DNA of 44,529 nt from Dehalococcoidia bacterium. GTDB lineage: Bacteria; Chloroflexota; Dehalococcoidia; SZUA-161. A program made the position numbers and the translations under genes. The stretch covers positions 1 to 44,529 of the forward strand of contig DUEY01000018.1 in assembly GCA_011174795.1 (NCBI GenBank). The letters run 5' to 3'. The notes below the pieces were generated by a model. It saw only the letters and a program-made list of their open reading frames with translations, made no database searches and was not told where the DNA came from. Positions 1-44,529 of the stretch are shown here, piece after piece (position 1 is the stretch's first letter; the number at the start of each line of letters is the position of its first letter).

Positions 1-663
1 AATTGCTTCATATGCTTGATCGAGTCGCGCCCACAGATGTACTCCTGCATCCTTCACCAGAAATGCCCCCTCGCTTTCAAACATGTCCCTATACTCTTTA
101 AATGTTCTGCCAACCATGTGGCCATCAAGCTCAGTTTTCCACCGTTTCCTAGGAGCCAATTCTTGCAGCAATATCTGCCCACCTGGTCTTACCACCCTGA
201 TAATATTTAAACAGCTTTTTCGAAACTTGTCCGGGTCAGTTACATGCATCAGAACCCCAGCACAGTGAACGAGGTCGAAGCTATTGTCGGGGAAATCCAT
301 TTCATCGACACTCATGACCATAAGGCGCCCATCTAGTCCCTCTTTTCTCATATTATCGCTTGCCAACCTTATCATCTCCCCGCTGATATCGACTCCTGTA
401 ACCTCAGCGCCCCTCCTGGCAAACTCGACGCACCACCTACCTACACCACACCCGACATCCAGCACTTTCATTCCCTTATATACCTGTATAAAACTATACG
501 TAGCCTTCTTGTCAACAATATCAACATACTCGTAGTAGTAGTTCTCTCCACCTGAAAGAATGATAGCCTTCCACCCATCGCATAATGAGCCGTATTTCCT
601 GGCTCTCTCTTCCCAGTAAGCCTTTGCATCGTAATACTGTTGCCCCTGTTCCGCTCCTTGCAT
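1..663 (-). CDS. Class I SAM-dependent methyltransferase (C-terminus beyond the window)
   Basis: My translation of the minus strand is open from position 663 to the left edge, giving 221 residues with no stop. Motif I (VLDVGCGVG, residues 67-75) is followed by an acidic strand end (GVDIS, about 90-94) and a post-motif strand (SFDLVHCAGVLMHV), the usual order of the Methyltransf_11/25 fold that binds S-adenosylmethionine. The start at 663 is preferred because GGAGGAG lies five bases upstream; an in-frame ATG at 681 lacks this. It follows the broken glycosyltransferase by 34 bases, so a role in methylating a glycan or its precursor is inferred from context. The substrate cannot be read from sequence. 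Confidence 0.9.
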   Translation of the reverse strand, partial: MQGAEQGQQYYDAKAYWEERARKYGSLCDGWKAIILSGGENYYYEYVDIVDKKATYSFIQVYKGMKVLDVGCGVGRWCVEFARRGAEVTGVDISGEMIRLASDNMRKEGLDGRLMVMSVDEMDFPDNSFDLVHCAGVLMHVTDPDKFRKSCLNIIRVVRPGGQILLQELAPRKRWKTELDGHMVGRTFKEYRDMFESEGAFLVKDAGVHLWARLDQAYEAI

Positions 664-697
664 ATCGACTCCTCCACTCATACTCTACAGCTGTCTA

Positions 698-1909
698 TCA
701 GCCCTTGTAATCGAGCGTTCCGCTTATATACAGCATTCCCAATCTTAAGGAACCTAATAAACCACCCACCAGCAGTGCCATATTTGCCGTGTATCTCAAC
801 CCGGCAAAGACAATGCTCTGCAACGGATGTTTTAAATCCACATCCGATTTTAGATAAGCGAGTCCAGCGAGCACGGTGACGGAACCAAACATCCATGTAG
901 TAATGTTTAAGCCGAGAAGTGCAGTTACGATAGTAAGGATTAAAAAAATATGCATGGTAAGAAAAGGAGTAATAAATATTACTAAATGCAGCGGGGATTT
1001 TTTAATGTTCAGAACACAGCTATATAAATACCCTTGCCCGGCTCCTCTATTCACTAGATAAACCTGCAATGCTTTCGGGGTGTGTTTTTTATACACGTAA
1101 GGATGTTTGAAGCCGTAGTAGAACCACCGCCTGATAAAACGCCGCAGTTTACCCTTGTTGTTGTGCCTGACCAGAGCCTTGGGCTGGAAGTATAAGTCCC
1201 ACCCAGCGCCTGCAGCGCGAAGGCATATGTCGTGATCCTCCCCGGTGGCACATCTCTCATCATAGAGACCGAGCTGTTCAAAAACCCCCCTGCGAAAGGC
1301 CACATTGGCTCCAGCGAAAAAGGGCGAGGTGAAGTTATACCTCTCTTTTTCGAGGTATCCTTCGTCACAGAAGTTAGATAATATCTGAATTATCATCTGT
1401 GGCTGTTTGTATCCTCCCGCTATCTTATGATTAACAGAAGAAATAACGATATGCTGAAGAAACAGCTAGCGCATATACCTCTTGTGAAACTTTTCCAAAA
1501 TGCTTTCGCCTTTTTCTAAATAGGATAGGTCGCCACCTACAACCCCAACGTTCGGGTCCCTGATGAAAGGAATTTCGATATACTTCAACCAATTCTCATC
1601 GGCAATACAATCATCGTCAATGAAAGCAATGATATCGCCGGTGGCATTTCTCACCCCGGCATTCCTAGCAAAAGGTATACCCCTAGCCTCTTCGTAAACA
1701 TACTTGATATTCAGCCTCCCATCGAAGCTCGAAACCACCTCTTTCGTGTTATCCTTAGAGCCGTTATCAACCACGATAACCTCATCCGGCTGCCTCGTTT
1801 GTCTGACCAGACAATCGAGAACATCCCTTACACTTTCAGCCCTGTCTAAAGTTACAATCACTACCGAAATAGACAGACTATCCTTCGTCACGCTTGAAGC
1901 CCCTGACAA
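698..1909 (-). pseudogene. Family 2 glycosyltransferase split by one in-frame TAG
   Basis: The two halves lie in the same frame. The first 147 codons (1909 to 1469) carry the GT-A start (ISVVIVTLDRAESV), the VVDNGS nucleotide-sugar motif and the metal-binding FIDDDC. A TAG at 1466-1468 follows. The frame then stays open for 255 codons containing GANVAFRR, the catalytic-type GEDHDICLRAAG motif, and two or three hydrophobic segments near the end. Together they make one protein of about 403 residues, a normal length for membrane-anchored GT2 enzymes. The start is TTG at 1909, five bases after the stop of the nucleotidyltransferase gene; a GTG ten codons or fewer further in is an alternative. The cause could be true pseudogenisation, a sequencing error or read-through. 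Many other genes here end in TAG, so TAG is not reassigned. Confidence 0.85.
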
Positions 1910-1913
1910 GAAA

Positions 1914-3563
1914 TCACATGCCTTTTAGGAATTCTATCGATTTTGAGACGTAGCGATACAACTCAGACTCCTTCCCGAGCAACCCCCTGGTGTACTCCAC
2001 ATGTAAATCGCTCAGCCACGGCTCATCTTTGGGAGAGAACTCCATCAACGCTTCGAGAATCTGCCTGCTCGTGACAGGAACTCGAACCTCTTCATTATCA
2101 AGTGAAGCAGCCAGCAACTTGGTACGAGACGCTGCCCAGAAGAATCTAAGTAAATCCAAGTCTTTCATTCTGTAGATTTGCGGGTCTGAGATGACATCTT
2201 CAATTTTAGCAACTCTTCGGGCGACGGTTTTCTGGAAGAAGTCGAGGGGTAGCGCAAACCAGATTTGTTTTTGTTTCCTCCCGGCCAGCAACGAGAAAGG
2301 TCTAGGTGTCTCCTCAGGTAATAAGGTAAAAAATTCCGGGCACTGTTTGAGGCTCTTTAGACACCGCTCGGGTCTATCCGACCATAGTGAAAGCGCGACA
2401 GCTCCATCAGTAATGAAAGGTTCAATACACTGTGAAGAGCCGTTCCCTTCGAAAAGCGATGATAACCGCCTCAATTTATCAAAAGGCACGAACTCTTTTA
2501 GTCCCAGCACCAGGTCCAGAGAATCTATGTCCGAGTTAGCCAGGATATCCATGCTGAACTCTACCTGCGGGATTAAGGCAGCGTAATCAAGATAAGGTTC
2601 AATCTCCCTGATATACGTTTCCAGTTTTTCGATGAAGCTCAGGAGGTCAGGTTCCACTACTAAATCCTGATAATCTGGGGCATCTATCACTGCTTCCTTG
2701 ACATCCGCGTCCTTATATACCTTTCTTTCCATCTCACGAACCGATCTGCCAATCAGTAGAATGAGCAATTCCACCAGCTCATCAAGTATTAAGTCCTCCC
2801 GTGAGGTGAGTTTCTTCAGATAACCCTGTACTTTATCAATATACCTAACATGTTCAGAATCCAGATATTCCTTGACCCGGTACAGAGCAGCTTCCCTGCT
2901 CTGTATGTTCTCATCGTGGCAGATAAACAGGTAAACCCTAGATACCTCTGCGACTGCCTTGTACCATAAATATTTTCTCTTAAACAGAGGGTGAGCATGT
3001 GCAGAATTAAGTTCATCGTTTACCAGCAGCCACCATACACCTAGTTCTTTTGTCGCGGGAAGATACAGCTCATTTTCCGGTAATGCGGGGAGCGCTTTCA
3101 CCACATCTTTGCCATAAAGCAGCCGCCACGTATGCTTGCCTTCATTGAACCTGTACCTGTGGAAATCGTAGTCTTTATATACCTCAGTAAATTCTGAAAA
3201 TGAATAAATACCCAATTCTTCTTCATCTTTAATGAAAAGCGGTATAAATCGAGATAATTTATTATAAGTGCCAATGACCCTTTCTTTGGCTTCCTTCACT
3301 GCAATCCTGTCTCTATTCTCGTTGTCAATGATTACCGATAAATCAATGTCACTCAACCCATATAAAACCTCATCTTTTGCCATTCCCCGGCGCAAGTATA
3401 TTGCTAAGACTCCGTCCATCCGCCTGAGCAACAACGTCGCAACGACAACCGCCAAGCCATAGACTTTTTTATAGAAGTAGGTAAAGGGAGGGAAGCTGGA
3501 AATGACTATCAATCTTTGAATAATTAAGCGAATATCACTCTTCACAGGAAAGCACCGTAACAA
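1914..3563 (-). CDS. Large nucleotidyltransferase-fold protein of a glycan cluster
   Basis: This 549-residue protein has one recognisable motif: RRGMAKDEVLYGLSDIDLSV (residues 58-77). It resembles the polymerase-beta-type nucleotidyltransferase signature (GS-x-n-DxD), with Asp72 and Asp74 as likely metal ligands, although Met61 stands where the family usually has Ser. A hydrophobic stretch (about residues 36-47) precedes it. The remaining 450 residues are mostly helical in appearance and match nothing I know. It sits 21 bases after the FAD enzyme gene and four bases before the glycosyltransferase, so all are probably co-transcribed. A nucleotidyl transfer to a sugar or polymer is plausible but unproven; a catalytically weak or regulatory protein is also possible. 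Confidence 0.65.
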   Translation of the reverse strand: MLRCFPVKSDIRLIIQRLIVISSFPPFTYFYKKVYGLAVVVATLLLRRMDGVLAIYLRRGMAKDEVLYGLSDIDLSVIIDNENRDRIAVKEAKERVIGTYNKLSRFIPLFIKDEEELGIYSFSEFTEVYKDYDFHRYRFNEGKHTWRLLYGKDVVKALPALPENELYLPATKELGVWWLLVNDELNSAHAHPLFKRKYLWYKAVAEVSRVYLFICHDENIQSREAALYRVKEYLDSEHVRYIDKVQGYLKKLTSREDLILDELVELLILLIGRSVREMERKVYKDADVKEAVIDAPDYQDLVVEPDLLSFIEKLETYIREIEPYLDYAALIPQVEFSMDILANSDIDSLDLVLGLKEFVPFDKLRRLSSLFEGNGSSQCIEPFITDGAVALSLWSDRPERCLKSLKQCPEFFTLLPEETPRPFSLLAGRKQKQIWFALPLDFFQKTVARRVAKIEDVISDPQIYRMKDLDLLRFFWAASRTKLLAASLDNEEVRVPVTSRQILEALMEFSPKDEPWLSDLHVEYTRGLLGKESELYRYVSKSIEFLKGM

Positions 3564-3584
3564 TATGAATAAACCGCCCGGCTG

Positions 3585-4943
3585 CTAGCGAAGCATTTTG
3601 TTTGCCGCCAGTACTGCCTCCTCTATCACATCATCCATACCCCAGTATTTGAATGTACCGGTTCTACCGATTAAATGAAGGTTCTCGATTTGAGAGAAAC
3701 AGCCCATCAGTTCAGCCAGGTGGTCTTGATATCCCAGCTTAAGGAGAGGATAGGCATAGGGAATTCTTTCAACGAAAGAACCCATGACCTCATCGCTATT
3801 CAAAATCCCTAGGTTGCTCAAATCAGCTACGACCTTTTCGGTTATTATTTCATCTGTAGCCAGCCATGTCTGGTCATCTTTGCTGCATAAGATCTCAACA
3901 CAAAGTGAAGTCCTGCCATCTCTGACAAGCTCCTCGCTCCAATTCCGAGGTTCATGAGCTCTCGCGAAGACAATATCCTTATCGGGGAAATAAATCCAGT
4001 GGTCATCGGTTATTCTCTCTTTATCAACTATCAACAATATACAAACCAGTGCCCTGTATTGAAGCTTTAAAGCAGCCTCCAGAATATCGGGGGGTAATGC
4101 AGGCCTCATTAACGATACCAGCAGGGTCAGGGGTATAGTAGAAATAAACCGGTCAGCAACCAGCTCTTCTTGCTTATCTCCATTAGCGATAAGAAGGGAC
4201 TCTATAGCCTTCTGTTGCCACCTGACCTCCTTGACCTCCCAACCGAGAAGGATTCTGTTGTCACCCTTATTGACTTTATCTGCCATTGTAGCAGCAATAG
4301 TACCGATGCCTTTTCTGGGGTAATAGAACTGTGCAGCATAGGTTCTGGATAAGCCATTCGCTTGAAATAAAGCCTTTCTGAACGCCTGAAGCAAGCTCTC
4401 TACGCCAACCCTTTTCACACCCCAGTCTGCGGATATCTCACTACAGGGTAGCCCGCACACTTTCTCAGTGTAAGGCTTAAAAAATATCTCGTACATTTTA
4501 GTTCCAAAGCGGCTGACGACCCACTGCTCAAAAGAATCACCTTTTTGAGCATTAACCTTTGTCTTCACAGCGGACGATATATAGCTTGCTAATATATTCG
4601 TCCCTTCCCATAAACCGAAGGAGGATAATACAGACAGTGGTTTCGGAGGATAATCAATGAACCTCTCCCCTAGCCTTATTCTGCTTTTTCTACTCACCAA
4701 GTCCAGGTCACCACCCAATATGTTCTTTACTTTCTCGATAACCCACTTCTTGTCGCTGTAAATCCGGTGACCACCTAAATCAAATATGAAGCCATCCTTC
4801 TCCACGCTTCGAGCAATGCCCCCAACGAAGGGGCTCTTCTCCACAACTGTCAGCACTCTACCATTCTCGCTGAGTTCACAGGCTATCGATAGCCCAGCGA
4901 TTCCCGCCCCGAGTATAGCGACACTTCTTCGGTCGGCCTTCAT
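3585..4943 (-). CDS. FAD-dependent oxidoreductase, UDP-galactopyranose-mutase/protoporphyrinogen-oxidase-like
   Basis: The protein of 452 residues opens with a dinucleotide-binding motif (ILGAGIAGLSIACELSENG) and a Glu-containing second strand end (VVEKSPFVGG). The motif FDLGGHRIYS and the segment FFKPYTEKVCGLP are typical of the amine-oxidase/NAD(P)-binding-Rossmann proteins found in polysaccharide clusters and related to UDP-galactopyranose mutase. The C-terminus (LIGRTGTFKYWGMDDVIEEA) is the usual FAD-contact region. It is the first gene of the minus-strand cluster, with GAGG about ten bases before its ATG. The product would act in the cytoplasm on a sugar nucleotide or a lipid-linked intermediate; the actual substrate is not shown by the sequence. 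Confidence 0.85.
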   Translation of the reverse strand: MKADRRSVAILGAGIAGLSIACELSENGRVLTVVEKSPFVGGIARSVEKDGFIFDLGGHRIYSDKKWVIEKVKNILGGDLDLVSRKSRIRLGERFIDYPPKPLSVLSSFGLWEGTNILASYISSAVKTKVNAQKGDSFEQWVVSRFGTKMYEIFFKPYTEKVCGLPCSEISADWGVKRVGVESLLQAFRKALFQANGLSRTYAAQFYYPRKGIGTIAATMADKVNKGDNRILLGWEVKEVRWQQKAIESLLIANGDKQEELVADRFISTIPLTLLVSLMRPALPPDILEAALKLQYRALVCILLIVDKERITDDHWIYFPDKDIVFARAHEPRNWSEELVRDGRTSLCVEILCSKDDQTWLATDEIITEKVVADLSNLGILNSDEVMGSFVERIPYAYPLLKLGYQDHLAELMGCFSQIENLHLIGRTGTFKYWGMDDVIEEAVLAANKMLR

Positions 4944-5153
4944 ATAATTGTTTTCCTCAATTTCGTAGTCGTATGCTCGCTACTTTCAAGGTACGAATGT
5001 GATGTTTATAGTCTGGTGAACGATACCCAAGACAATATATCACACCGCAGACATTCTATCAAAGCTACAAGCTTGTGGTTTTCATCTGTTGATCCTATGC
5101 GTTTGCAAAGTGATTTCTCCTATACACCTAACATCGAATACACTGCCACCTCG

Positions 5154-5182
5154 TTGACAATGCGACCTTGAGCAGGTATGCT
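5154..5182 (+). promoter_or_regulatory. Sigma-70-type promoter of the ferredoxin-aldehyde oxidoreductase operon
   Basis: TTGACA (5154-5159), a 17-base spacer and TATGCT (5177-5182) match the housekeeping consensus well. The expected start of transcription is near 5189, giving a leader of about 14 bases that includes AGAGGA before the ATG at 5203. The rest of the 259-base gap (4944-5153) between the two divergent operons shows no other feature that I can support. Confidence 0.7.
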
Positions 5183-5202
5183 GCTCAGAAGAGGATTGCC
5201 TG

Positions 5203-5736
5203 ATGTCAAAGAAGCTGACGGTGATTCCGGAGCTGTGTTCGGGGTGCAGCATCTGCGAGCTTGTATGTTCAATCAGGCACTTCGGAGTAAATAACCCGAA
5301 GAAATCAGCGATAAGGGTGCTGACAACATACCCCCACCCCGTCTTGAGAATGCCAATCGTTTGCAGCCAGTGTAAGACGCCATCATGCGCCCAAGTATGC
5401 CCCACCGATGCCCTGCGATGGATCGATGGCGTCGTCCACCTTGATGAAGAGAACTGCACTTCATGTTACAAATGCGTTGAGGCTTGCCCCTTCGGAGCTA
5501 TATATGCCCATGAGGACTGCGACCTGCCCATTATATGTGATATGTGCAGTGGAGACCCGGAGTGCGTCAAGAAATGCCCCAAGGGGGCGCTCAGGCTGAT
5601 ACCTGAGGCTGCCCTAGGCGAGGCCAAGCGCCTCAATAACGTCCTGAGCTACACCCAGATGAAGGAAATCGAGTACTACGAGAAGGGCGAGAAGAAGATT
5701 ATCCACTATGCAGAGATAGGTAAGGAAGAGCTATGA
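5203..5736 (+). CDS. Four-cluster 4Fe-4S ferredoxin subunit, partner of aldehyde oxidoreductase
   Basis: The 177-residue protein holds four cysteine groups: CSGCSICELVC (residues 12-22), CSQCKTPSCAQVCP, CTSCYKCVEACP and CDMCSGDPECVKKCP. This is the pattern of the electron-transfer subunits related to DmsB, HybA and AorA, and it could hold four cubane clusters. It has no signal peptide, so it is cytoplasmic. Its stop overlaps the next ATG by four bases (ATGA), which implies translational coupling and a stable complex with the oxidoreductase. Its role would be to carry electrons between the tungsten site and a ferredoxin or another acceptor. AGAGGA seven bases upstream fixes the start. Confidence 0.9.
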   Translation: MSKKLTVIPELCSGCSICELVCSIRHFGVNNPKKSAIRVLTTYPHPVLRMPIVCSQCKTPSCAQVCPTDALRWIDGVVHLDEENCTSCYKCVEACPFGAIYAHEDCDLPIICDMCSGDPECVKKCPKGALRLIPEAALGEAKRLNNVLSYTQMKEIEYYEKGEKKIIHYAEIGKEEL

Positions 5737-7562
5737 GTTTGCAGAGTGGGTACTTTAAAAAACACCTGCATATCGTTCTTTCCGAAGGCAGCGACGAACG
5801 CTTGCCCCTCGAGGACGCTTTCCTCGAGAAGTATATCGGTGGCCGCGGCTTCGGTGCTAAGCTTGTCTGGGACAACCTGAGGAAACGTAAATTCAACATT
5901 GACCCGCTTGACCCCGAGAACCTCCTCGTCGTCGCGCCCGGACCGCTCTCAGGGGTATACCTGCCTGCATCAGGAAAGACCTCCTTCGTCACTATCTCAC
6001 CAGCTACCGGCCTCTATGGCGACTCTTCCATAGGCGGGAGCTTCGGGGTCGAACTGCGGCAGACGGGAATAGACGTCCTTTCCGTTACCGGGCGCGCTCC
6101 AGAACTGTCTGTAATCTTCATCGATAACAACGAAACCACCATTATCCCCATGCCGGAGCTTAAAGGTAAAAGCTGCCTGGAAGCCGAAGGGCTGATCAAG
6201 GAGCGGCTTGGCACCCACGCCGTCCACATCGCTGTCATCGGGGTGGCAGGTGAGAATATGGTGAAATTCGCCTGTGTCAACGCCGACTGGGGACGCAACG
6301 CCGGCAGGACTGGTATAGGGGCGGTTATGGGAGCGAAGAACCTCAAGGCCATTGTGGTAAGAGGACAAAAGGATATACCGGTATATGATATTACCTCGCT
6401 TGTGGCGGAGACAGAAAAAGCCTGCAAATACCTCGAAGAACACAAGTATTTCAAGATGTGGCAGCAGGAAGGCTTAATGAATGTTATTGAATACGCCAAC
6501 GAGAAGGGCATCCTGCCTGCATACAATTTCAAGGACAGCGTTTTTACCAAGCACGATCAGATTAACGGTGCGACGATGCTCAGCCACTACAAGATTGGCG
6601 ATAGCGCATGCTTTTCATGTCCTATGTGCTGCAGCAATATCTGCCTGGTTAAGAACGGCAAATATACAGGCACAGTTGTAGAAGGGCCGGAATATGAATC
6701 ATGCGCTATGTTAGGTCCAAATCTCGGTATTGACAATTTCGCTGCGATTCTCTCCGCAAACCGACTTTGCGACGAGCTGGGGATGGATACCATATCCACA
6801 GGCAACATTGTTGGCGCTGTGATAGAGGGCTATGAAAAAGGCATTCTGTCTTTAACCGACCTCGACGGTCGGGAGATTACCTGGGGAGACGAAGATGCTA
6901 TCCTAGACCTGATACAAAGGATTGCATATCGGGAGGGCATAGGCGATATCCTCGCTAACGGAGCACGCCACATTATCGACAAGTGGCCTGAGATGGACAA
7001 GATTATCCTCCAGGTCAAGGGCCTGGAGCAATCGGCATACGATAGCCGTCCCAGTATCTCAATGGGGCTTGCGTATGCTACCTCGGATATAGGCGCACAT
7101 CATACACGGGCATGGACCATTGCCAAGGAGATGGAGGAGGGACAGGACTGGTCTGACGACGAAAAGGTTGATACCGTCATCTACCACCAGAAGCTGCGCC
7201 CGCTGTTCGACATGCTCGGCGTCTGCCGCCTTCCCTGGATCGAGTTAGGGCTGAGCGAACGACACTACGAGAATTTCTACAAGTACGTGACAGGGAAAGA
7301 AGCCACGCTTGAGCAGCTCCTCGAGCTATCTAACGACGTCTATGACCTCACGCGTCTGATAAATGTGCGCCTCGGCATAAGTCGCAAGGACGACAGTCTA
7401 CCCCACAAAGTCTGGGCTAATCCTCCACTGACCGGTCCGAATGCGGGCAGGGTAATCGACAGGGAGGATTTTCAGAAGCTGCTTTCCCTATACTACCGCA
7501 AGCGGGGCTGGGATGAGGACGGCATGCCTCCAGCCGGGATAGAGAAGAAGTTCGAGGATTAG
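5733..7562 (+). CDS. aor: Tungsten-dependent aldehyde:ferredoxin oxidoreductase
   Basis: The length of 609 residues matches the family. The N-terminal domain has the typical LEKYIGGRGFGAKL and PGPLSG segments, and ADWGRNAGRTGIGAVMGAKNLKAI is the tungstopterin-binding region. Cluster ligands are Cys293, Cys296, Cys300 (CFSCPMCC) and Cys498 in DMLGVC, which also keeps the Asp-x-x-Gly pterin contact. Glu320 and His456 stand where the Pyrococcus enzyme has its active-site Glu and His. The enzyme interconverts aldehydes and carboxylic acids with ferredoxin electrons. Which aldehyde is used is unknown, and benzoyl-CoA-reductase-type relatives share the fold, but the linked ferredoxin favours an AorAB-like pair. 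The next genes converge on it after 58 bases without a clear terminator. Confidence 0.93.
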   Translation: MSLQSGYFKKHLHIVLSEGSDERLPLEDAFLEKYIGGRGFGAKLVWDNLRKRKFNIDPLDPENLLVVAPGPLSGVYLPASGKTSFVTISPATGLYGDSSIGGSFGVELRQTGIDVLSVTGRAPELSVIFIDNNETTIIPMPELKGKSCLEAEGLIKERLGTHAVHIAVIGVAGENMVKFACVNADWGRNAGRTGIGAVMGAKNLKAIVVRGQKDIPVYDITSLVAETEKACKYLEEHKYFKMWQQEGLMNVIEYANEKGILPAYNFKDSVFTKHDQINGATMLSHYKIGDSACFSCPMCCSNICLVKNGKYTGTVVEGPEYESCAMLGPNLGIDNFAAILSANRLCDELGMDTISTGNIVGAVIEGYEKGILSLTDLDGREITWGDEDAILDLIQRIAYREGIGDILANGARHIIDKWPEMDKIILQVKGLEQSAYDSRPSISMGLAYATSDIGAHHTRAWTIAKEMEEGQDWSDDEKVDTVIYHQKLRPLFDMLGVCRLPWIELGLSERHYENFYKYVTGKEATLEQLLELSNDVYDLTRLINVRLGISRKDDSLPHKVWANPPLTGPNAGRVIDREDFQKLLSLYYRKRGWDEDGMPPAGIEKKFED

Positions 7563-7620
7563 TTAAGGATTCTCCCCTCTAACTCCCCCACCAAAGAGCG
7601 GAAGACATCGAAGGGTTTAT

Positions 7621-8163
7621 TTATCTCTTGACCTTTTGCAGTGCCAGCAGTAACCCGGCGATGCTCTTGGCATCACAGACCTCCCCCGAGTCGATAAGTT
7701 CGGTTACTTTGCTCAGGGGCACGCGCACCAGCTCGATTTCCTCGTCGTAATCAGCAGTGCGCTTTACCGGTTTCAACTTCGTTGCAAGATAGAGATACAT
7801 AGCCTCGGTAGAGAAACCGGGGCTGGTGTAAAAAAAACCCAGCTTCTCCCAATTCTTTGCAGAGAAGCCTGTCTCTTCCTCAAGCTCCCGGCGTGCGCAG
7901 TCAAGCGGGTCCTCATCCTGCTCTACGTTGCCAGCAGGTATCTCCAGCAAATTCATCTCCACAGGCTTGCGATACTGCTTGACGAGAAGGACGTTTTGTT
8001 TAGAATCAATGGCAACGATGGCAGTGCAGGTGCCATGCTCTACGATCTCCCGTATCGTCTTTCTTCCCGAGGGCAACTCCACAGAATCAACCCTCAGGCT
8101 AACCACCCGCCCCTTGTAGATATGCTCAGAATCCAGAGTTTGTTCCTTACTCACTTTCGTCAC
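7621..8163 (-). CDS. NUDIX hydrolase, ADP-ribose pyrophosphatase type
   Basis: The 180-residue protein has a complete NUDIX box: Gly78, Glu84 and then RELEEETGF (residues 92-100), fitting G-x5-E-x7-REUXEEXGU. The N-terminal part (EHIYKGRVVSLRVDSVELPSG) and the VKQYRKP segment ahead of the box are typical of ADP-ribose pyrophosphatases, which cut ADP-ribose to AMP and ribose 5-phosphate. It is cytoplasmic. Its start overlaps the end of the acetyltransferase gene by 17 bases, so it is the last gene of the tlyA-nadK operon. A link to NAD turnover fits the NAD kinase two genes upstream, but this is inference. Confidence 0.9.
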   Translation of the reverse strand: MTKVSKEQTLDSEHIYKGRVVSLRVDSVELPSGRKTIREIVEHGTCTAIVAIDSKQNVLLVKQYRKPVEMNLLEIPAGNVEQDEDPLDCARRELEEETGFSAKNWEKLGFFYTSPGFSTEAMYLYLATKLKPVKRTADYDEEIELVRVPLSKVTELIDSGEVCDAKSIAGLLLALQKVKR

Positions 8164-8632
8164 TCAGCGGCCTCTGTGGCCCAAGATGTACTATCAGCGA
8201 CACCTCGTCACAATCAGGGAACTTGGGGCATTTGTAGCACTCACCCCAGACCTTGCGCGGAAGCTCAGCCTTATCGATGCGAATGAAGCCCTGTTTCTCG
8301 AAGAAATCAGGATTATATGTCAGGCAGAAGATGGTGGCTATACCCAAATCCTCGGCCTCGTCAATACAGGTTTTTACCAGCGAACTGCCGATACCCCTGG
8401 ACTGGCTACCCCCGGCTACTGCCAGAGACTTTACCTCGGCCAAGTCGGCCCAGCTCACGTGCAGTGCTACACAGGCAACCACCTTCCCGCCTTCCCTGAC
8501 CACGAAATAGTCCCTGATATTCTCATATATCTCGCTCAGGGCGCGGGGAAGCATCTCTCCCTTACCGGCGAACTCATTGATCAGCTTATGCATCTGTGAA
8601 GCATCAGCTATTTTGGCTTTCTCTACCTTCAT
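8147..8632 (-). CDS. GNAT acetyltransferase, short ArgA-like N-acetylglutamate synthase candidate
   Basis: This 161-residue protein has the GNAT acetyl-CoA site (QSRGIGSSLV, about residues 78-87) and the closing strand with NPDFFEKQGF. The opening (KAKIADASQMHKLINEFAGKGEMLPRAL) and the late Cys-rich segment (ECYKCPKFPDCDE) resemble the short, stand-alone N-acetylglutamate synthases such as mycobacterial Rv2747. These acetylate glutamate as the first step of arginine synthesis. No other arginine gene lies here, so the substrate is only a suggestion. It follows nadK by six bases. Confidence 0.82.
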   Translation of the reverse strand: MKVEKAKIADASQMHKLINEFAGKGEMLPRALSEIYENIRDYFVVREGGKVVACVALHVSWADLAEVKSLAVAGGSQSRGIGSSLVKTCIDEAEDLGIATIFCLTYNPDFFEKQGFIRIDKAELPRKVWGECYKCPKFPDCDEVSLIVHLGPQRPLSDESE

Positions 8633-8638
8633 CTCCGA

Positions 8639-9493
8639 TTACTCCCGCTTCTCTAGCTTCCGCATTAACGTCCCGTAGAAAAACATTGGGCGCTGTGCTC
8701 GAAGCAGCCTCGTGACATGAGGGCTGCGTTTAACCCTGATAATATCTCCATCGCTCAGTGGGACCTCGACCTGACCGTCAATGCTGAGCATCGCCTGATG
8801 AGTAGTGTTCACCTCGAGTTCTACCGTCGCATCCGCAGGTAACACCAGCGCTGTACCAAAGCTAAGATGGGCTGCAATTGGCTTCATCAAGATCTCCCCG
8901 GAGTGAGGATGCAGTATAGGCCCCCCAGCCGCCAGGGCGTATGCAGTGCTACCTGTTGCTGTGGCTAGAATCAACCCATCGCACTTGTACGTCGTCAACA
9001 GCTCCCCGTAAACAGCCGCCTTAATACGGATGAGACGGCACATAGCGCCACGTCCGATGACCACATCGTTCAGCGCATAAAAGGCAGGTTTATCTGATGC
9101 CTCAAGCTCCGACTGAAGCATAGCTCTCTCCTCTACCCAGCCCTTCCCCTTTATGAAATCAGGCACCCGGCTCAAGGCATCTGCGTCATTTAACTCAGTC
9201 ATAAAACCAATGCGCCCCAAGTTCACGCCCAGTATTGGAATCGACAGGGGACTGGCAACTCGCGATGCTCGAAGGATAGTGCCATCGCCGCCGAGGCATA
9301 TAACAATATCGGTCCCCTCCACCTGTTCCCTCGCCCTGTCCTCATCCCAAGCAGAACAGGTCCACACATCAACATCCAGGGCGCCCACGACCTTCGCCAT
9401 TTGTTGGGCAAGATCGCCAGCGGCCTCTATCTTGGATTGGAACAGGACACCAACCTTCTTGGTCAAGTGCGCATTCCCTCTCCGAATATACAT
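8639..9493 (-). CDS. nadK: NAD kinase
   Basis: The protein phosphorylates NAD to NADP. It shows the diagnostic GGDGT motif (residues 68-72), then LGVNLGRIGFMTEL, ALNDVVIGRG and TGSTAYALAAGGP, in the family order and at normal length (284 residues). The start is uncertain: the ATG at 9493 gives ten extra residues, while a TTG at residue 10 or 11 lies ten bases behind GGAGAGG, which is the better ribosome site. It is the second gene after tlyA, an arrangement common in bacteria, and is probably transcribed with it. Confidence 0.93.
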   Translation of the reverse strand: MYIRRGNAHLTKKVGVLFQSKIEAAGDLAQQMAKVVGALDVDVWTCSAWDEDRAREQVEGTDIVICLGGDGTILRASRVASPLSIPILGVNLGRIGFMTELNDADALSRVPDFIKGKGWVEERAMLQSELEASDKPAFYALNDVVIGRGAMCRLIRIKAAVYGELLTTYKCDGLILATATGSTAYALAAGGPILHPHSGEILMKPIAAHLSFGTALVLPADATVELEVNTTHQAMLSIDGQVEVPLSDGDIIRVKRSPHVTRLLRAQRPMFFYGTLMRKLEKRE

Positions 9494-9504
9494 TCAGGGC
9501 AGTC

Positions 9505-9520
9505 TGGAGCATACGCTCCA
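9505..9520. other. Short perfect hairpin between tlyA and nadK
   Basis: TGGAGC, a four-base loop and GCTCCA form a six-base-pair stem in the 51-base gap. There is no T-run after it on the minus strand, so it is not a convincing terminator. It may shape processing or translation of the nadK message; this is speculation. Confidence 0.35.
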
Positions 9521-9544
9521 ACAACCTATACTATGTGGAAATCC

Positions 9545-10309
9545 CTATTGCTTTCGCAACAATACGAAAAATTCCTTATTTCCCTTAGCACCCAGGATTT
9601 GCGACGCCATCAAGCCCGCCAGCCTGAAGTTGCGGTCAACCGCCCAGCAGATAAAGCGCCCTAAGACGGAAGCGTGAACGAGAGGGTCTTTGACCAGACC
9701 GCCTTTACCCACCTGTCTACGCCCAGCTTCAAACTGGGGCTTAATCAGCACAATCAATCGCCCTCCCACCCTCACTACATCAGCCACCGTGGGCACTACC
9801 TTCTCCACAGATATAAAAGACACATCAATAGTAGCGAGGTCAACTAACTCAGGCAAGGAGAATGGGTAGCGAGCATTGACCCTCTCCAGCACCACTACCC
9901 TTGAATCCTGCCTCAAGCGATAGTCAATCTGCCCGTAACCAACGTCAACGGCATATACCCTGCTCGCTCCACGCTCGAGCAAGCAATCGGTGAAACCACC
10001 TGTTGAAGCTCCGACATCCACTGCCACGAGAGATGAGACATCCACCTGGAGCTCTTCAAGCACCCCCGCCAGCTTGAGGCCACCCCTGCTTACATACGGC
10101 GGACTCTGGAGCAGATGAACCTCGGCGTCCTCCCTAACCAGTGTGCTGGGCTTAATTACCGTCTTGTTGTCAGCGACAACAACGCCCTCCATGACCATAA
10201 CCCTAGCCTTCTCCCTGCTTTCCACCAGCCCCCTCATAACGAGCAGGGTGTCTATCCTCTGCCTAGCCACCGCGTTCACTAGCATAGACTCGAAGGATTT
10301 GAAAGTCAA
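9545..10309 (-). CDS. tlyA: TlyA-family rRNA 2'-O-methyltransferase (S4 plus FtsJ domains)
   Basis: An N-terminal S4 RNA-binding domain (RIDTLLVMRGLVESREKARVMVMEGVV, about residues 18-44) is followed by the TlyA linker VSRGGLKL and an FtsJ-type methyltransferase core. VDVGASTGGFTDCLLERGA is the AdoMet motif, and DVSFIS and LIKPQFEAGR follow in place. Relatives 2'-O-methylate 16S and 23S rRNA, and some act as haemolysins. The ATG at 10309 leaves about 16 residues before the S4 domain; ATG at 10285 is equally plausible because family members usually start close to the RIDTLLV segment. It is the first gene of the four-gene minus-strand operon. Confidence 0.9.
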   Translation of the reverse strand: MTFKSFESMLVNAVARQRIDTLLVMRGLVESREKARVMVMEGVVVADNKTVIKPSTLVREDAEVHLLQSPPYVSRGGLKLAGVLEELQVDVSSLVAVDVGASTGGFTDCLLERGASRVYAVDVGYGQIDYRLRQDSRVVVLERVNARYPFSLPELVDLATIDVSFISVEKVVPTVADVVRVGGRLIVLIKPQFEAGRRQVGKGGLVKDPLVHASVLGRFICWAVDRNFRLAGLMASQILGAKGNKEFFVLLRKQ

Positions 10310-10393
10310 GGTTAATCGAGTTCACCACCCCCATCTCGCAATGACCTGCAGGATGTATTATTATAAGCACCAGCATATACCGGGAGGGATGAG

Positions 10394-11545
10394 ATGACAC
10401 TGGCACTGGAAGGGATAAATGTTTTAGACCTGTCACGCACCGTACCTGGGCCGTTCTGCACTATGATGCTGGCAGATATGGGTGCTGAGGTGATCAAGAT
10501 AGAAGACCCTGGATACTCGATGGGAGTACTTCCCGACCAGGAAAAGCACGCAGCTTATGATTATCTGTCCCGCAATAAGAAGAGCATCGCGCTCAACCTG
10601 AAATCCTCAGACGCCAAGGAAATTTTCAACAAACTGGTAGCTCAAGCTGATGTCATCATGGAAGCCTTCCGTCCCGGCGTAGCGAAGAGGCTGGGTGTGG
10701 ACTACGAGAGTGTATCCGAATTGAATCCGAGGATTATCTACTGCAGCTTGACCGGCTTTGGACAGGACGGGCCATATCGCGACCTCCCTGGCCATGACCC
10801 TAATTACACCTCTATAGCCGGTGCAGTGGGCATCACCGGCGACCAGAAAGGTAATCCGGTGTTAATCAGAGCTGCCCTGGGAGATATAGGTAGCGCACTG
10901 CATGCCGTTATAGGTATCCTCTGCGCTCTTATAGCGCGCGATAAGACCGAAAGGGGGCAGTATATCGACATCTCCATGACCGACAGCGTCCTTTCCTTCC
11001 TTTCCGTAAGCTTACTCAGATACTTCCGAGACCGCTTTGTTCCCGAGAGAGGCTGGCCGTCTCCGACTATGAATGTATGGAAGACCAAGGACGGCAAGTT
11101 CCTCTCCACAGGTCTCATAGAGCCCTATTTCTGGGAGCGCTTTTGCCGCGCACTTGGCAGAGAAGATCTCATACCCCATCAGCGCGCCAAGGGTGAGAAG
11201 CTGCGAGAGGTGCACTCCACAATCAAAGAAGCTTTTCTCACCAAGACCAGGGATGAATGGTTCCAGATTATGAAGGATGCTGATACTTGCGTTAGCCCTG
11301 TCCTGGAGCTCGATGAGGTTGTTAACGACCCCCAGTTACTCAGCCGCGATATGTTCCCCGAATTTGAACACCCGATAGAAGGTATGGTGCGACAGCTCGG
11401 TATGGCGATAAAGCTCTCGGAGACACCGGCGAAATTCAGGAGCTTCGCCCCCATTATGGGACAGCATACAAGGGATATTCTACAGGGGTTGGGCTACACC
11501 GGAGAACAGATAGAGGAACTACGCCAGTCAGGGGCGGTAAAATAA
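10394..11545 (+). CDS. CaiB/BaiF family enzyme: class III CoA-transferase or alpha-methylacyl-CoA racemase
   Basis: The protein of 383 residues shows the family start (GINVLDLSRTVPGPFCTMMLADMGAEVIKIE), FRPGVAKRLG and SLTGFGQDGPY. The segment GHDPNY and the Asp of AALGDIGSA sit where alpha-methylacyl-CoA racemases have their catalytic His and Asp. That leans towards a racemase-like reaction, though CoA transfer between carboxylic acids cannot be excluded. GGGAGGGATGAG sits directly before the ATG. It stands alone between a divergent operon and a convergent one. The upstream gap (10310-10393) has TATAAT on the minus strand at 10360-10365 but no paired -35 box on either strand that I trust. Confidence 0.88.
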   Translation: MTLALEGINVLDLSRTVPGPFCTMMLADMGAEVIKIEDPGYSMGVLPDQEKHAAYDYLSRNKKSIALNLKSSDAKEIFNKLVAQADVIMEAFRPGVAKRLGVDYESVSELNPRIIYCSLTGFGQDGPYRDLPGHDPNYTSIAGAVGITGDQKGNPVLIRAALGDIGSALHAVIGILCALIARDKTERGQYIDISMTDSVLSFLSVSLLRYFRDRFVPERGWPSPTMNVWKTKDGKFLSTGLIEPYFWERFCRALGREDLIPHQRAKGEKLREVHSTIKEAFLTKTRDEWFQIMKDADTCVSPVLELDEVVNDPQLLSRDMFPEFEHPIEGMVRQLGMAIKLSETPAKFRSFAPIMGQHTRDILQGLGYTGEQIEELRQSGAVK

Positions 11546-11591
11546 GATAATACCCATAAGTTCGCCCCTACAACTACCGTGTTGGGGAATG

Positions 11592-12779
11592 CTACTGGGG
11601 CGCTCCCTTCACTTTAATAACCAGGAAATCCCAGTCACACTCTCCTTCATCATCACAGGATGCTGTCTCACCGGCGACGATGTAGCCGCCGTCGAATGTT
11701 TGTTGCACTGAGCTTGCCATTTCATAACCGTTGGCGTCGAATGTCCTGCTCCACTCCTCCTCCCCCACACCATTTGTTTTAATGACCCAGAAATCAGCCC
11801 CACCCGCTCCAAAAGAGTTCGTTTCGCCGGCGACGATGTAGCCGCCATCAGACGTCTGCTGCACTGCATTCGCCCCGTCAGGATCAGGGCCGCCGAAAGC
11901 CTTTCCCCATTCCTCATTCCCCTGCCTATCAACCTTTACCAGCCACAAATCCCACCCCCCTGCCCCATATGACTCCGTCACGCCAGCTATGATGTAGCCG
12001 CCGTCGGATGTCTGCTGCACAGCCCTCGCCTTGTCATCCTTATTACCCCCATAAGCATTACTCCATTCCTCCGTCCCATTACCAGCCACCTTGATAAGCC
12101 ACGCATTGATACCTCCCGGCCCATATGAGCTCGTCCAACCAACAATTACGTAACCACCATCGGACGTCTGCTGCACAGAGTATGCCGTATCATGGGCAAC
12201 ACCACCGTAGGTCTTGCGCCACTCCATTGTTCCATTACCAGCAGCTTTGACAAGCCAGAAATCAACTCCCCCTGCCCCATAGGAGCCTGTATATCCAGCG
12301 ATAATATACCCCCCATCGGACGTCTGCTGCGCAGAGAATGCCCAATCTTCCTCAGGGCCACCATAGGTTTGGCTCCACTCCTCATTGCCCTGCTCATCGA
12401 CCTTAACGAGCCAGTAATCCCACCCTCCATCTCCGTACGAATCCGTCTTCCCAGCTGCGAGGTAGCCGCTGTCAGATGTCTGCTGCACCGAGTATGCAAT
12501 ATCGACGCCAGGGCCACCGTAGGGCTTGCTCCATTCCACCTTACCGTTCTCATCGGTCTTCACCAACCAGAAATCGTACCATCCCGCGCCATGTGACTGC
12601 GTTCCTCCGGCAATAATAAAGCCACCGTCCGACGTCTGCTGCACTGAATATGCCCTGTCTAAGGCAGGACCGCCGTAGGTCATGTGCCACTCCTCATCAC
12701 CCTCATTCAATTTGCAACCAGCAGTAAGCATACTGAAAATTAAGAAGCTGCCCAGCAGTATAAACAGTGCTTTCTTCAA
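11592..12779 (-). CDS. Lipoprotein with seven WD-like propeller repeats (paralogue A)
   Basis: A lipoprotein signal peptide with lipobox ending at Cys22 (MLTAGC) is followed by seven tandem units of about 52 residues covering residues 31 to the end. Each unit starts at Trp and reads roughly W-x2-T-YGG, then [13 protein letters not shown], then a GAGG turn and D-x-WLVK-x-D-x2-G. Seven such four-strand units would close a seven-bladed beta-propeller on the outer face of the membrane. The start is TTG at 12779 with AGGAAAG upstream. The function is unknown; proteins of this kind are usually surface binding or scaffold modules. It is a paralogue of the gene upstream (12957-14738). Confidence 0.85.
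   Translation of the reverse strand: MKKALFILLGSFLIFSMLTAGCKLNEGDEEWHMTYGGPALDRAYSVQQTSDGGFIIAGGTQSHGAGWYDFWLVKTDENGKVEWSKPYGGPGVDIAYSVQQTSDSGYLAAGKTDSYGDGGWDYWLVKVDEQGNEEWSQTYGGPEEDWAFSAQQTSDGGYIIAGYTGSYGAGGVDFWLVKAAGNGTMEWRKTYGGVAHDTAYSVQQTSDGGYVIVGWTSSYGPGGINAWLIKVAGNGTEEWSNAYGGNKDDKARAVQQTSDGGYIIAGVTESYGAGGWDLWLVKVDRQGNEEWGKAFGGPDPDGANAVQQTSDGGYIVAGETNSFGAGGADFWVIKTNGVGEEEWSRTFDANGYEMASSVQQTFDGGYIVAGETASCDDEGECDWDFLVIKVKGAPQ
11595..12689 (-). repeat. Seven-unit 156-bp coding repeat array in lipoprotein A
   Basis: The units are about 156 bases long and share a near-invariant core encoding QQTSDGGY. On the plus strand this core appears as blocks close to GCCATCGGACGTCTGCTGCA. Unit seven is the most diverged ([19 protein letters not shown]). 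The even spacing indicates growth by duplication under selection for a whole propeller. Confidence 0.8.
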
Positions 12780-12797
12780 CCTAGTCTCTTTCCTTTC

Positions 12798-12940
12798 TTA
12801 ATCCTGACTCTCCTTCACCAGTTTTACAAGCCATGAATCTCCCTAAGTCTCCTCACCCACGCGATCCAAACACCTGCGACTACGTACACGCCATCTGACA
12901 CCTGCCGTGCAGTGCCTCCTCTCTCGATTCCTCTAAAACC
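12798..12940 (-). pseudogene. Decayed single propeller repeat between the two lipoprotein genes
   Basis: Translation of the minus strand gives GGTARQVSDGVYVVAG (within 12872-12940) in one frame and GDSWLVKLVKESQD with a stop (12798-12842) in another. These match the middle and the end of the lipoprotein repeat ([13 protein letters not shown] and D-x-WLVK). The two parts are 32 bases apart, where an intact unit has 30, so a change of two bases explains the frame break. There is also an in-frame TAG at 12843-12845. This stretch follows the stop of lipoprotein B directly and looks like a lost extra blade or the relic of a third gene. Confidence 0.65.
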
Positions 12941-12956
12941 GACTGCATGCAAAGGC

Positions 12957-14738
12957 CTACTCCTCGGCAGAACGTGGCTGCTTCAGCTTGATAACCCAGT
13001 AATCAAACCCCTCTGTACCATGTATCTCGGTATAACCAGCAACTACGTAGCCGCCATCCGACGTCTGCTGCACCGAGTTTGCTCCATCATCGTAGTAACC
13101 ACCATAAACCCAACTCCACTCCATCTCTCCACTTGCATCCGTCTTGACCAACCACAAATCCTTACCACCTGCGCCATATGAAGACGTGGAACCAGCGATT
13201 AAATAGCCGCCATCCGAGGTCTGCTGCACAGAGTTCGCTACATCATCACCAGCACCGCCGTATGTATCGTTCCACTCCTCCTCTCCCTTTTCATCCGTCT
13301 TCACCAGCCAGATGTCCTCCCCTCCTGCTCCAAATGACTCTGTATAGCCTGCGATGATGTAGCCGCCATCGAACGTCTGCTGCACAGACCCTGCGACATC
13401 AGCACCTTCGCCGCCGAATGTTCTGGCCCAGCGCTCCACACCATCCTTATTCACTTTTAACAGCCAGAAATCCATCTCATCTAGCGTTGCACCGGTGGCA
13501 CCAGTCATGATATAGCCACCGTCAGATGTCTGCTGTACAGAACCCGACCCATAATGGTCGGCCCCTCCGTAGACCCTGCGCCACTTCTGCGTTCCATTAT
13601 TATCTGTCTTGATGAGCCATAAATCAGCAGACAACCCAGACGCTCCAAATCCAGCGATTATATAGCCGCCATCTGACGCCTGGTGTACGAAATTCGCCAT
13701 TTCCATTAGATAGCTGCCAAAGGTTTTACTCCACTGCCCTTTCCCATTCTCATCCATCTTTATAAGCCAGATATCCGTCCCGCCTTCACCGATTGATCCC
13801 GTATATCCGGCAACTATGTAGCCACTATCAGACGTCTGGTGCACAGAGTATGCCCCGTCAGGTTCAGAACCACCGTAGATACTGCGCCACTCCTCGGTGC
13901 CATTACCATCTATCTTTATAATACCGATATCAGACTCCCACCCTTTTGAACCAATTATGCTCATCCAGCCAGCGACAATGTATCCACCATCAAATGTTTG
14001 CTGCACCGAGCACGCTACATCCTTGCCGCCAGCGCCGCTGAAAGTCCTCGCCCACTCTATTCTCGGGTACACACCAGTCGTTGAAGCCGGCGTAGGCGTA
14101 CATACTGCTGTACTCGATGGGGTGGGGGTAGGGGTCACCTGCGCCATTCTTGCCAGCGCTTCTTCATACAGGGTCTCACATACGGAGATATCATCGACGG
14201 AAGATACGATAGATTCTGCTGCATCCACCGCACCCAGCACAACATCCGCATCATGTGTGCCAGCCGCCTCCGCTATCAACTCAAAAGCCTCTATTTGAGC
14301 CCCCGACCATAGATAGAAGCACTCATGATAATCGGCAAAGTTGCTGGTCGGTGTGATCGCATCCCACTGCTCATTAATACCCGTGCATTCCCCGATAAAA
14401 CTCTCCATGCTTATTTTCAGTATCTCGCAGGCTGTGTACTCATCACCTGAAACCATGAGCTCGGTCTGAAGGGCAATAACCTCATTAGCCGCGTTTACTG
14501 CTTCTTTGTGCTGTCTGGCAAGAGCAGCAACACTATCAATATAGTCATCATCGGTGAATGCGATAGGGGTGGAGGTAGGTGCAGGGGTAGGAGTGGGTGC
14601 AGGGATAGAGGTAGAAGTAGGACGAGGTGTCGGTTTTGGAGGCGTATCCCCTCCACCACAACCAGCAGCAGACAAGCTTACAGCCAGAACGCAAGCCAGC
14701 ACTATAGAAATAGCCCTCTTCACCTCACCCCTCCTCAT
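12957..14738 (-). CDS. Lipoprotein with helical N-terminal domain and seven propeller repeats (paralogue B)
   Basis: The 593-residue protein starts with a lipoprotein signal ending in SLSAAGC (Cys27). A Pro/Thr-rich tether (about residues 32-60) leads to a helical, acidic domain of about 135 residues ([19 protein letters not shown] to EALARMAQV) containing four to five Cys. A second Pro/Thr linker (201-222) precedes seven repeats of about 52 residues from Trp229 to the end. The repeats match those of the paralogue downstream. The protein should stand off the membrane on the outer side. No catalytic motif is visible. The helical domain is not one I recognise. The start ATG at 14738 has GAGG upstream. 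Confidence 0.85.
12960..14054 (-). repeat. Seven-unit coding repeat array in lipoprotein B
   Basis: Seven units of 50-55 residues follow the same W-x2-T-YGG / [13 protein letters not shown] / D-x-WLVK plan as the neighbouring array. Units three and four are shorter and more diverged (VHQASDGGY; the GAGG turn is lost), while units five to seven are close to the consensus of the other gene. Both arrays having exactly seven units supports a closed propeller. Confidence 0.8.
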
Positions 14739-14834
14739 TCCTGCAACCCATATCTAGAAAATCAATAAGGAACCTCGTCAATCGACTGCGGCACCTATTC
14801 TATCGCAACACCTATGGTAAAACAAACCATCAGT

Positions 14835-15956
14835 TTAAAGACCATGACGGGGGAAGATACGCCTTTTTACCTCTGCCACGCTTTCTGCAGCGAAGCTGCG
14901 GGCCCGCTCTTTAACCTTGCTGTCAAGTTGCGGCTTATTTACATCCCTTAGCTTCCTCAAACCGTATTGCTCCCGGTATTCTGCAGGTATTTCATCGGGC
15001 CAATCCCTGCCCACCATTACTCCATATGCCAAGGTCCAGCACCTTACCACTACGCTCGGTTCATAGCCCCCTCCACCCAGCGCAAGCCACCTCTTAGCTA
15101 CTTGACTCATCCTGCTCACCAGACCATCATAACCCTCGGTAGTCAGGCTGAGTTGGGTCAGCGGATCAAGGTGATGGGTATCAGAGCCAAGCTGGGTTAC
15201 CAGTATATCCGGCTTGAAGCCCTCTATCAGCGCTGGCACTACCTGATCATAGGCCCAGAGATACACCTCATCATCAGTAAAAGGCGCAAGTGGTATATTA
15301 ACCGAATAACCCTCCCCAGCCCCCACACCCACCTCTTTGACATCACCACTGCCGGGAAAGAGATACCTTCCCGATTCATGAAGCGAGACCGTTAGAACCC
15401 GGTCACTACTGTAGAAAGCTTCCTGCACCCCGTCACCATGGTGAGCGTCAATGTCAATGTAAGCAATTCTTATCCCTTTCGCCAGCAGACTCTCTATAGC
15501 AATCACAACATCATTGAATACGCAAAAACCTGAGGCATGGCTGGGAGCGGCATGGTGCAGACCACCTGAACAATTGAAGGCAACGTCTACGTCACCCTCA
15601 GAGACCATCTCTGCTGCTTGTAAAGAGGCTCCCACTACAAGGGTTGACAGCTCGTACATACCGGGATAAATGGGATTGTCACCCATCTGGCTGAAATTGA
15701 AACGAGCGGGATCGATTTTACTTTTGCCTTTGCTGAAACTTTTCACCGCTGTTACGTACTCCCTTGTATGAAAAGAAAGCGGGGCGGATTCATCAGCATC
15801 CTCAGGAGCAACCAGTAGCGAATCCGGCGAGTCAAAAGCCCGGTAGGCTTTCAATAGTTCATAGGTATATTGCAGGCGCGTAGGGCCAAACACCTCGTCC
15901 ACCCTGCTGTCGCGCCGGGTCAGTTCTTCACCGTAGATGAAAGCCGCTCTCTTCAT
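14835..15956 (-). CDS. Histone-deacetylase-fold (AcuC-like) metal-dependent deacetylase
   Basis: The 373-residue protein has all landmarks of the arginase/deacetylase fold used by class I-type enzymes: GGLHHAAPSHASGFCVFND (catalytic His pair), DIDAHHGDGVQEAFY (zinc-binding Asp and His), QLGSDTHHLDPL (where the second zinc-binding Asp lies) and LGGGGY. Bacterial relatives are AcuC (acetyl-CoA synthetase regulation) and acetylpolyamine or acetoin-related hydrolases. The sequence does not separate these. Its start overlaps the stop of the Mut7-C gene by four bases (ATGA), so the two are translated together. The protein is cytoplasmic. Confidence 0.92.
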   Translation of the reverse strand: MKRAAFIYGEELTRRDSRVDEVFGPTRLQYTYELLKAYRAFDSPDSLLVAPEDADESAPLSFHTREYVTAVKSFSKGKSKIDPARFNFSQMGDNPIYPGMYELSTLVVGASLQAAEMVSEGDVDVAFNCSGGLHHAAPSHASGFCVFNDVVIAIESLLAKGIRIAYIDIDAHHGDGVQEAFYSSDRVLTVSLHESGRYLFPGSGDVKEVGVGAGEGYSVNIPLAPFTDDEVYLWAYDQVVPALIEGFKPDILVTQLGSDTHHLDPLTQLSLTTEGYDGLVSRMSQVAKRWLALGGGGYEPSVVVRCWTLAYGVMVGRDWPDEIPAEYREQYGLRKLRDVNKPQLDSKVKERARSFAAESVAEVKRRIFPRHGL

Positions 15957-16423
15957 CCGGAACCTGCCATTTTCTCAAGCTCCCTGCTCATCCTCTCCCA
16001 ATGAGTTCCTCGCCAGTATATACGCCGACACTTGGGACACTGCATATACTTATCTTTTGTTTTATAAACATACGGCGGCACTAATTGCTCAACATCCTTC
16101 TTTTCCCTGGGCACCAGTGTTTCGTTGCACTCTATACAAAGTGAGAACGGGCTCAGTTGTCCAGCCAAGTTGAGTGTGGTCAGCACCTGACGCAGCTGAG
16201 CCTTGACCTCATCATCCTCTATCAATACAACCCTCAGACGGCCGCTGGCGACTACGCGCCTCTTCAGGATATGTGTATCTTTGGTGAGCAGAATCCTACT
16301 CTGGTCTAAAGCGATACGGACCAGTCTGTTATCATCTATGTCCTTGATGAATAAGGTGTCAAAACCAGCGATCCTGAGCCATCTAGCCAGCTTCCCAACA
16401 TTTGAGTCTACGACAAATCTCAT
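15953..16423 (-). CDS. Mut7-C family PIN-like RNase with zinc ribbon
   Basis: The N-terminal half is PIN-like: VVDSNVGKLARWLRIAGFDT, with Asp6 as the first acidic residue, then LLTKDTHILKRR. The C-terminal half is a zinc ribbon with two CxxC pairs (CIEC, CPKC) and the family ending IYWRGTHWERM. This is the stand-alone Mut7-C/DUF82 protein of 150-160 residues, predicted to be a ribonuclease from its fold and its place in eukaryotic Mut-7. It is the first gene of the minus-strand pair with the deacetylase and is divergent from the RNA-repair genes archease and rtcB. Confidence 0.9.
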   Translation of the reverse strand: MRFVVDSNVGKLARWLRIAGFDTLFIKDIDDNRLVRIALDQSRILLTKDTHILKRRVVASGRLRVVLIEDDEVKAQLRQVLTTLNLAGQLSPFSLCIECNETLVPREKKDVEQLVPPYVYKTKDKYMQCPKCRRIYWRGTHWERMSRELEKMAGSG

Positions 16424-16487
16424 GTCTGGATTGTACCATAAAACCCCTGTATAGAATTCCCAATTAGGCTTATTGGCACACAGATGG

Positions 16488-16493
16488 TATAAT
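16488..16493 (+). promoter_or_regulatory. Likely -10 box for archease-rtcB
   Basis: A perfect TATAAT lies 24 bases before the archease ATG in the 94-base divergent gap. A -35 box at the right distance is weak (TTAGGC with an 18-base spacer), so the promoter may need an activator or extended contacts. Confidence 0.5.
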
Positions 16494-16517
16494 TTAACTT
16501 TGCCATAGGAGTTCCTG

Positions 16518-16931
16518 ATGACGAGGTTTGATATAATCGACCATACCGCTGATGCCGGGATCGTTGCTTACGGGAACGACCTCAGGGAAGCTTTCGCCAA
16601 CGCAGCCTACGGTATGTTCAGTTTAGTTGCCGAACTCAATGGTATAGGTGAAGGATCTTGCCATGAGGTCAATGTTGAAGCCACTGACCAAGAGGCACTG
16701 TTAGTAGCATGGCTTAATGAATTGCTCTATCTATTCGATGTCGAACGTGTCATCTTTCACAGATTCGATATAATAGAGTTAGAGAATAACCGGCTCCAGG
16801 CAAAGGCCTATGGGGAGAAGATAGATAAATCGCGCCATCTTCTCAAAACAGAGGTGAAAGCAGCTACCTACCACTCTCTGAAAATAGAGAAGGAAAACGG
16901 CTTCAGGATTCAGGTCATCCTGGATATGTAG
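16518..16931 (+). CDS. Archease, RtcB cofactor
   Basis: The 137-residue protein begins FDIIDHTADAGIVAYG, the archease signature, with the acidic metal-binding residues of the family in DHTAD. Its middle segment (LVAWLNELLYLFDVERVIF) and the closing KAATYHSLKI are also typical. Archease speeds RtcB guanylylation and turnover and lets it use other nucleotides. It is followed 11 bases later by rtcB, the classic pairing. The TATAAT above is the likely promoter. Confidence 0.95.
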   Translation: MTRFDIIDHTADAGIVAYGNDLREAFANAAYGMFSLVAELNGIGEGSCHEVNVEATDQEALLVAWLNELLYLFDVERVIFHRFDIIELENNRLQAKAYGEKIDKSRHLLKTEVKAATYHSLKIEKENGFRIQVILDM

Positions 16932-16942
16932 GGGGATGTGAA

Positions 16943-18403
16943 ATGCCAGCAGGTAAAAAGGGGAAGCTGATAAAAATAGACGATTATCGCTGGGCGATAC
17001 CCAAGACCTACAAGCAGGGTATGCGGGTGCCCGGGCTAATCTTCGCTGATGAAAAAATGCTTGCCCATATAGAGGAGGAACAAGCGCTGGAGCAGGTAGC
17101 AAACGTAGCCTTCCTGCCTGGTATAGTAGGCTACTCACTGGCGATGCCCGACATCCACTGGGGCTATGGCTTCCCTATCGGCGGCGTTGCTGCAACCCAG
17201 GTTAGGGACGGCGTTATCTCGCCCGGCGGCGTTGGCTTCGATATCAACTGCGGCGTGCGCCTACTACGCACCAACCTCACTGTTGATGAGGTCAAGCCCA
17301 GGATAGAGGAACTTATCTCCGACCTTTTCACCAACATTCCATCCGGATTGGGGTCCGAGGGTAAAATAAAGCTCACGAGCAAACAGCTGGACAAGCTCAT
17401 GCTCAAGGGCGCTGCCTGGGCCGTAGAGTCCGGGTACGGCGAACCGGAGGACTTAGAATATACCGAAGAGCGCGGATGTCTGCAAGGAGCCGATCCCGCT
17501 AAGGTAAGTGTTAAGGCGAAGAATCGCGGGATGCCGCAACCTGGCACCCTAGGCTCAGGGAACCACTTCCTTGAGATACAGGTAGTGGAAGAGATTTACA
17601 ATCTCGAAATAGCCCATGCCTTCGGTGTAGAAGTCAAAGAGCAGATACTCCTTCTTATTCACACCGGCTCAAGAGGACTGGGGCATCAGGTCTGTGATGA
17701 CTATCTGAAGACCATGGGTGCCGCCGTCAAGAAATATGGGATCGAGCTTCCCGACCGTCAGCTTGCATGTGCTCCCATAAAATCACCAGAAGGGCAAGCC
17801 TACCTGGCAGCTATGGCCTGCGCTGCCAATTATGCCTGGGCCAATCGCCAGTGTATAACCCATTGGGCCAGAGAGTCATTCAGCCGGGTGCTCTCAAAGA
17901 AAAGAAGTTCTCTTGGTATGGGGCTTATCTACGATGTGGCACATAATATAGCCAAGATAGAGAAGCATTACATTGAGGGTAAAAACTTAACAGTTTGTGT
18001 TCATCGCAAAGGCGCAACCCGGGCGTTCCCACCCAAGCACCCTGACCTGCCCCGAGCATATCGCAAAGCAGGACAGCCGGTGCTCATCCCCGGTGACATG
18101 GGACGTTACTCATACATAGCAGTAGGAACTGATAGGGCTATGGAGGAAACCTTCGGCTCCACATGCCACGGTGCGGGAAGACTTCAGAGCCGTTCTGCAG
18201 CGAAGAGAAGTATCCGTGGCGCTGACATTGCGGATGAGTTGACCGCCAAGGGAATTACCTTTCAGGTCGCAAGCATTGCATCCCTAGCAGAAGAAGCCTC
18301 GGCAGTCTATAAAGATGTAGCCGAAGTAGTGCATATAACGGAAGCGGCTGGTATCTCGCCCCGGGTAGCCAAAACCAGACCCATCGGAGTTATCAAGGGC
18401 TAG
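16943..18403 (+). CDS. rtcB: RtcB 3'-phosphate RNA ligase
   Basis: The length of 486 residues and the motifs fit RtcB: MPDIHWGYGFPIGGVAA, GGVGFDINCGVRLLRT (Asp100 and Cys103 as metal ligands), GSGNHFLEIQ and HTGSRGLGHQ (metal-binding His), and HRKGATRAFPP, which holds the His that is guanylylated. It joins RNA 2',3'-cyclic phosphate or 3'-phosphate ends to 5'-OH ends in tRNA or mRNA repair. GGGGG five bases upstream fixes the start. It acts with the archease encoded immediately before. No intein or insertion is visible. Confidence 0.97.
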   Translation: MPAGKKGKLIKIDDYRWAIPKTYKQGMRVPGLIFADEKMLAHIEEEQALEQVANVAFLPGIVGYSLAMPDIHWGYGFPIGGVAATQVRDGVISPGGVGFDINCGVRLLRTNLTVDEVKPRIEELISDLFTNIPSGLGSEGKIKLTSKQLDKLMLKGAAWAVESGYGEPEDLEYTEERGCLQGADPAKVSVKAKNRGMPQPGTLGSGNHFLEIQVVEEIYNLEIAHAFGVEVKEQILLLIHTGSRGLGHQVCDDYLKTMGAAVKKYGIELPDRQLACAPIKSPEGQAYLAAMACAANYAWANRQCITHWARESFSRVLSKKRSSLGMGLIYDVAHNIAKIEKHYIEGKNLTVCVHRKGATRAFPPKHPDLPRAYRKAGQPVLIPGDMGRYSYIAVGTDRAMEETFGSTCHGAGRLQSRSAAKRSIRGADIADELTAKGITFQVASIASLAEEASAVYKDVAEVVHITEAAGISPRVAKTRPIGVIKG

Positions 18404-18462
18404 CCCCTGTCACGATGACTATCAAGCTTAGCATAGTCGCAACTGGGGCATGCATAAAGCCA

Positions 18463-18491
18463 TTGCAGCAAGATACACAGGTGACTATAAT
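18463..18491 (+). promoter_or_regulatory. Promoter of the tail-anchored unknown gene
   Basis: TTGCAG (18463-18468), a 17-base spacer and a perfect TATAAT (18486-18491) make a good housekeeping promoter. Transcription should start near 18498, at the left edge of the palindrome described next. Confidence 0.65.
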
Positions 18492-18498
18492 TAGATAG

Positions 18499-18526
18499 AT
18501 TAATGCAAGAGCGTGCTCTCATTAAT
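18499..18526. promoter_or_regulatory. 28-base interrupted palindrome at the presumed transcription start
   Basis: The arms are ATTAATG / CATTAAT outside and AGAGC / GCTCT inside, around a two-base centre, with a two-base bulge (CA) on the left only. The position, right after the -10 box, suits an operator for a dimeric repressor. It would equally form a 12-base-pair hairpin at the 5' end of the message that could protect or regulate it. Confidence 0.5.
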
Positions 18527-18546
18527 GAAGCTTCAGAGACGTATTC

Positions 18547-18972
18547 ATGGCTAAACCCATCAAGAGACATCTCCGAATCGGCAATGCACCCGCACAAGAC
18601 GAGGGCAAACTGCTTGTTAGAATGCACCGAGATGACCTGCCCAAGGGTACCAAATGGAACAGATATATCCACCTTACAACTAAGAACACCAGAATAACGT
18701 GTAAAGTGCGAAACAATGAACTTGTTGAGGTACCACATCCGCGTGTGCATCAGCTAAATATCAACAAACATCTCAGACAGATACTTGGCATCAAAACGGG
18801 ATCGGTATACGATTTTTACGTTAGCAAAGCGTCTTTCCTGAGAGCACCCTCATACGTCCTGCGGTTTCACCCCAATAAGACTGTTAGGCAGAATATGTTT
18901 ACGAAAATAGTCCTAGCACTCGTGTTAATCCTCGCTATGCTTGGCGCAGCTATATATTACTTTGTCTTCTAA
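18547..18972 (+). CDS. Unrecognised tail-anchored protein
   Basis: I do not recognise this 141-residue protein. It has a basic N-terminus, a compact middle rich in strands (KWNRYIHLTTKNTRITCKV, then VPHPRVHQLNINKHLRQIL, then GIKTGSVYDFYV) and a single hydrophobic segment at the very end (residues 119-141). The segment LRQILGIKTGSVYDF recalls the loop of AbrB/SpoVT-type or double-psi-barrel folds, but this is weak. With no signal peptide and a C-terminal anchor, the domain should face the cytoplasm, held at the membrane. It stands alone behind its own promoter and a palindrome. Confidence 0.7.
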   Translation: MAKPIKRHLRIGNAPAQDEGKLLVRMHRDDLPKGTKWNRYIHLTTKNTRITCKVRNNELVEVPHPRVHQLNINKHLRQILGIKTGSVYDFYVSKASFLRAPSYVLRFHPNKTVRQNMFTKIVLALVLILAMLGAAIYYFVF

Positions 18973-19045
18973 TATCACTCTCTGCGATTTTCTCGCTTCA
19001 CCTGACCAGATATAAAACCGACTTTCAATGCATTGGAAACACAAG

Positions 19046-19075
19046 TTGACAACTTCGGCCCATGTATCCTAAAAT
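19046..19075 (+). promoter_or_regulatory. Promoter of the yceD-rpmF-fab operon
   Basis: TTGACA (19046-19051), an 18-base spacer and TAAAAT (19070-19075). The predicted start of transcription is near 19082. This excludes the in-frame ATG at 19062 as a start and supports ATG 19137 for yceD. Confidence 0.7.
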
Positions 19076-19136
19076 TGTTACCGCACACTTCACGCCGCCT
19101 GGTCACCGGCAGAAAGCCCCCATTTCTGAGGATAGA

Positions 19137-19655
19137 ATGAAAATCAATGTCGCCCAGCAAATGAGAGAAGGTATAGGATCAGTTCGCCACTATGAGATTA
19201 ATGAAGTGGGTGAGAATGGATTCCCTACCCGTGGCGATTTGCAACTACTTCGTACCAATCGCAGCATTCTGGTACGCGGTAATCTCGAGACTACCGCCAG
19301 GGAAGTGTGCAGCCGCTGCTTAGAAGAGTTTGACTATCCCCTATCCCTGGATATTGAGGAGGAATATTTCTTAACGAGAGACCCTGTTAGCGGTCAACCG
19401 CTTGATCCACCAACCGAATCCGGCGGCTTTATTATCGACGATAATAACGTCCTCGATTTAGACGAGGCAGTACGACAATATATTCTATTAGAACAACCCA
19501 TGAAGCCTATATGCAGGGAGGGCTGCGCCGGATTATGTCCCCAGTGTGGTCATAACCTTAACTACGGAAAATGTGATTGTAAACAGGATCACGTTGACTC
19601 ACCCTTGGACCGACTCCAGGAGTTACTTCCAGATAAGAAATCGAAAGGTAAATAA
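19137..19655 (+). CDS. yceD: YceD/DUF177 family protein
   Basis: From the ATG at 19137 (GAGGATAG just upstream) the protein has 172 residues. It carries the DUF177 features CSRCLEEF (about residue 65) and a second Cys-rich group near the C-terminus (CREGCAGLCPQCGHNL), which probably bind zinc, followed by DSPLDRLQELL. DUF177 proteins are almost always encoded next to rpmF, as here, and are linked to 23S rRNA processing or L32 handling; the exact activity is not known. A longer reading from 19062 overlaps the promoter and lacks a ribosome site. Confidence 0.88.
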   Translation: MKINVAQQMREGIGSVRHYEINEVGENGFPTRGDLQLLRTNRSILVRGNLETTAREVCSRCLEEFDYPLSLDIEEEYFLTRDPVSGQPLDPPTESGGFIIDDNNVLDLDEAVRQYILLEQPMKPICREGCAGLCPQCGHNLNYGKCDCKQDHVDSPLDRLQELLPDKKSKGK

Positions 19656-19675
19656 AGAGAGAGGTCTAACTGATA

Positions 19676-19870
19676 ATGGCTCTGCCTAAGAGGAAATATG
19701 CCAAGGCCCGGCAGGGGAAAAGACGCAGCCACCTTAAGCTGGCTGTTCCTTCGCTCGTTCCCTGCCCCCAATGCCATAGTAACAAGCCTGCCCACCAAGT
19801 TTGTCCCTTTTGTGGGACCTACAGGGGAAGGCAGGTGATTACAGAAAGCAAGCCAGGGAGAAATCAATAG
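19676..19870 (+). CDS. rpmF: Ribosomal protein bL32, zinc-binding form
   Basis: The 64-residue protein begins MALPKRKYAKARQGKRRSH, the bL32 N-terminus. Cys30, Cys33, Cys43 and Cys46 give the zinc ribbon of the C+ form. It is part of the large ribosomal subunit. It lies 20 bases after yceD with GAGAGG upstream, and fabD follows after 16 bases, so ribosome and fatty-acid genes are co-transcribed. Confidence 0.97.
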   Translation: MALPKRKYAKARQGKRRSHLKLAVPSLVPCPQCHSNKPAHQVCPFCGTYRGRQVITESKPGRNQ

Positions 19871-19886
19871 CCTGCGGAGGCAGCTC

Positions 19887-20828
19887 ATGGTTGAGCTGAA
19901 GAAAACATCAATATCCAAGACGGCTTTCGTCTTTCCCGGCCAAGGTTCACAAACTGTGGGTATGGGCTACACGCTCTACCAGAGTTCACGTCAGGCCAGG
20001 GAAGTCTTCGAGGAGGCTGACTCTGCCCTCCAGATACCACTCTCACGCCTCTGTTTTGAGGGGCCTGAGGAAGAACTGCGCGAGACTATAAACGCCCAAC
20101 CAGCGATACTGACCACCAGTGTCGCTTGCCTCAGAGTCGCCGCAGATTTTGGTATCCCATTAGAGCCTGCCCTTGTCGCTGGACACAGCCTCGGTGAGTA
20201 TACTGCTCTCGTTGCTTCAAATACTATTGAATTCACCGACGCAGTCCGTCTCGTCAGAGAGCGAGGGCGCTTGATGCAGGAAGCGGGCAAGACCAAACCC
20301 GGAGGAATGGCCGCAATAATTGGCCTTGACGAAATATCTTTAGAGGCGGTATGTCTGGAGACCGGCGCTGAGATAGCTAACTTCAACTGCTCAGGGCAGA
20401 TCGTTATCAGCGGCACGAGAGAGGCACTAGCCCGCTCTATGGACCTGGCCAAAGCGAGAGGAGCCAAACGGGTCGTACCCCTTCAGGTCAGCGGCGCTTT
20501 TCATTCCACCCTGATGCAGCCCACAATTGAGGGCATGTCCTTAGCTATTTCACGTATTGACCTGCACCTACCCGAAATCCCCATAGTTGCCAACAGTACT
20601 GCTCAACCTATGACCAGCGCCGACGAGGTTAAAGAGGAACTTATACAACAGCTCTGTCACTGCGTTCAGTGGCAGCCTTCAGTAGAATATATGGTGGAGG
20701 CCGGTGTCTCTACTTTCATCGAGATTGGCCCCGGACAGGTACTCACCGGCCTGATTAGAAGAATAAACGACAAGGTGCAAGTCCACAATATAAACGATAT
20801 AGAGTCCATCAAATCCCTAATCCTCTGA
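19887..20828 (+). CDS. fabD: Malonyl-CoA:ACP transacylase
   Basis: FabD moves malonyl from CoA to acyl carrier protein. The 313-residue protein has FPGQGSQ (residues 16-22, oxyanion Gln), the nucleophile in GHSLGEY (Ser101), and the catalytic His206 in SGAFHSTLM. The ending FIEIGPGQVLTGLIRR is typical. GGAGG six bases before the ATG fixes the start. The acyl carrier protein it serves is encoded three genes downstream. Confidence 0.96.
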   Translation: MVELKKTSISKTAFVFPGQGSQTVGMGYTLYQSSRQAREVFEEADSALQIPLSRLCFEGPEEELRETINAQPAILTTSVACLRVAADFGIPLEPALVAGHSLGEYTALVASNTIEFTDAVRLVRERGRLMQEAGKTKPGGMAAIIGLDEISLEAVCLETGAEIANFNCSGQIVISGTREALARSMDLAKARGAKRVVPLQVSGAFHSTLMQPTIEGMSLAISRIDLHLPEIPIVANSTAQPMTSADEVKEELIQQLCHCVQWQPSVEYMVEAGVSTFIEIGPGQVLTGLIRRINDKVQVHNINDIESIKSLIL

Positions 20829-20872
20829 AGGGGCTCTCTGTCTCACCTCAAATTCCACAACGAGGGTTAACA

Positions 20873-21616
20873 ATGGACTTATCTACAAGGGTTGCTATAG
20901 TTACGGGAAGCGGCCAAGGCATCGGTCGCGAGATAGCGTTGACACTGGCAGAGCAAGGAGCCAGCGTTGTAATCAGTGATATCAACGCTATGACCGCGAA
21001 TGATGTGGCATCTGAAATCGGAGCTAGAAAAGGAAAGAGCATCGCCATTGCCGCTGATGTTACTGTACAAGATGAAGTAACCCGACTCGTCGAGCAGACA
21101 ATTACCTCCTTCGGTAAAATCGACATCCTGGTGAATAATGCCGGAATTACGCGAGATACCCTGCTCTTGAGAATGTCCGATACCGATTGGGATCAGGTAT
21201 TGACTACTAACCTGAAAGGCGCTTTCCTTTGCACACAAGCGGTGCTGAGGCATATGGTTAAGCAACGCTGGGGGCGAATCATTAATATTGCCAGCGTCGT
21301 CGGCTTGATCGGCAACGCAGGACAAGCCAACTATGCCGCTGCAAAGGCTGGCTTAATAGGGCTCACTAAAGCCACCGCTCGAGAGGTCGCCTCACGAGGC
21401 ATAACCGCAAACGCGGTCGCACCCGGATTTATAGACACCGAGATGACCAGAAAACTCAGTGATAATGCTAGGCAGGAATTCCTCAGGCAAATCCCCATCG
21501 GAAACATCGGCTCACCCAGGGATGTGGCTTACGCTGTGTCCTTCCTTGCTTCAGAGGAGGCACACTATATCACAGGACAGGTGCTGAACGTTGATGGCGG
21601 GATGGTCATGGCATGA
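20873..21616 (+). CDS. fabG: 3-oxoacyl-ACP reductase
   Basis: This is a classical short-chain dehydrogenase of 247 residues: TGSGQGIG (11-18) for NADPH, NNAG (88-91), Ser141, Tyr154 and Lys158 as the catalytic set (YAAAK), and the C-terminal GQVLNVDGGMVM. It reduces 3-oxoacyl-ACP in fatty-acid elongation, supported by its place between fabD and acpP. It ends in TGA and the next open frame begins on the following base. Confidence 0.96.
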   Translation: MDLSTRVAIVTGSGQGIGREIALTLAEQGASVVISDINAMTANDVASEIGARKGKSIAIAADVTVQDEVTRLVEQTITSFGKIDILVNNAGITRDTLLLRMSDTDWDQVLTTNLKGAFLCTQAVLRHMVKQRWGRIINIASVVGLIGNAGQANYAAAKAGLIGLTKATAREVASRGITANAVAPGFIDTEMTRKLSDNARQEFLRQIPIGNIGSPRDVAYAVSFLASEEAHYITGQVLNVDGGMVMA

Positions 21617-21652
21617 ATGATTCTAGGCCTCTCGGGGCAAACAAAGGTTACT

Positions 21653-22069
21653 ATGGCACATATCAGGCGTAAAGCCAGAATCGCAGCACTGCAAGCGCTT
21701 TTTGAAAGTGATTCTTCCGGCCACAACCCTGAGAGCTCATTAAGCCGTCTGGCTGAGGAGCAAGTATTGCCCGAAATAGCACTATTATATGCCCAAGAAT
21801 TGATTAGAGGGGTTCTCGATAACAAAGAGCGAATTGACTCACTCATTAAGACGCACGCACCTAACTGGCCTCTAGAGCAAATCTCAGCCATCGACAGAAA
21901 TATTCTCAGGCTTGCAATTTTTGAGATTTTGATAGACAATAGAGTACCATCGAAGGCAGCCATAAATGAAGCTGTTGAACTGGGCAAAACCTTCGGCAGC
22001 TATAACTCATCCAGATTTATAAATGGAGTTCTGGGTTCCGTTAGTCGAATCAAGGTCAATAGCCAATAG
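21653..22069 (+). CDS. nusB: Transcription antitermination factor NusB
   Basis: The protein starting [18 protein letters not shown] has 138 residues, the NusB length. It shows [12 protein letters not shown], the conserved [14 protein letters not shown] and [18 protein letters not shown], and the closing FINGVLG. NusB with NusE joins rRNA antitermination complexes. The frame opens earlier at 21617, but family alignments begin at the ATG of 21653, so I use that. Finding nusB between fabG and acpP is unusual; it is normally beside other genes. Confidence 0.93.
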
Positions 22070-22119
22070 TCGCTAATAATGTTATTATAGTAAGCAATTT
22101 CCAGAAAGGGGGTAGCAGT

Positions 22120-22380
22120 ATGGCAACTATCCTTGAGCGGGTGAGAAAGATCATCGTCGACCAGCTTGGAGTAGACGAGGCAGAAGTCAAGGCCGATTCA
22201 TCCTTCGTCGATGATCTTAATGCTGATTCCCTCGACCTCGTAGAACTGGTAATGTCCCTTGAGGAAGAGTTCAGTACAGAGGGTAATCGCCTTGAAATCC
22301 CGGATGAGGATGCCGAGAAGATAAAAACCGTACAAGATGCGGTTGATTATCTCAAAGAGCGGGGTATCGAGGACGAATAG
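22120..22380 (+). CDS. acpP: Acyl carrier protein
   Basis: The 86-residue acidic protein has the phosphopantetheine attachment motif DSLDLVEL with Ser37, and the typical start [14 protein letters not shown]. It carries growing acyl chains as a thioester. AAAGGGGG upstream is a strong ribosome site, as expected for an abundant protein. It is the last gene of the yceD-rpmF-fab group; a long hairpin lies 100 bases downstream. Confidence 0.97.
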
Positions 22381-22462
22381 CACCACGTTTAAAACCTCTG
22401 CGCCCGAACCATCGAACAAGGTTAATTACAGAAGAACCGCCGAATCAAAGCTATTATAACCA

Positions 22463-22476
22463 CTTCGTGAACGAAG
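22463..22476. other. Short hairpin downstream of acpP
   Basis: CTTCGT, two bases and ACGAAG form a six-base-pair stem just before the larger hairpin. It is too short on its own to assign a role. Confidence 0.35.
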
Positions 22477-22480
22477 ATAC

Positions 22481-22523
22481 TCACCGCGGTTGAGTTTAAG
22501 TAAGGCAACTCCAACCGCGGTGA
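22481..22523 (+). terminator. Long GC-rich hairpin, possible terminator of the fab operon
   Basis: The outer arms TCACCGCGGTT and AACCGCGGTGA are perfect complements and the inner arms GAGTT / AACTC extend the stem with one bulged base, around a ten-base loop. The following bases are TATTATTCTC, a poor U-tract, so intrinsic termination would be weak. A processing or mRNA-stabilising hairpin is an alternative. It sits in the 300-base gap between acpP and the TauE/SafE genes. Confidence 0.5.
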
Positions 22524-22545
22524 TATTATTCTCTGCTATATATCG

Positions 22546-22561
22546 AAGAGAAGCCTCTCTT
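22546..22561. other. AAGAGA/TCTCTT hairpin in the acpP-tauE gap
   Basis: A six-base-pair perfect stem with a four-base loop. No T-run follows on the plus strand. Apart from this, the other hairpins and the promoter at 22634, I see nothing in the 300-base gap. Confidence 0.3.
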
Positions 22562-22633
22562 AACAACAACACCTGGTCACATTTATCGAAGGCTCATATC
22601 GACACGCAGTATTTATCTCAAGAAACAGGTTCA

Positions 22634-22662
22634 TTGACTTGATATAGGGCCTGTGCTATCTT
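22634..22662 (+). promoter_or_regulatory. Promoter of the TauE/SafE pair
   Basis: TTGACT (22634-22639), a 17-base spacer and TATCTT (22657-22662). Transcription would start near 22669, only about 12 bases before the GTG start, and no clear ribosome site is present, so the message may be nearly leaderless. Confidence 0.55.
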
Positions 22663-22680
22663 ATCCTCAGATAATTAGTA

Positions 22681-23040
22681 GTGACAACAAATACTATCTG
22701 GTATCTAGCGGCAGGGGCAGGAGCGGGAATGCTGGCTGGGTTTCTGGGAATCGGCGGTGGAATCATCCTCGTTCCAGTGATAACCGGTCTCTTGTGGCTT
22801 GACCAACATAAGGCCCATGGCACTTCGCTCGCCATAATAATTCCCATCGCCATAGCGGGCACCGTTGTATACGCTCTACGGGGACAAGTCAGTTGGTCTC
22901 TTGTTGCAACGATAGGCTCAGGAAGCGTTATCGGCGTTATCTTAGGAGCGAAACTGATGATGAAGATCCCCCCTCACAGGCTGCAACAGGTTTTCGGCCT
23001 ATATGCCATAGCTATTGCTATACTGCTGTTGCAAAGGTAG
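22681..23040 (+). CDS. Half-size TauE/SafE membrane protein, first partner
   Basis: This 119-residue protein starts at GTG 22681 and has about four hydrophobic segments. It has the TauE/SafE (formerly DUF81) signature GFLGIGGGIILVP near residue 20 and the HGTSLAIIIP segment. Normal family members have about 250 residues with two such repeats; this gene holds only one and the next gene holds the other. The two probably pair as an inverted-topology dimer to make one transporter for a sulfur compound or organic anion. The substrate is unknown. Confidence 0.82.
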   Translation: MTTNTIWYLAAGAGAGMLAGFLGIGGGIILVPVITGLLWLDQHKAHGTSLAIIIPIAIAGTVVYALRGQVSWSLVATIGSGSVIGVILGAKLMMKIPPHRLQQVFGLYAIAIAILLLQR

Positions 23041-23051
23041 CTCGAGCGCAT

Positions 23052-23435
23052 ATGGACATCATAATCGGCATTATCGTGGGTTTTATCGCCGGGATATTCA
23101 GTGGAATTCTGGGTATAGGTGGTGGCACAATTGCAGTACCGGGTATGGTTCTACTTCTGGATACTGAGCAACATATAGCTCAGGGGGTATCGCTGACCGC
23201 CCTGCTCCTAACAGCCGTGGTCGGAACCTTTGTACACTATCGCCAGAAAAACCTCGATTTAAAGATGGTGATGTGGATTGCTCCCACAGCAGTGGTTTTT
23301 TCTATTCTTGGTTCCTGGGCCGCAGGTCGGGTTGATGCTGACTGGTTAACCCGCGTTTTCGCCATCGCATTGCTGGTTATTGGCTGCAGAATGTTACTAA
23401 TCAGTAGAGGGGGGCAAGGTGTCCGCACTGGCTGA
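23052..23435 (+). CDS. Half-size TauE/SafE membrane protein, second partner
   Basis: Starting at ATG 23052, the 127-residue protein has the same signature (GILGIGGGTIAVPGMVLLL, about residues 18-36) and AQGVSLTALLLTAVVGT, with about four membrane segments. An upstream reading of the frame to 22893 overlaps the first half gene and is not used. It follows the first half by 11 bases in a different frame, and its end overlaps the uracil-DNA glycosylase start by 17 bases. Two separate half genes rather than a recent frameshift are likely because each has its own start and a full repeat. Confidence 0.8.
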   Translation: MDIIIGIIVGFIAGIFSGILGIGGGTIAVPGMVLLLDTEQHIAQGVSLTALLLTAVVGTFVHYRQKNLDLKMVMWIAPTAVVFSILGSWAAGRVDADWLTRVFAIALLVIGCRMLLISRGGQGVRTG

Positions 23436-24018
23436 ACTCTACCAGAAGATAGAAGCCTGCCGAGATTGCGAGGAGCTCGCCAGAAACCGAACCAAGGTAG
23501 TGCCCGGCGAGGGAGCTGAAAACGCACAAATTGTGTTCATCGGCGAGGCACCGGGCTTCCACGAGGACCAACAGGGTCGCCCCTTTGTGGGCCAGGCAGG
23601 GCAGTTCCTTGACTATCTGCTCAAATCAATTAACCTGACGCGCAACGATGTCTACATTTGTAACGTAATCAAATGCCGCCCACCAGAGAACCGCGATCCC
23701 CTTCCTATAGAAATCAATAATTGCCAGAAATGGCTTAATCTCCAGATCGAGTTGATCTCACCGAAGGTGATCGTCACCCTCGGTCGTTATTCACTGGCTA
23801 AATTCTTCCCCGGTGAATCAATCAGTAAAGTACACGGTAAGGAACGCAAGAAAGATAACACCATCTACTACCCCATGTATCACCCTGCCGCAGCCCTTCA
23901 CCAGCAGAGCTTGCGACAGACTATCGAAGCAGATATGCAGAATATACCTGCTATACTAGCTCGAATAGATGAGATTCAGGAGGAGGAGAGCAAACCACAG
24001 CAGCTATCCATGTTCTAG
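23419..24018 (+). CDS. Family 4 uracil-DNA glycosylase with 4Fe-4S cluster
   Basis: The 199-residue enzyme removes uracil from DNA. It has GEAPGFHEDQQGRPFVGQAGQFLD (motif 1 region), NVIKCRPPENRDP, and YHPAA near the end (motif with the catalytic-site His). Cluster ligands are the CRDC pair (residues 14 and 17), the Cys of IKCRPP and the Cys of NNCQKW. The start is GTG at 23419 with GGGG upstream. The C-terminus ends QQLSMF, which matches the bacterial sliding-clamp binding motif QL(S/D)LF closely. The gene is followed by the FtsK translocase after 14 bases. Confidence 0.93.
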   Translation: MSALAELYQKIEACRDCEELARNRTKVVPGEGAENAQIVFIGEAPGFHEDQQGRPFVGQAGQFLDYLLKSINLTRNDVYICNVIKCRPPENRDPLPIEINNCQKWLNLQIELISPKVIVTLGRYSLAKFFPGESISKVHGKERKKDNTIYYPMYHPAAALHQQSLRQTIEADMQNIPAILARIDEIQEEESKPQQLSMF

Positions 24019-24032
24019 CGTAAGGGCGTAAA

Positions 24033-26387
24033 ATGGCAAAATCAAAGTCGAAAAAGAACAATGACAACCCTAGTGCAGCCAAGAGATTCTTAGCTCACAA
24101 GTGGATGGTGCTGCGGGTCACTGTTATAGCAGTGATAGTTGGGCTAGTAGCCTTTTTCCACGAGGTCGTTTTCGAGGTCATCGGCTTCGGCCTCGTCCTA
24201 TGGCTTATATGGGCAGTCGTTGTTGCCGTTATAGCATGGAAGCGGAACTGGCAAACGCTGCGTAGACGATGGAACGTCTGGCCTGGCATGCTCCTCCTCA
24301 CCGTAGCAATCTGGGATATACTCGCCTTGTTCAGCCCCGCATTCGCCATCGGCGAAACCAGCTTCGACACTGCAAGCCTCGGTGGTAATTTGGGAAGATA
24401 TTTAGCTGGAACCGAAAGTGCTGGTGCACCACCCGCTCTACGTATCACGCTTCTTATGGTAGGAGGGGTTGCTTTCGTCGCTCCCGGCATAAGCTTAACA
24501 TTTGTTAAGTTCATGCTTCTGTTAGCTAAGGGAGCAGTTACGGCGCTTTTTTCCAGTGTTTCGTGGCTTTTTACCACATTAGGACAACAATTAGCTCTGC
24601 TATACAATAAATATCCCCTGCATCAATTTCTCATGGGAGTGGCCGCTGCGCTCGGTCAGGTATTTCGCCGCCAGCGTGCAGTCGAGTCTGAAACGGCAGA
24701 TATAGCTATATCTGTAGAACGTGATGTAAGCCACGGTGGAAAAGAACCTGAATCAGCCACGAAAGACATTGCAGCACCAAGGCCGGCAATTGACATTGAG
24801 GGGAGAGAGGCATTAGCTGCCTCTAGAAAAGGGCCTGCCCCTAGGCCAACCACCGCTGAAGCACACCTCCTGCCGCCTATCGGCATCCTGGATGAAATTT
24901 CCGAGGTTGAGTTTACAGAAGCGGACAACATGCAACGAGCGAGGTTGATAGAGGAGGCCCTTGCCAGCTACGGCGTTGATGCTAAAGTGGTGCAAATCAA
25001 TCCGGGACCCTCTGTCACCCAGTTTGGCGTAGAGCCCGGCTGGGACCGCAAGTACAAGCGCATAGTCGAGCGAGACCAACAGGGCAGGGTCAAGCTGGAT
25101 AAGGACGGTAATCCCATAGCGAGGCTAGAAGAGGTATCTAAGACGAGAGTTAAGGTAGAGCGTATTACCGCCCTAGGCAATAACCTCGCCCTTGCCCTTG
25201 CCTCGCCCAGCATCAGAATCGAAGCACCTGTACCCGGTAAATCGCTCGTAGGTATAGAAGTTCCCAATACCAGCTCCTCCGTTGTACATATCAGGAGTGT
25301 AATTGAGAGTTCGAGCTTCGAGAAGATAAAATCTAAATCAAAGCTGTCTATCGCTCTGGGCAAAGGTGCTGCTGGCGAGCCTGTAGCCGCCGACCTCGCC
25401 AAGATGCCTCACCTGCTCATAGCCGGAACGACCGGAAGCGGCAAGACAGTCTGTATTAACTCCATTATCGCCTGCCTGTTAATGTATAATACGCCGCAGG
25501 ATGTCCGCTTTTTACTCATTGACCCCAAGCGAGTGGAGCTCGTTAGCTTCGACGGTATACCTCACCTGATATCACCCGTCGTCATTGAAGTAGATAAAGC
25601 AATCGAGTCCCTCCGCCGGGTAATCAAAGAGATGGATAACCGCTACCGAAAATTTTCAGCGGTAGGAGTACGCAATATAGAGGGCTACAACAGCAGTAAG
25701 CTTACAGCCGAGCCATTACCCTACCTGGTGGTTATCGTCGATGAACTGGCTGACCTTATGATGACCGCTGCCGAGGTAGTCGAGCCTTCGATTTGCCGCC
25801 TGGCTCAACTGTCGAGAGCTACCGGTATCCACCTCGTCATCGCCACCCAGCGTCCTTCAGTTGATGTAGTGACAGGATTAATCAAGGCAAACTTCCCCAC
25901 CAGGATAGCTTTTGCAGTAGCATCACTCGTAGATTCACGCACCATACTAGATACCGGAGGTGCGGAGAAGTTGCTGGGGCGTGGGGACATGCTCTACATG
26001 CCACCCGATATCGCCAAGCCCAAGCGACTGCGAGGTTGCTTTACGTCAGACCAGGAGATAGAAAAACTGGTTAAATTCTGGCAACAGCAAAAGGAATACG
26101 TTCTTCAGCAGCAGCCTGAGGACCCCATAGCCAAGGAATTCGCATCCCTGAAGACCGAGGAGTTAAGCTCAGATGATCCAATGCTGGTAGCAGCGAGAAG
26201 ATTGGCAAGGGACAGCGGTCACATTTCCACTTCGTTCCTCCAGCGTCGTCTCCATATCGGCTATCCACGAGCAGCAAGGATCATGGACACTCTGGAGCAG
26301 GAGGGTGTTATCAGCCGAAGTGAACCCAGTGGACCCGCGGAGGTAGTTGACCTTGAGGTCGATGATTTTGATAGAGTTGAGGAGTAG
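24033..26387 (+). CDS. ftsK: FtsK/SpoIIIE family DNA translocase
   Basis: The 784-residue protein has about four N-terminal membrane segments (residues 25-190), a low-complexity linker (about 215-280), then the RecA-like motor. Walker A is GTTGSGKT (about 465) and Walker B is LVVIVDELADLMM (about 568). The end (DPMLVAARRLARDSGHISTSFLQRRLHIGY) is the winged-helix gamma domain that reads KOPS-like sites. It pumps chromosome ends through the septum for segregation. Its stop is two bases before the accDA start. Confidence 0.95.
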   Translation: MAKSKSKKNNDNPSAAKRFLAHKWMVLRVTVIAVIVGLVAFFHEVVFEVIGFGLVLWLIWAVVVAVIAWKRNWQTLRRRWNVWPGMLLLTVAIWDILALFSPAFAIGETSFDTASLGGNLGRYLAGTESAGAPPALRITLLMVGGVAFVAPGISLTFVKFMLLLAKGAVTALFSSVSWLFTTLGQQLALLYNKYPLHQFLMGVAAALGQVFRRQRAVESETADIAISVERDVSHGGKEPESATKDIAAPRPAIDIEGREALAASRKGPAPRPTTAEAHLLPPIGILDEISEVEFTEADNMQRARLIEEALASYGVDAKVVQINPGPSVTQFGVEPGWDRKYKRIVERDQQGRVKLDKDGNPIARLEEVSKTRVKVERITALGNNLALALASPSIRIEAPVPGKSLVGIEVPNTSSSVVHIRSVIESSSFEKIKSKSKLSIALGKGAAGEPVAADLAKMPHLLIAGTTGSGKTVCINSIIACLLMYNTPQDVRFLLIDPKRVELVSFDGIPHLISPVVIEVDKAIESLRRVIKEMDNRYRKFSAVGVRNIEGYNSSKLTAEPLPYLVVIVDELADLMMTAAEVVEPSICRLAQLSRATGIHLVIATQRPSVDVVTGLIKANFPTRIAFAVASLVDSRTILDTGGAEKLLGRGDMLYMPPDIAKPKRLRGCFTSDQEIEKLVKFWQQQKEYVLQQQPEDPIAKEFASLKTEELSSDDPMLVAARRLARDSGHISTSFLQRRLHIGYPRAARIMDTLEQEGVISRSEPSGPAEVVDLEVDDFDRVEE

Positions 26388-26389
26388 GA

Positions 26390-28177
26390 ATGAAGGACAA
26401 GAAAGATTTCTCTGCGCAGACCGCAAATCAAGTGGATTCCGTTGAGGAGCAGCAACCTGAAGAGGAGTACTGCTTATTCTGTGGCATCGATGTTTCCAAG
26501 TCAGAGCTTTTTCATCGTTATCGCGTTTGTCCTGAGTGCAGATTCCATCATAGCCTCCCCGCCCGTCAACGTATAGAAGTTCTTGCTGACGCTGGAAGCT
26601 TCAAAGAGACGAACCGATTTCTCATATCCATAGACCCCCTCTCTTTTTCAGGAAAGGAGTTATACGAGGAACGTATTCATGAGGCCCAACTCAGGACCGG
26701 GCTAACCGAGGCAGTGCTTACCGGTGTATGCACTATTGGCGGCAATCCCACAGCCATCGCCGTCCTCGATTTCGGTTTTATGGGTGGGAATATGGGCGGC
26801 GTAGTCGGTGAAAAGGTAGCGCTGACGTTTGAACTTGCTGCTAAGAGGAAAATACCTATTGTCACAGTAATATCCAGCGGCGGTGCCAGATTACAGGAGG
26901 GCGTACTCTCATTGATGCAGATGGCCAAGACCGCGGCGGCAGCCAAGCGCCTTCACGCCCAAAGGCTCCCTCATATCTCGGTTTTAACAAATCCCGCCAG
27001 TGGGGAGGTCTATGCAAGCTTCCCTAATCTCGGAGATGTGATCCTGGCAGAACCTCAGGCCCTTATTGGTTTCGCACCACTACGCGTGGTGCAGGAGACT
27101 TCAGGAAAACCGCTCCCTAAAGGCAGTCACACTTCCGAGGACCACCTGAATCACGGCATGATCGACCAGGTCGTCGACCGCACCAAGCTGCGCCAGCTAC
27201 TGTCCATCCTCCTCGACCTGCTCAGCGCCAGATATCGACTCACCATGACAAAGAGAGGTCAACCATATCCTGTTCTCGAGCACCCTGAAGAGCAGGCCTG
27301 GGAGACGGTACAGCTAGCGCGTCACGAGCAGAGACCAACTGCTTTGGACTATATCTCGAGAATCACAACATCTTTCATCGAACTCCACGGCGACCGGCAC
27401 TACGGTGACGACAATGCAGTGGTATGTGGAATCGCTGAATTCAGCGGGGAGGCCGTCATTATTATCGGTCAGGAAAGGAGCCACAACAAAGGTCGTGCCT
27501 ACCCTGAGGGTTTTCGCAAGGCACAGAGAGCCATGAGAATGGCGGCGGTATTTGGGATGCCCGTAATTACTCTGATCGATACCCCGGGGGCTTATCCCGG
27601 GATAGATTCCGAAGAGCGGGGCATAGGTCAAGCGATTGCCAGCACCATGGCTCTCATGTCAGACCTTCCTACTCCCATAGTCTCGGTCATCATCGGGCAA
27701 GGCGGAAGCGAGGGTGCACTGGCCTTAGGAGTTGCCGATCGAATCCTAATGCTCGAGAACGCAATCTATTCCGTCATCTCACCAGAGGACGCAGCATCGA
27801 TCATCTACCGAGATACCAAGAAAGCTGAGAAGATTGCATCATCCTTGAGACTGACAGCGACGGATTGCAAGGAACTGGGTGTCATAGATGCCATTGTTCC
27901 GGAGCCAGAGGGAGGCGCACATAAGGATCCCGAGGAAGCTGCCCGCCTATTGAAAAATTCGATTCTTCGCGCTCTTCTGGACGTGCAACAACTCTCCCCA
28001 TCCAAGATAGTGAAAAATCGTTATAAGAAATATCGCCGCATGGGGGAATACAGCTCATACTTCAGGGCTGCGATATCGAAAGAGGTGTCTGAACTCCAAG
28101 ACCTGCTGCATCGCGGCTTTTCCATGCTGAGGGAGCGCCTTTCTACATCTGAAAAGGAAGAGGACCAACATAACTAA
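26390..28177 (+). CDS. accDA: Acetyl-CoA carboxylase carboxyltransferase, fused beta-alpha subunits
   Basis: The first half (about residues 25-290) is AccD: zinc ribbon Cys28, Cys31, Cys47, Cys50, then GGNMGGVVGEKV and SSGGARLQEG. The second half (about 300-560) is AccA: ELHGDRHYGDD, GRAYPEGFRKAQR, IDTPGAYPG and GQGGSEGALA. The fused enzyme transfers carboxyl from biotin to acetyl-CoA to give malonyl-CoA, feeding FabD. No accB or accC is in the window. A fused single chain of 595 residues replaces the usual two genes. GAGGAG lies before the ATG. Confidence 0.95.
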   Translation: MKDKKDFSAQTANQVDSVEEQQPEEEYCLFCGIDVSKSELFHRYRVCPECRFHHSLPARQRIEVLADAGSFKETNRFLISIDPLSFSGKELYEERIHEAQLRTGLTEAVLTGVCTIGGNPTAIAVLDFGFMGGNMGGVVGEKVALTFELAAKRKIPIVTVISSGGARLQEGVLSLMQMAKTAAAAKRLHAQRLPHISVLTNPASGEVYASFPNLGDVILAEPQALIGFAPLRVVQETSGKPLPKGSHTSEDHLNHGMIDQVVDRTKLRQLLSILLDLLSARYRLTMTKRGQPYPVLEHPEEQAWETVQLARHEQRPTALDYISRITTSFIELHGDRHYGDDNAVVCGIAEFSGEAVIIIGQERSHNKGRAYPEGFRKAQRAMRMAAVFGMPVITLIDTPGAYPGIDSEERGIGQAIASTMALMSDLPTPIVSVIIGQGGSEGALALGVADRILMLENAIYSVISPEDAASIIYRDTKKAEKIASSLRLTATDCKELGVIDAIVPEPEGGAHKDPEEAARLLKNSILRALLDVQQLSPSKIVKNRYKKYRRMGEYSSYFRAAISKEVSELQDLLHRGFSMLRERLSTSEKEEDQHN

Positions 28178-28183
28178 AAGAGT

Positions 28184-28203
28184 CAGGACGTTTGACAGTC
28201 CTG
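28184..28203 (+). other. Hairpin after accDA
   Basis: CAGGAC, an eight-base loop and GTCCTG, seven bases after the accDA stop. No T-run follows, so a terminator role is doubtful. Further on, TTGACA (28266) and TATAAT (28285) are both perfect but only 13 bases apart, so I do not call them a promoter. Confidence 0.3.
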
Positions 28204-28403
28204 GACTGTGAACAGACCCGACGGCGCACCGTAAGCTTTGAAATAACGTATTTTGAAGCAAAGACTTGACAATAAGTGGTACAATATAATAGTCCGCTAT
28301 CTAATTAGGCGACAGAGGCAATTATGGACTCTAGGATAATTTTATATTGTATTTCAGGCACATTGGCAGTCCGACAGTCCATTTATTTGCTAAGAGAGCA
28401 GAT

Positions 28404-29363
28404 ATGACATCGAAGCGATTAGTATCTATAGGGCAGGTAATAAAAGAGGCAGTTAACGAGTTCCTTACTGACAACTGCCCTCACCTGGCGGCCTCTGTCT
28501 CTTTCTACCTTATCCTCTGCCTCTTCCCCCTGATTCTGGCAGCAGCCTCGATATTCGGTTTCATTGTACGGGAACCGGGCGCCAAGGCCGATGTTATTGA
28601 AGCAATAACCGATTTCCTTCCCGTATCAGGAGAGTTCATTCAGGGAACGGTTTCTTCTGTATCGAAAAGCTGGGGTGCCGCGGGGATAATAGCGACCATA
28701 GGTCTCATATGGGCGGGAATGGCTGTATTTAATGCTCTCAGGAAATCGCTGAACGCCGCATGGGGTGTCAAGCAGCCACGTCCCTTCCTCACTGAGAGAT
28801 TAATGGAGTTCCTGATGATGACCGGTTTCGGTGCGCTTATGCTCATATCAATCGGCCTGACAACTGCTTTCAAGGTCTTCGGCGAGCAATTTACGGAAGG
28901 CAGCCTGCTCTGGCACTCCGCCGCTATCGCAACCAGCATTTTGGTCTCGTTCCTGGCTTTTCTCTTTCTCTACAAGCTCGTCCCCAATACCAAAGTCTAC
29001 TGGCGACATGCAGCCGTAGGAGCACTGGCGGCAGCTTTGCTTTTCGAGCTTGTCAAAAACTTCTTCGCTCTCTTTGTAGCCGACTTCGCAACCTATAACA
29101 TTGTCTACGGCGCCGTAAGTATCATCATCGCCCTGATGATATGGGCCTATGTATCAGCGGTTATCATGCTCTTCTGCGCCAAGATAACATCCATATACCC
29201 CAGGATAAGAGCAGCCCTGAAAGCAGAGGAGCTTCCTGACGAAACTATACAGGAGAAGCTCGCCACTCTTTCACCTTCAGCATTTATGTTTGTCGGCAAT
29301 ATATCATCGTTGACCTCAAATGGTGTCGGAGCACTCCGCCGGCTGATGCTGGGAAAAGGTTAG
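28404..29363 (+). CDS. YihY/BrkB (UPF0761) family inner-membrane protein
   Basis: From ATG 28404 (AGAGAGCAG upstream) the protein has 319 residues with about six membrane segments. It shows the family start (DNCPHLAASVSFYLILCLFPLILA), the AAGIIATIGLIWAGMAVFNALRKSLNAAWGV segment and YGAVSIIIALMIWAYVSAVIMLFCA. Members were once called ribonuclease BN in error; the true role is unknown, perhaps transport or lipid handling. A start at 28347 adds 19 residues that do not fit the family. Confidence 0.88.
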   Translation: MTSKRLVSIGQVIKEAVNEFLTDNCPHLAASVSFYLILCLFPLILAAASIFGFIVREPGAKADVIEAITDFLPVSGEFIQGTVSSVSKSWGAAGIIATIGLIWAGMAVFNALRKSLNAAWGVKQPRPFLTERLMEFLMMTGFGALMLISIGLTTAFKVFGEQFTEGSLLWHSAAIATSILVSFLAFLFLYKLVPNTKVYWRHAAVGALAAALLFELVKNFFALFVADFATYNIVYGAVSIIIALMIWAYVSAVIMLFCAKITSIYPRIRAALKAEELPDETIQEKLATLSPSAFMFVGNISSLTSNGVGALRRLMLGKG

Positions 29364-29449
29364 CGCCCAAATCCTCCCTTGAATGCCCACCCCCTAAAAG
29401 ATTACAATTGATATATCTCAAGGCGTTAGCACTACGCTCACACACGCGT

Positions 29450-29500
29450 TTCATGGTTAGCCCTTGGATAGATTCAGAACATACCCTGTCGAACCATGAA
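29450..29500. repeat. Nine-base inverted repeat in the brkB-htrA gap
   Basis: TTCATGGTT (29450-29458) and AACCATGAA (29492-29500) are perfect complements 33 bases apart. The 209-base gap otherwise has a stretch near 29521-29542 (CCTGTCCTGAGCGAAGCCGAAG) that resembles short dispersed elements I associate with related genomes. Its copy number cannot be seen here. Confidence 0.4.
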
Positions 29501-29572
29501 CAAACCTTTCACTGGCCTGGCCTGTCCTGAGCGAAGCCGAAGTGCGCCATGTTAATGGATTGAACTCTATTT

Positions 29573-30721
29573 ATGAACTACGGTGAGAGGCAATCTAAGG
29601 TGATTAAATCCAAGATATTTTTTCTATTCCTTGTGGTCTTGTTGCTGGTCAGCGCATGTAACACTACGTCTCATCAAGCGAGCACTCCTACCCCGACCGT
29701 GAATCCCACACAGCATTCAACAGCGACGCCTACACCTATCCAAACCCCTGCTCCATCGAACCAGACCTATACATCACCCTTCCCATCCATCGCCGATATC
29801 GTGGATATGGTAAAACCAGCGGTAGTTTACATCTCCGTCGAGTACATTGAATCCTCTTTCTTCTTCAGGTCCACGAGCACCAAGAGTGGCTCCGGCGTGA
29901 TTCTCAGCCCTGATGGCTATATTCTGACTAACAGCCACGTTATCGAGGATGCCGAAAAAATTGAGGTGCTGCTCCCAGACGAAGTGGATACCCATCCGGC
30001 TGAAATCATAGGCACGGATTCACTCAGCGACCTCGCAGTGATTAAGATAGATGGACATAACCTCCCCACTGCTGAGTTCGGCGATCCGTCAAAGCTTCGG
30101 GTCGGTGACTGGGTAGTAGCGATGGGCAGTCCCCTATCTACCATTCTTGGCGCAGAAGGCGGCCCCTCGGTAACCATAGGCATAGTGAGCAATCTCGAGC
30201 GCTCCTTTAACCTGGAAGATAGCGCATATTACGATGTAATCCAGACGGATGCCGCTATCAACCCCGGAAATAGCGGCGGTCCGCTGATAAACCTAGAGGG
30301 CCAGGTGGTAGGGATTAACACCTTCATCATTTATACAGCGCAGAATATAGGGTTCGCGGTGAGCGCCAGTACTGCCCAGCGAGTGTACGAGGACCTTGTC
30401 GAATTCGGAGATGTTATCCGTCCATACTTAGGCGTCACCCTGCGAACAGTAACACCGGCGCTCGCCACTGAACTCGGGTTGGCAAAGAATCGAGGGGTTT
30501 TAATCTGGTACGTCGAGCCCGATAGCCCGGCATGGAAAGAGGGTCTCGAGGTTGATGATGTCATCACGCACTTCCAGGGGCAAGAAGTAACGGAGGCCTC
30601 CCAGCTAATAAAGCTCTTATGGCAGTACGAAGTCGGGGACAAGGTGCAAATAATCTACTACCGGGGAACCGAGCAGCATATAGCCTGGGTAAGCCTCGTG
30701 GAGAGACCGGAAGACCGTTAG
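29573..30721 (+). CDS. HtrA/DegP-like serine protease with PDZ domain, lipoprotein
   Basis: The 382-residue protein has a hydrophobic signal with lipobox ending at Cys29 (LLVSAC), a Pro/Thr-rich tether (about 38-66), a trypsin-like domain and one PDZ domain (about 280-375). The triad is His122 (TNSHV), Asp153 (DSLSDLAVIKI) and Ser234 (NPGNSGGPL). It should be anchored on the outer face of the membrane and handle misfolded exported proteins. A GTG at 29600, behind GAGAGG, would shorten the N-terminus by nine residues and may be the true start. The stop overlaps the convergent ileS stop by four bases. Confidence 0.94.
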   Translation: MNYGERQSKVIKSKIFFLFLVVLLLVSACNTTSHQASTPTPTVNPTQHSTATPTPIQTPAPSNQTYTSPFPSIADIVDMVKPAVVYISVEYIESSFFFRSTSTKSGSGVILSPDGYILTNSHVIEDAEKIEVLLPDEVDTHPAEIIGTDSLSDLAVIKIDGHNLPTAEFGDPSKLRVGDWVVAMGSPLSTILGAEGGPSVTIGIVSNLERSFNLEDSAYYDVIQTDAAINPGNSGGPLINLEGQVVGINTFIIYTAQNIGFAVSASTAQRVYEDLVEFGDVIRPYLGVTLRTVTPALATELGLAKNRGVLIWYVEPDSPAWKEGLEVDDVITHFQGQEVTEASQLIKLLWQYEVGDKVQIIYYRGTEQHIAWVSLVERPEDR

Positions 30722-33700
30722 CGGCTCAGCCTCTTCACCGCCAGCGTCACCTCATTACCTTCGAGGACGTGGCTTTTTACAAAGGCATCATCCGGAGGGC
30801 TTCCCTCGACCAGTGCTCTTGACAGTGTTTCCTGTTTAATATAGCTGGCGAACTCATTCATTACCCGCTTGATCGATTCACCCCCCTGGTAGCAGGTCTC
30901 GATATAATCAGCGATATCGAAGCCGGCTTGCTTTCGCATCGTTTGCAGACGGTGAACCAGTTCTCGTGCCATACCTTCATCGGCAAGCTCAGGAGTAATG
31001 TCACTGTCCAGCATCACTTCCAGACCACCCTCCTCGGCAACAGGCCAATCAGGGTGTTCGTCAGTTTGAATCCTATCGACAGTATGTAACTCCTTGACAT
31101 TGAGCTCATCGAGCACCTGCGGGGCCATTTGCCTTAAAATCTCTTTCTCACGTTCAGTTCTCACCCTGACCAGAACCTTAGCCAACGGCTGGCGCACCTT
31201 CAAGCTCGCCCTGGCGCGTGCAGAGCGTCCCAGACTCGACACTGTCATCACCAGATGAGTAGCAGAAGATAACTTCTCGTCAATCTTGCTCAGGTCGGCT
31301 TGGGGGTAATCCGTGAAATGAACGCTCTCCGGAGCGCCCTCATCAACCACCCTGACCAGGTTCTGATACATCTCCTCGGCGATGAACGGGATAAAAGGAG
31401 CCAGCAGCCTTGCCAGGGTTACTAAACAATCGTAAAGGGTGGTATAAGCCGCTTGCTTGTCGGTGTCGTTCTCACTCTTCCAGAACCGCCTCCGGCTCCT
31501 CCTCACGTACCAGTTAGAGAGGGCCTGCACAAAATCCTCGAGCTTCCTTCCCGCCCCCGTGGGATCGTATTCATCGAGTGCGCGTGTCACTCCATCTACA
31601 AGCTGGTTGAGCTCCGAGAGTATCCAGCGGTCGAGCTCGGGCAGAGACTCTGGGGTAACAGCAGTACGAGGGTCGAACTTATCAATATTGGCGTAGGTCA
31701 CAAAGAATGAGTAGGTATTCCACAGTGTCAGCAGAAACTTGCGTACTACTTCGTCGACATACTGTTTGGAGAAGCGGCGCACGTTGCCCGGTGGGGACGA
31801 CGTATATAAATACCAGCGCAGAGCATCGGCACCGCTGCTGTCCAGTACCTCCTCAGGTGTAACGACATTGCCCTTCGATTTGCTCATTTTCTCCCCGGCG
31901 CTGTCAAGGATATGGCCGAGGCAAATCACGTTCCTGAAGCAGGGCTGCTCCTCGATCAGTATGGATATGGCATGCAGGCTGTAGAACCATCCCCTTGTCT
32001 GGTCCACCGCCTCACAGATGTAGTCGGCGGGGAAGCGGCTCTGGAAGATATCGCGGTTCTCGAAAGGATAGTGCCACTGGGCGAAAGGCATTGCCCCGGA
32101 GTCAAACCAGCAGTCTATGACCTCGGCCACACGGCGCATCTCCTGTTTACATTCGGGGCAATCGTATGTCACTTCGTCAATATAGGGGCGGTGCAAATCC
32201 GTAAGCTGAGATACTCCCGTAACACCCTGCTTGCCTTTCAACTCATCGACGCTTCCTATGCACTCCTCGCGGCTACAGCCCTGACAGCGCCAGATTGGCA
32301 GCGGCGTCCCCCAGTAGCGCTCGCGGGAGAAAGCCCAGTCAACGTTATTGTTCAGCCAGTCGCCGAACCGCCCCCGCTTGATGTACTCAGGATACCAGTT
32401 TATCTCCTCGTTCCCCGAGATGAGCCTTTCCTTTTTCGCCGTGGTCCGGATATACCACGAGGGCTTAGCGTAGTAGAGCAGCGGCGTGGCGCAGCGCCAG
32501 CAGAAGGGGTAGGTGTGGCGAATGGTCTCACTGCGGTAGAGAAGACCCCGCGATCCAAGGTCTTCGAGGATGAGCGGGTCTGCTTCTTTAACAAAAAGTC
32601 CAGCGAAGCGATAGGTGCCCTGAACGACGCCCTCTAAATCAACGTAATCCCGCACAAAGTCCAGCCATTTATCCATACCTACTTCAAAGTCCACATCGCC
32701 AAAGGCAGGTGCGATATGTACAATGCCGGTGCCGTCCTCTAAGGAAACAAAATCACCAGCAATAACCGGATAATTGAAGACTCCCCCTTCTGCCCAATTA
32801 ATGTCAGCAGAAGGTTCTTTTGCTTCTTCCCATGGGCCTTTTTCCTCCCATGTGTCCATTCTGCGAACAGGTACTTCAAAGTCGAACGGATTAAATAGCG
32901 GCTTATACCTCAGTTCAACTAAAGAACTACCTTCAACTCTTGCAACCTCCCTGTAGCCTTCAAGCCCCACCATAAATACAAGCGCCGAAGCCATGATAAG
33001 GTAGTCATTCTTACCCTCCATCACCGAATACTCGGCATCCGGCGCCACAGCCAGAGCCGTATTCCCGGGGAGCGTCCAGGGGGTAGTAGTCCATGCCAGC
33101 AGGTAGACGGGCTTATCCCCCACCAACTCAAGAAGCCACTCTGCAAAATCAGCTTCCCTATCACCATAACCCTTTCTTAGTTTGTCTAGAAAGCCCGTAC
33201 TCGTATATAGTGATTTCGCCGTCTCAAATTTTACGTAAATCGAAGGGTCGTCCGCCTCCTCGTAGCCCAGTGCAACCTCATGGGATGACAGCGAGGTTTC
33301 ACAGCGCGGGCAATGCGGTGTAACCTTATAGCCCTGATAAATGAGCTTCTTATCCCAGAGTTGTTTTATTATCCACCAGCAGGTCTCGATATAGCTGTTG
33401 TCGAAGGTTATATAGGGATGCTCCATATCTATCCAGAACCCTATACGGTCGGTAAGCTCCTCCCACTCCTTAACATACTTGAGCACGTTTTGTCGGCAAC
33501 GGCTGTTGAACTCAGCAATACCGTACTTCTCGATATCAGGCTTGCTCTTGAGCCCCAGCTCGTTCTCGACCTCAAGCTCAACCGGAAGCCCGTGGGTATC
33601 CCAGCCGGCACCGCGCGGGACGTAATATCCCTTCATCGTCTTATAGCGGGGAAATATATCCTTGAACACCCTCGCCAGTACGTGGTGGATTCCCGGGCTG

Positions 33701-33855
33701 GCATTAGCCGTCGGTGGCCCATCATAGAGCACGTAGAGAGGGGCACCCTGACGCTGCTCCACGCTCTTCTCGAAGGCACGCTTCTCCTTCCAGAAGGTGA
33801 GGATTCGACGCTCCAGCTCAGGGAAGCTCACCTTGCTGGTCACCGGTTTGAACAT
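30718..33855 (-). CDS. ileS: Isoleucyl-tRNA synthetase, long (type 2) form
   Basis: The enzyme charges tRNA-Ile and edits valine. The 1045-residue length and the HIGH-region form PPTANASPGIHHV match the long, eukaryote-like IleS2 group, whose members are often resistant to mupirocin (known of the family, not tested here). KMSKSKGN is present near residue 657. TTTPWTLPGNTALAV marks the editing domain. AGCAGGAGG lies before the ATG. The T-box leader directly upstream indicates control by uncharged tRNA-Ile. The gene meets htrA tail to tail with a four-base overlap and no terminator between. Confidence 0.97.
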   Translation of the reverse strand: MFKPVTSKVSFPELERRILTFWKEKRAFEKSVEQRQGAPLYVLYDGPPTANASPGIHHVLARVFKDIFPRYKTMKGYYVPRGAGWDTHGLPVELEVENELGLKSKPDIEKYGIAEFNSRCRQNVLKYVKEWEELTDRIGFWIDMEHPYITFDNSYIETCWWIIKQLWDKKLIYQGYKVTPHCPRCETSLSSHEVALGYEEADDPSIYVKFETAKSLYTSTGFLDKLRKGYGDREADFAEWLLELVGDKPVYLLAWTTTPWTLPGNTALAVAPDAEYSVMEGKNDYLIMASALVFMVGLEGYREVARVEGSSLVELRYKPLFNPFDFEVPVRRMDTWEEKGPWEEAKEPSADINWAEGGVFNYPVIAGDFVSLEDGTGIVHIAPAFGDVDFEVGMDKWLDFVRDYVDLEGVVQGTYRFAGLFVKEADPLILEDLGSRGLLYRSETIRHTYPFCWRCATPLLYYAKPSWYIRTTAKKERLISGNEEINWYPEYIKRGRFGDWLNNNVDWAFSRERYWGTPLPIWRCQGCSREECIGSVDELKGKQGVTGVSQLTDLHRPYIDEVTYDCPECKQEMRRVAEVIDCWFDSGAMPFAQWHYPFENRDIFQSRFPADYICEAVDQTRGWFYSLHAISILIEEQPCFRNVICLGHILDSAGEKMSKSKGNVVTPEEVLDSSGADALRWYLYTSSPPGNVRRFSKQYVDEVVRKFLLTLWNTYSFFVTYANIDKFDPRTAVTPESLPELDRWILSELNQLVDGVTRALDEYDPTGAGRKLEDFVQALSNWYVRRSRRRFWKSENDTDKQAAYTTLYDCLVTLARLLAPFIPFIAEEMYQNLVRVVDEGAPESVHFTDYPQADLSKIDEKLSSATHLVMTVSSLGRSARARASLKVRQPLAKVLVRVRTEREKEILRQMAPQVLDELNVKELHTVDRIQTDEHPDWPVAEEGGLEVMLDSDITPELADEGMARELVHRLQTMRKQAGFDIADYIETCYQGGESIKRVMNEFASYIKQETLSRALVEGSPPDDAFVKSHVLEGNEVTLAVKRLSR

Positions 33856-33870
33856 TCAGTCCTCCTGCTA

Positions 33871-33906
33871 AAACAGAAAGTCCCATCCCCGAAGGGACGA
33901 GACTTT
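33871..33906 (-). terminator. T-box terminator hairpin
   Basis: On the minus strand AAAGTC and GTCCC pair with GGGA and GACTTT around TTCG, followed by CTGTTTT. The left arm overlaps the end of the T-box antiterminator region, giving the expected mutually exclusive fold. Confidence 0.75.
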
Positions 33907-34140
33907 ATTCCCGCGGTACCACCCTTCTTCCCCGACTTGTCGGGGCTCTCATGAAGGCACGTGTTCATACCCCGTCCGGGATAACGGTGGACGAGACCGG
34001 CCAAGTCTACTCCCCCACCTCATGCGGGGTTTCGGTTGGCGGCTCAGGAGGGATTTTCGAACGGGTTAGTCACATCTGCTCACACCGTACCAGACTCGCT
34101 GGGTGATACGCCCGTCTACTCGTCTCCGTCGCTGCCTTTA
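33871..34140 (-). promoter_or_regulatory. T-box leader controlling ileS
   Basis: The antiterminator core AGGGTGGTACCGCGG (minus strand, 33911-33925) is the T-box hallmark. In the presumed Stem I, GAGTA (loop-E like) faces an unpaired stretch holding ATC at 34052-34054. Flanking pairs GGAG/CTCC and ACGGG/CCCGT frame that loop. ATC is an isoleucine codon, so it fits as specifier for tRNA-Ile. Uncharged tRNA-Ile would bind there and at the TGG bulge and let transcription continue. TTGACA on the minus strand at 34172-34177 may be the -35 box, but its -10 partner is unclear. This element explains the 338-base gap between ileS and the hydratase gene. Confidence 0.93.
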
Positions 34141-34193
34141 CACGAAGGAACTTAACATATTGTAGCGTGGTTGTCAACGCCTGAATCGCACAG

Positions 34194-34976
34194 CTATCTT
34201 CCGGGGAAGTTCGCCGGCCGCTTCTCTATAAATGCTGCTATTCCCTCCTGGAAGTCCTCGGTCGTGCCATGCGCGGTCATTGCCAGCATCTCCAGCTCCA
34301 GCCCGGTATCCAGGCTGCCTTCCATGCCGCGATTGACCAATTTCTTAACGGCTTTCGCCGCCATCGGGCTCTTGCTCACCAGCTTCTCGACCAATTCGTT
34401 AGTCGCCTCCTCCAGTTTATCAGCGGGAGCTACCTTGTTAATTAACCCCAGTCTCTCCGCCTCAGCCGGGGAGATTCTATCTCCGGTGAAGAGAAGCTCC
34501 TTTGCCTTCCTGATGCCGATAAGGCGCGGCAGCCTCTGAGTAGCGCCACCTGCCGGCACCAAGCCACGGTTAGCATGTTGATCGGAGAGCTTTGCATCTT
34601 CAGCGGCGATAGCCAGGTCGCAGACCATGACCAGTTCCAGGCCGCCGGCGTATGCCATGCCCTGTACTACCGCTATCGTAGGCACACTGATATTCTCAAT
34701 AGCACTAAACGTTTTATTCCACAGCCGCAGGAAATAGTCCCGGGGCTTACCTTCAGGAATATTAGCAACTCCGGTGAGGTCTGCGCCAGTGCAGAACGCC
34801 CTGCCGGTAGCGGTTATTACCACCACCCTGACCGAGATATCATTATCGATATCCTCCGCCGCCGCACCCAGTTCCTCAAGCGTCTTCGCATCCAGTGCAT
34901 TGAGCACATCAGGGCGATTCAGGGTTATTCTCGCCACTCCATCCTTCTTCTCGAAAATTATGTTATTGTACTCCAT
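34194..34976 (-). CDS. Enoyl-CoA hydratase/isomerase family protein
   Basis: The 260-residue crotonase-fold protein has LNRPDVLNALD, FCTGADL (oxyanion region), GMAYAGGLELVMVCDLAIA and GGATQRLPRLIG. Glu114 matches the first catalytic Glu of the hydratases. The second one, usually in a GQPE segment, is replaced in SDQHANRG (His134 at the likely place). The protein may therefore be an isomerase or another crotonase rather than a true hydratase. It would act on acyl-CoA in the cytoplasm. It lies upstream of the ileS leader and has its own ribosome site (GGGAGG). Confidence 0.88.
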   Translation of the reverse strand: MEYNNIIFEKKDGVARITLNRPDVLNALDAKTLEELGAAAEDIDNDISVRVVVITATGRAFCTGADLTGVANIPEGKPRDYFLRLWNKTFSAIENISVPTIAVVQGMAYAGGLELVMVCDLAIAAEDAKLSDQHANRGLVPAGGATQRLPRLIGIRKAKELLFTGDRISPAEAERLGLINKVAPADKLEEATNELVEKLVSKSPMAAKAVKKLVNRGMEGSLDTGLELEMLAMTAHGTTEDFQEGIAAFIEKRPANFPGR

Positions 34977-35071
34977 AACAAACCTCCCGCTTAGTTAATA
35001 AATCGGGGCTAGAAAGCCCCTCCCAGAGACCGCACAATGTGATGAGAGCCCCAAAATCCTTGACGTCCAGC

Positions 35072-35734
35072 TCAACCGCTGTTGCTGCCCTTCGAGAGAA
35101 TGGCGACCTTGCGAGCTTCGCCCATCCCTATACTCTGCGTCGTTACATAGGGATTATCCCTCAACTCCAGGTGGATAATCCTGCGTTCTGCGGGGGTCAT
35201 GGGCTCCAGGGTCACCGATCTTCCCGTATTTCTCACTTGCTCCGCCAAACGCTGCGCCATGAGCCGTAAAGACTCGTGACGCCGTTTCTTATATCCTTCA
35301 ACATCGACAGTCACTCCGACACGTGACTTCATATGTCTGCTGACAATAAGGTTTATTAAATACTGTAGAGAGGAGAGGGTCTCACCCCTCCTTCCAATGA
35401 GGATACCTAAATCATCTCCCCTGATGTCGAGCGTCACCGACGCCTCGTCCCCACTTCCCTCTACCACCAGATTAACGCTGGCGGATATATCGATCATCGG
35501 CAAGACGCTTTCCAGAACCTCTTTAGCCATACCCCCTACTTCAGAACTATCCCCTGATAATAGCTCCAGCGGTGTTACCCTCACCGTGACCTCCCCGGAG
35601 CCCAGACCGAAGAGGCCTCCCTTACCTTTCTTAACGATGACCACCTCCACCTCAGAGCGGCTGAGTCCCAGTTCCGCTAGAGCGATTTCAACGGCTTCTT
35701 CTTCTGATTTTGCGCTTACCTCGATGCTTTCCAT
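35072..35734 (-). CDS. jag: Jag/KhpB RNA-binding protein
   Basis: The 220-residue protein has the Jag N-terminal domain (MESIEVSAKSEEEAVEIALAEL), the KGKGGLFGLGSGEV turn, a KH domain with IGRRGETLSSLQYLINLIV, and a C-terminal R3H domain (RRIIHLEL). It binds RNA and affects cell-wall growth and division in Gram-positive bacteria. Its start lies 47 bases inside the yidC reading frame, and homology shows that this start is right. It is the last gene of the rpmH-yidC-jag group. Confidence 0.94.
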   Translation of the reverse strand: MESIEVSAKSEEEAVEIALAELGLSRSEVEVVIVKKGKGGLFGLGSGEVTVRVTPLELLSGDSSEVGGMAKEVLESVLPMIDISASVNLVVEGSGDEASVTLDIRGDDLGILIGRRGETLSSLQYLINLIVSRHMKSRVGVTVDVEGYKKRRHESLRLMAQRLAEQVRNTGRSVTLEPMTPAERRIIHLELRDNPYVTTQSIGMGEARKVAILSKGSNSG

Positions 35735-36713
35735 GACCTACCTTCTTTCGACGGGAGCTTGCCTCCCTCACAACAGGTTTCTTTCCTCCACCCGTGGTGT
35801 CAGCCCCGGCGGCCTCCGGCTGCGATGCAACCACACCCGCATCGCTACCGCCACTCTCCGAAGCTCCCGTAGTACTTGCTGGAGTTCTGACCGGACCCGG
35901 AGGGCCTCCTCTCAACGTTGCCAGAGACGGTATTCTTAGAGACCCCCAGCCGGTTACGCGGTATTGTACCAAGATGGATATCAGGTTCGTGAGCAACCAG
36001 TACAGAGAGAGACCGCTGGGAAAAGTTAATGCAAAGAAGCCAAACATAAGTGGCATAATCCAGAGCAGCATGCGCTGCATCGACTGCTGCGAAGGGTCAG
36101 CAGATGGCGATGAAGACATCTTCTGCAGTATCCACATACTCACCGCCACCAGAATCGCCATGATGAGACTGCCGCTGCCCAGGTCAAGCCCGAGGAAGTG
36201 ACTATCCAGCGGCACCTGTTCTTGAATCACCGACCATGAATAGAGCTGTTTAGACAAGCCAATAAGGTTCTCAGGAGCATAACCCAGGCCCTGTATAACC
36301 GACTGGTACAAGCCTATCCAGATGGGGAACTGGACCAGCATAGGCAATGCACATCCAAAGGGATTAACCCCGTGTTCCTTGTAGAGCTTCTGTATTTCCG
36401 GACCAAGCTTTTCTTTATCCTTGGCGTATTTCTTCTGCAGTTCCTTAAGCTTGGGCTGCAGCTCCTGCATTGCCCTGGTGGAGCGTATCTGCCTCAAGCT
36501 GAGCGGTATAGTAACCCCACGGACGATGATGGTTAGGATGATGATGGCTAATCCGAAGCTTCCGAAAAAGACCTTAGTCAGCAGGATGAGGAAGTTCAAC
36601 ATCGGCTGTAGAATGACGATGTCGAAGAGCTCTATCGGAGAGACAAATCCGCCGACAAAGAGGAACACCAGTACCAGCAGAATCAGGAGGACAATATTCC
36701 TGGTTTTAGGCAT
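35688..36713 (-). CDS. yidC: Membrane protein insertase YidC/OxaI
   Basis: The 341-residue protein has an N-terminal membrane segment without the large periplasmic domain of Gram-negative YidC, as in Gram-positive SpoIIIJ. It includes TIIVRGVTIPLSLRQI with the conserved Arg in the groove, the amphipathic coiled region KLKELQKKYAKDKEKLG, and NPFGCALPMLVQFPIWIGLY. The C-terminus is long and basic (RRKKVGHGKHRGKRKIRRRSR), which can bind ribosomes. The last 15 codons overlap jag in another frame. It inserts proteins into the cytoplasmic membrane. Confidence 0.95.
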   Translation of the reverse strand: MPKTRNIVLLILLVLVFLFVGGFVSPIELFDIVILQPMLNFLILLTKVFFGSFGLAIIILTIIVRGVTIPLSLRQIRSTRAMQELQPKLKELQKKYAKDKEKLGPEIQKLYKEHGVNPFGCALPMLVQFPIWIGLYQSVIQGLGYAPENLIGLSKQLYSWSVIQEQVPLDSHFLGLDLGSGSLIMAILVAVSMWILQKMSSSPSADPSQQSMQRMLLWIMPLMFGFFALTFPSGLSLYWLLTNLISILVQYRVTGWGSLRIPSLATLRGGPPGPVRTPASTTGASESGGSDAGVVASQPEAAGADTTGGGKKPVVREASSRRKKVGHGKHRGKRKIRRRSR

Positions 36714-36727
36714 AGCTTCCGTCTATC

Positions 36728-37873
36728 TCACTGACTGAGTGGAACGCTCCAGTTCTGACGCCCTGTCGCGCCCTCAAAGGTATAAAGTCTATTATCCTGA
36801 GCATTTATGTAGACCGTACCCCCGGATGCGAAAATAGGTGCGAGCACGTGGGCATCGAGATCGACAACATTAGGCCACTTACTCTTGCCCGTCTCTACAT
36901 CCAGACCAAAGACTTCGCCTTCTTCCGTCGCCACCACCAGCACATCACCTACGATAACGGGAGACGACTTTATCTCGCTTCCCGCATCAAAGGGTTCCGC
37001 CCATCCCGAATACAACTCGCCGGTATCTGCCTCAATGGCGTAAACCCTGTGGTCCAGAGAGCAAGCGTAGATGGTACCATTCGCATAAAGAGCCTGCGAC
37101 CAGAACCAGTTATCCGCCTGTTCGAAGACCCACTTCTGTTCGCCGGTATCAGCATCTAGGGCGTAGAACCTGCTGTCGAACGCACCAATGTAGACTACAT
37201 CCCCAACGATGAGCGGTGTCGAGGCAATGGCACCTTGGGCCTTGAACTCCCACTTCAGTTCACCTGTGTCGGCATCGATAGCGTAGAGTTTCTGGTCCAG
37301 TGACCCGAAGTAAACGGTTCCATCATAGACCACAGGGGTTGACCATATCTTGTCATCAGTCTGGAAAGGCTTAAATCCCGCCTTCGGCCTGCCCTCGTAT
37401 GTGGTTACATTCGCCTCCAGGGCATAAAGCTTCCCATCGGAGCAGCCAACGAATACTGTATTGTTAGCGACAGCCACGCCGCCAGCGATAGGGCTGCCTG
37501 TGTCGTACTTCCACTTATCTGCCCGATATTCTGTATCGACAGCATAGACCCTTCCATTGTAGGATGATACATAAACCACCCCATCGGCTACGACCGGGAC
37601 ACCGTAGAGCAACCCCGCCCTGAACTGCCCACCCCCACTACAGGCGATCATGCTGCCTCCCTGCTCGCCTGGCGGCTCCCATTCCCACAGTCTCCCGCCC
37701 TCGGGGTTCAGGGCGACAACCGTTCCCCCCATGGTCCCGACATACAGTTTCTCGCCCTCAGATGCAATCCCGGGCCACCCTCTTGGCCCCATGCAGCCCG
37801 ACAGCACTAAACAGGAGAGGATGACAAAAATAATGAGGGCTTTCTTGGTTCGAGCCTGTTTAATGTAAAACAT
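36728..37873 (-). CDS. PQQ-type beta-propeller lipoprotein (BamB-like)
   Basis: The 381-residue protein has a lipoprotein signal ending in LVLSGC (Cys27) and repeated PQQ-propeller units such as LYVGTMGGTVVALN, VYVSSYNGRVYAVD, VFVGCSDGKLYALE and VYIGAFDSRFYALDADTGEQKW; about seven to eight can be counted. These YxxxxDGxxYALD-W units build a propeller outside the membrane. The Gram-negative relative BamB supports outer-membrane assembly, but no outer membrane is suggested here, so the role is unknown. It stands between yidD and yidC, 14 bases before yidC, hinting at a link to membrane protein insertion. Confidence 0.9.
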   Translation of the reverse strand: MFYIKQARTKKALIIFVILSCLVLSGCMGPRGWPGIASEGEKLYVGTMGGTVVALNPEGGRLWEWEPPGEQGGSMIACSGGGQFRAGLLYGVPVVADGVVYVSSYNGRVYAVDTEYRADKWKYDTGSPIAGGVAVANNTVFVGCSDGKLYALEANVTTYEGRPKAGFKPFQTDDKIWSTPVVYDGTVYFGSLDQKLYAIDADTGELKWEFKAQGAIASTPLIVGDVVYIGAFDSRFYALDADTGEQKWVFEQADNWFWSQALYANGTIYACSLDHRVYAIEADTGELYSGWAEPFDAGSEIKSSPVIVGDVLVVATEEGEVFGLDVETGKSKWPNVVDLDAHVLAPIFASGGTVYINAQDNRLYTFEGATGRQNWSVPLSQ

Positions 37874-37922
37874 TCAAATATCGCTAACAGACAGGCGGAG
37901 CATGACAAGGCATGGAAAGCGG

Positions 37923-38132
37923 TCAGGGAACAGGGTCAAAACCGCCCCTGTTCAGGGGATGACAGCGGCAGATACGCTTCGCAGTCAGCCAGCCACCCTT
38001 TACCACCCCGTACTTGTCAATCGCCTCGTAGCCATAGTGGGAACAGGAGGGCACAAAACGACAGGAGGACGGCGTATTCGGAGAAATAGCCACCTGATAG
38101 AATCTTATGAAGATTAAAGCTAACCTCTTCAA
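37923..38132 (-). CDS. yidD: Membrane protein insertion efficiency factor YidD
   Basis: The 69-residue protein shows the YidD pattern: [11 protein letters not shown], then [19 protein letters not shown], then [17 protein letters not shown]. It helps YidC-dependent insertion at the membrane. It lies 27 bases after rnpA in the standard rpmH-rnpA-yidD order. Confidence 0.96.
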
Positions 38133-38159
38133 CCCTATGCCCTGAAAATTCCCTGGCTT

Positions 38160-38498
38160 TTAATTCGTATTTATTAAAATCTGCGCTCTGTGCAGCAACC
38201 TCGTCACCGCCGCCTCAATTTGCCGATAGCTCGCTGTCGCTGCCTTACCACGAGCGATTAATACCATATCCCATCCCGTCGTGGTCGGGGTCGTTCTCGT
38301 TACTTCGCGCAGCAGCCTCTTCACCCGGTTGCGCACCACCGCATTCCCCAGGCGCTTGCTGGTTACAAAACCGTACCTGTTATGCTCAAGACCGTTGGGT
38401 GCCGCCCGTAGAACGACAAACTCGCTCGCCCACGTCCCACCCCGCTCGAAAACCCCGGTAAACTCCGAATTTTTCCTCAGCCTCTCCTCTTTACCCAT
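38160..38498 (-). CDS. rnpA: RNase P protein component
   Basis: The 112-residue basic protein has the RNase P motif RNRVKRLLRE, preceded by GFVTSKRLGNAVV, and begins with MGKEERLRKNSEF. It binds the catalytic RNA that trims tRNA 5' ends. It starts 15 bases after the rpmH stop, in the universal order. No RNase P RNA gene is visible in the window. Confidence 0.95.
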   Translation of the reverse strand: MGKEERLRKNSEFTGVFERGGTWASEFVVLRAAPNGLEHNRYGFVTSKRLGNAVVRNRVKRLLREVTRTTPTTTGWDMVLIARGKAATASYRQIEAAVTRLLHRAQILINTN

Positions 38499-38513
38499 TC
38501 CACCACAGCAATC

Positions 38514-38651
38514 CTAAACCGCAAGCCTGGAGCGACCCTTGAGCCGCCTTCGCTTTAGCAGCAACCGGCCGGCGCGGGTCGCCATGCGTGCGCGGAAACC
38601 GTGCTTTCTCTTCCGGGGAATCTTCTTCGGCTGGTAGGTTCTCTTGGGCAT
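38514..38651 (-). CDS. rpmH: Ribosomal protein bL34
   Basis: Translation of the minus strand from ATG 38651 gives a 45-residue, very basic protein beginning [19 protein letters not shown] and containing [10 protein letters not shown], the bL34 signature. It is too short for most automatic calling. It is the first gene of the rpmH-rnpA-yidD group behind a strong promoter. Confidence 0.97.
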
Positions 38652-38675
38652 CTCTTTCTACCTAAATCGGGTGCT

Positions 38676-38705
38676 ATTATACTTTACCCCGCTCTGCGCT
38701 GTCAA
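38676..38705 (-). promoter_or_regulatory. Strong promoter of rpmH
   Basis: On the minus strand TTGACA (38700-38705), an 18-base spacer and a perfect TATAAT (38676-38681). Both boxes match the consensus fully, as expected for a ribosomal protein gene. Confidence 0.8.
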
Positions 38706-38720
38706 TTTGCGAGCATTCTC

Positions 38721-39365
38721 CTAAAGGGTATGCTTCAGCACGACAATCTCAGTCGCCTCCGGAAGCTGCCCTTTCTTCAGCTCCACTTCACTGGAATCCA
38801 GCCTCTTAACATCGGGCTTGCCTTTGATAAACTCATCTACCCCCGTAATAGGAAATGAACACTTATCATTCCTATAGTGCATGGGCAGCACTATCAGGGG
38901 CTTGATTTGCTCGCATATCGCACTGGCTGTGGCGGCATCTATGGTAAAATGGCCCCCCACAGGAATCATGAGAACGTCTACCTGCCCCAGTTCAGCGACC
39001 TCGGACTCCGTTAGCTTATGCCCCAAGTCACCCATATGGCAAATTCTCACGCCATCAACAGTGAAACAGAATAACGTATTTTCTCCCCTATCCCTCCCCT
39101 TTGAGGTATCGTGGTACGTCGCCATTCCCTTGAACTCGATCGCCCCAACCCTTTCTGTTCCCGGCTTGCTGACCTGCCTGGGGTTCCCCCTGACACGTGC
39201 ACCGTAATGGTCGCCATGCTTATGAGTGACGACCATGATGTCAGCCGCCTCCTCGATAGGATTATAGCTGAGGCCGGGGTAATCCCCGAACGGGTCGGTT
39301 ATTATCCTCATACCATCCTCCGCCGTGATCATGAACGACGCATGTCCAAGCCATTCTATCTTCAT
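38721..39365 (-). CDS. Metallo-beta-lactamase-fold hydrolase (UPF0173 type)
   Basis: The 214-residue protein begins IEWLGHASFMIT and has the metal motif HKHGDH (about residue 48), a later GDLGH and a late MHYRN, the layout of the UPF0173 metal-dependent hydrolases related to UlaG. Its substrate is unknown. The end is 16 bases from the rpmH promoter, and the start follows the pepA stop by 27 bases with a GGAGG ribosome site, so it probably shares the pepA transcript. Confidence 0.9.
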   Translation of the reverse strand: MKIEWLGHASFMITAEDGMRIITDPFGDYPGLSYNPIEEAADIMVVTHKHGDHYGARVRGNPRQVSKPGTERVGAIEFKGMATYHDTSKGRDRGENTLFCFTVDGVRICHMGDLGHKLTESEVAELGQVDVLMIPVGGHFTIDAATASAICEQIKPLIVLPMHYRNDKCSFPITGVDEFIKGKPDVKRLDSSEVELKKGQLPEATEIVVLKHTL

Positions 39366-39392
39366 GATAACACCCTCCTTCGGTACTCCGTT

Positions 39393-40907
39393 TTAACTGG
39401 TTATTGGCTTCTCGGCGAGAGCCAGCGCCAGATTGGTCAGCGTCCGTACGGCAACTCCGGTGGCTCCCTTAATTAAATAACCCTGCTCCTTCCTGAGGAA
39501 AGAAGGCCCTGCGATGTCCAGATGAGCCCAGGGAGTGTCTTCGCTGAACTCAGCGAGGAACTGGGCAGCGGAAATAGCACCTGCATATCTTCCGCCGCTA
39601 TTCTTGATGTCAGCCACCTCGCTCTTGTTCAACTCCTTGTACTCCTCGTACAAGGGGAGCTGCCAGATTTTCTCCCCCCCCTCCTCACCAGCCTTGATTA
39701 CCCGATTCACCATCTCCTGGTCATTGCCCAAAACCCCGCTGCATACATAGCCCAAGGCTACAATACAGGAACCCGTGAGCGTGGCGATGTCCACAAGTGG
39801 CGAAAGCTCAAGGCTCTTGGCATAACACAGGGCATCGGCGAGAATCAACCTCCCCTCGGCATCGGTGTTCGCCACCTCTATCGTCTTGCCGTTCATCGCC
39901 CTGAGGACGTCCCCCGGCTTGAGCGCAGCGCCCCCGGGTAGGTTCTCGGTCGCCGGTACAAGACCCGTGACGTTAATCCAGGGCTTGAGCTCCGCGATAG
40001 CCCGCATGGCGGCGATGACCGCTGCGCCTCCCGCCATATCACCCTTCATCTCGTGCATATTCTCCGATGGCTTGATAGAGATGCCCCCCGAGTCAAAGGT
40101 TATCCCCTTGCCTACAAAGCCCAGTGGTTTCGCCTCGGGGTCACCCCCCTTATAGCGTATAATGATAAACTTGGGAGGCTGTTTGCTGCCCTGGGCGACA
40201 CCCAGAAGCGCCCCCATCCCGAGTTCCTCCATCTCCTTAGCCTCAAGTACCGAGAATTCCAGACCCCAGTCAGAAGCGACTCGACGTGCTGTCTCCGCCA
40301 CGTCGGAGGGGGTCATATAGTTGGCAGGCTCATTGACCATATCACGGGCGAAGTTGGTGGCCTCCGCCATAACCCAGCCCCGCTTAGCGCTCTGCTCCAG
40401 AAGCGTAACCCTTTTTTTATCACGCTCTACAATAAGCAGTTCCTGTATCTCTCCATACTCAGGGTCTTTAGTGATATGCTTGCGGAAGGTATACAGCCCA
40501 ATAATACTCCCCTCCACCAGAGCCTGTACCGCCTTCTCGGCATCAAGACCTCCCGCCCCTGCCCCATGTATGATGGTTGCCATATTTTTAACGCCCGTCT
40601 TTCTCAAGGTGCGGCACGCCGCTGACATTACACTGCGAATGGAGTCATAGGTGAACTTCTCCCGCTTGCCCAGCCCCACTACCGCGACACGTTCCGGCTC
40701 AATCCTGCCCATTGTATGGAGCAGCGTAACCTCGTTGAGCTTGCCTTTAATTTCGCCCTCGGCGATAAGCTTGCTGATAATCCCGTCCAGCGCCTTGTCG
40801 ACAGCGCCAGTGGCACCGCCGGGCTTCTCCACACCTTCGAAGAGATTGACTATAGCAGCATCGACCTTGACCTTGGTGACATCACCCGAGATAACCTTTA
40901 CCTCCAC
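39393..40907 (-). CDS. pepA: Leucyl (M17) aminopeptidase
   Basis: The start is GTG at 40907, six bases after AGGAGG and downstream of the promoter at 40943-40970, giving 504 residues, the family length. An ATG at 40970 would put 21 residues into the promoter and is rejected. Metal and active-site motifs are present: GKGITFDSGGISIKP, MKGDMAGGAAV and NTDAEGRLILADAL. It removes N-terminal residues from peptides in the cytoplasm with two metal ions. Confidence 0.95.
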   Translation of the reverse strand: MEVKVISGDVTKVKVDAAIVNLFEGVEKPGGATGAVDKALDGIISKLIAEGEIKGKLNEVTLLHTMGRIEPERVAVVGLGKREKFTYDSIRSVMSAACRTLRKTGVKNMATIIHGAGAGGLDAEKAVQALVEGSIIGLYTFRKHITKDPEYGEIQELLIVERDKKRVTLLEQSAKRGWVMAEATNFARDMVNEPANYMTPSDVAETARRVASDWGLEFSVLEAKEMEELGMGALLGVAQGSKQPPKFIIIRYKGGDPEAKPLGFVGKGITFDSGGISIKPSENMHEMKGDMAGGAAVIAAMRAIAELKPWINVTGLVPATENLPGGAALKPGDVLRAMNGKTIEVANTDAEGRLILADALCYAKSLELSPLVDIATLTGSCIVALGYVCSGVLGNDQEMVNRVIKAGEEGGEKIWQLPLYEEYKELNKSEVADIKNSGGRYAGAISAAQFLAEFSEDTPWAHLDIAGPSFLRKEQGYLIKGATGVAVRTLTNLALALAEKPITS

Positions 40908-40942
40908 GTATTCCTCCTTGCCTAATCGTTCAAAGCGTGTCA

Positions 40943-40970
40943 ATTGTATCAGAAAGGCGGAAAATTTCAA
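40943..40970 (-). promoter_or_regulatory. Promoter of pepA
   Basis: On the minus strand TTGAAA (40965-40970), a 16-base spacer and TACAAT (40943-40948). It lies about 35 bases before the GTG start. Confidence 0.6.
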
Positions 40971-41036
40971 AAAGGGTTATAAAAAATGGAGGAGGTAGGT
41001 GGTGTGCAGAAGTGTAACGAAGGCCTTTGTTTGTAG

Positions 41037-41750
41037 TTAAAACGGGGGCTTGAAGCGCACCCGGAGCAGTCCCTTCACGTCCTCCCAGGCGGTACTTGCG
41101 ACATGAACCCTGGTGTCAGGGTCATCCGTCCACTCCACGGGCACCTCTTTGATGCGATAGCCCTTTCTCTTCGACAGAAGCAGGAGCTCGGTATCGAAGA
41201 ACCAAGCCTGGTCCTTAATCAAGGGCACAACCTCCTGCACCACCTTGCGCTTCACTGCCTTGAAGCCGCACTGTGCGTCCCTGAAGCCGGGGCGGAACAT
41301 GAGCTTTATCAGCATATTGTAGCCACGTGACGTTATCTCGCGCTTTGTGCTGCGGCCGATTACCTTCGAGCCCGGCATCAGCCGCGAGCCGATAGCAACC
41401 TCGTAGCCCTCCTCATCGATGGCGCCGATCAGCCTAGGGAAAGCCTCCAGGTTGGTAGAGAGGTCGACATCCATATAGGATACGATATCCGCCTCGCTCT
41501 CCAGCCACGCCTTCCTCAGTGCACGGCCACGACCCTTCAGCTCCAGCGCTACCAAGCCTACGTCATCGTACTGCTCCGACAGGAGCTTGGCAATCGCCAG
41601 CGTCCCGTCAACGGAGCCGTTGTCAGCGATGACGACCCGCCAGTAATGCGTTGCCAGATTTTCAGAAAGGTAGTCCCTGAGTATGCTGACGCTGCTGGCA
41701 AGCACCTCCTCCTCGTTGTAGACAGGGACCACGACGTCGACGCTGGTCAT
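41037..41750 (-). CDS. Family 2 glycosyltransferase, dolichyl-phosphate-sugar-synthase-like
   Basis: From ATG 41750 the protein has 237 residues. It shows VDVVVPVYNEEEVLASSV, ADNGSVDGT, YMDVDLSTNLEAFPRL (the DVD metal site), and FRDAQCGFKAVKR with WFFDTELLLL, typical of enzymes like polyprenyl-phosphate mannose or glucose synthases. There is no membrane segment. A longer reading to 42032 overlaps the neighbouring gene and its first 94 residues look non-coding. GGGGGTGAGAG before 41750 is the ribosome site. It probably loads a sugar on a lipid carrier for glycan synthesis. Confidence 0.9.
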   Translation of the reverse strand: MTSVDVVVPVYNEEEVLASSVSILRDYLSENLATHYWRVVIADNGSVDGTLAIAKLLSEQYDDVGLVALELKGRGRALRKAWLESEADIVSYMDVDLSTNLEAFPRLIGAIDEEGYEVAIGSRLMPGSKVIGRSTKREITSRGYNMLIKLMFRPGFRDAQCGFKAVKRKVVQEVVPLIKDQAWFFDTELLLLSKRKGYRIKEVPVEWTDDPDTRVHVASTAWEDVKGLLRVRFKPPF

Positions 41751-41763
41751 TCTCTCACCCCCC

Positions 41764-42864
41764 TCAATTTCCTCCGGGCAACGCTTCCCCAACAATCCTC
41801 GCCACCTCAAACGGGTCGCTGGAGATGACGCTGGAGGCGTAAAGCTCCATGGTGCCGATATCCGATGCCCTGCTTGCGGGATGTCCACGGTCGACGAGAC
41901 GGGCGATCGCGGGAAAGCCATCCCAATCCTCATCCACCGGGGCAATGGGGGGCAGCAGGAGCGCCACATTGAACGATACCACCCCCATCCGGTCCCGGAA
42001 ACAGGCCAGTACCTCATAGAGCCTTTCTGCAAGTGACAGGCTGATTTCAGGCGCCATGAGGAAGACCTCCTTCTCCTTAATGGGAGTCAGGTAGGCCATG
42101 ATTCTCACCCCGTCCTTTTCCAAACCGCAGCCCAGCGCTTTATGCGCATGGTACAGGTCATCGAAATAATTCACCCCGAAGTTTTCCCGGTAGGAAATGG
42201 CGGCACGGCGCAGCAGCTCAATCCCGGCATAATGCCTGCGCCGGGAAAGCATAACCTGGGCATGCCCGTGCGATATGGAAGCACCCGCCCTCGCCCCGCA
42301 GTTCCACATGAAGAAGTAGTACCTCGCTTCGGGATCGACAGCGTGTGCTTTCCGCGCCCACCTCCAGCCCGTATCTATATAGTCTACGATATGCTCGCGG
42401 GTAAACCTGAGCGGGTCCGGTTCTCTGAAAATTATCACCGAATGATAGCCCTCGTACTTGGCAACGTTGCTTCCGGTTACACAGTACCTCCCCTCAATTC
42501 GACCAAAGGTATCCTCCGGCGTTGCGGTGAGAGGGTCGTGGAACAGGTCAGACTGATGAGCCTGCGGTTTCGTGACTCGAGGCTTCTGAGCAGGGCTTTT
42601 TCCCTCGGGTCGGTGCGCACGCAACTCGTTGAACAGCGCTTCTTCCAGCGTAACCAGGTTGGTGACCCTGACAACCCTCTGCGCCAGCGCCTTTTCCACC
42701 GAGCCGAAATGCTTCTCGATCCAGGGCTCCATGCTCGGCGGTGTATTCAACCGTCCCTTTGTTACGCTCACCTCGTAGATGCGCTCGAAGAGCTCCCTGT
42801 CGGATACGGGAAGCAATGAGATTAAGGCATCCAGGTTGGCGATTTCAGCCTCGGTTTTGGACAC
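41764..42864 (-). CDS. GalT/HIT-superfamily nucleotidyltransferase-like protein
   Basis: The 366-residue protein has a histidine-triad site SISHGHAQVML with His199, His201 and Gln203, as in galactose-1-phosphate uridylyltransferase and Ap4A phosphorylase. QSDLFHDPLT and the GRYCVTGSNVAKYEGYHSVIIF segment match the start of that fold. The N-terminal 100 residues look helical and are extra to plain HIT proteins. It could transfer a nucleotide to a sugar phosphate for the glycosyltransferase encoded 13 bases downstream, but the substrate is unproven. It starts nine bases after purH. Confidence 0.8.
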   Translation of the reverse strand: MSKTEAEIANLDALISLLPVSDRELFERIYEVSVTKGRLNTPPSMEPWIEKHFGSVEKALAQRVVRVTNLVTLEEALFNELRAHRPEGKSPAQKPRVTKPQAHQSDLFHDPLTATPEDTFGRIEGRYCVTGSNVAKYEGYHSVIIFREPDPLRFTREHIVDYIDTGWRWARKAHAVDPEARYYFFMWNCGARAGASISHGHAQVMLSRRRHYAGIELLRRAAISYRENFGVNYFDDLYHAHKALGCGLEKDGVRIMAYLTPIKEKEVFLMAPEISLSLAERLYEVLACFRDRMGVVSFNVALLLPPIAPVDEDWDGFPAIARLVDRGHPASRASDIGTMELYASSVISSDPFEVARIVGEALPGGN

Positions 42865-42873
42865 TTGACAATC

Positions 42874-44409
42874 CTAGTGACGGAAATGGCGGACAGCGGT
42901 AAACACCATGGCGACGTTATGCTTGTTCGCTGCCTCTATCGCCTCTTCATCCCTGACCGAGCCTCCCGGCTGGATGATGGCAGTAACACCGCCCTTGGCC
43001 GCCAGCTCCACTCCATCGGGAAAGGGGAAGAATGCGTCTGAGCCGAGAACACTTCCCTTGCTGCGCTCACCTGCCTTCTCCAGAGCGATTTGCACGCTGG
43101 TAACCCTGTTGGGCTGCCCCGCCCCCATCCCCAGGACCATGGAGTCCTTCACAATAACGATAGCGTTCGACTTCACATGTTTAACCGCCCTCCAGGCGAA
43201 CAGCAGGTCCTTCAACTCCGCTTCTGTGGGCTCTCGCCTCGTTACGGTTCGCAGGCTCAATCCACGGTCTGCAGGCAGTGAATCGGACGTCTGGACGAGA
43301 AGGCCACCCCCAACCCTTCGGAAGTCCAGCACAGGCCCCTCAGCACCCCCCTGCTCACCCATGACGAGGATGCGGACGTCTTTCTTCTGCTTGAGTGTTT
43401 CGAGCGCCTTTTCATCGTAACCGGGGGCTATGATTACCTCATAGAAGGTCTTGGCTATCTCCTGAGCGGTTTCGGGGTCAACCTCCCTGTTCAGCGCCAC
43501 AATTCCGCCGAAGGCGGACACGGTATCTCCAGCAAAGGCACGCCGGTATGCCTCGGCAAGGTTTTCGTGGGTGGCAAGGCCGCAGGGATTGGTATGCTTG
43601 ATCACCGATACCGCAGGAGCTTCGAAATCACTGGCGGCATTCCAGGCAGCGTCCGAGTCGAGGATGTTATTGAAGGAAAGCTCCTTGCCCCAGACCTGCT
43701 TGGCCGAGCTTATGCCGCCTGCCGCTCCACCCGCTACCTCCTCCACGTAGAAAGCAGCCTGCTGATGGGGGTTCTCGCCATACCTCAGGTCGTACCTCTT
43801 CCTGAACGCAATGGTCGTCTCATCGGCAAAGCCTTCCTCACCCTTACGCAGGTACTGCGCGATAGCTGTATCATAAGCAGCGACGTGCTGGAACGCCTTC
43901 TGAGCCAGCTTCTTCCGTTTATCAGCCTCAACACCGCCCTTCTGAAGCTGCTCCAGGACCGACTCATAATCAGCGGGGTCTACGATGACCAGCACGTAGG
44001 GAAAGTTCTTGGCGGCAGCGCGAATCATGGTGGGGCCGCCGATATCGATATTCTCCAATGCCTCGTCCAGACTCACCCCCGGCCTGGCCACAGTCTCCCT
44101 GAAGGGATAGAGGTTCACCGCGACCAGGTCGATGAGCCCCATATTATTTTTTTCGAGCTCGGCGAGATGTGCGCTGAGGTCGCGCTTGGCCAGAATTCCG
44201 CCGTGAACCGCGGGGTGCAGCGTCTTCACCCTTCCATCGAGAATCTCGGGGAAACCTGTCAGGTCTGAGACGCTCTGTACACCTATCCCCGCCTCCACCA
44301 GCGCCTTCTTGGTGCCGCCGGTACTGAATAGCTCGAATCCAATAGCTTCGAGTCCGCGGGCGAATTCGACCAGGCCCTTTTTATCGGAGACACTTAAAAT
44401 AGCACGCAT
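42874..44409 (-). CDS. purH: Bifunctional AICAR transformylase/IMP cyclohydrolase
   Basis: The 511-residue enzyme does the last two steps of IMP synthesis. The N-terminal methylglyoxal-synthase-like domain is the cyclohydrolase (LSVSDKKGLVEFARGL, STGGT, ILDGRVKTLHPAVHGGILA). The rest is the transformylase with RYGENPHQQAA, SVIKHTNPCGLA and KHVKSNAIVI. Standard length. purM, by its C-terminus, lies 57 bases upstream, so this is a purine operon whose tail carries two sugar-related genes. Confidence 0.97.
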   Translation of the reverse strand: MRAILSVSDKKGLVEFARGLEAIGFELFSTGGTKKALVEAGIGVQSVSDLTGFPEILDGRVKTLHPAVHGGILAKRDLSAHLAELEKNNMGLIDLVAVNLYPFRETVARPGVSLDEALENIDIGGPTMIRAAAKNFPYVLVIVDPADYESVLEQLQKGGVEADKRKKLAQKAFQHVAAYDTAIAQYLRKGEEGFADETTIAFRKRYDLRYGENPHQQAAFYVEEVAGGAAGGISSAKQVWGKELSFNNILDSDAAWNAASDFEAPAVSVIKHTNPCGLATHENLAEAYRRAFAGDTVSAFGGIVALNREVDPETAQEIAKTFYEVIIAPGYDEKALETLKQKKDVRILVMGEQGGAEGPVLDFRRVGGGLLVQTSDSLPADRGLSLRTVTRREPTEAELKDLLFAWRAVKHVKSNAIVIVKDSMVLGMGAGQPNRVTSVQIALEKAGERSKGSVLGSDAFFPFPDGVELAAKGGVTAIIQPGGSVRDEEAIEAANKHNVAMVFTAVRHFRH

Positions 44410-44466
44410 AAATCTCCCCCATCGTGTTGTATTAGTTCTGGAAACAGCGCAACAGGCTGGACTGTT

Positions 44467-44529
44467 CTAATGGATAACCACCCGTCCCTTATCGCTGCTC
44501 TCCACCACCTCACCCACAAGCTGAGCCCC
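44467..44529 (-). CDS. purM: C-terminal end of phosphoribosylformylglycinamidine cyclo-ligase (partial)
   Basis: The minus strand from the right edge reads GAQLVGEVVESSDKGRVVIH followed by TAG at 44467-44469. A G-E-V-V plus RVVI ending is typical of PurM, and purM next to purH is common. Only 20 residues are visible, so the identity is tentative. Confidence 0.6.
   Translation of the reverse strand, partial: GAQLVGEVVESSDKGRVVIH

Follow-up and report, generated by a model that had tools for sequence, protein, structure and literature searches.

The window analysed here is an entire contig of 44,529 bases from a draft genome of 1.81 Mb (76 contigs, 89.6% complete). In the region of interest, the gene order is archease (16518), rtcB, a gene for a protein of 141 amino acids and a YceD-family gene (19062). 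The features discussed below are the following:

16943-18403, plus strand: rtcB (tRNA-splicing ligase family; Pfam PF01139, E 3e-176), immediately upstream of the 141-aa gene

18463-18491, plus strand: sigma-70-type promoter, composed of TTGCAG (18463-18468), a 17-base spacer and TATAAT (18486-18491)

18499-18526, plus strand: interrupted palindrome, or potential 5'-terminal mRNA hairpin, of 7 + 5 Watson-Crick pairs with a 2-base bulge

18547-18972, plus strand: 141-aa gene, for a probable CDC48_N-like double-psi beta-barrel (sequence profiles) with a predicted C-terminal helix, probably a membrane anchor

Several other elements accompany them in the window. A candidate promoter of the YceD gene, TTGACA-18-TAAAAT, is located at 19046-19075, and a promoter with TAAAAT or TACAAT is found at a similar distance in five relatives. 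A T-box leader (33890-34141, minus strand; Rfam RF00230, 102.3 bits) closely precedes the gene for a 1045-aa class I tRNA synthetase (30718-33855, minus strand). It is the sole Rfam match of the window at the gathering score, and no known Rfam leader is matched at the palindrome. A 395-aa ORF (11592-12779, minus strand) has no Pfam match at E <= 0.001.

The preliminary description of this DNA placed the palindrome in front of an unknown gene; the gene is not wholly unknown, since sequence profiles point to its probable fold. Profile search detected homologs of the 141-aa protein in 7 of 393 genomes of the class. Around G306, which belongs to the same class, five of the 61 genomes carry diverged homologs; a viral collection contained no further ones. 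A profile was built from 11 homologs, six of them family members and five from around G306. Through its positions 5-43 it matches, with E down to 1.8e-5, PDB chains named DPBB, which are designed double-psi beta barrels; a CDC48 chain, 7dg9, follows (E 0.11). The designed barrels are derived from CDC48-type proteins. At a threshold of E <= 1, Pfam CDC48_N matches 9 of the 11 members, the lowest E being 0.0014; the window protein itself scores 12.7 bits, far under the curated cut-off of 35.1.

Both structure models of the protein are of low confidence. A fold search with the first (mean pLDDT 60.9) gave double-psi barrels and p97 as the top matches, at E 0.03 or worse, and a search with the second, built from 11 sequences (mean pLDDT 68.2), gave neither barrels nor p97 in the 50 of 134 matches listed. 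Since barrels are on top with the first model only, the assignment rests on the profiles: the product is probably a CDC48_N-like double-psi beta-barrel protein. In the second model, confidence is highest for the C-terminal helix (residues 111-140), the sequence of which is hydrophobic. This helix is probably a membrane anchor, and the product is thus likely to be a small barrel protein attached to the membrane.

Of nine genomes of the family, six, counting that of the window, carry the 141-aa gene; it is unmatched in G002, G004 and G007, also by profile. Protein identity with the relatives is 57-64%. In all six genomes with the gene, rtcB is its upstream neighbour (cut by the contig end in two of them), and in all six a TTGC[A/G]G-17-TATAAT promoter is found downstream of rtcB. 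Identity between the promoter of the window and that of each of the five relatives is 59-72%, with z of 4.4 to 6.8. A generic consensus scan omits this promoter because TTGCAG agrees with TTGACA at just 3 of 6 positions. Judged by its conservation, the promoter is real, and the promoter call that had been made from the raw sequence was correct.

The promoter pattern of the relatives was matched in 7 of 18 genomes of the order, the matches off this locus being L013, L016 and L017. Two further loci with the gene, L008 and L009, were left uncounted, as they appear to be the same places as two of the five relatives, L006 and L007. Other sequence follows rtcB, within 300 bases or less, in G002, G004, G007, at the second rtcB copies of G005 and G001, and in six other members of the order; these copies therefore provide no additional leaders for comparison.

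The sequence AGGTGACTATAAT occupies 18479-18491, and four of the six promoters (the window, L003, L004 and L007) have AGGT(C/G)AC in front of TATAAT. The 13-base AGGTGACTATAAT pattern occurs once in its own genome. A conserved element extending beyond the plain -10 box may thus be present at these positions.

The palindrome reads ATTAATG-ca-AGAGC-gt-GCTCT-CATTAAT. Its bulge consists of two bases (CA) in the left arm only, and its centre of two bases (GT). The outer arms enclose N14, the inner arms N2, and their centres differ: owing to the one-sided bulge the two pairs of arms are off-centre and do not form one perfect dyad at the DNA level. The inner arms taken separately, AGAGC-GT-GCTCT, are a perfect dyad. 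Seven bases, TAGATAG (18492-18498), separate TATAAT from the palindrome, so that pairing begins at the 8th base after the -10 box. Transcription is expected to start about 7 bases after a -10 box, and this expected +1 coincides with the first paired base. The ribosome site, judged by eye, is outside the stem. The preliminary description had put the palindrome over the presumed transcription start and seen in it a possible 5' mRNA hairpin; both the position and the hairpin potential are supported.

Folded alone, positions 18497-18528 give -6.9 kcal/mol (z -1.47), a value reached by 20 of 200 shuffles. The palindrome hairpin is both the minimum-energy and the centroid structure of this stretch, and the identical stem recurs when the first 144 nt are folded to minimum energy, with z at +0.29 for this length. 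For the window leader starting at +6 after the -10 box, z is -1.48, -0.55 and +0.25 at lengths of 30, 36 and 42 nt, and a 61-nt stretch has z +1.12. The energy of the hairpin is small and varies with the stretch chosen.

When the six leaders are combined, again from +6 after the -10 box, they out-fold their shuffles (Fisher p 0.013, 0.014 and 0.012 for 30, 36 and 42 nt). The leaders of the YceD genes, which served as a control with n=5 (L006, the sixth, is too short), have no excess folding at the same lengths (p 0.98, 0.55 and 0.71). The combined signal is contributed mainly by L003, L004 and L007 and not by L005, the share of the window itself being p 0.08, 0.26 and 0.57. In a scan of 90 placements along the locus, p <= 0.03 was obtained in four, at +5 and +10 (leader start) and at +45 and +50 (around the start codon).

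Stricter tests of a shared structure failed. Projection of the window pairing onto the alignment makes 56% of the cells pair, against 30-44% with the partners slid by 1-3 columns, but the shuffle control was not passed: the observed values were reached by 57 to 102 of 500 shuffles (four measures) and by 35 of 500 for pair types. RNAalifold gave no consensus pairs across the leaders, and the Watson-Crick stems of the five relatives are ordinary (p 0.08, 1.0, 0.72, 0.44 and 0.25). The leaders of L003, L004 and L005, the three closest relatives, are still alike among themselves (z 2.7 to 5.4), but their predicted stems are in differing registers and thus do not represent a single stem inherited by all three. 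In the G306 group of distant homologs, the three of five leaders that were folded are nearly unstructured and have no comparable stem (-1.7, -1.6 and -3.4 kcal/mol). In the leader of L042, a distant homolog, a four-pair stem is possible by eye. Conservation of a 5' hairpin in structure but not in sequence is therefore only hinted at.

If the palindrome acts at all, it could tentatively be explained best as a weak, lineage-specific 5'-terminal mRNA stem-loop. A transcript from the conserved promoter downstream of rtcB would start at the stem or within two bases of it, the paired 5' end could modestly slow 5'-end-dependent mRNA decay, and the stem would leave the ribosome site free. We infer the position of +1, the folding of the stem in living cells and any influence on transcript stability. 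The arms belong to this lineage alone, and the hairpins of the relatives in the same stretch are unrelated to them. A broader version, in which the transcript of the whole family must begin with a hairpin of free sequence and shifting register, with only 'a stem at +1' being selected, is improbable. If true, it would provide a further case of selection acting on the structure of a leader and not on its sequence, in a bacterial group represented in this analysis by draft genomes.

Nearly as likely as the weak 5' hairpin is coincidence, by which a functionless inverted repeat drifted up in a fast-evolving, unconstrained leader; an operator ranks third. The palindrome is indeed, as first described, the only operator-like site of its kind in the window, the single interrupted palindrome of its class with at least 12 pairs in 44,529 bases. 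However, 0.9 (sd 0.83) are expected by chance, according to 60 second-order Markov simulations of the window. Coincidence would also account for the state of the leader, which aligns with those of the five relatives only as well as shuffles do (z 0.1 to -1.5), whereas the promoter next to it stands out clearly, and for the lack of an RNAalifold consensus structure. It fits less well with the leader taken by itself: 12 pairs were reached by just 10 of 4000 dinucleotide shuffles of the 55-base leader, a figure weakened by the other leaders that may have been inspected implicitly, and by 3 of 1500 shuffles of the 143-base intergenic stretch. The palindrome is thus unremarkable window-wide and unusual for its own leader. 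The special position at the presumed +1 and the joint leaning of the six leaders towards hairpins speak against coincidence as well.

The repressor half of the original proposal, in which a dimeric repressor would bind the palindrome over +1 and block transcription, fared worse than the hairpin half and is unlikely. An operator is favoured by the overlap with the presumed +1 and by the perfect inner dyad. On the other hand, a comparison of sister genomes, proposed as a check at the outset, found the arms in none of the five relatives, all of which keep the promoter. This is the outcome that had been named in advance as a refutation, and it refutes a shared operator. The other proposed check, a search for further copies of the arms, returned ATTAATGN{6,22}CATTAAT at a single site of the 1.81-Mb draft genome; with the 24-base pattern and up to 3 mismatches, no second copy was found there, although a regulator of one gene would not need more. 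The differing centres of the inner and outer arms are also unfavourable, and the 21 window ORFs scanned against Pfam include no recognised transcription factor, save for a sub-cut-off MarR match inside FtsK. A lineage-specific operator is improbable rather than refuted: its position and inner dyad speak for it, and nothing further was found. The palindrome resembles operators over +1, such as lac-operator-like dyads, in having dyad symmetry over a presumed transcription start; it differs from them in that it is not conserved with the promoter, is present in a single copy and has arms put off-centre by the 2-base bulge.

An intrinsic terminator or attenuator, which would end rtcB read-through or stop the new transcript early, would suit a palindrome between rtcB and the next gene but is very improbable, as the stem is not followed by a T-run, is missing from the terminator scan list for 14000-24000 and is located downstream of the conserved promoter.

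The finding is an ordinary one and matters little: a promoter was called correctly from raw sequence, and the operator reading failed its own test. For the weak 5'-terminal stem-loop, the preferred reading, the systems to compare are stabilising stem-loops of 5' untranslated regions. In E. coli, ompA carries a 5'-terminal stem-loop that stabilises its mRNA. Stem-loops in 5' leaders are reported, in PMC7509114, to stabilise the mRNAs of A. baumannii recA and H. pylori vacA. Unlike the stem-loops of ompA, recA and vacA, the stem predicted here is weak (-6.9 kcal/mol) and unconserved in sequence, and its position at the 5' end is apparent only. The likeness to them consists in a stem-loop placed in the untranslated leader, with the ribosome site outside it.
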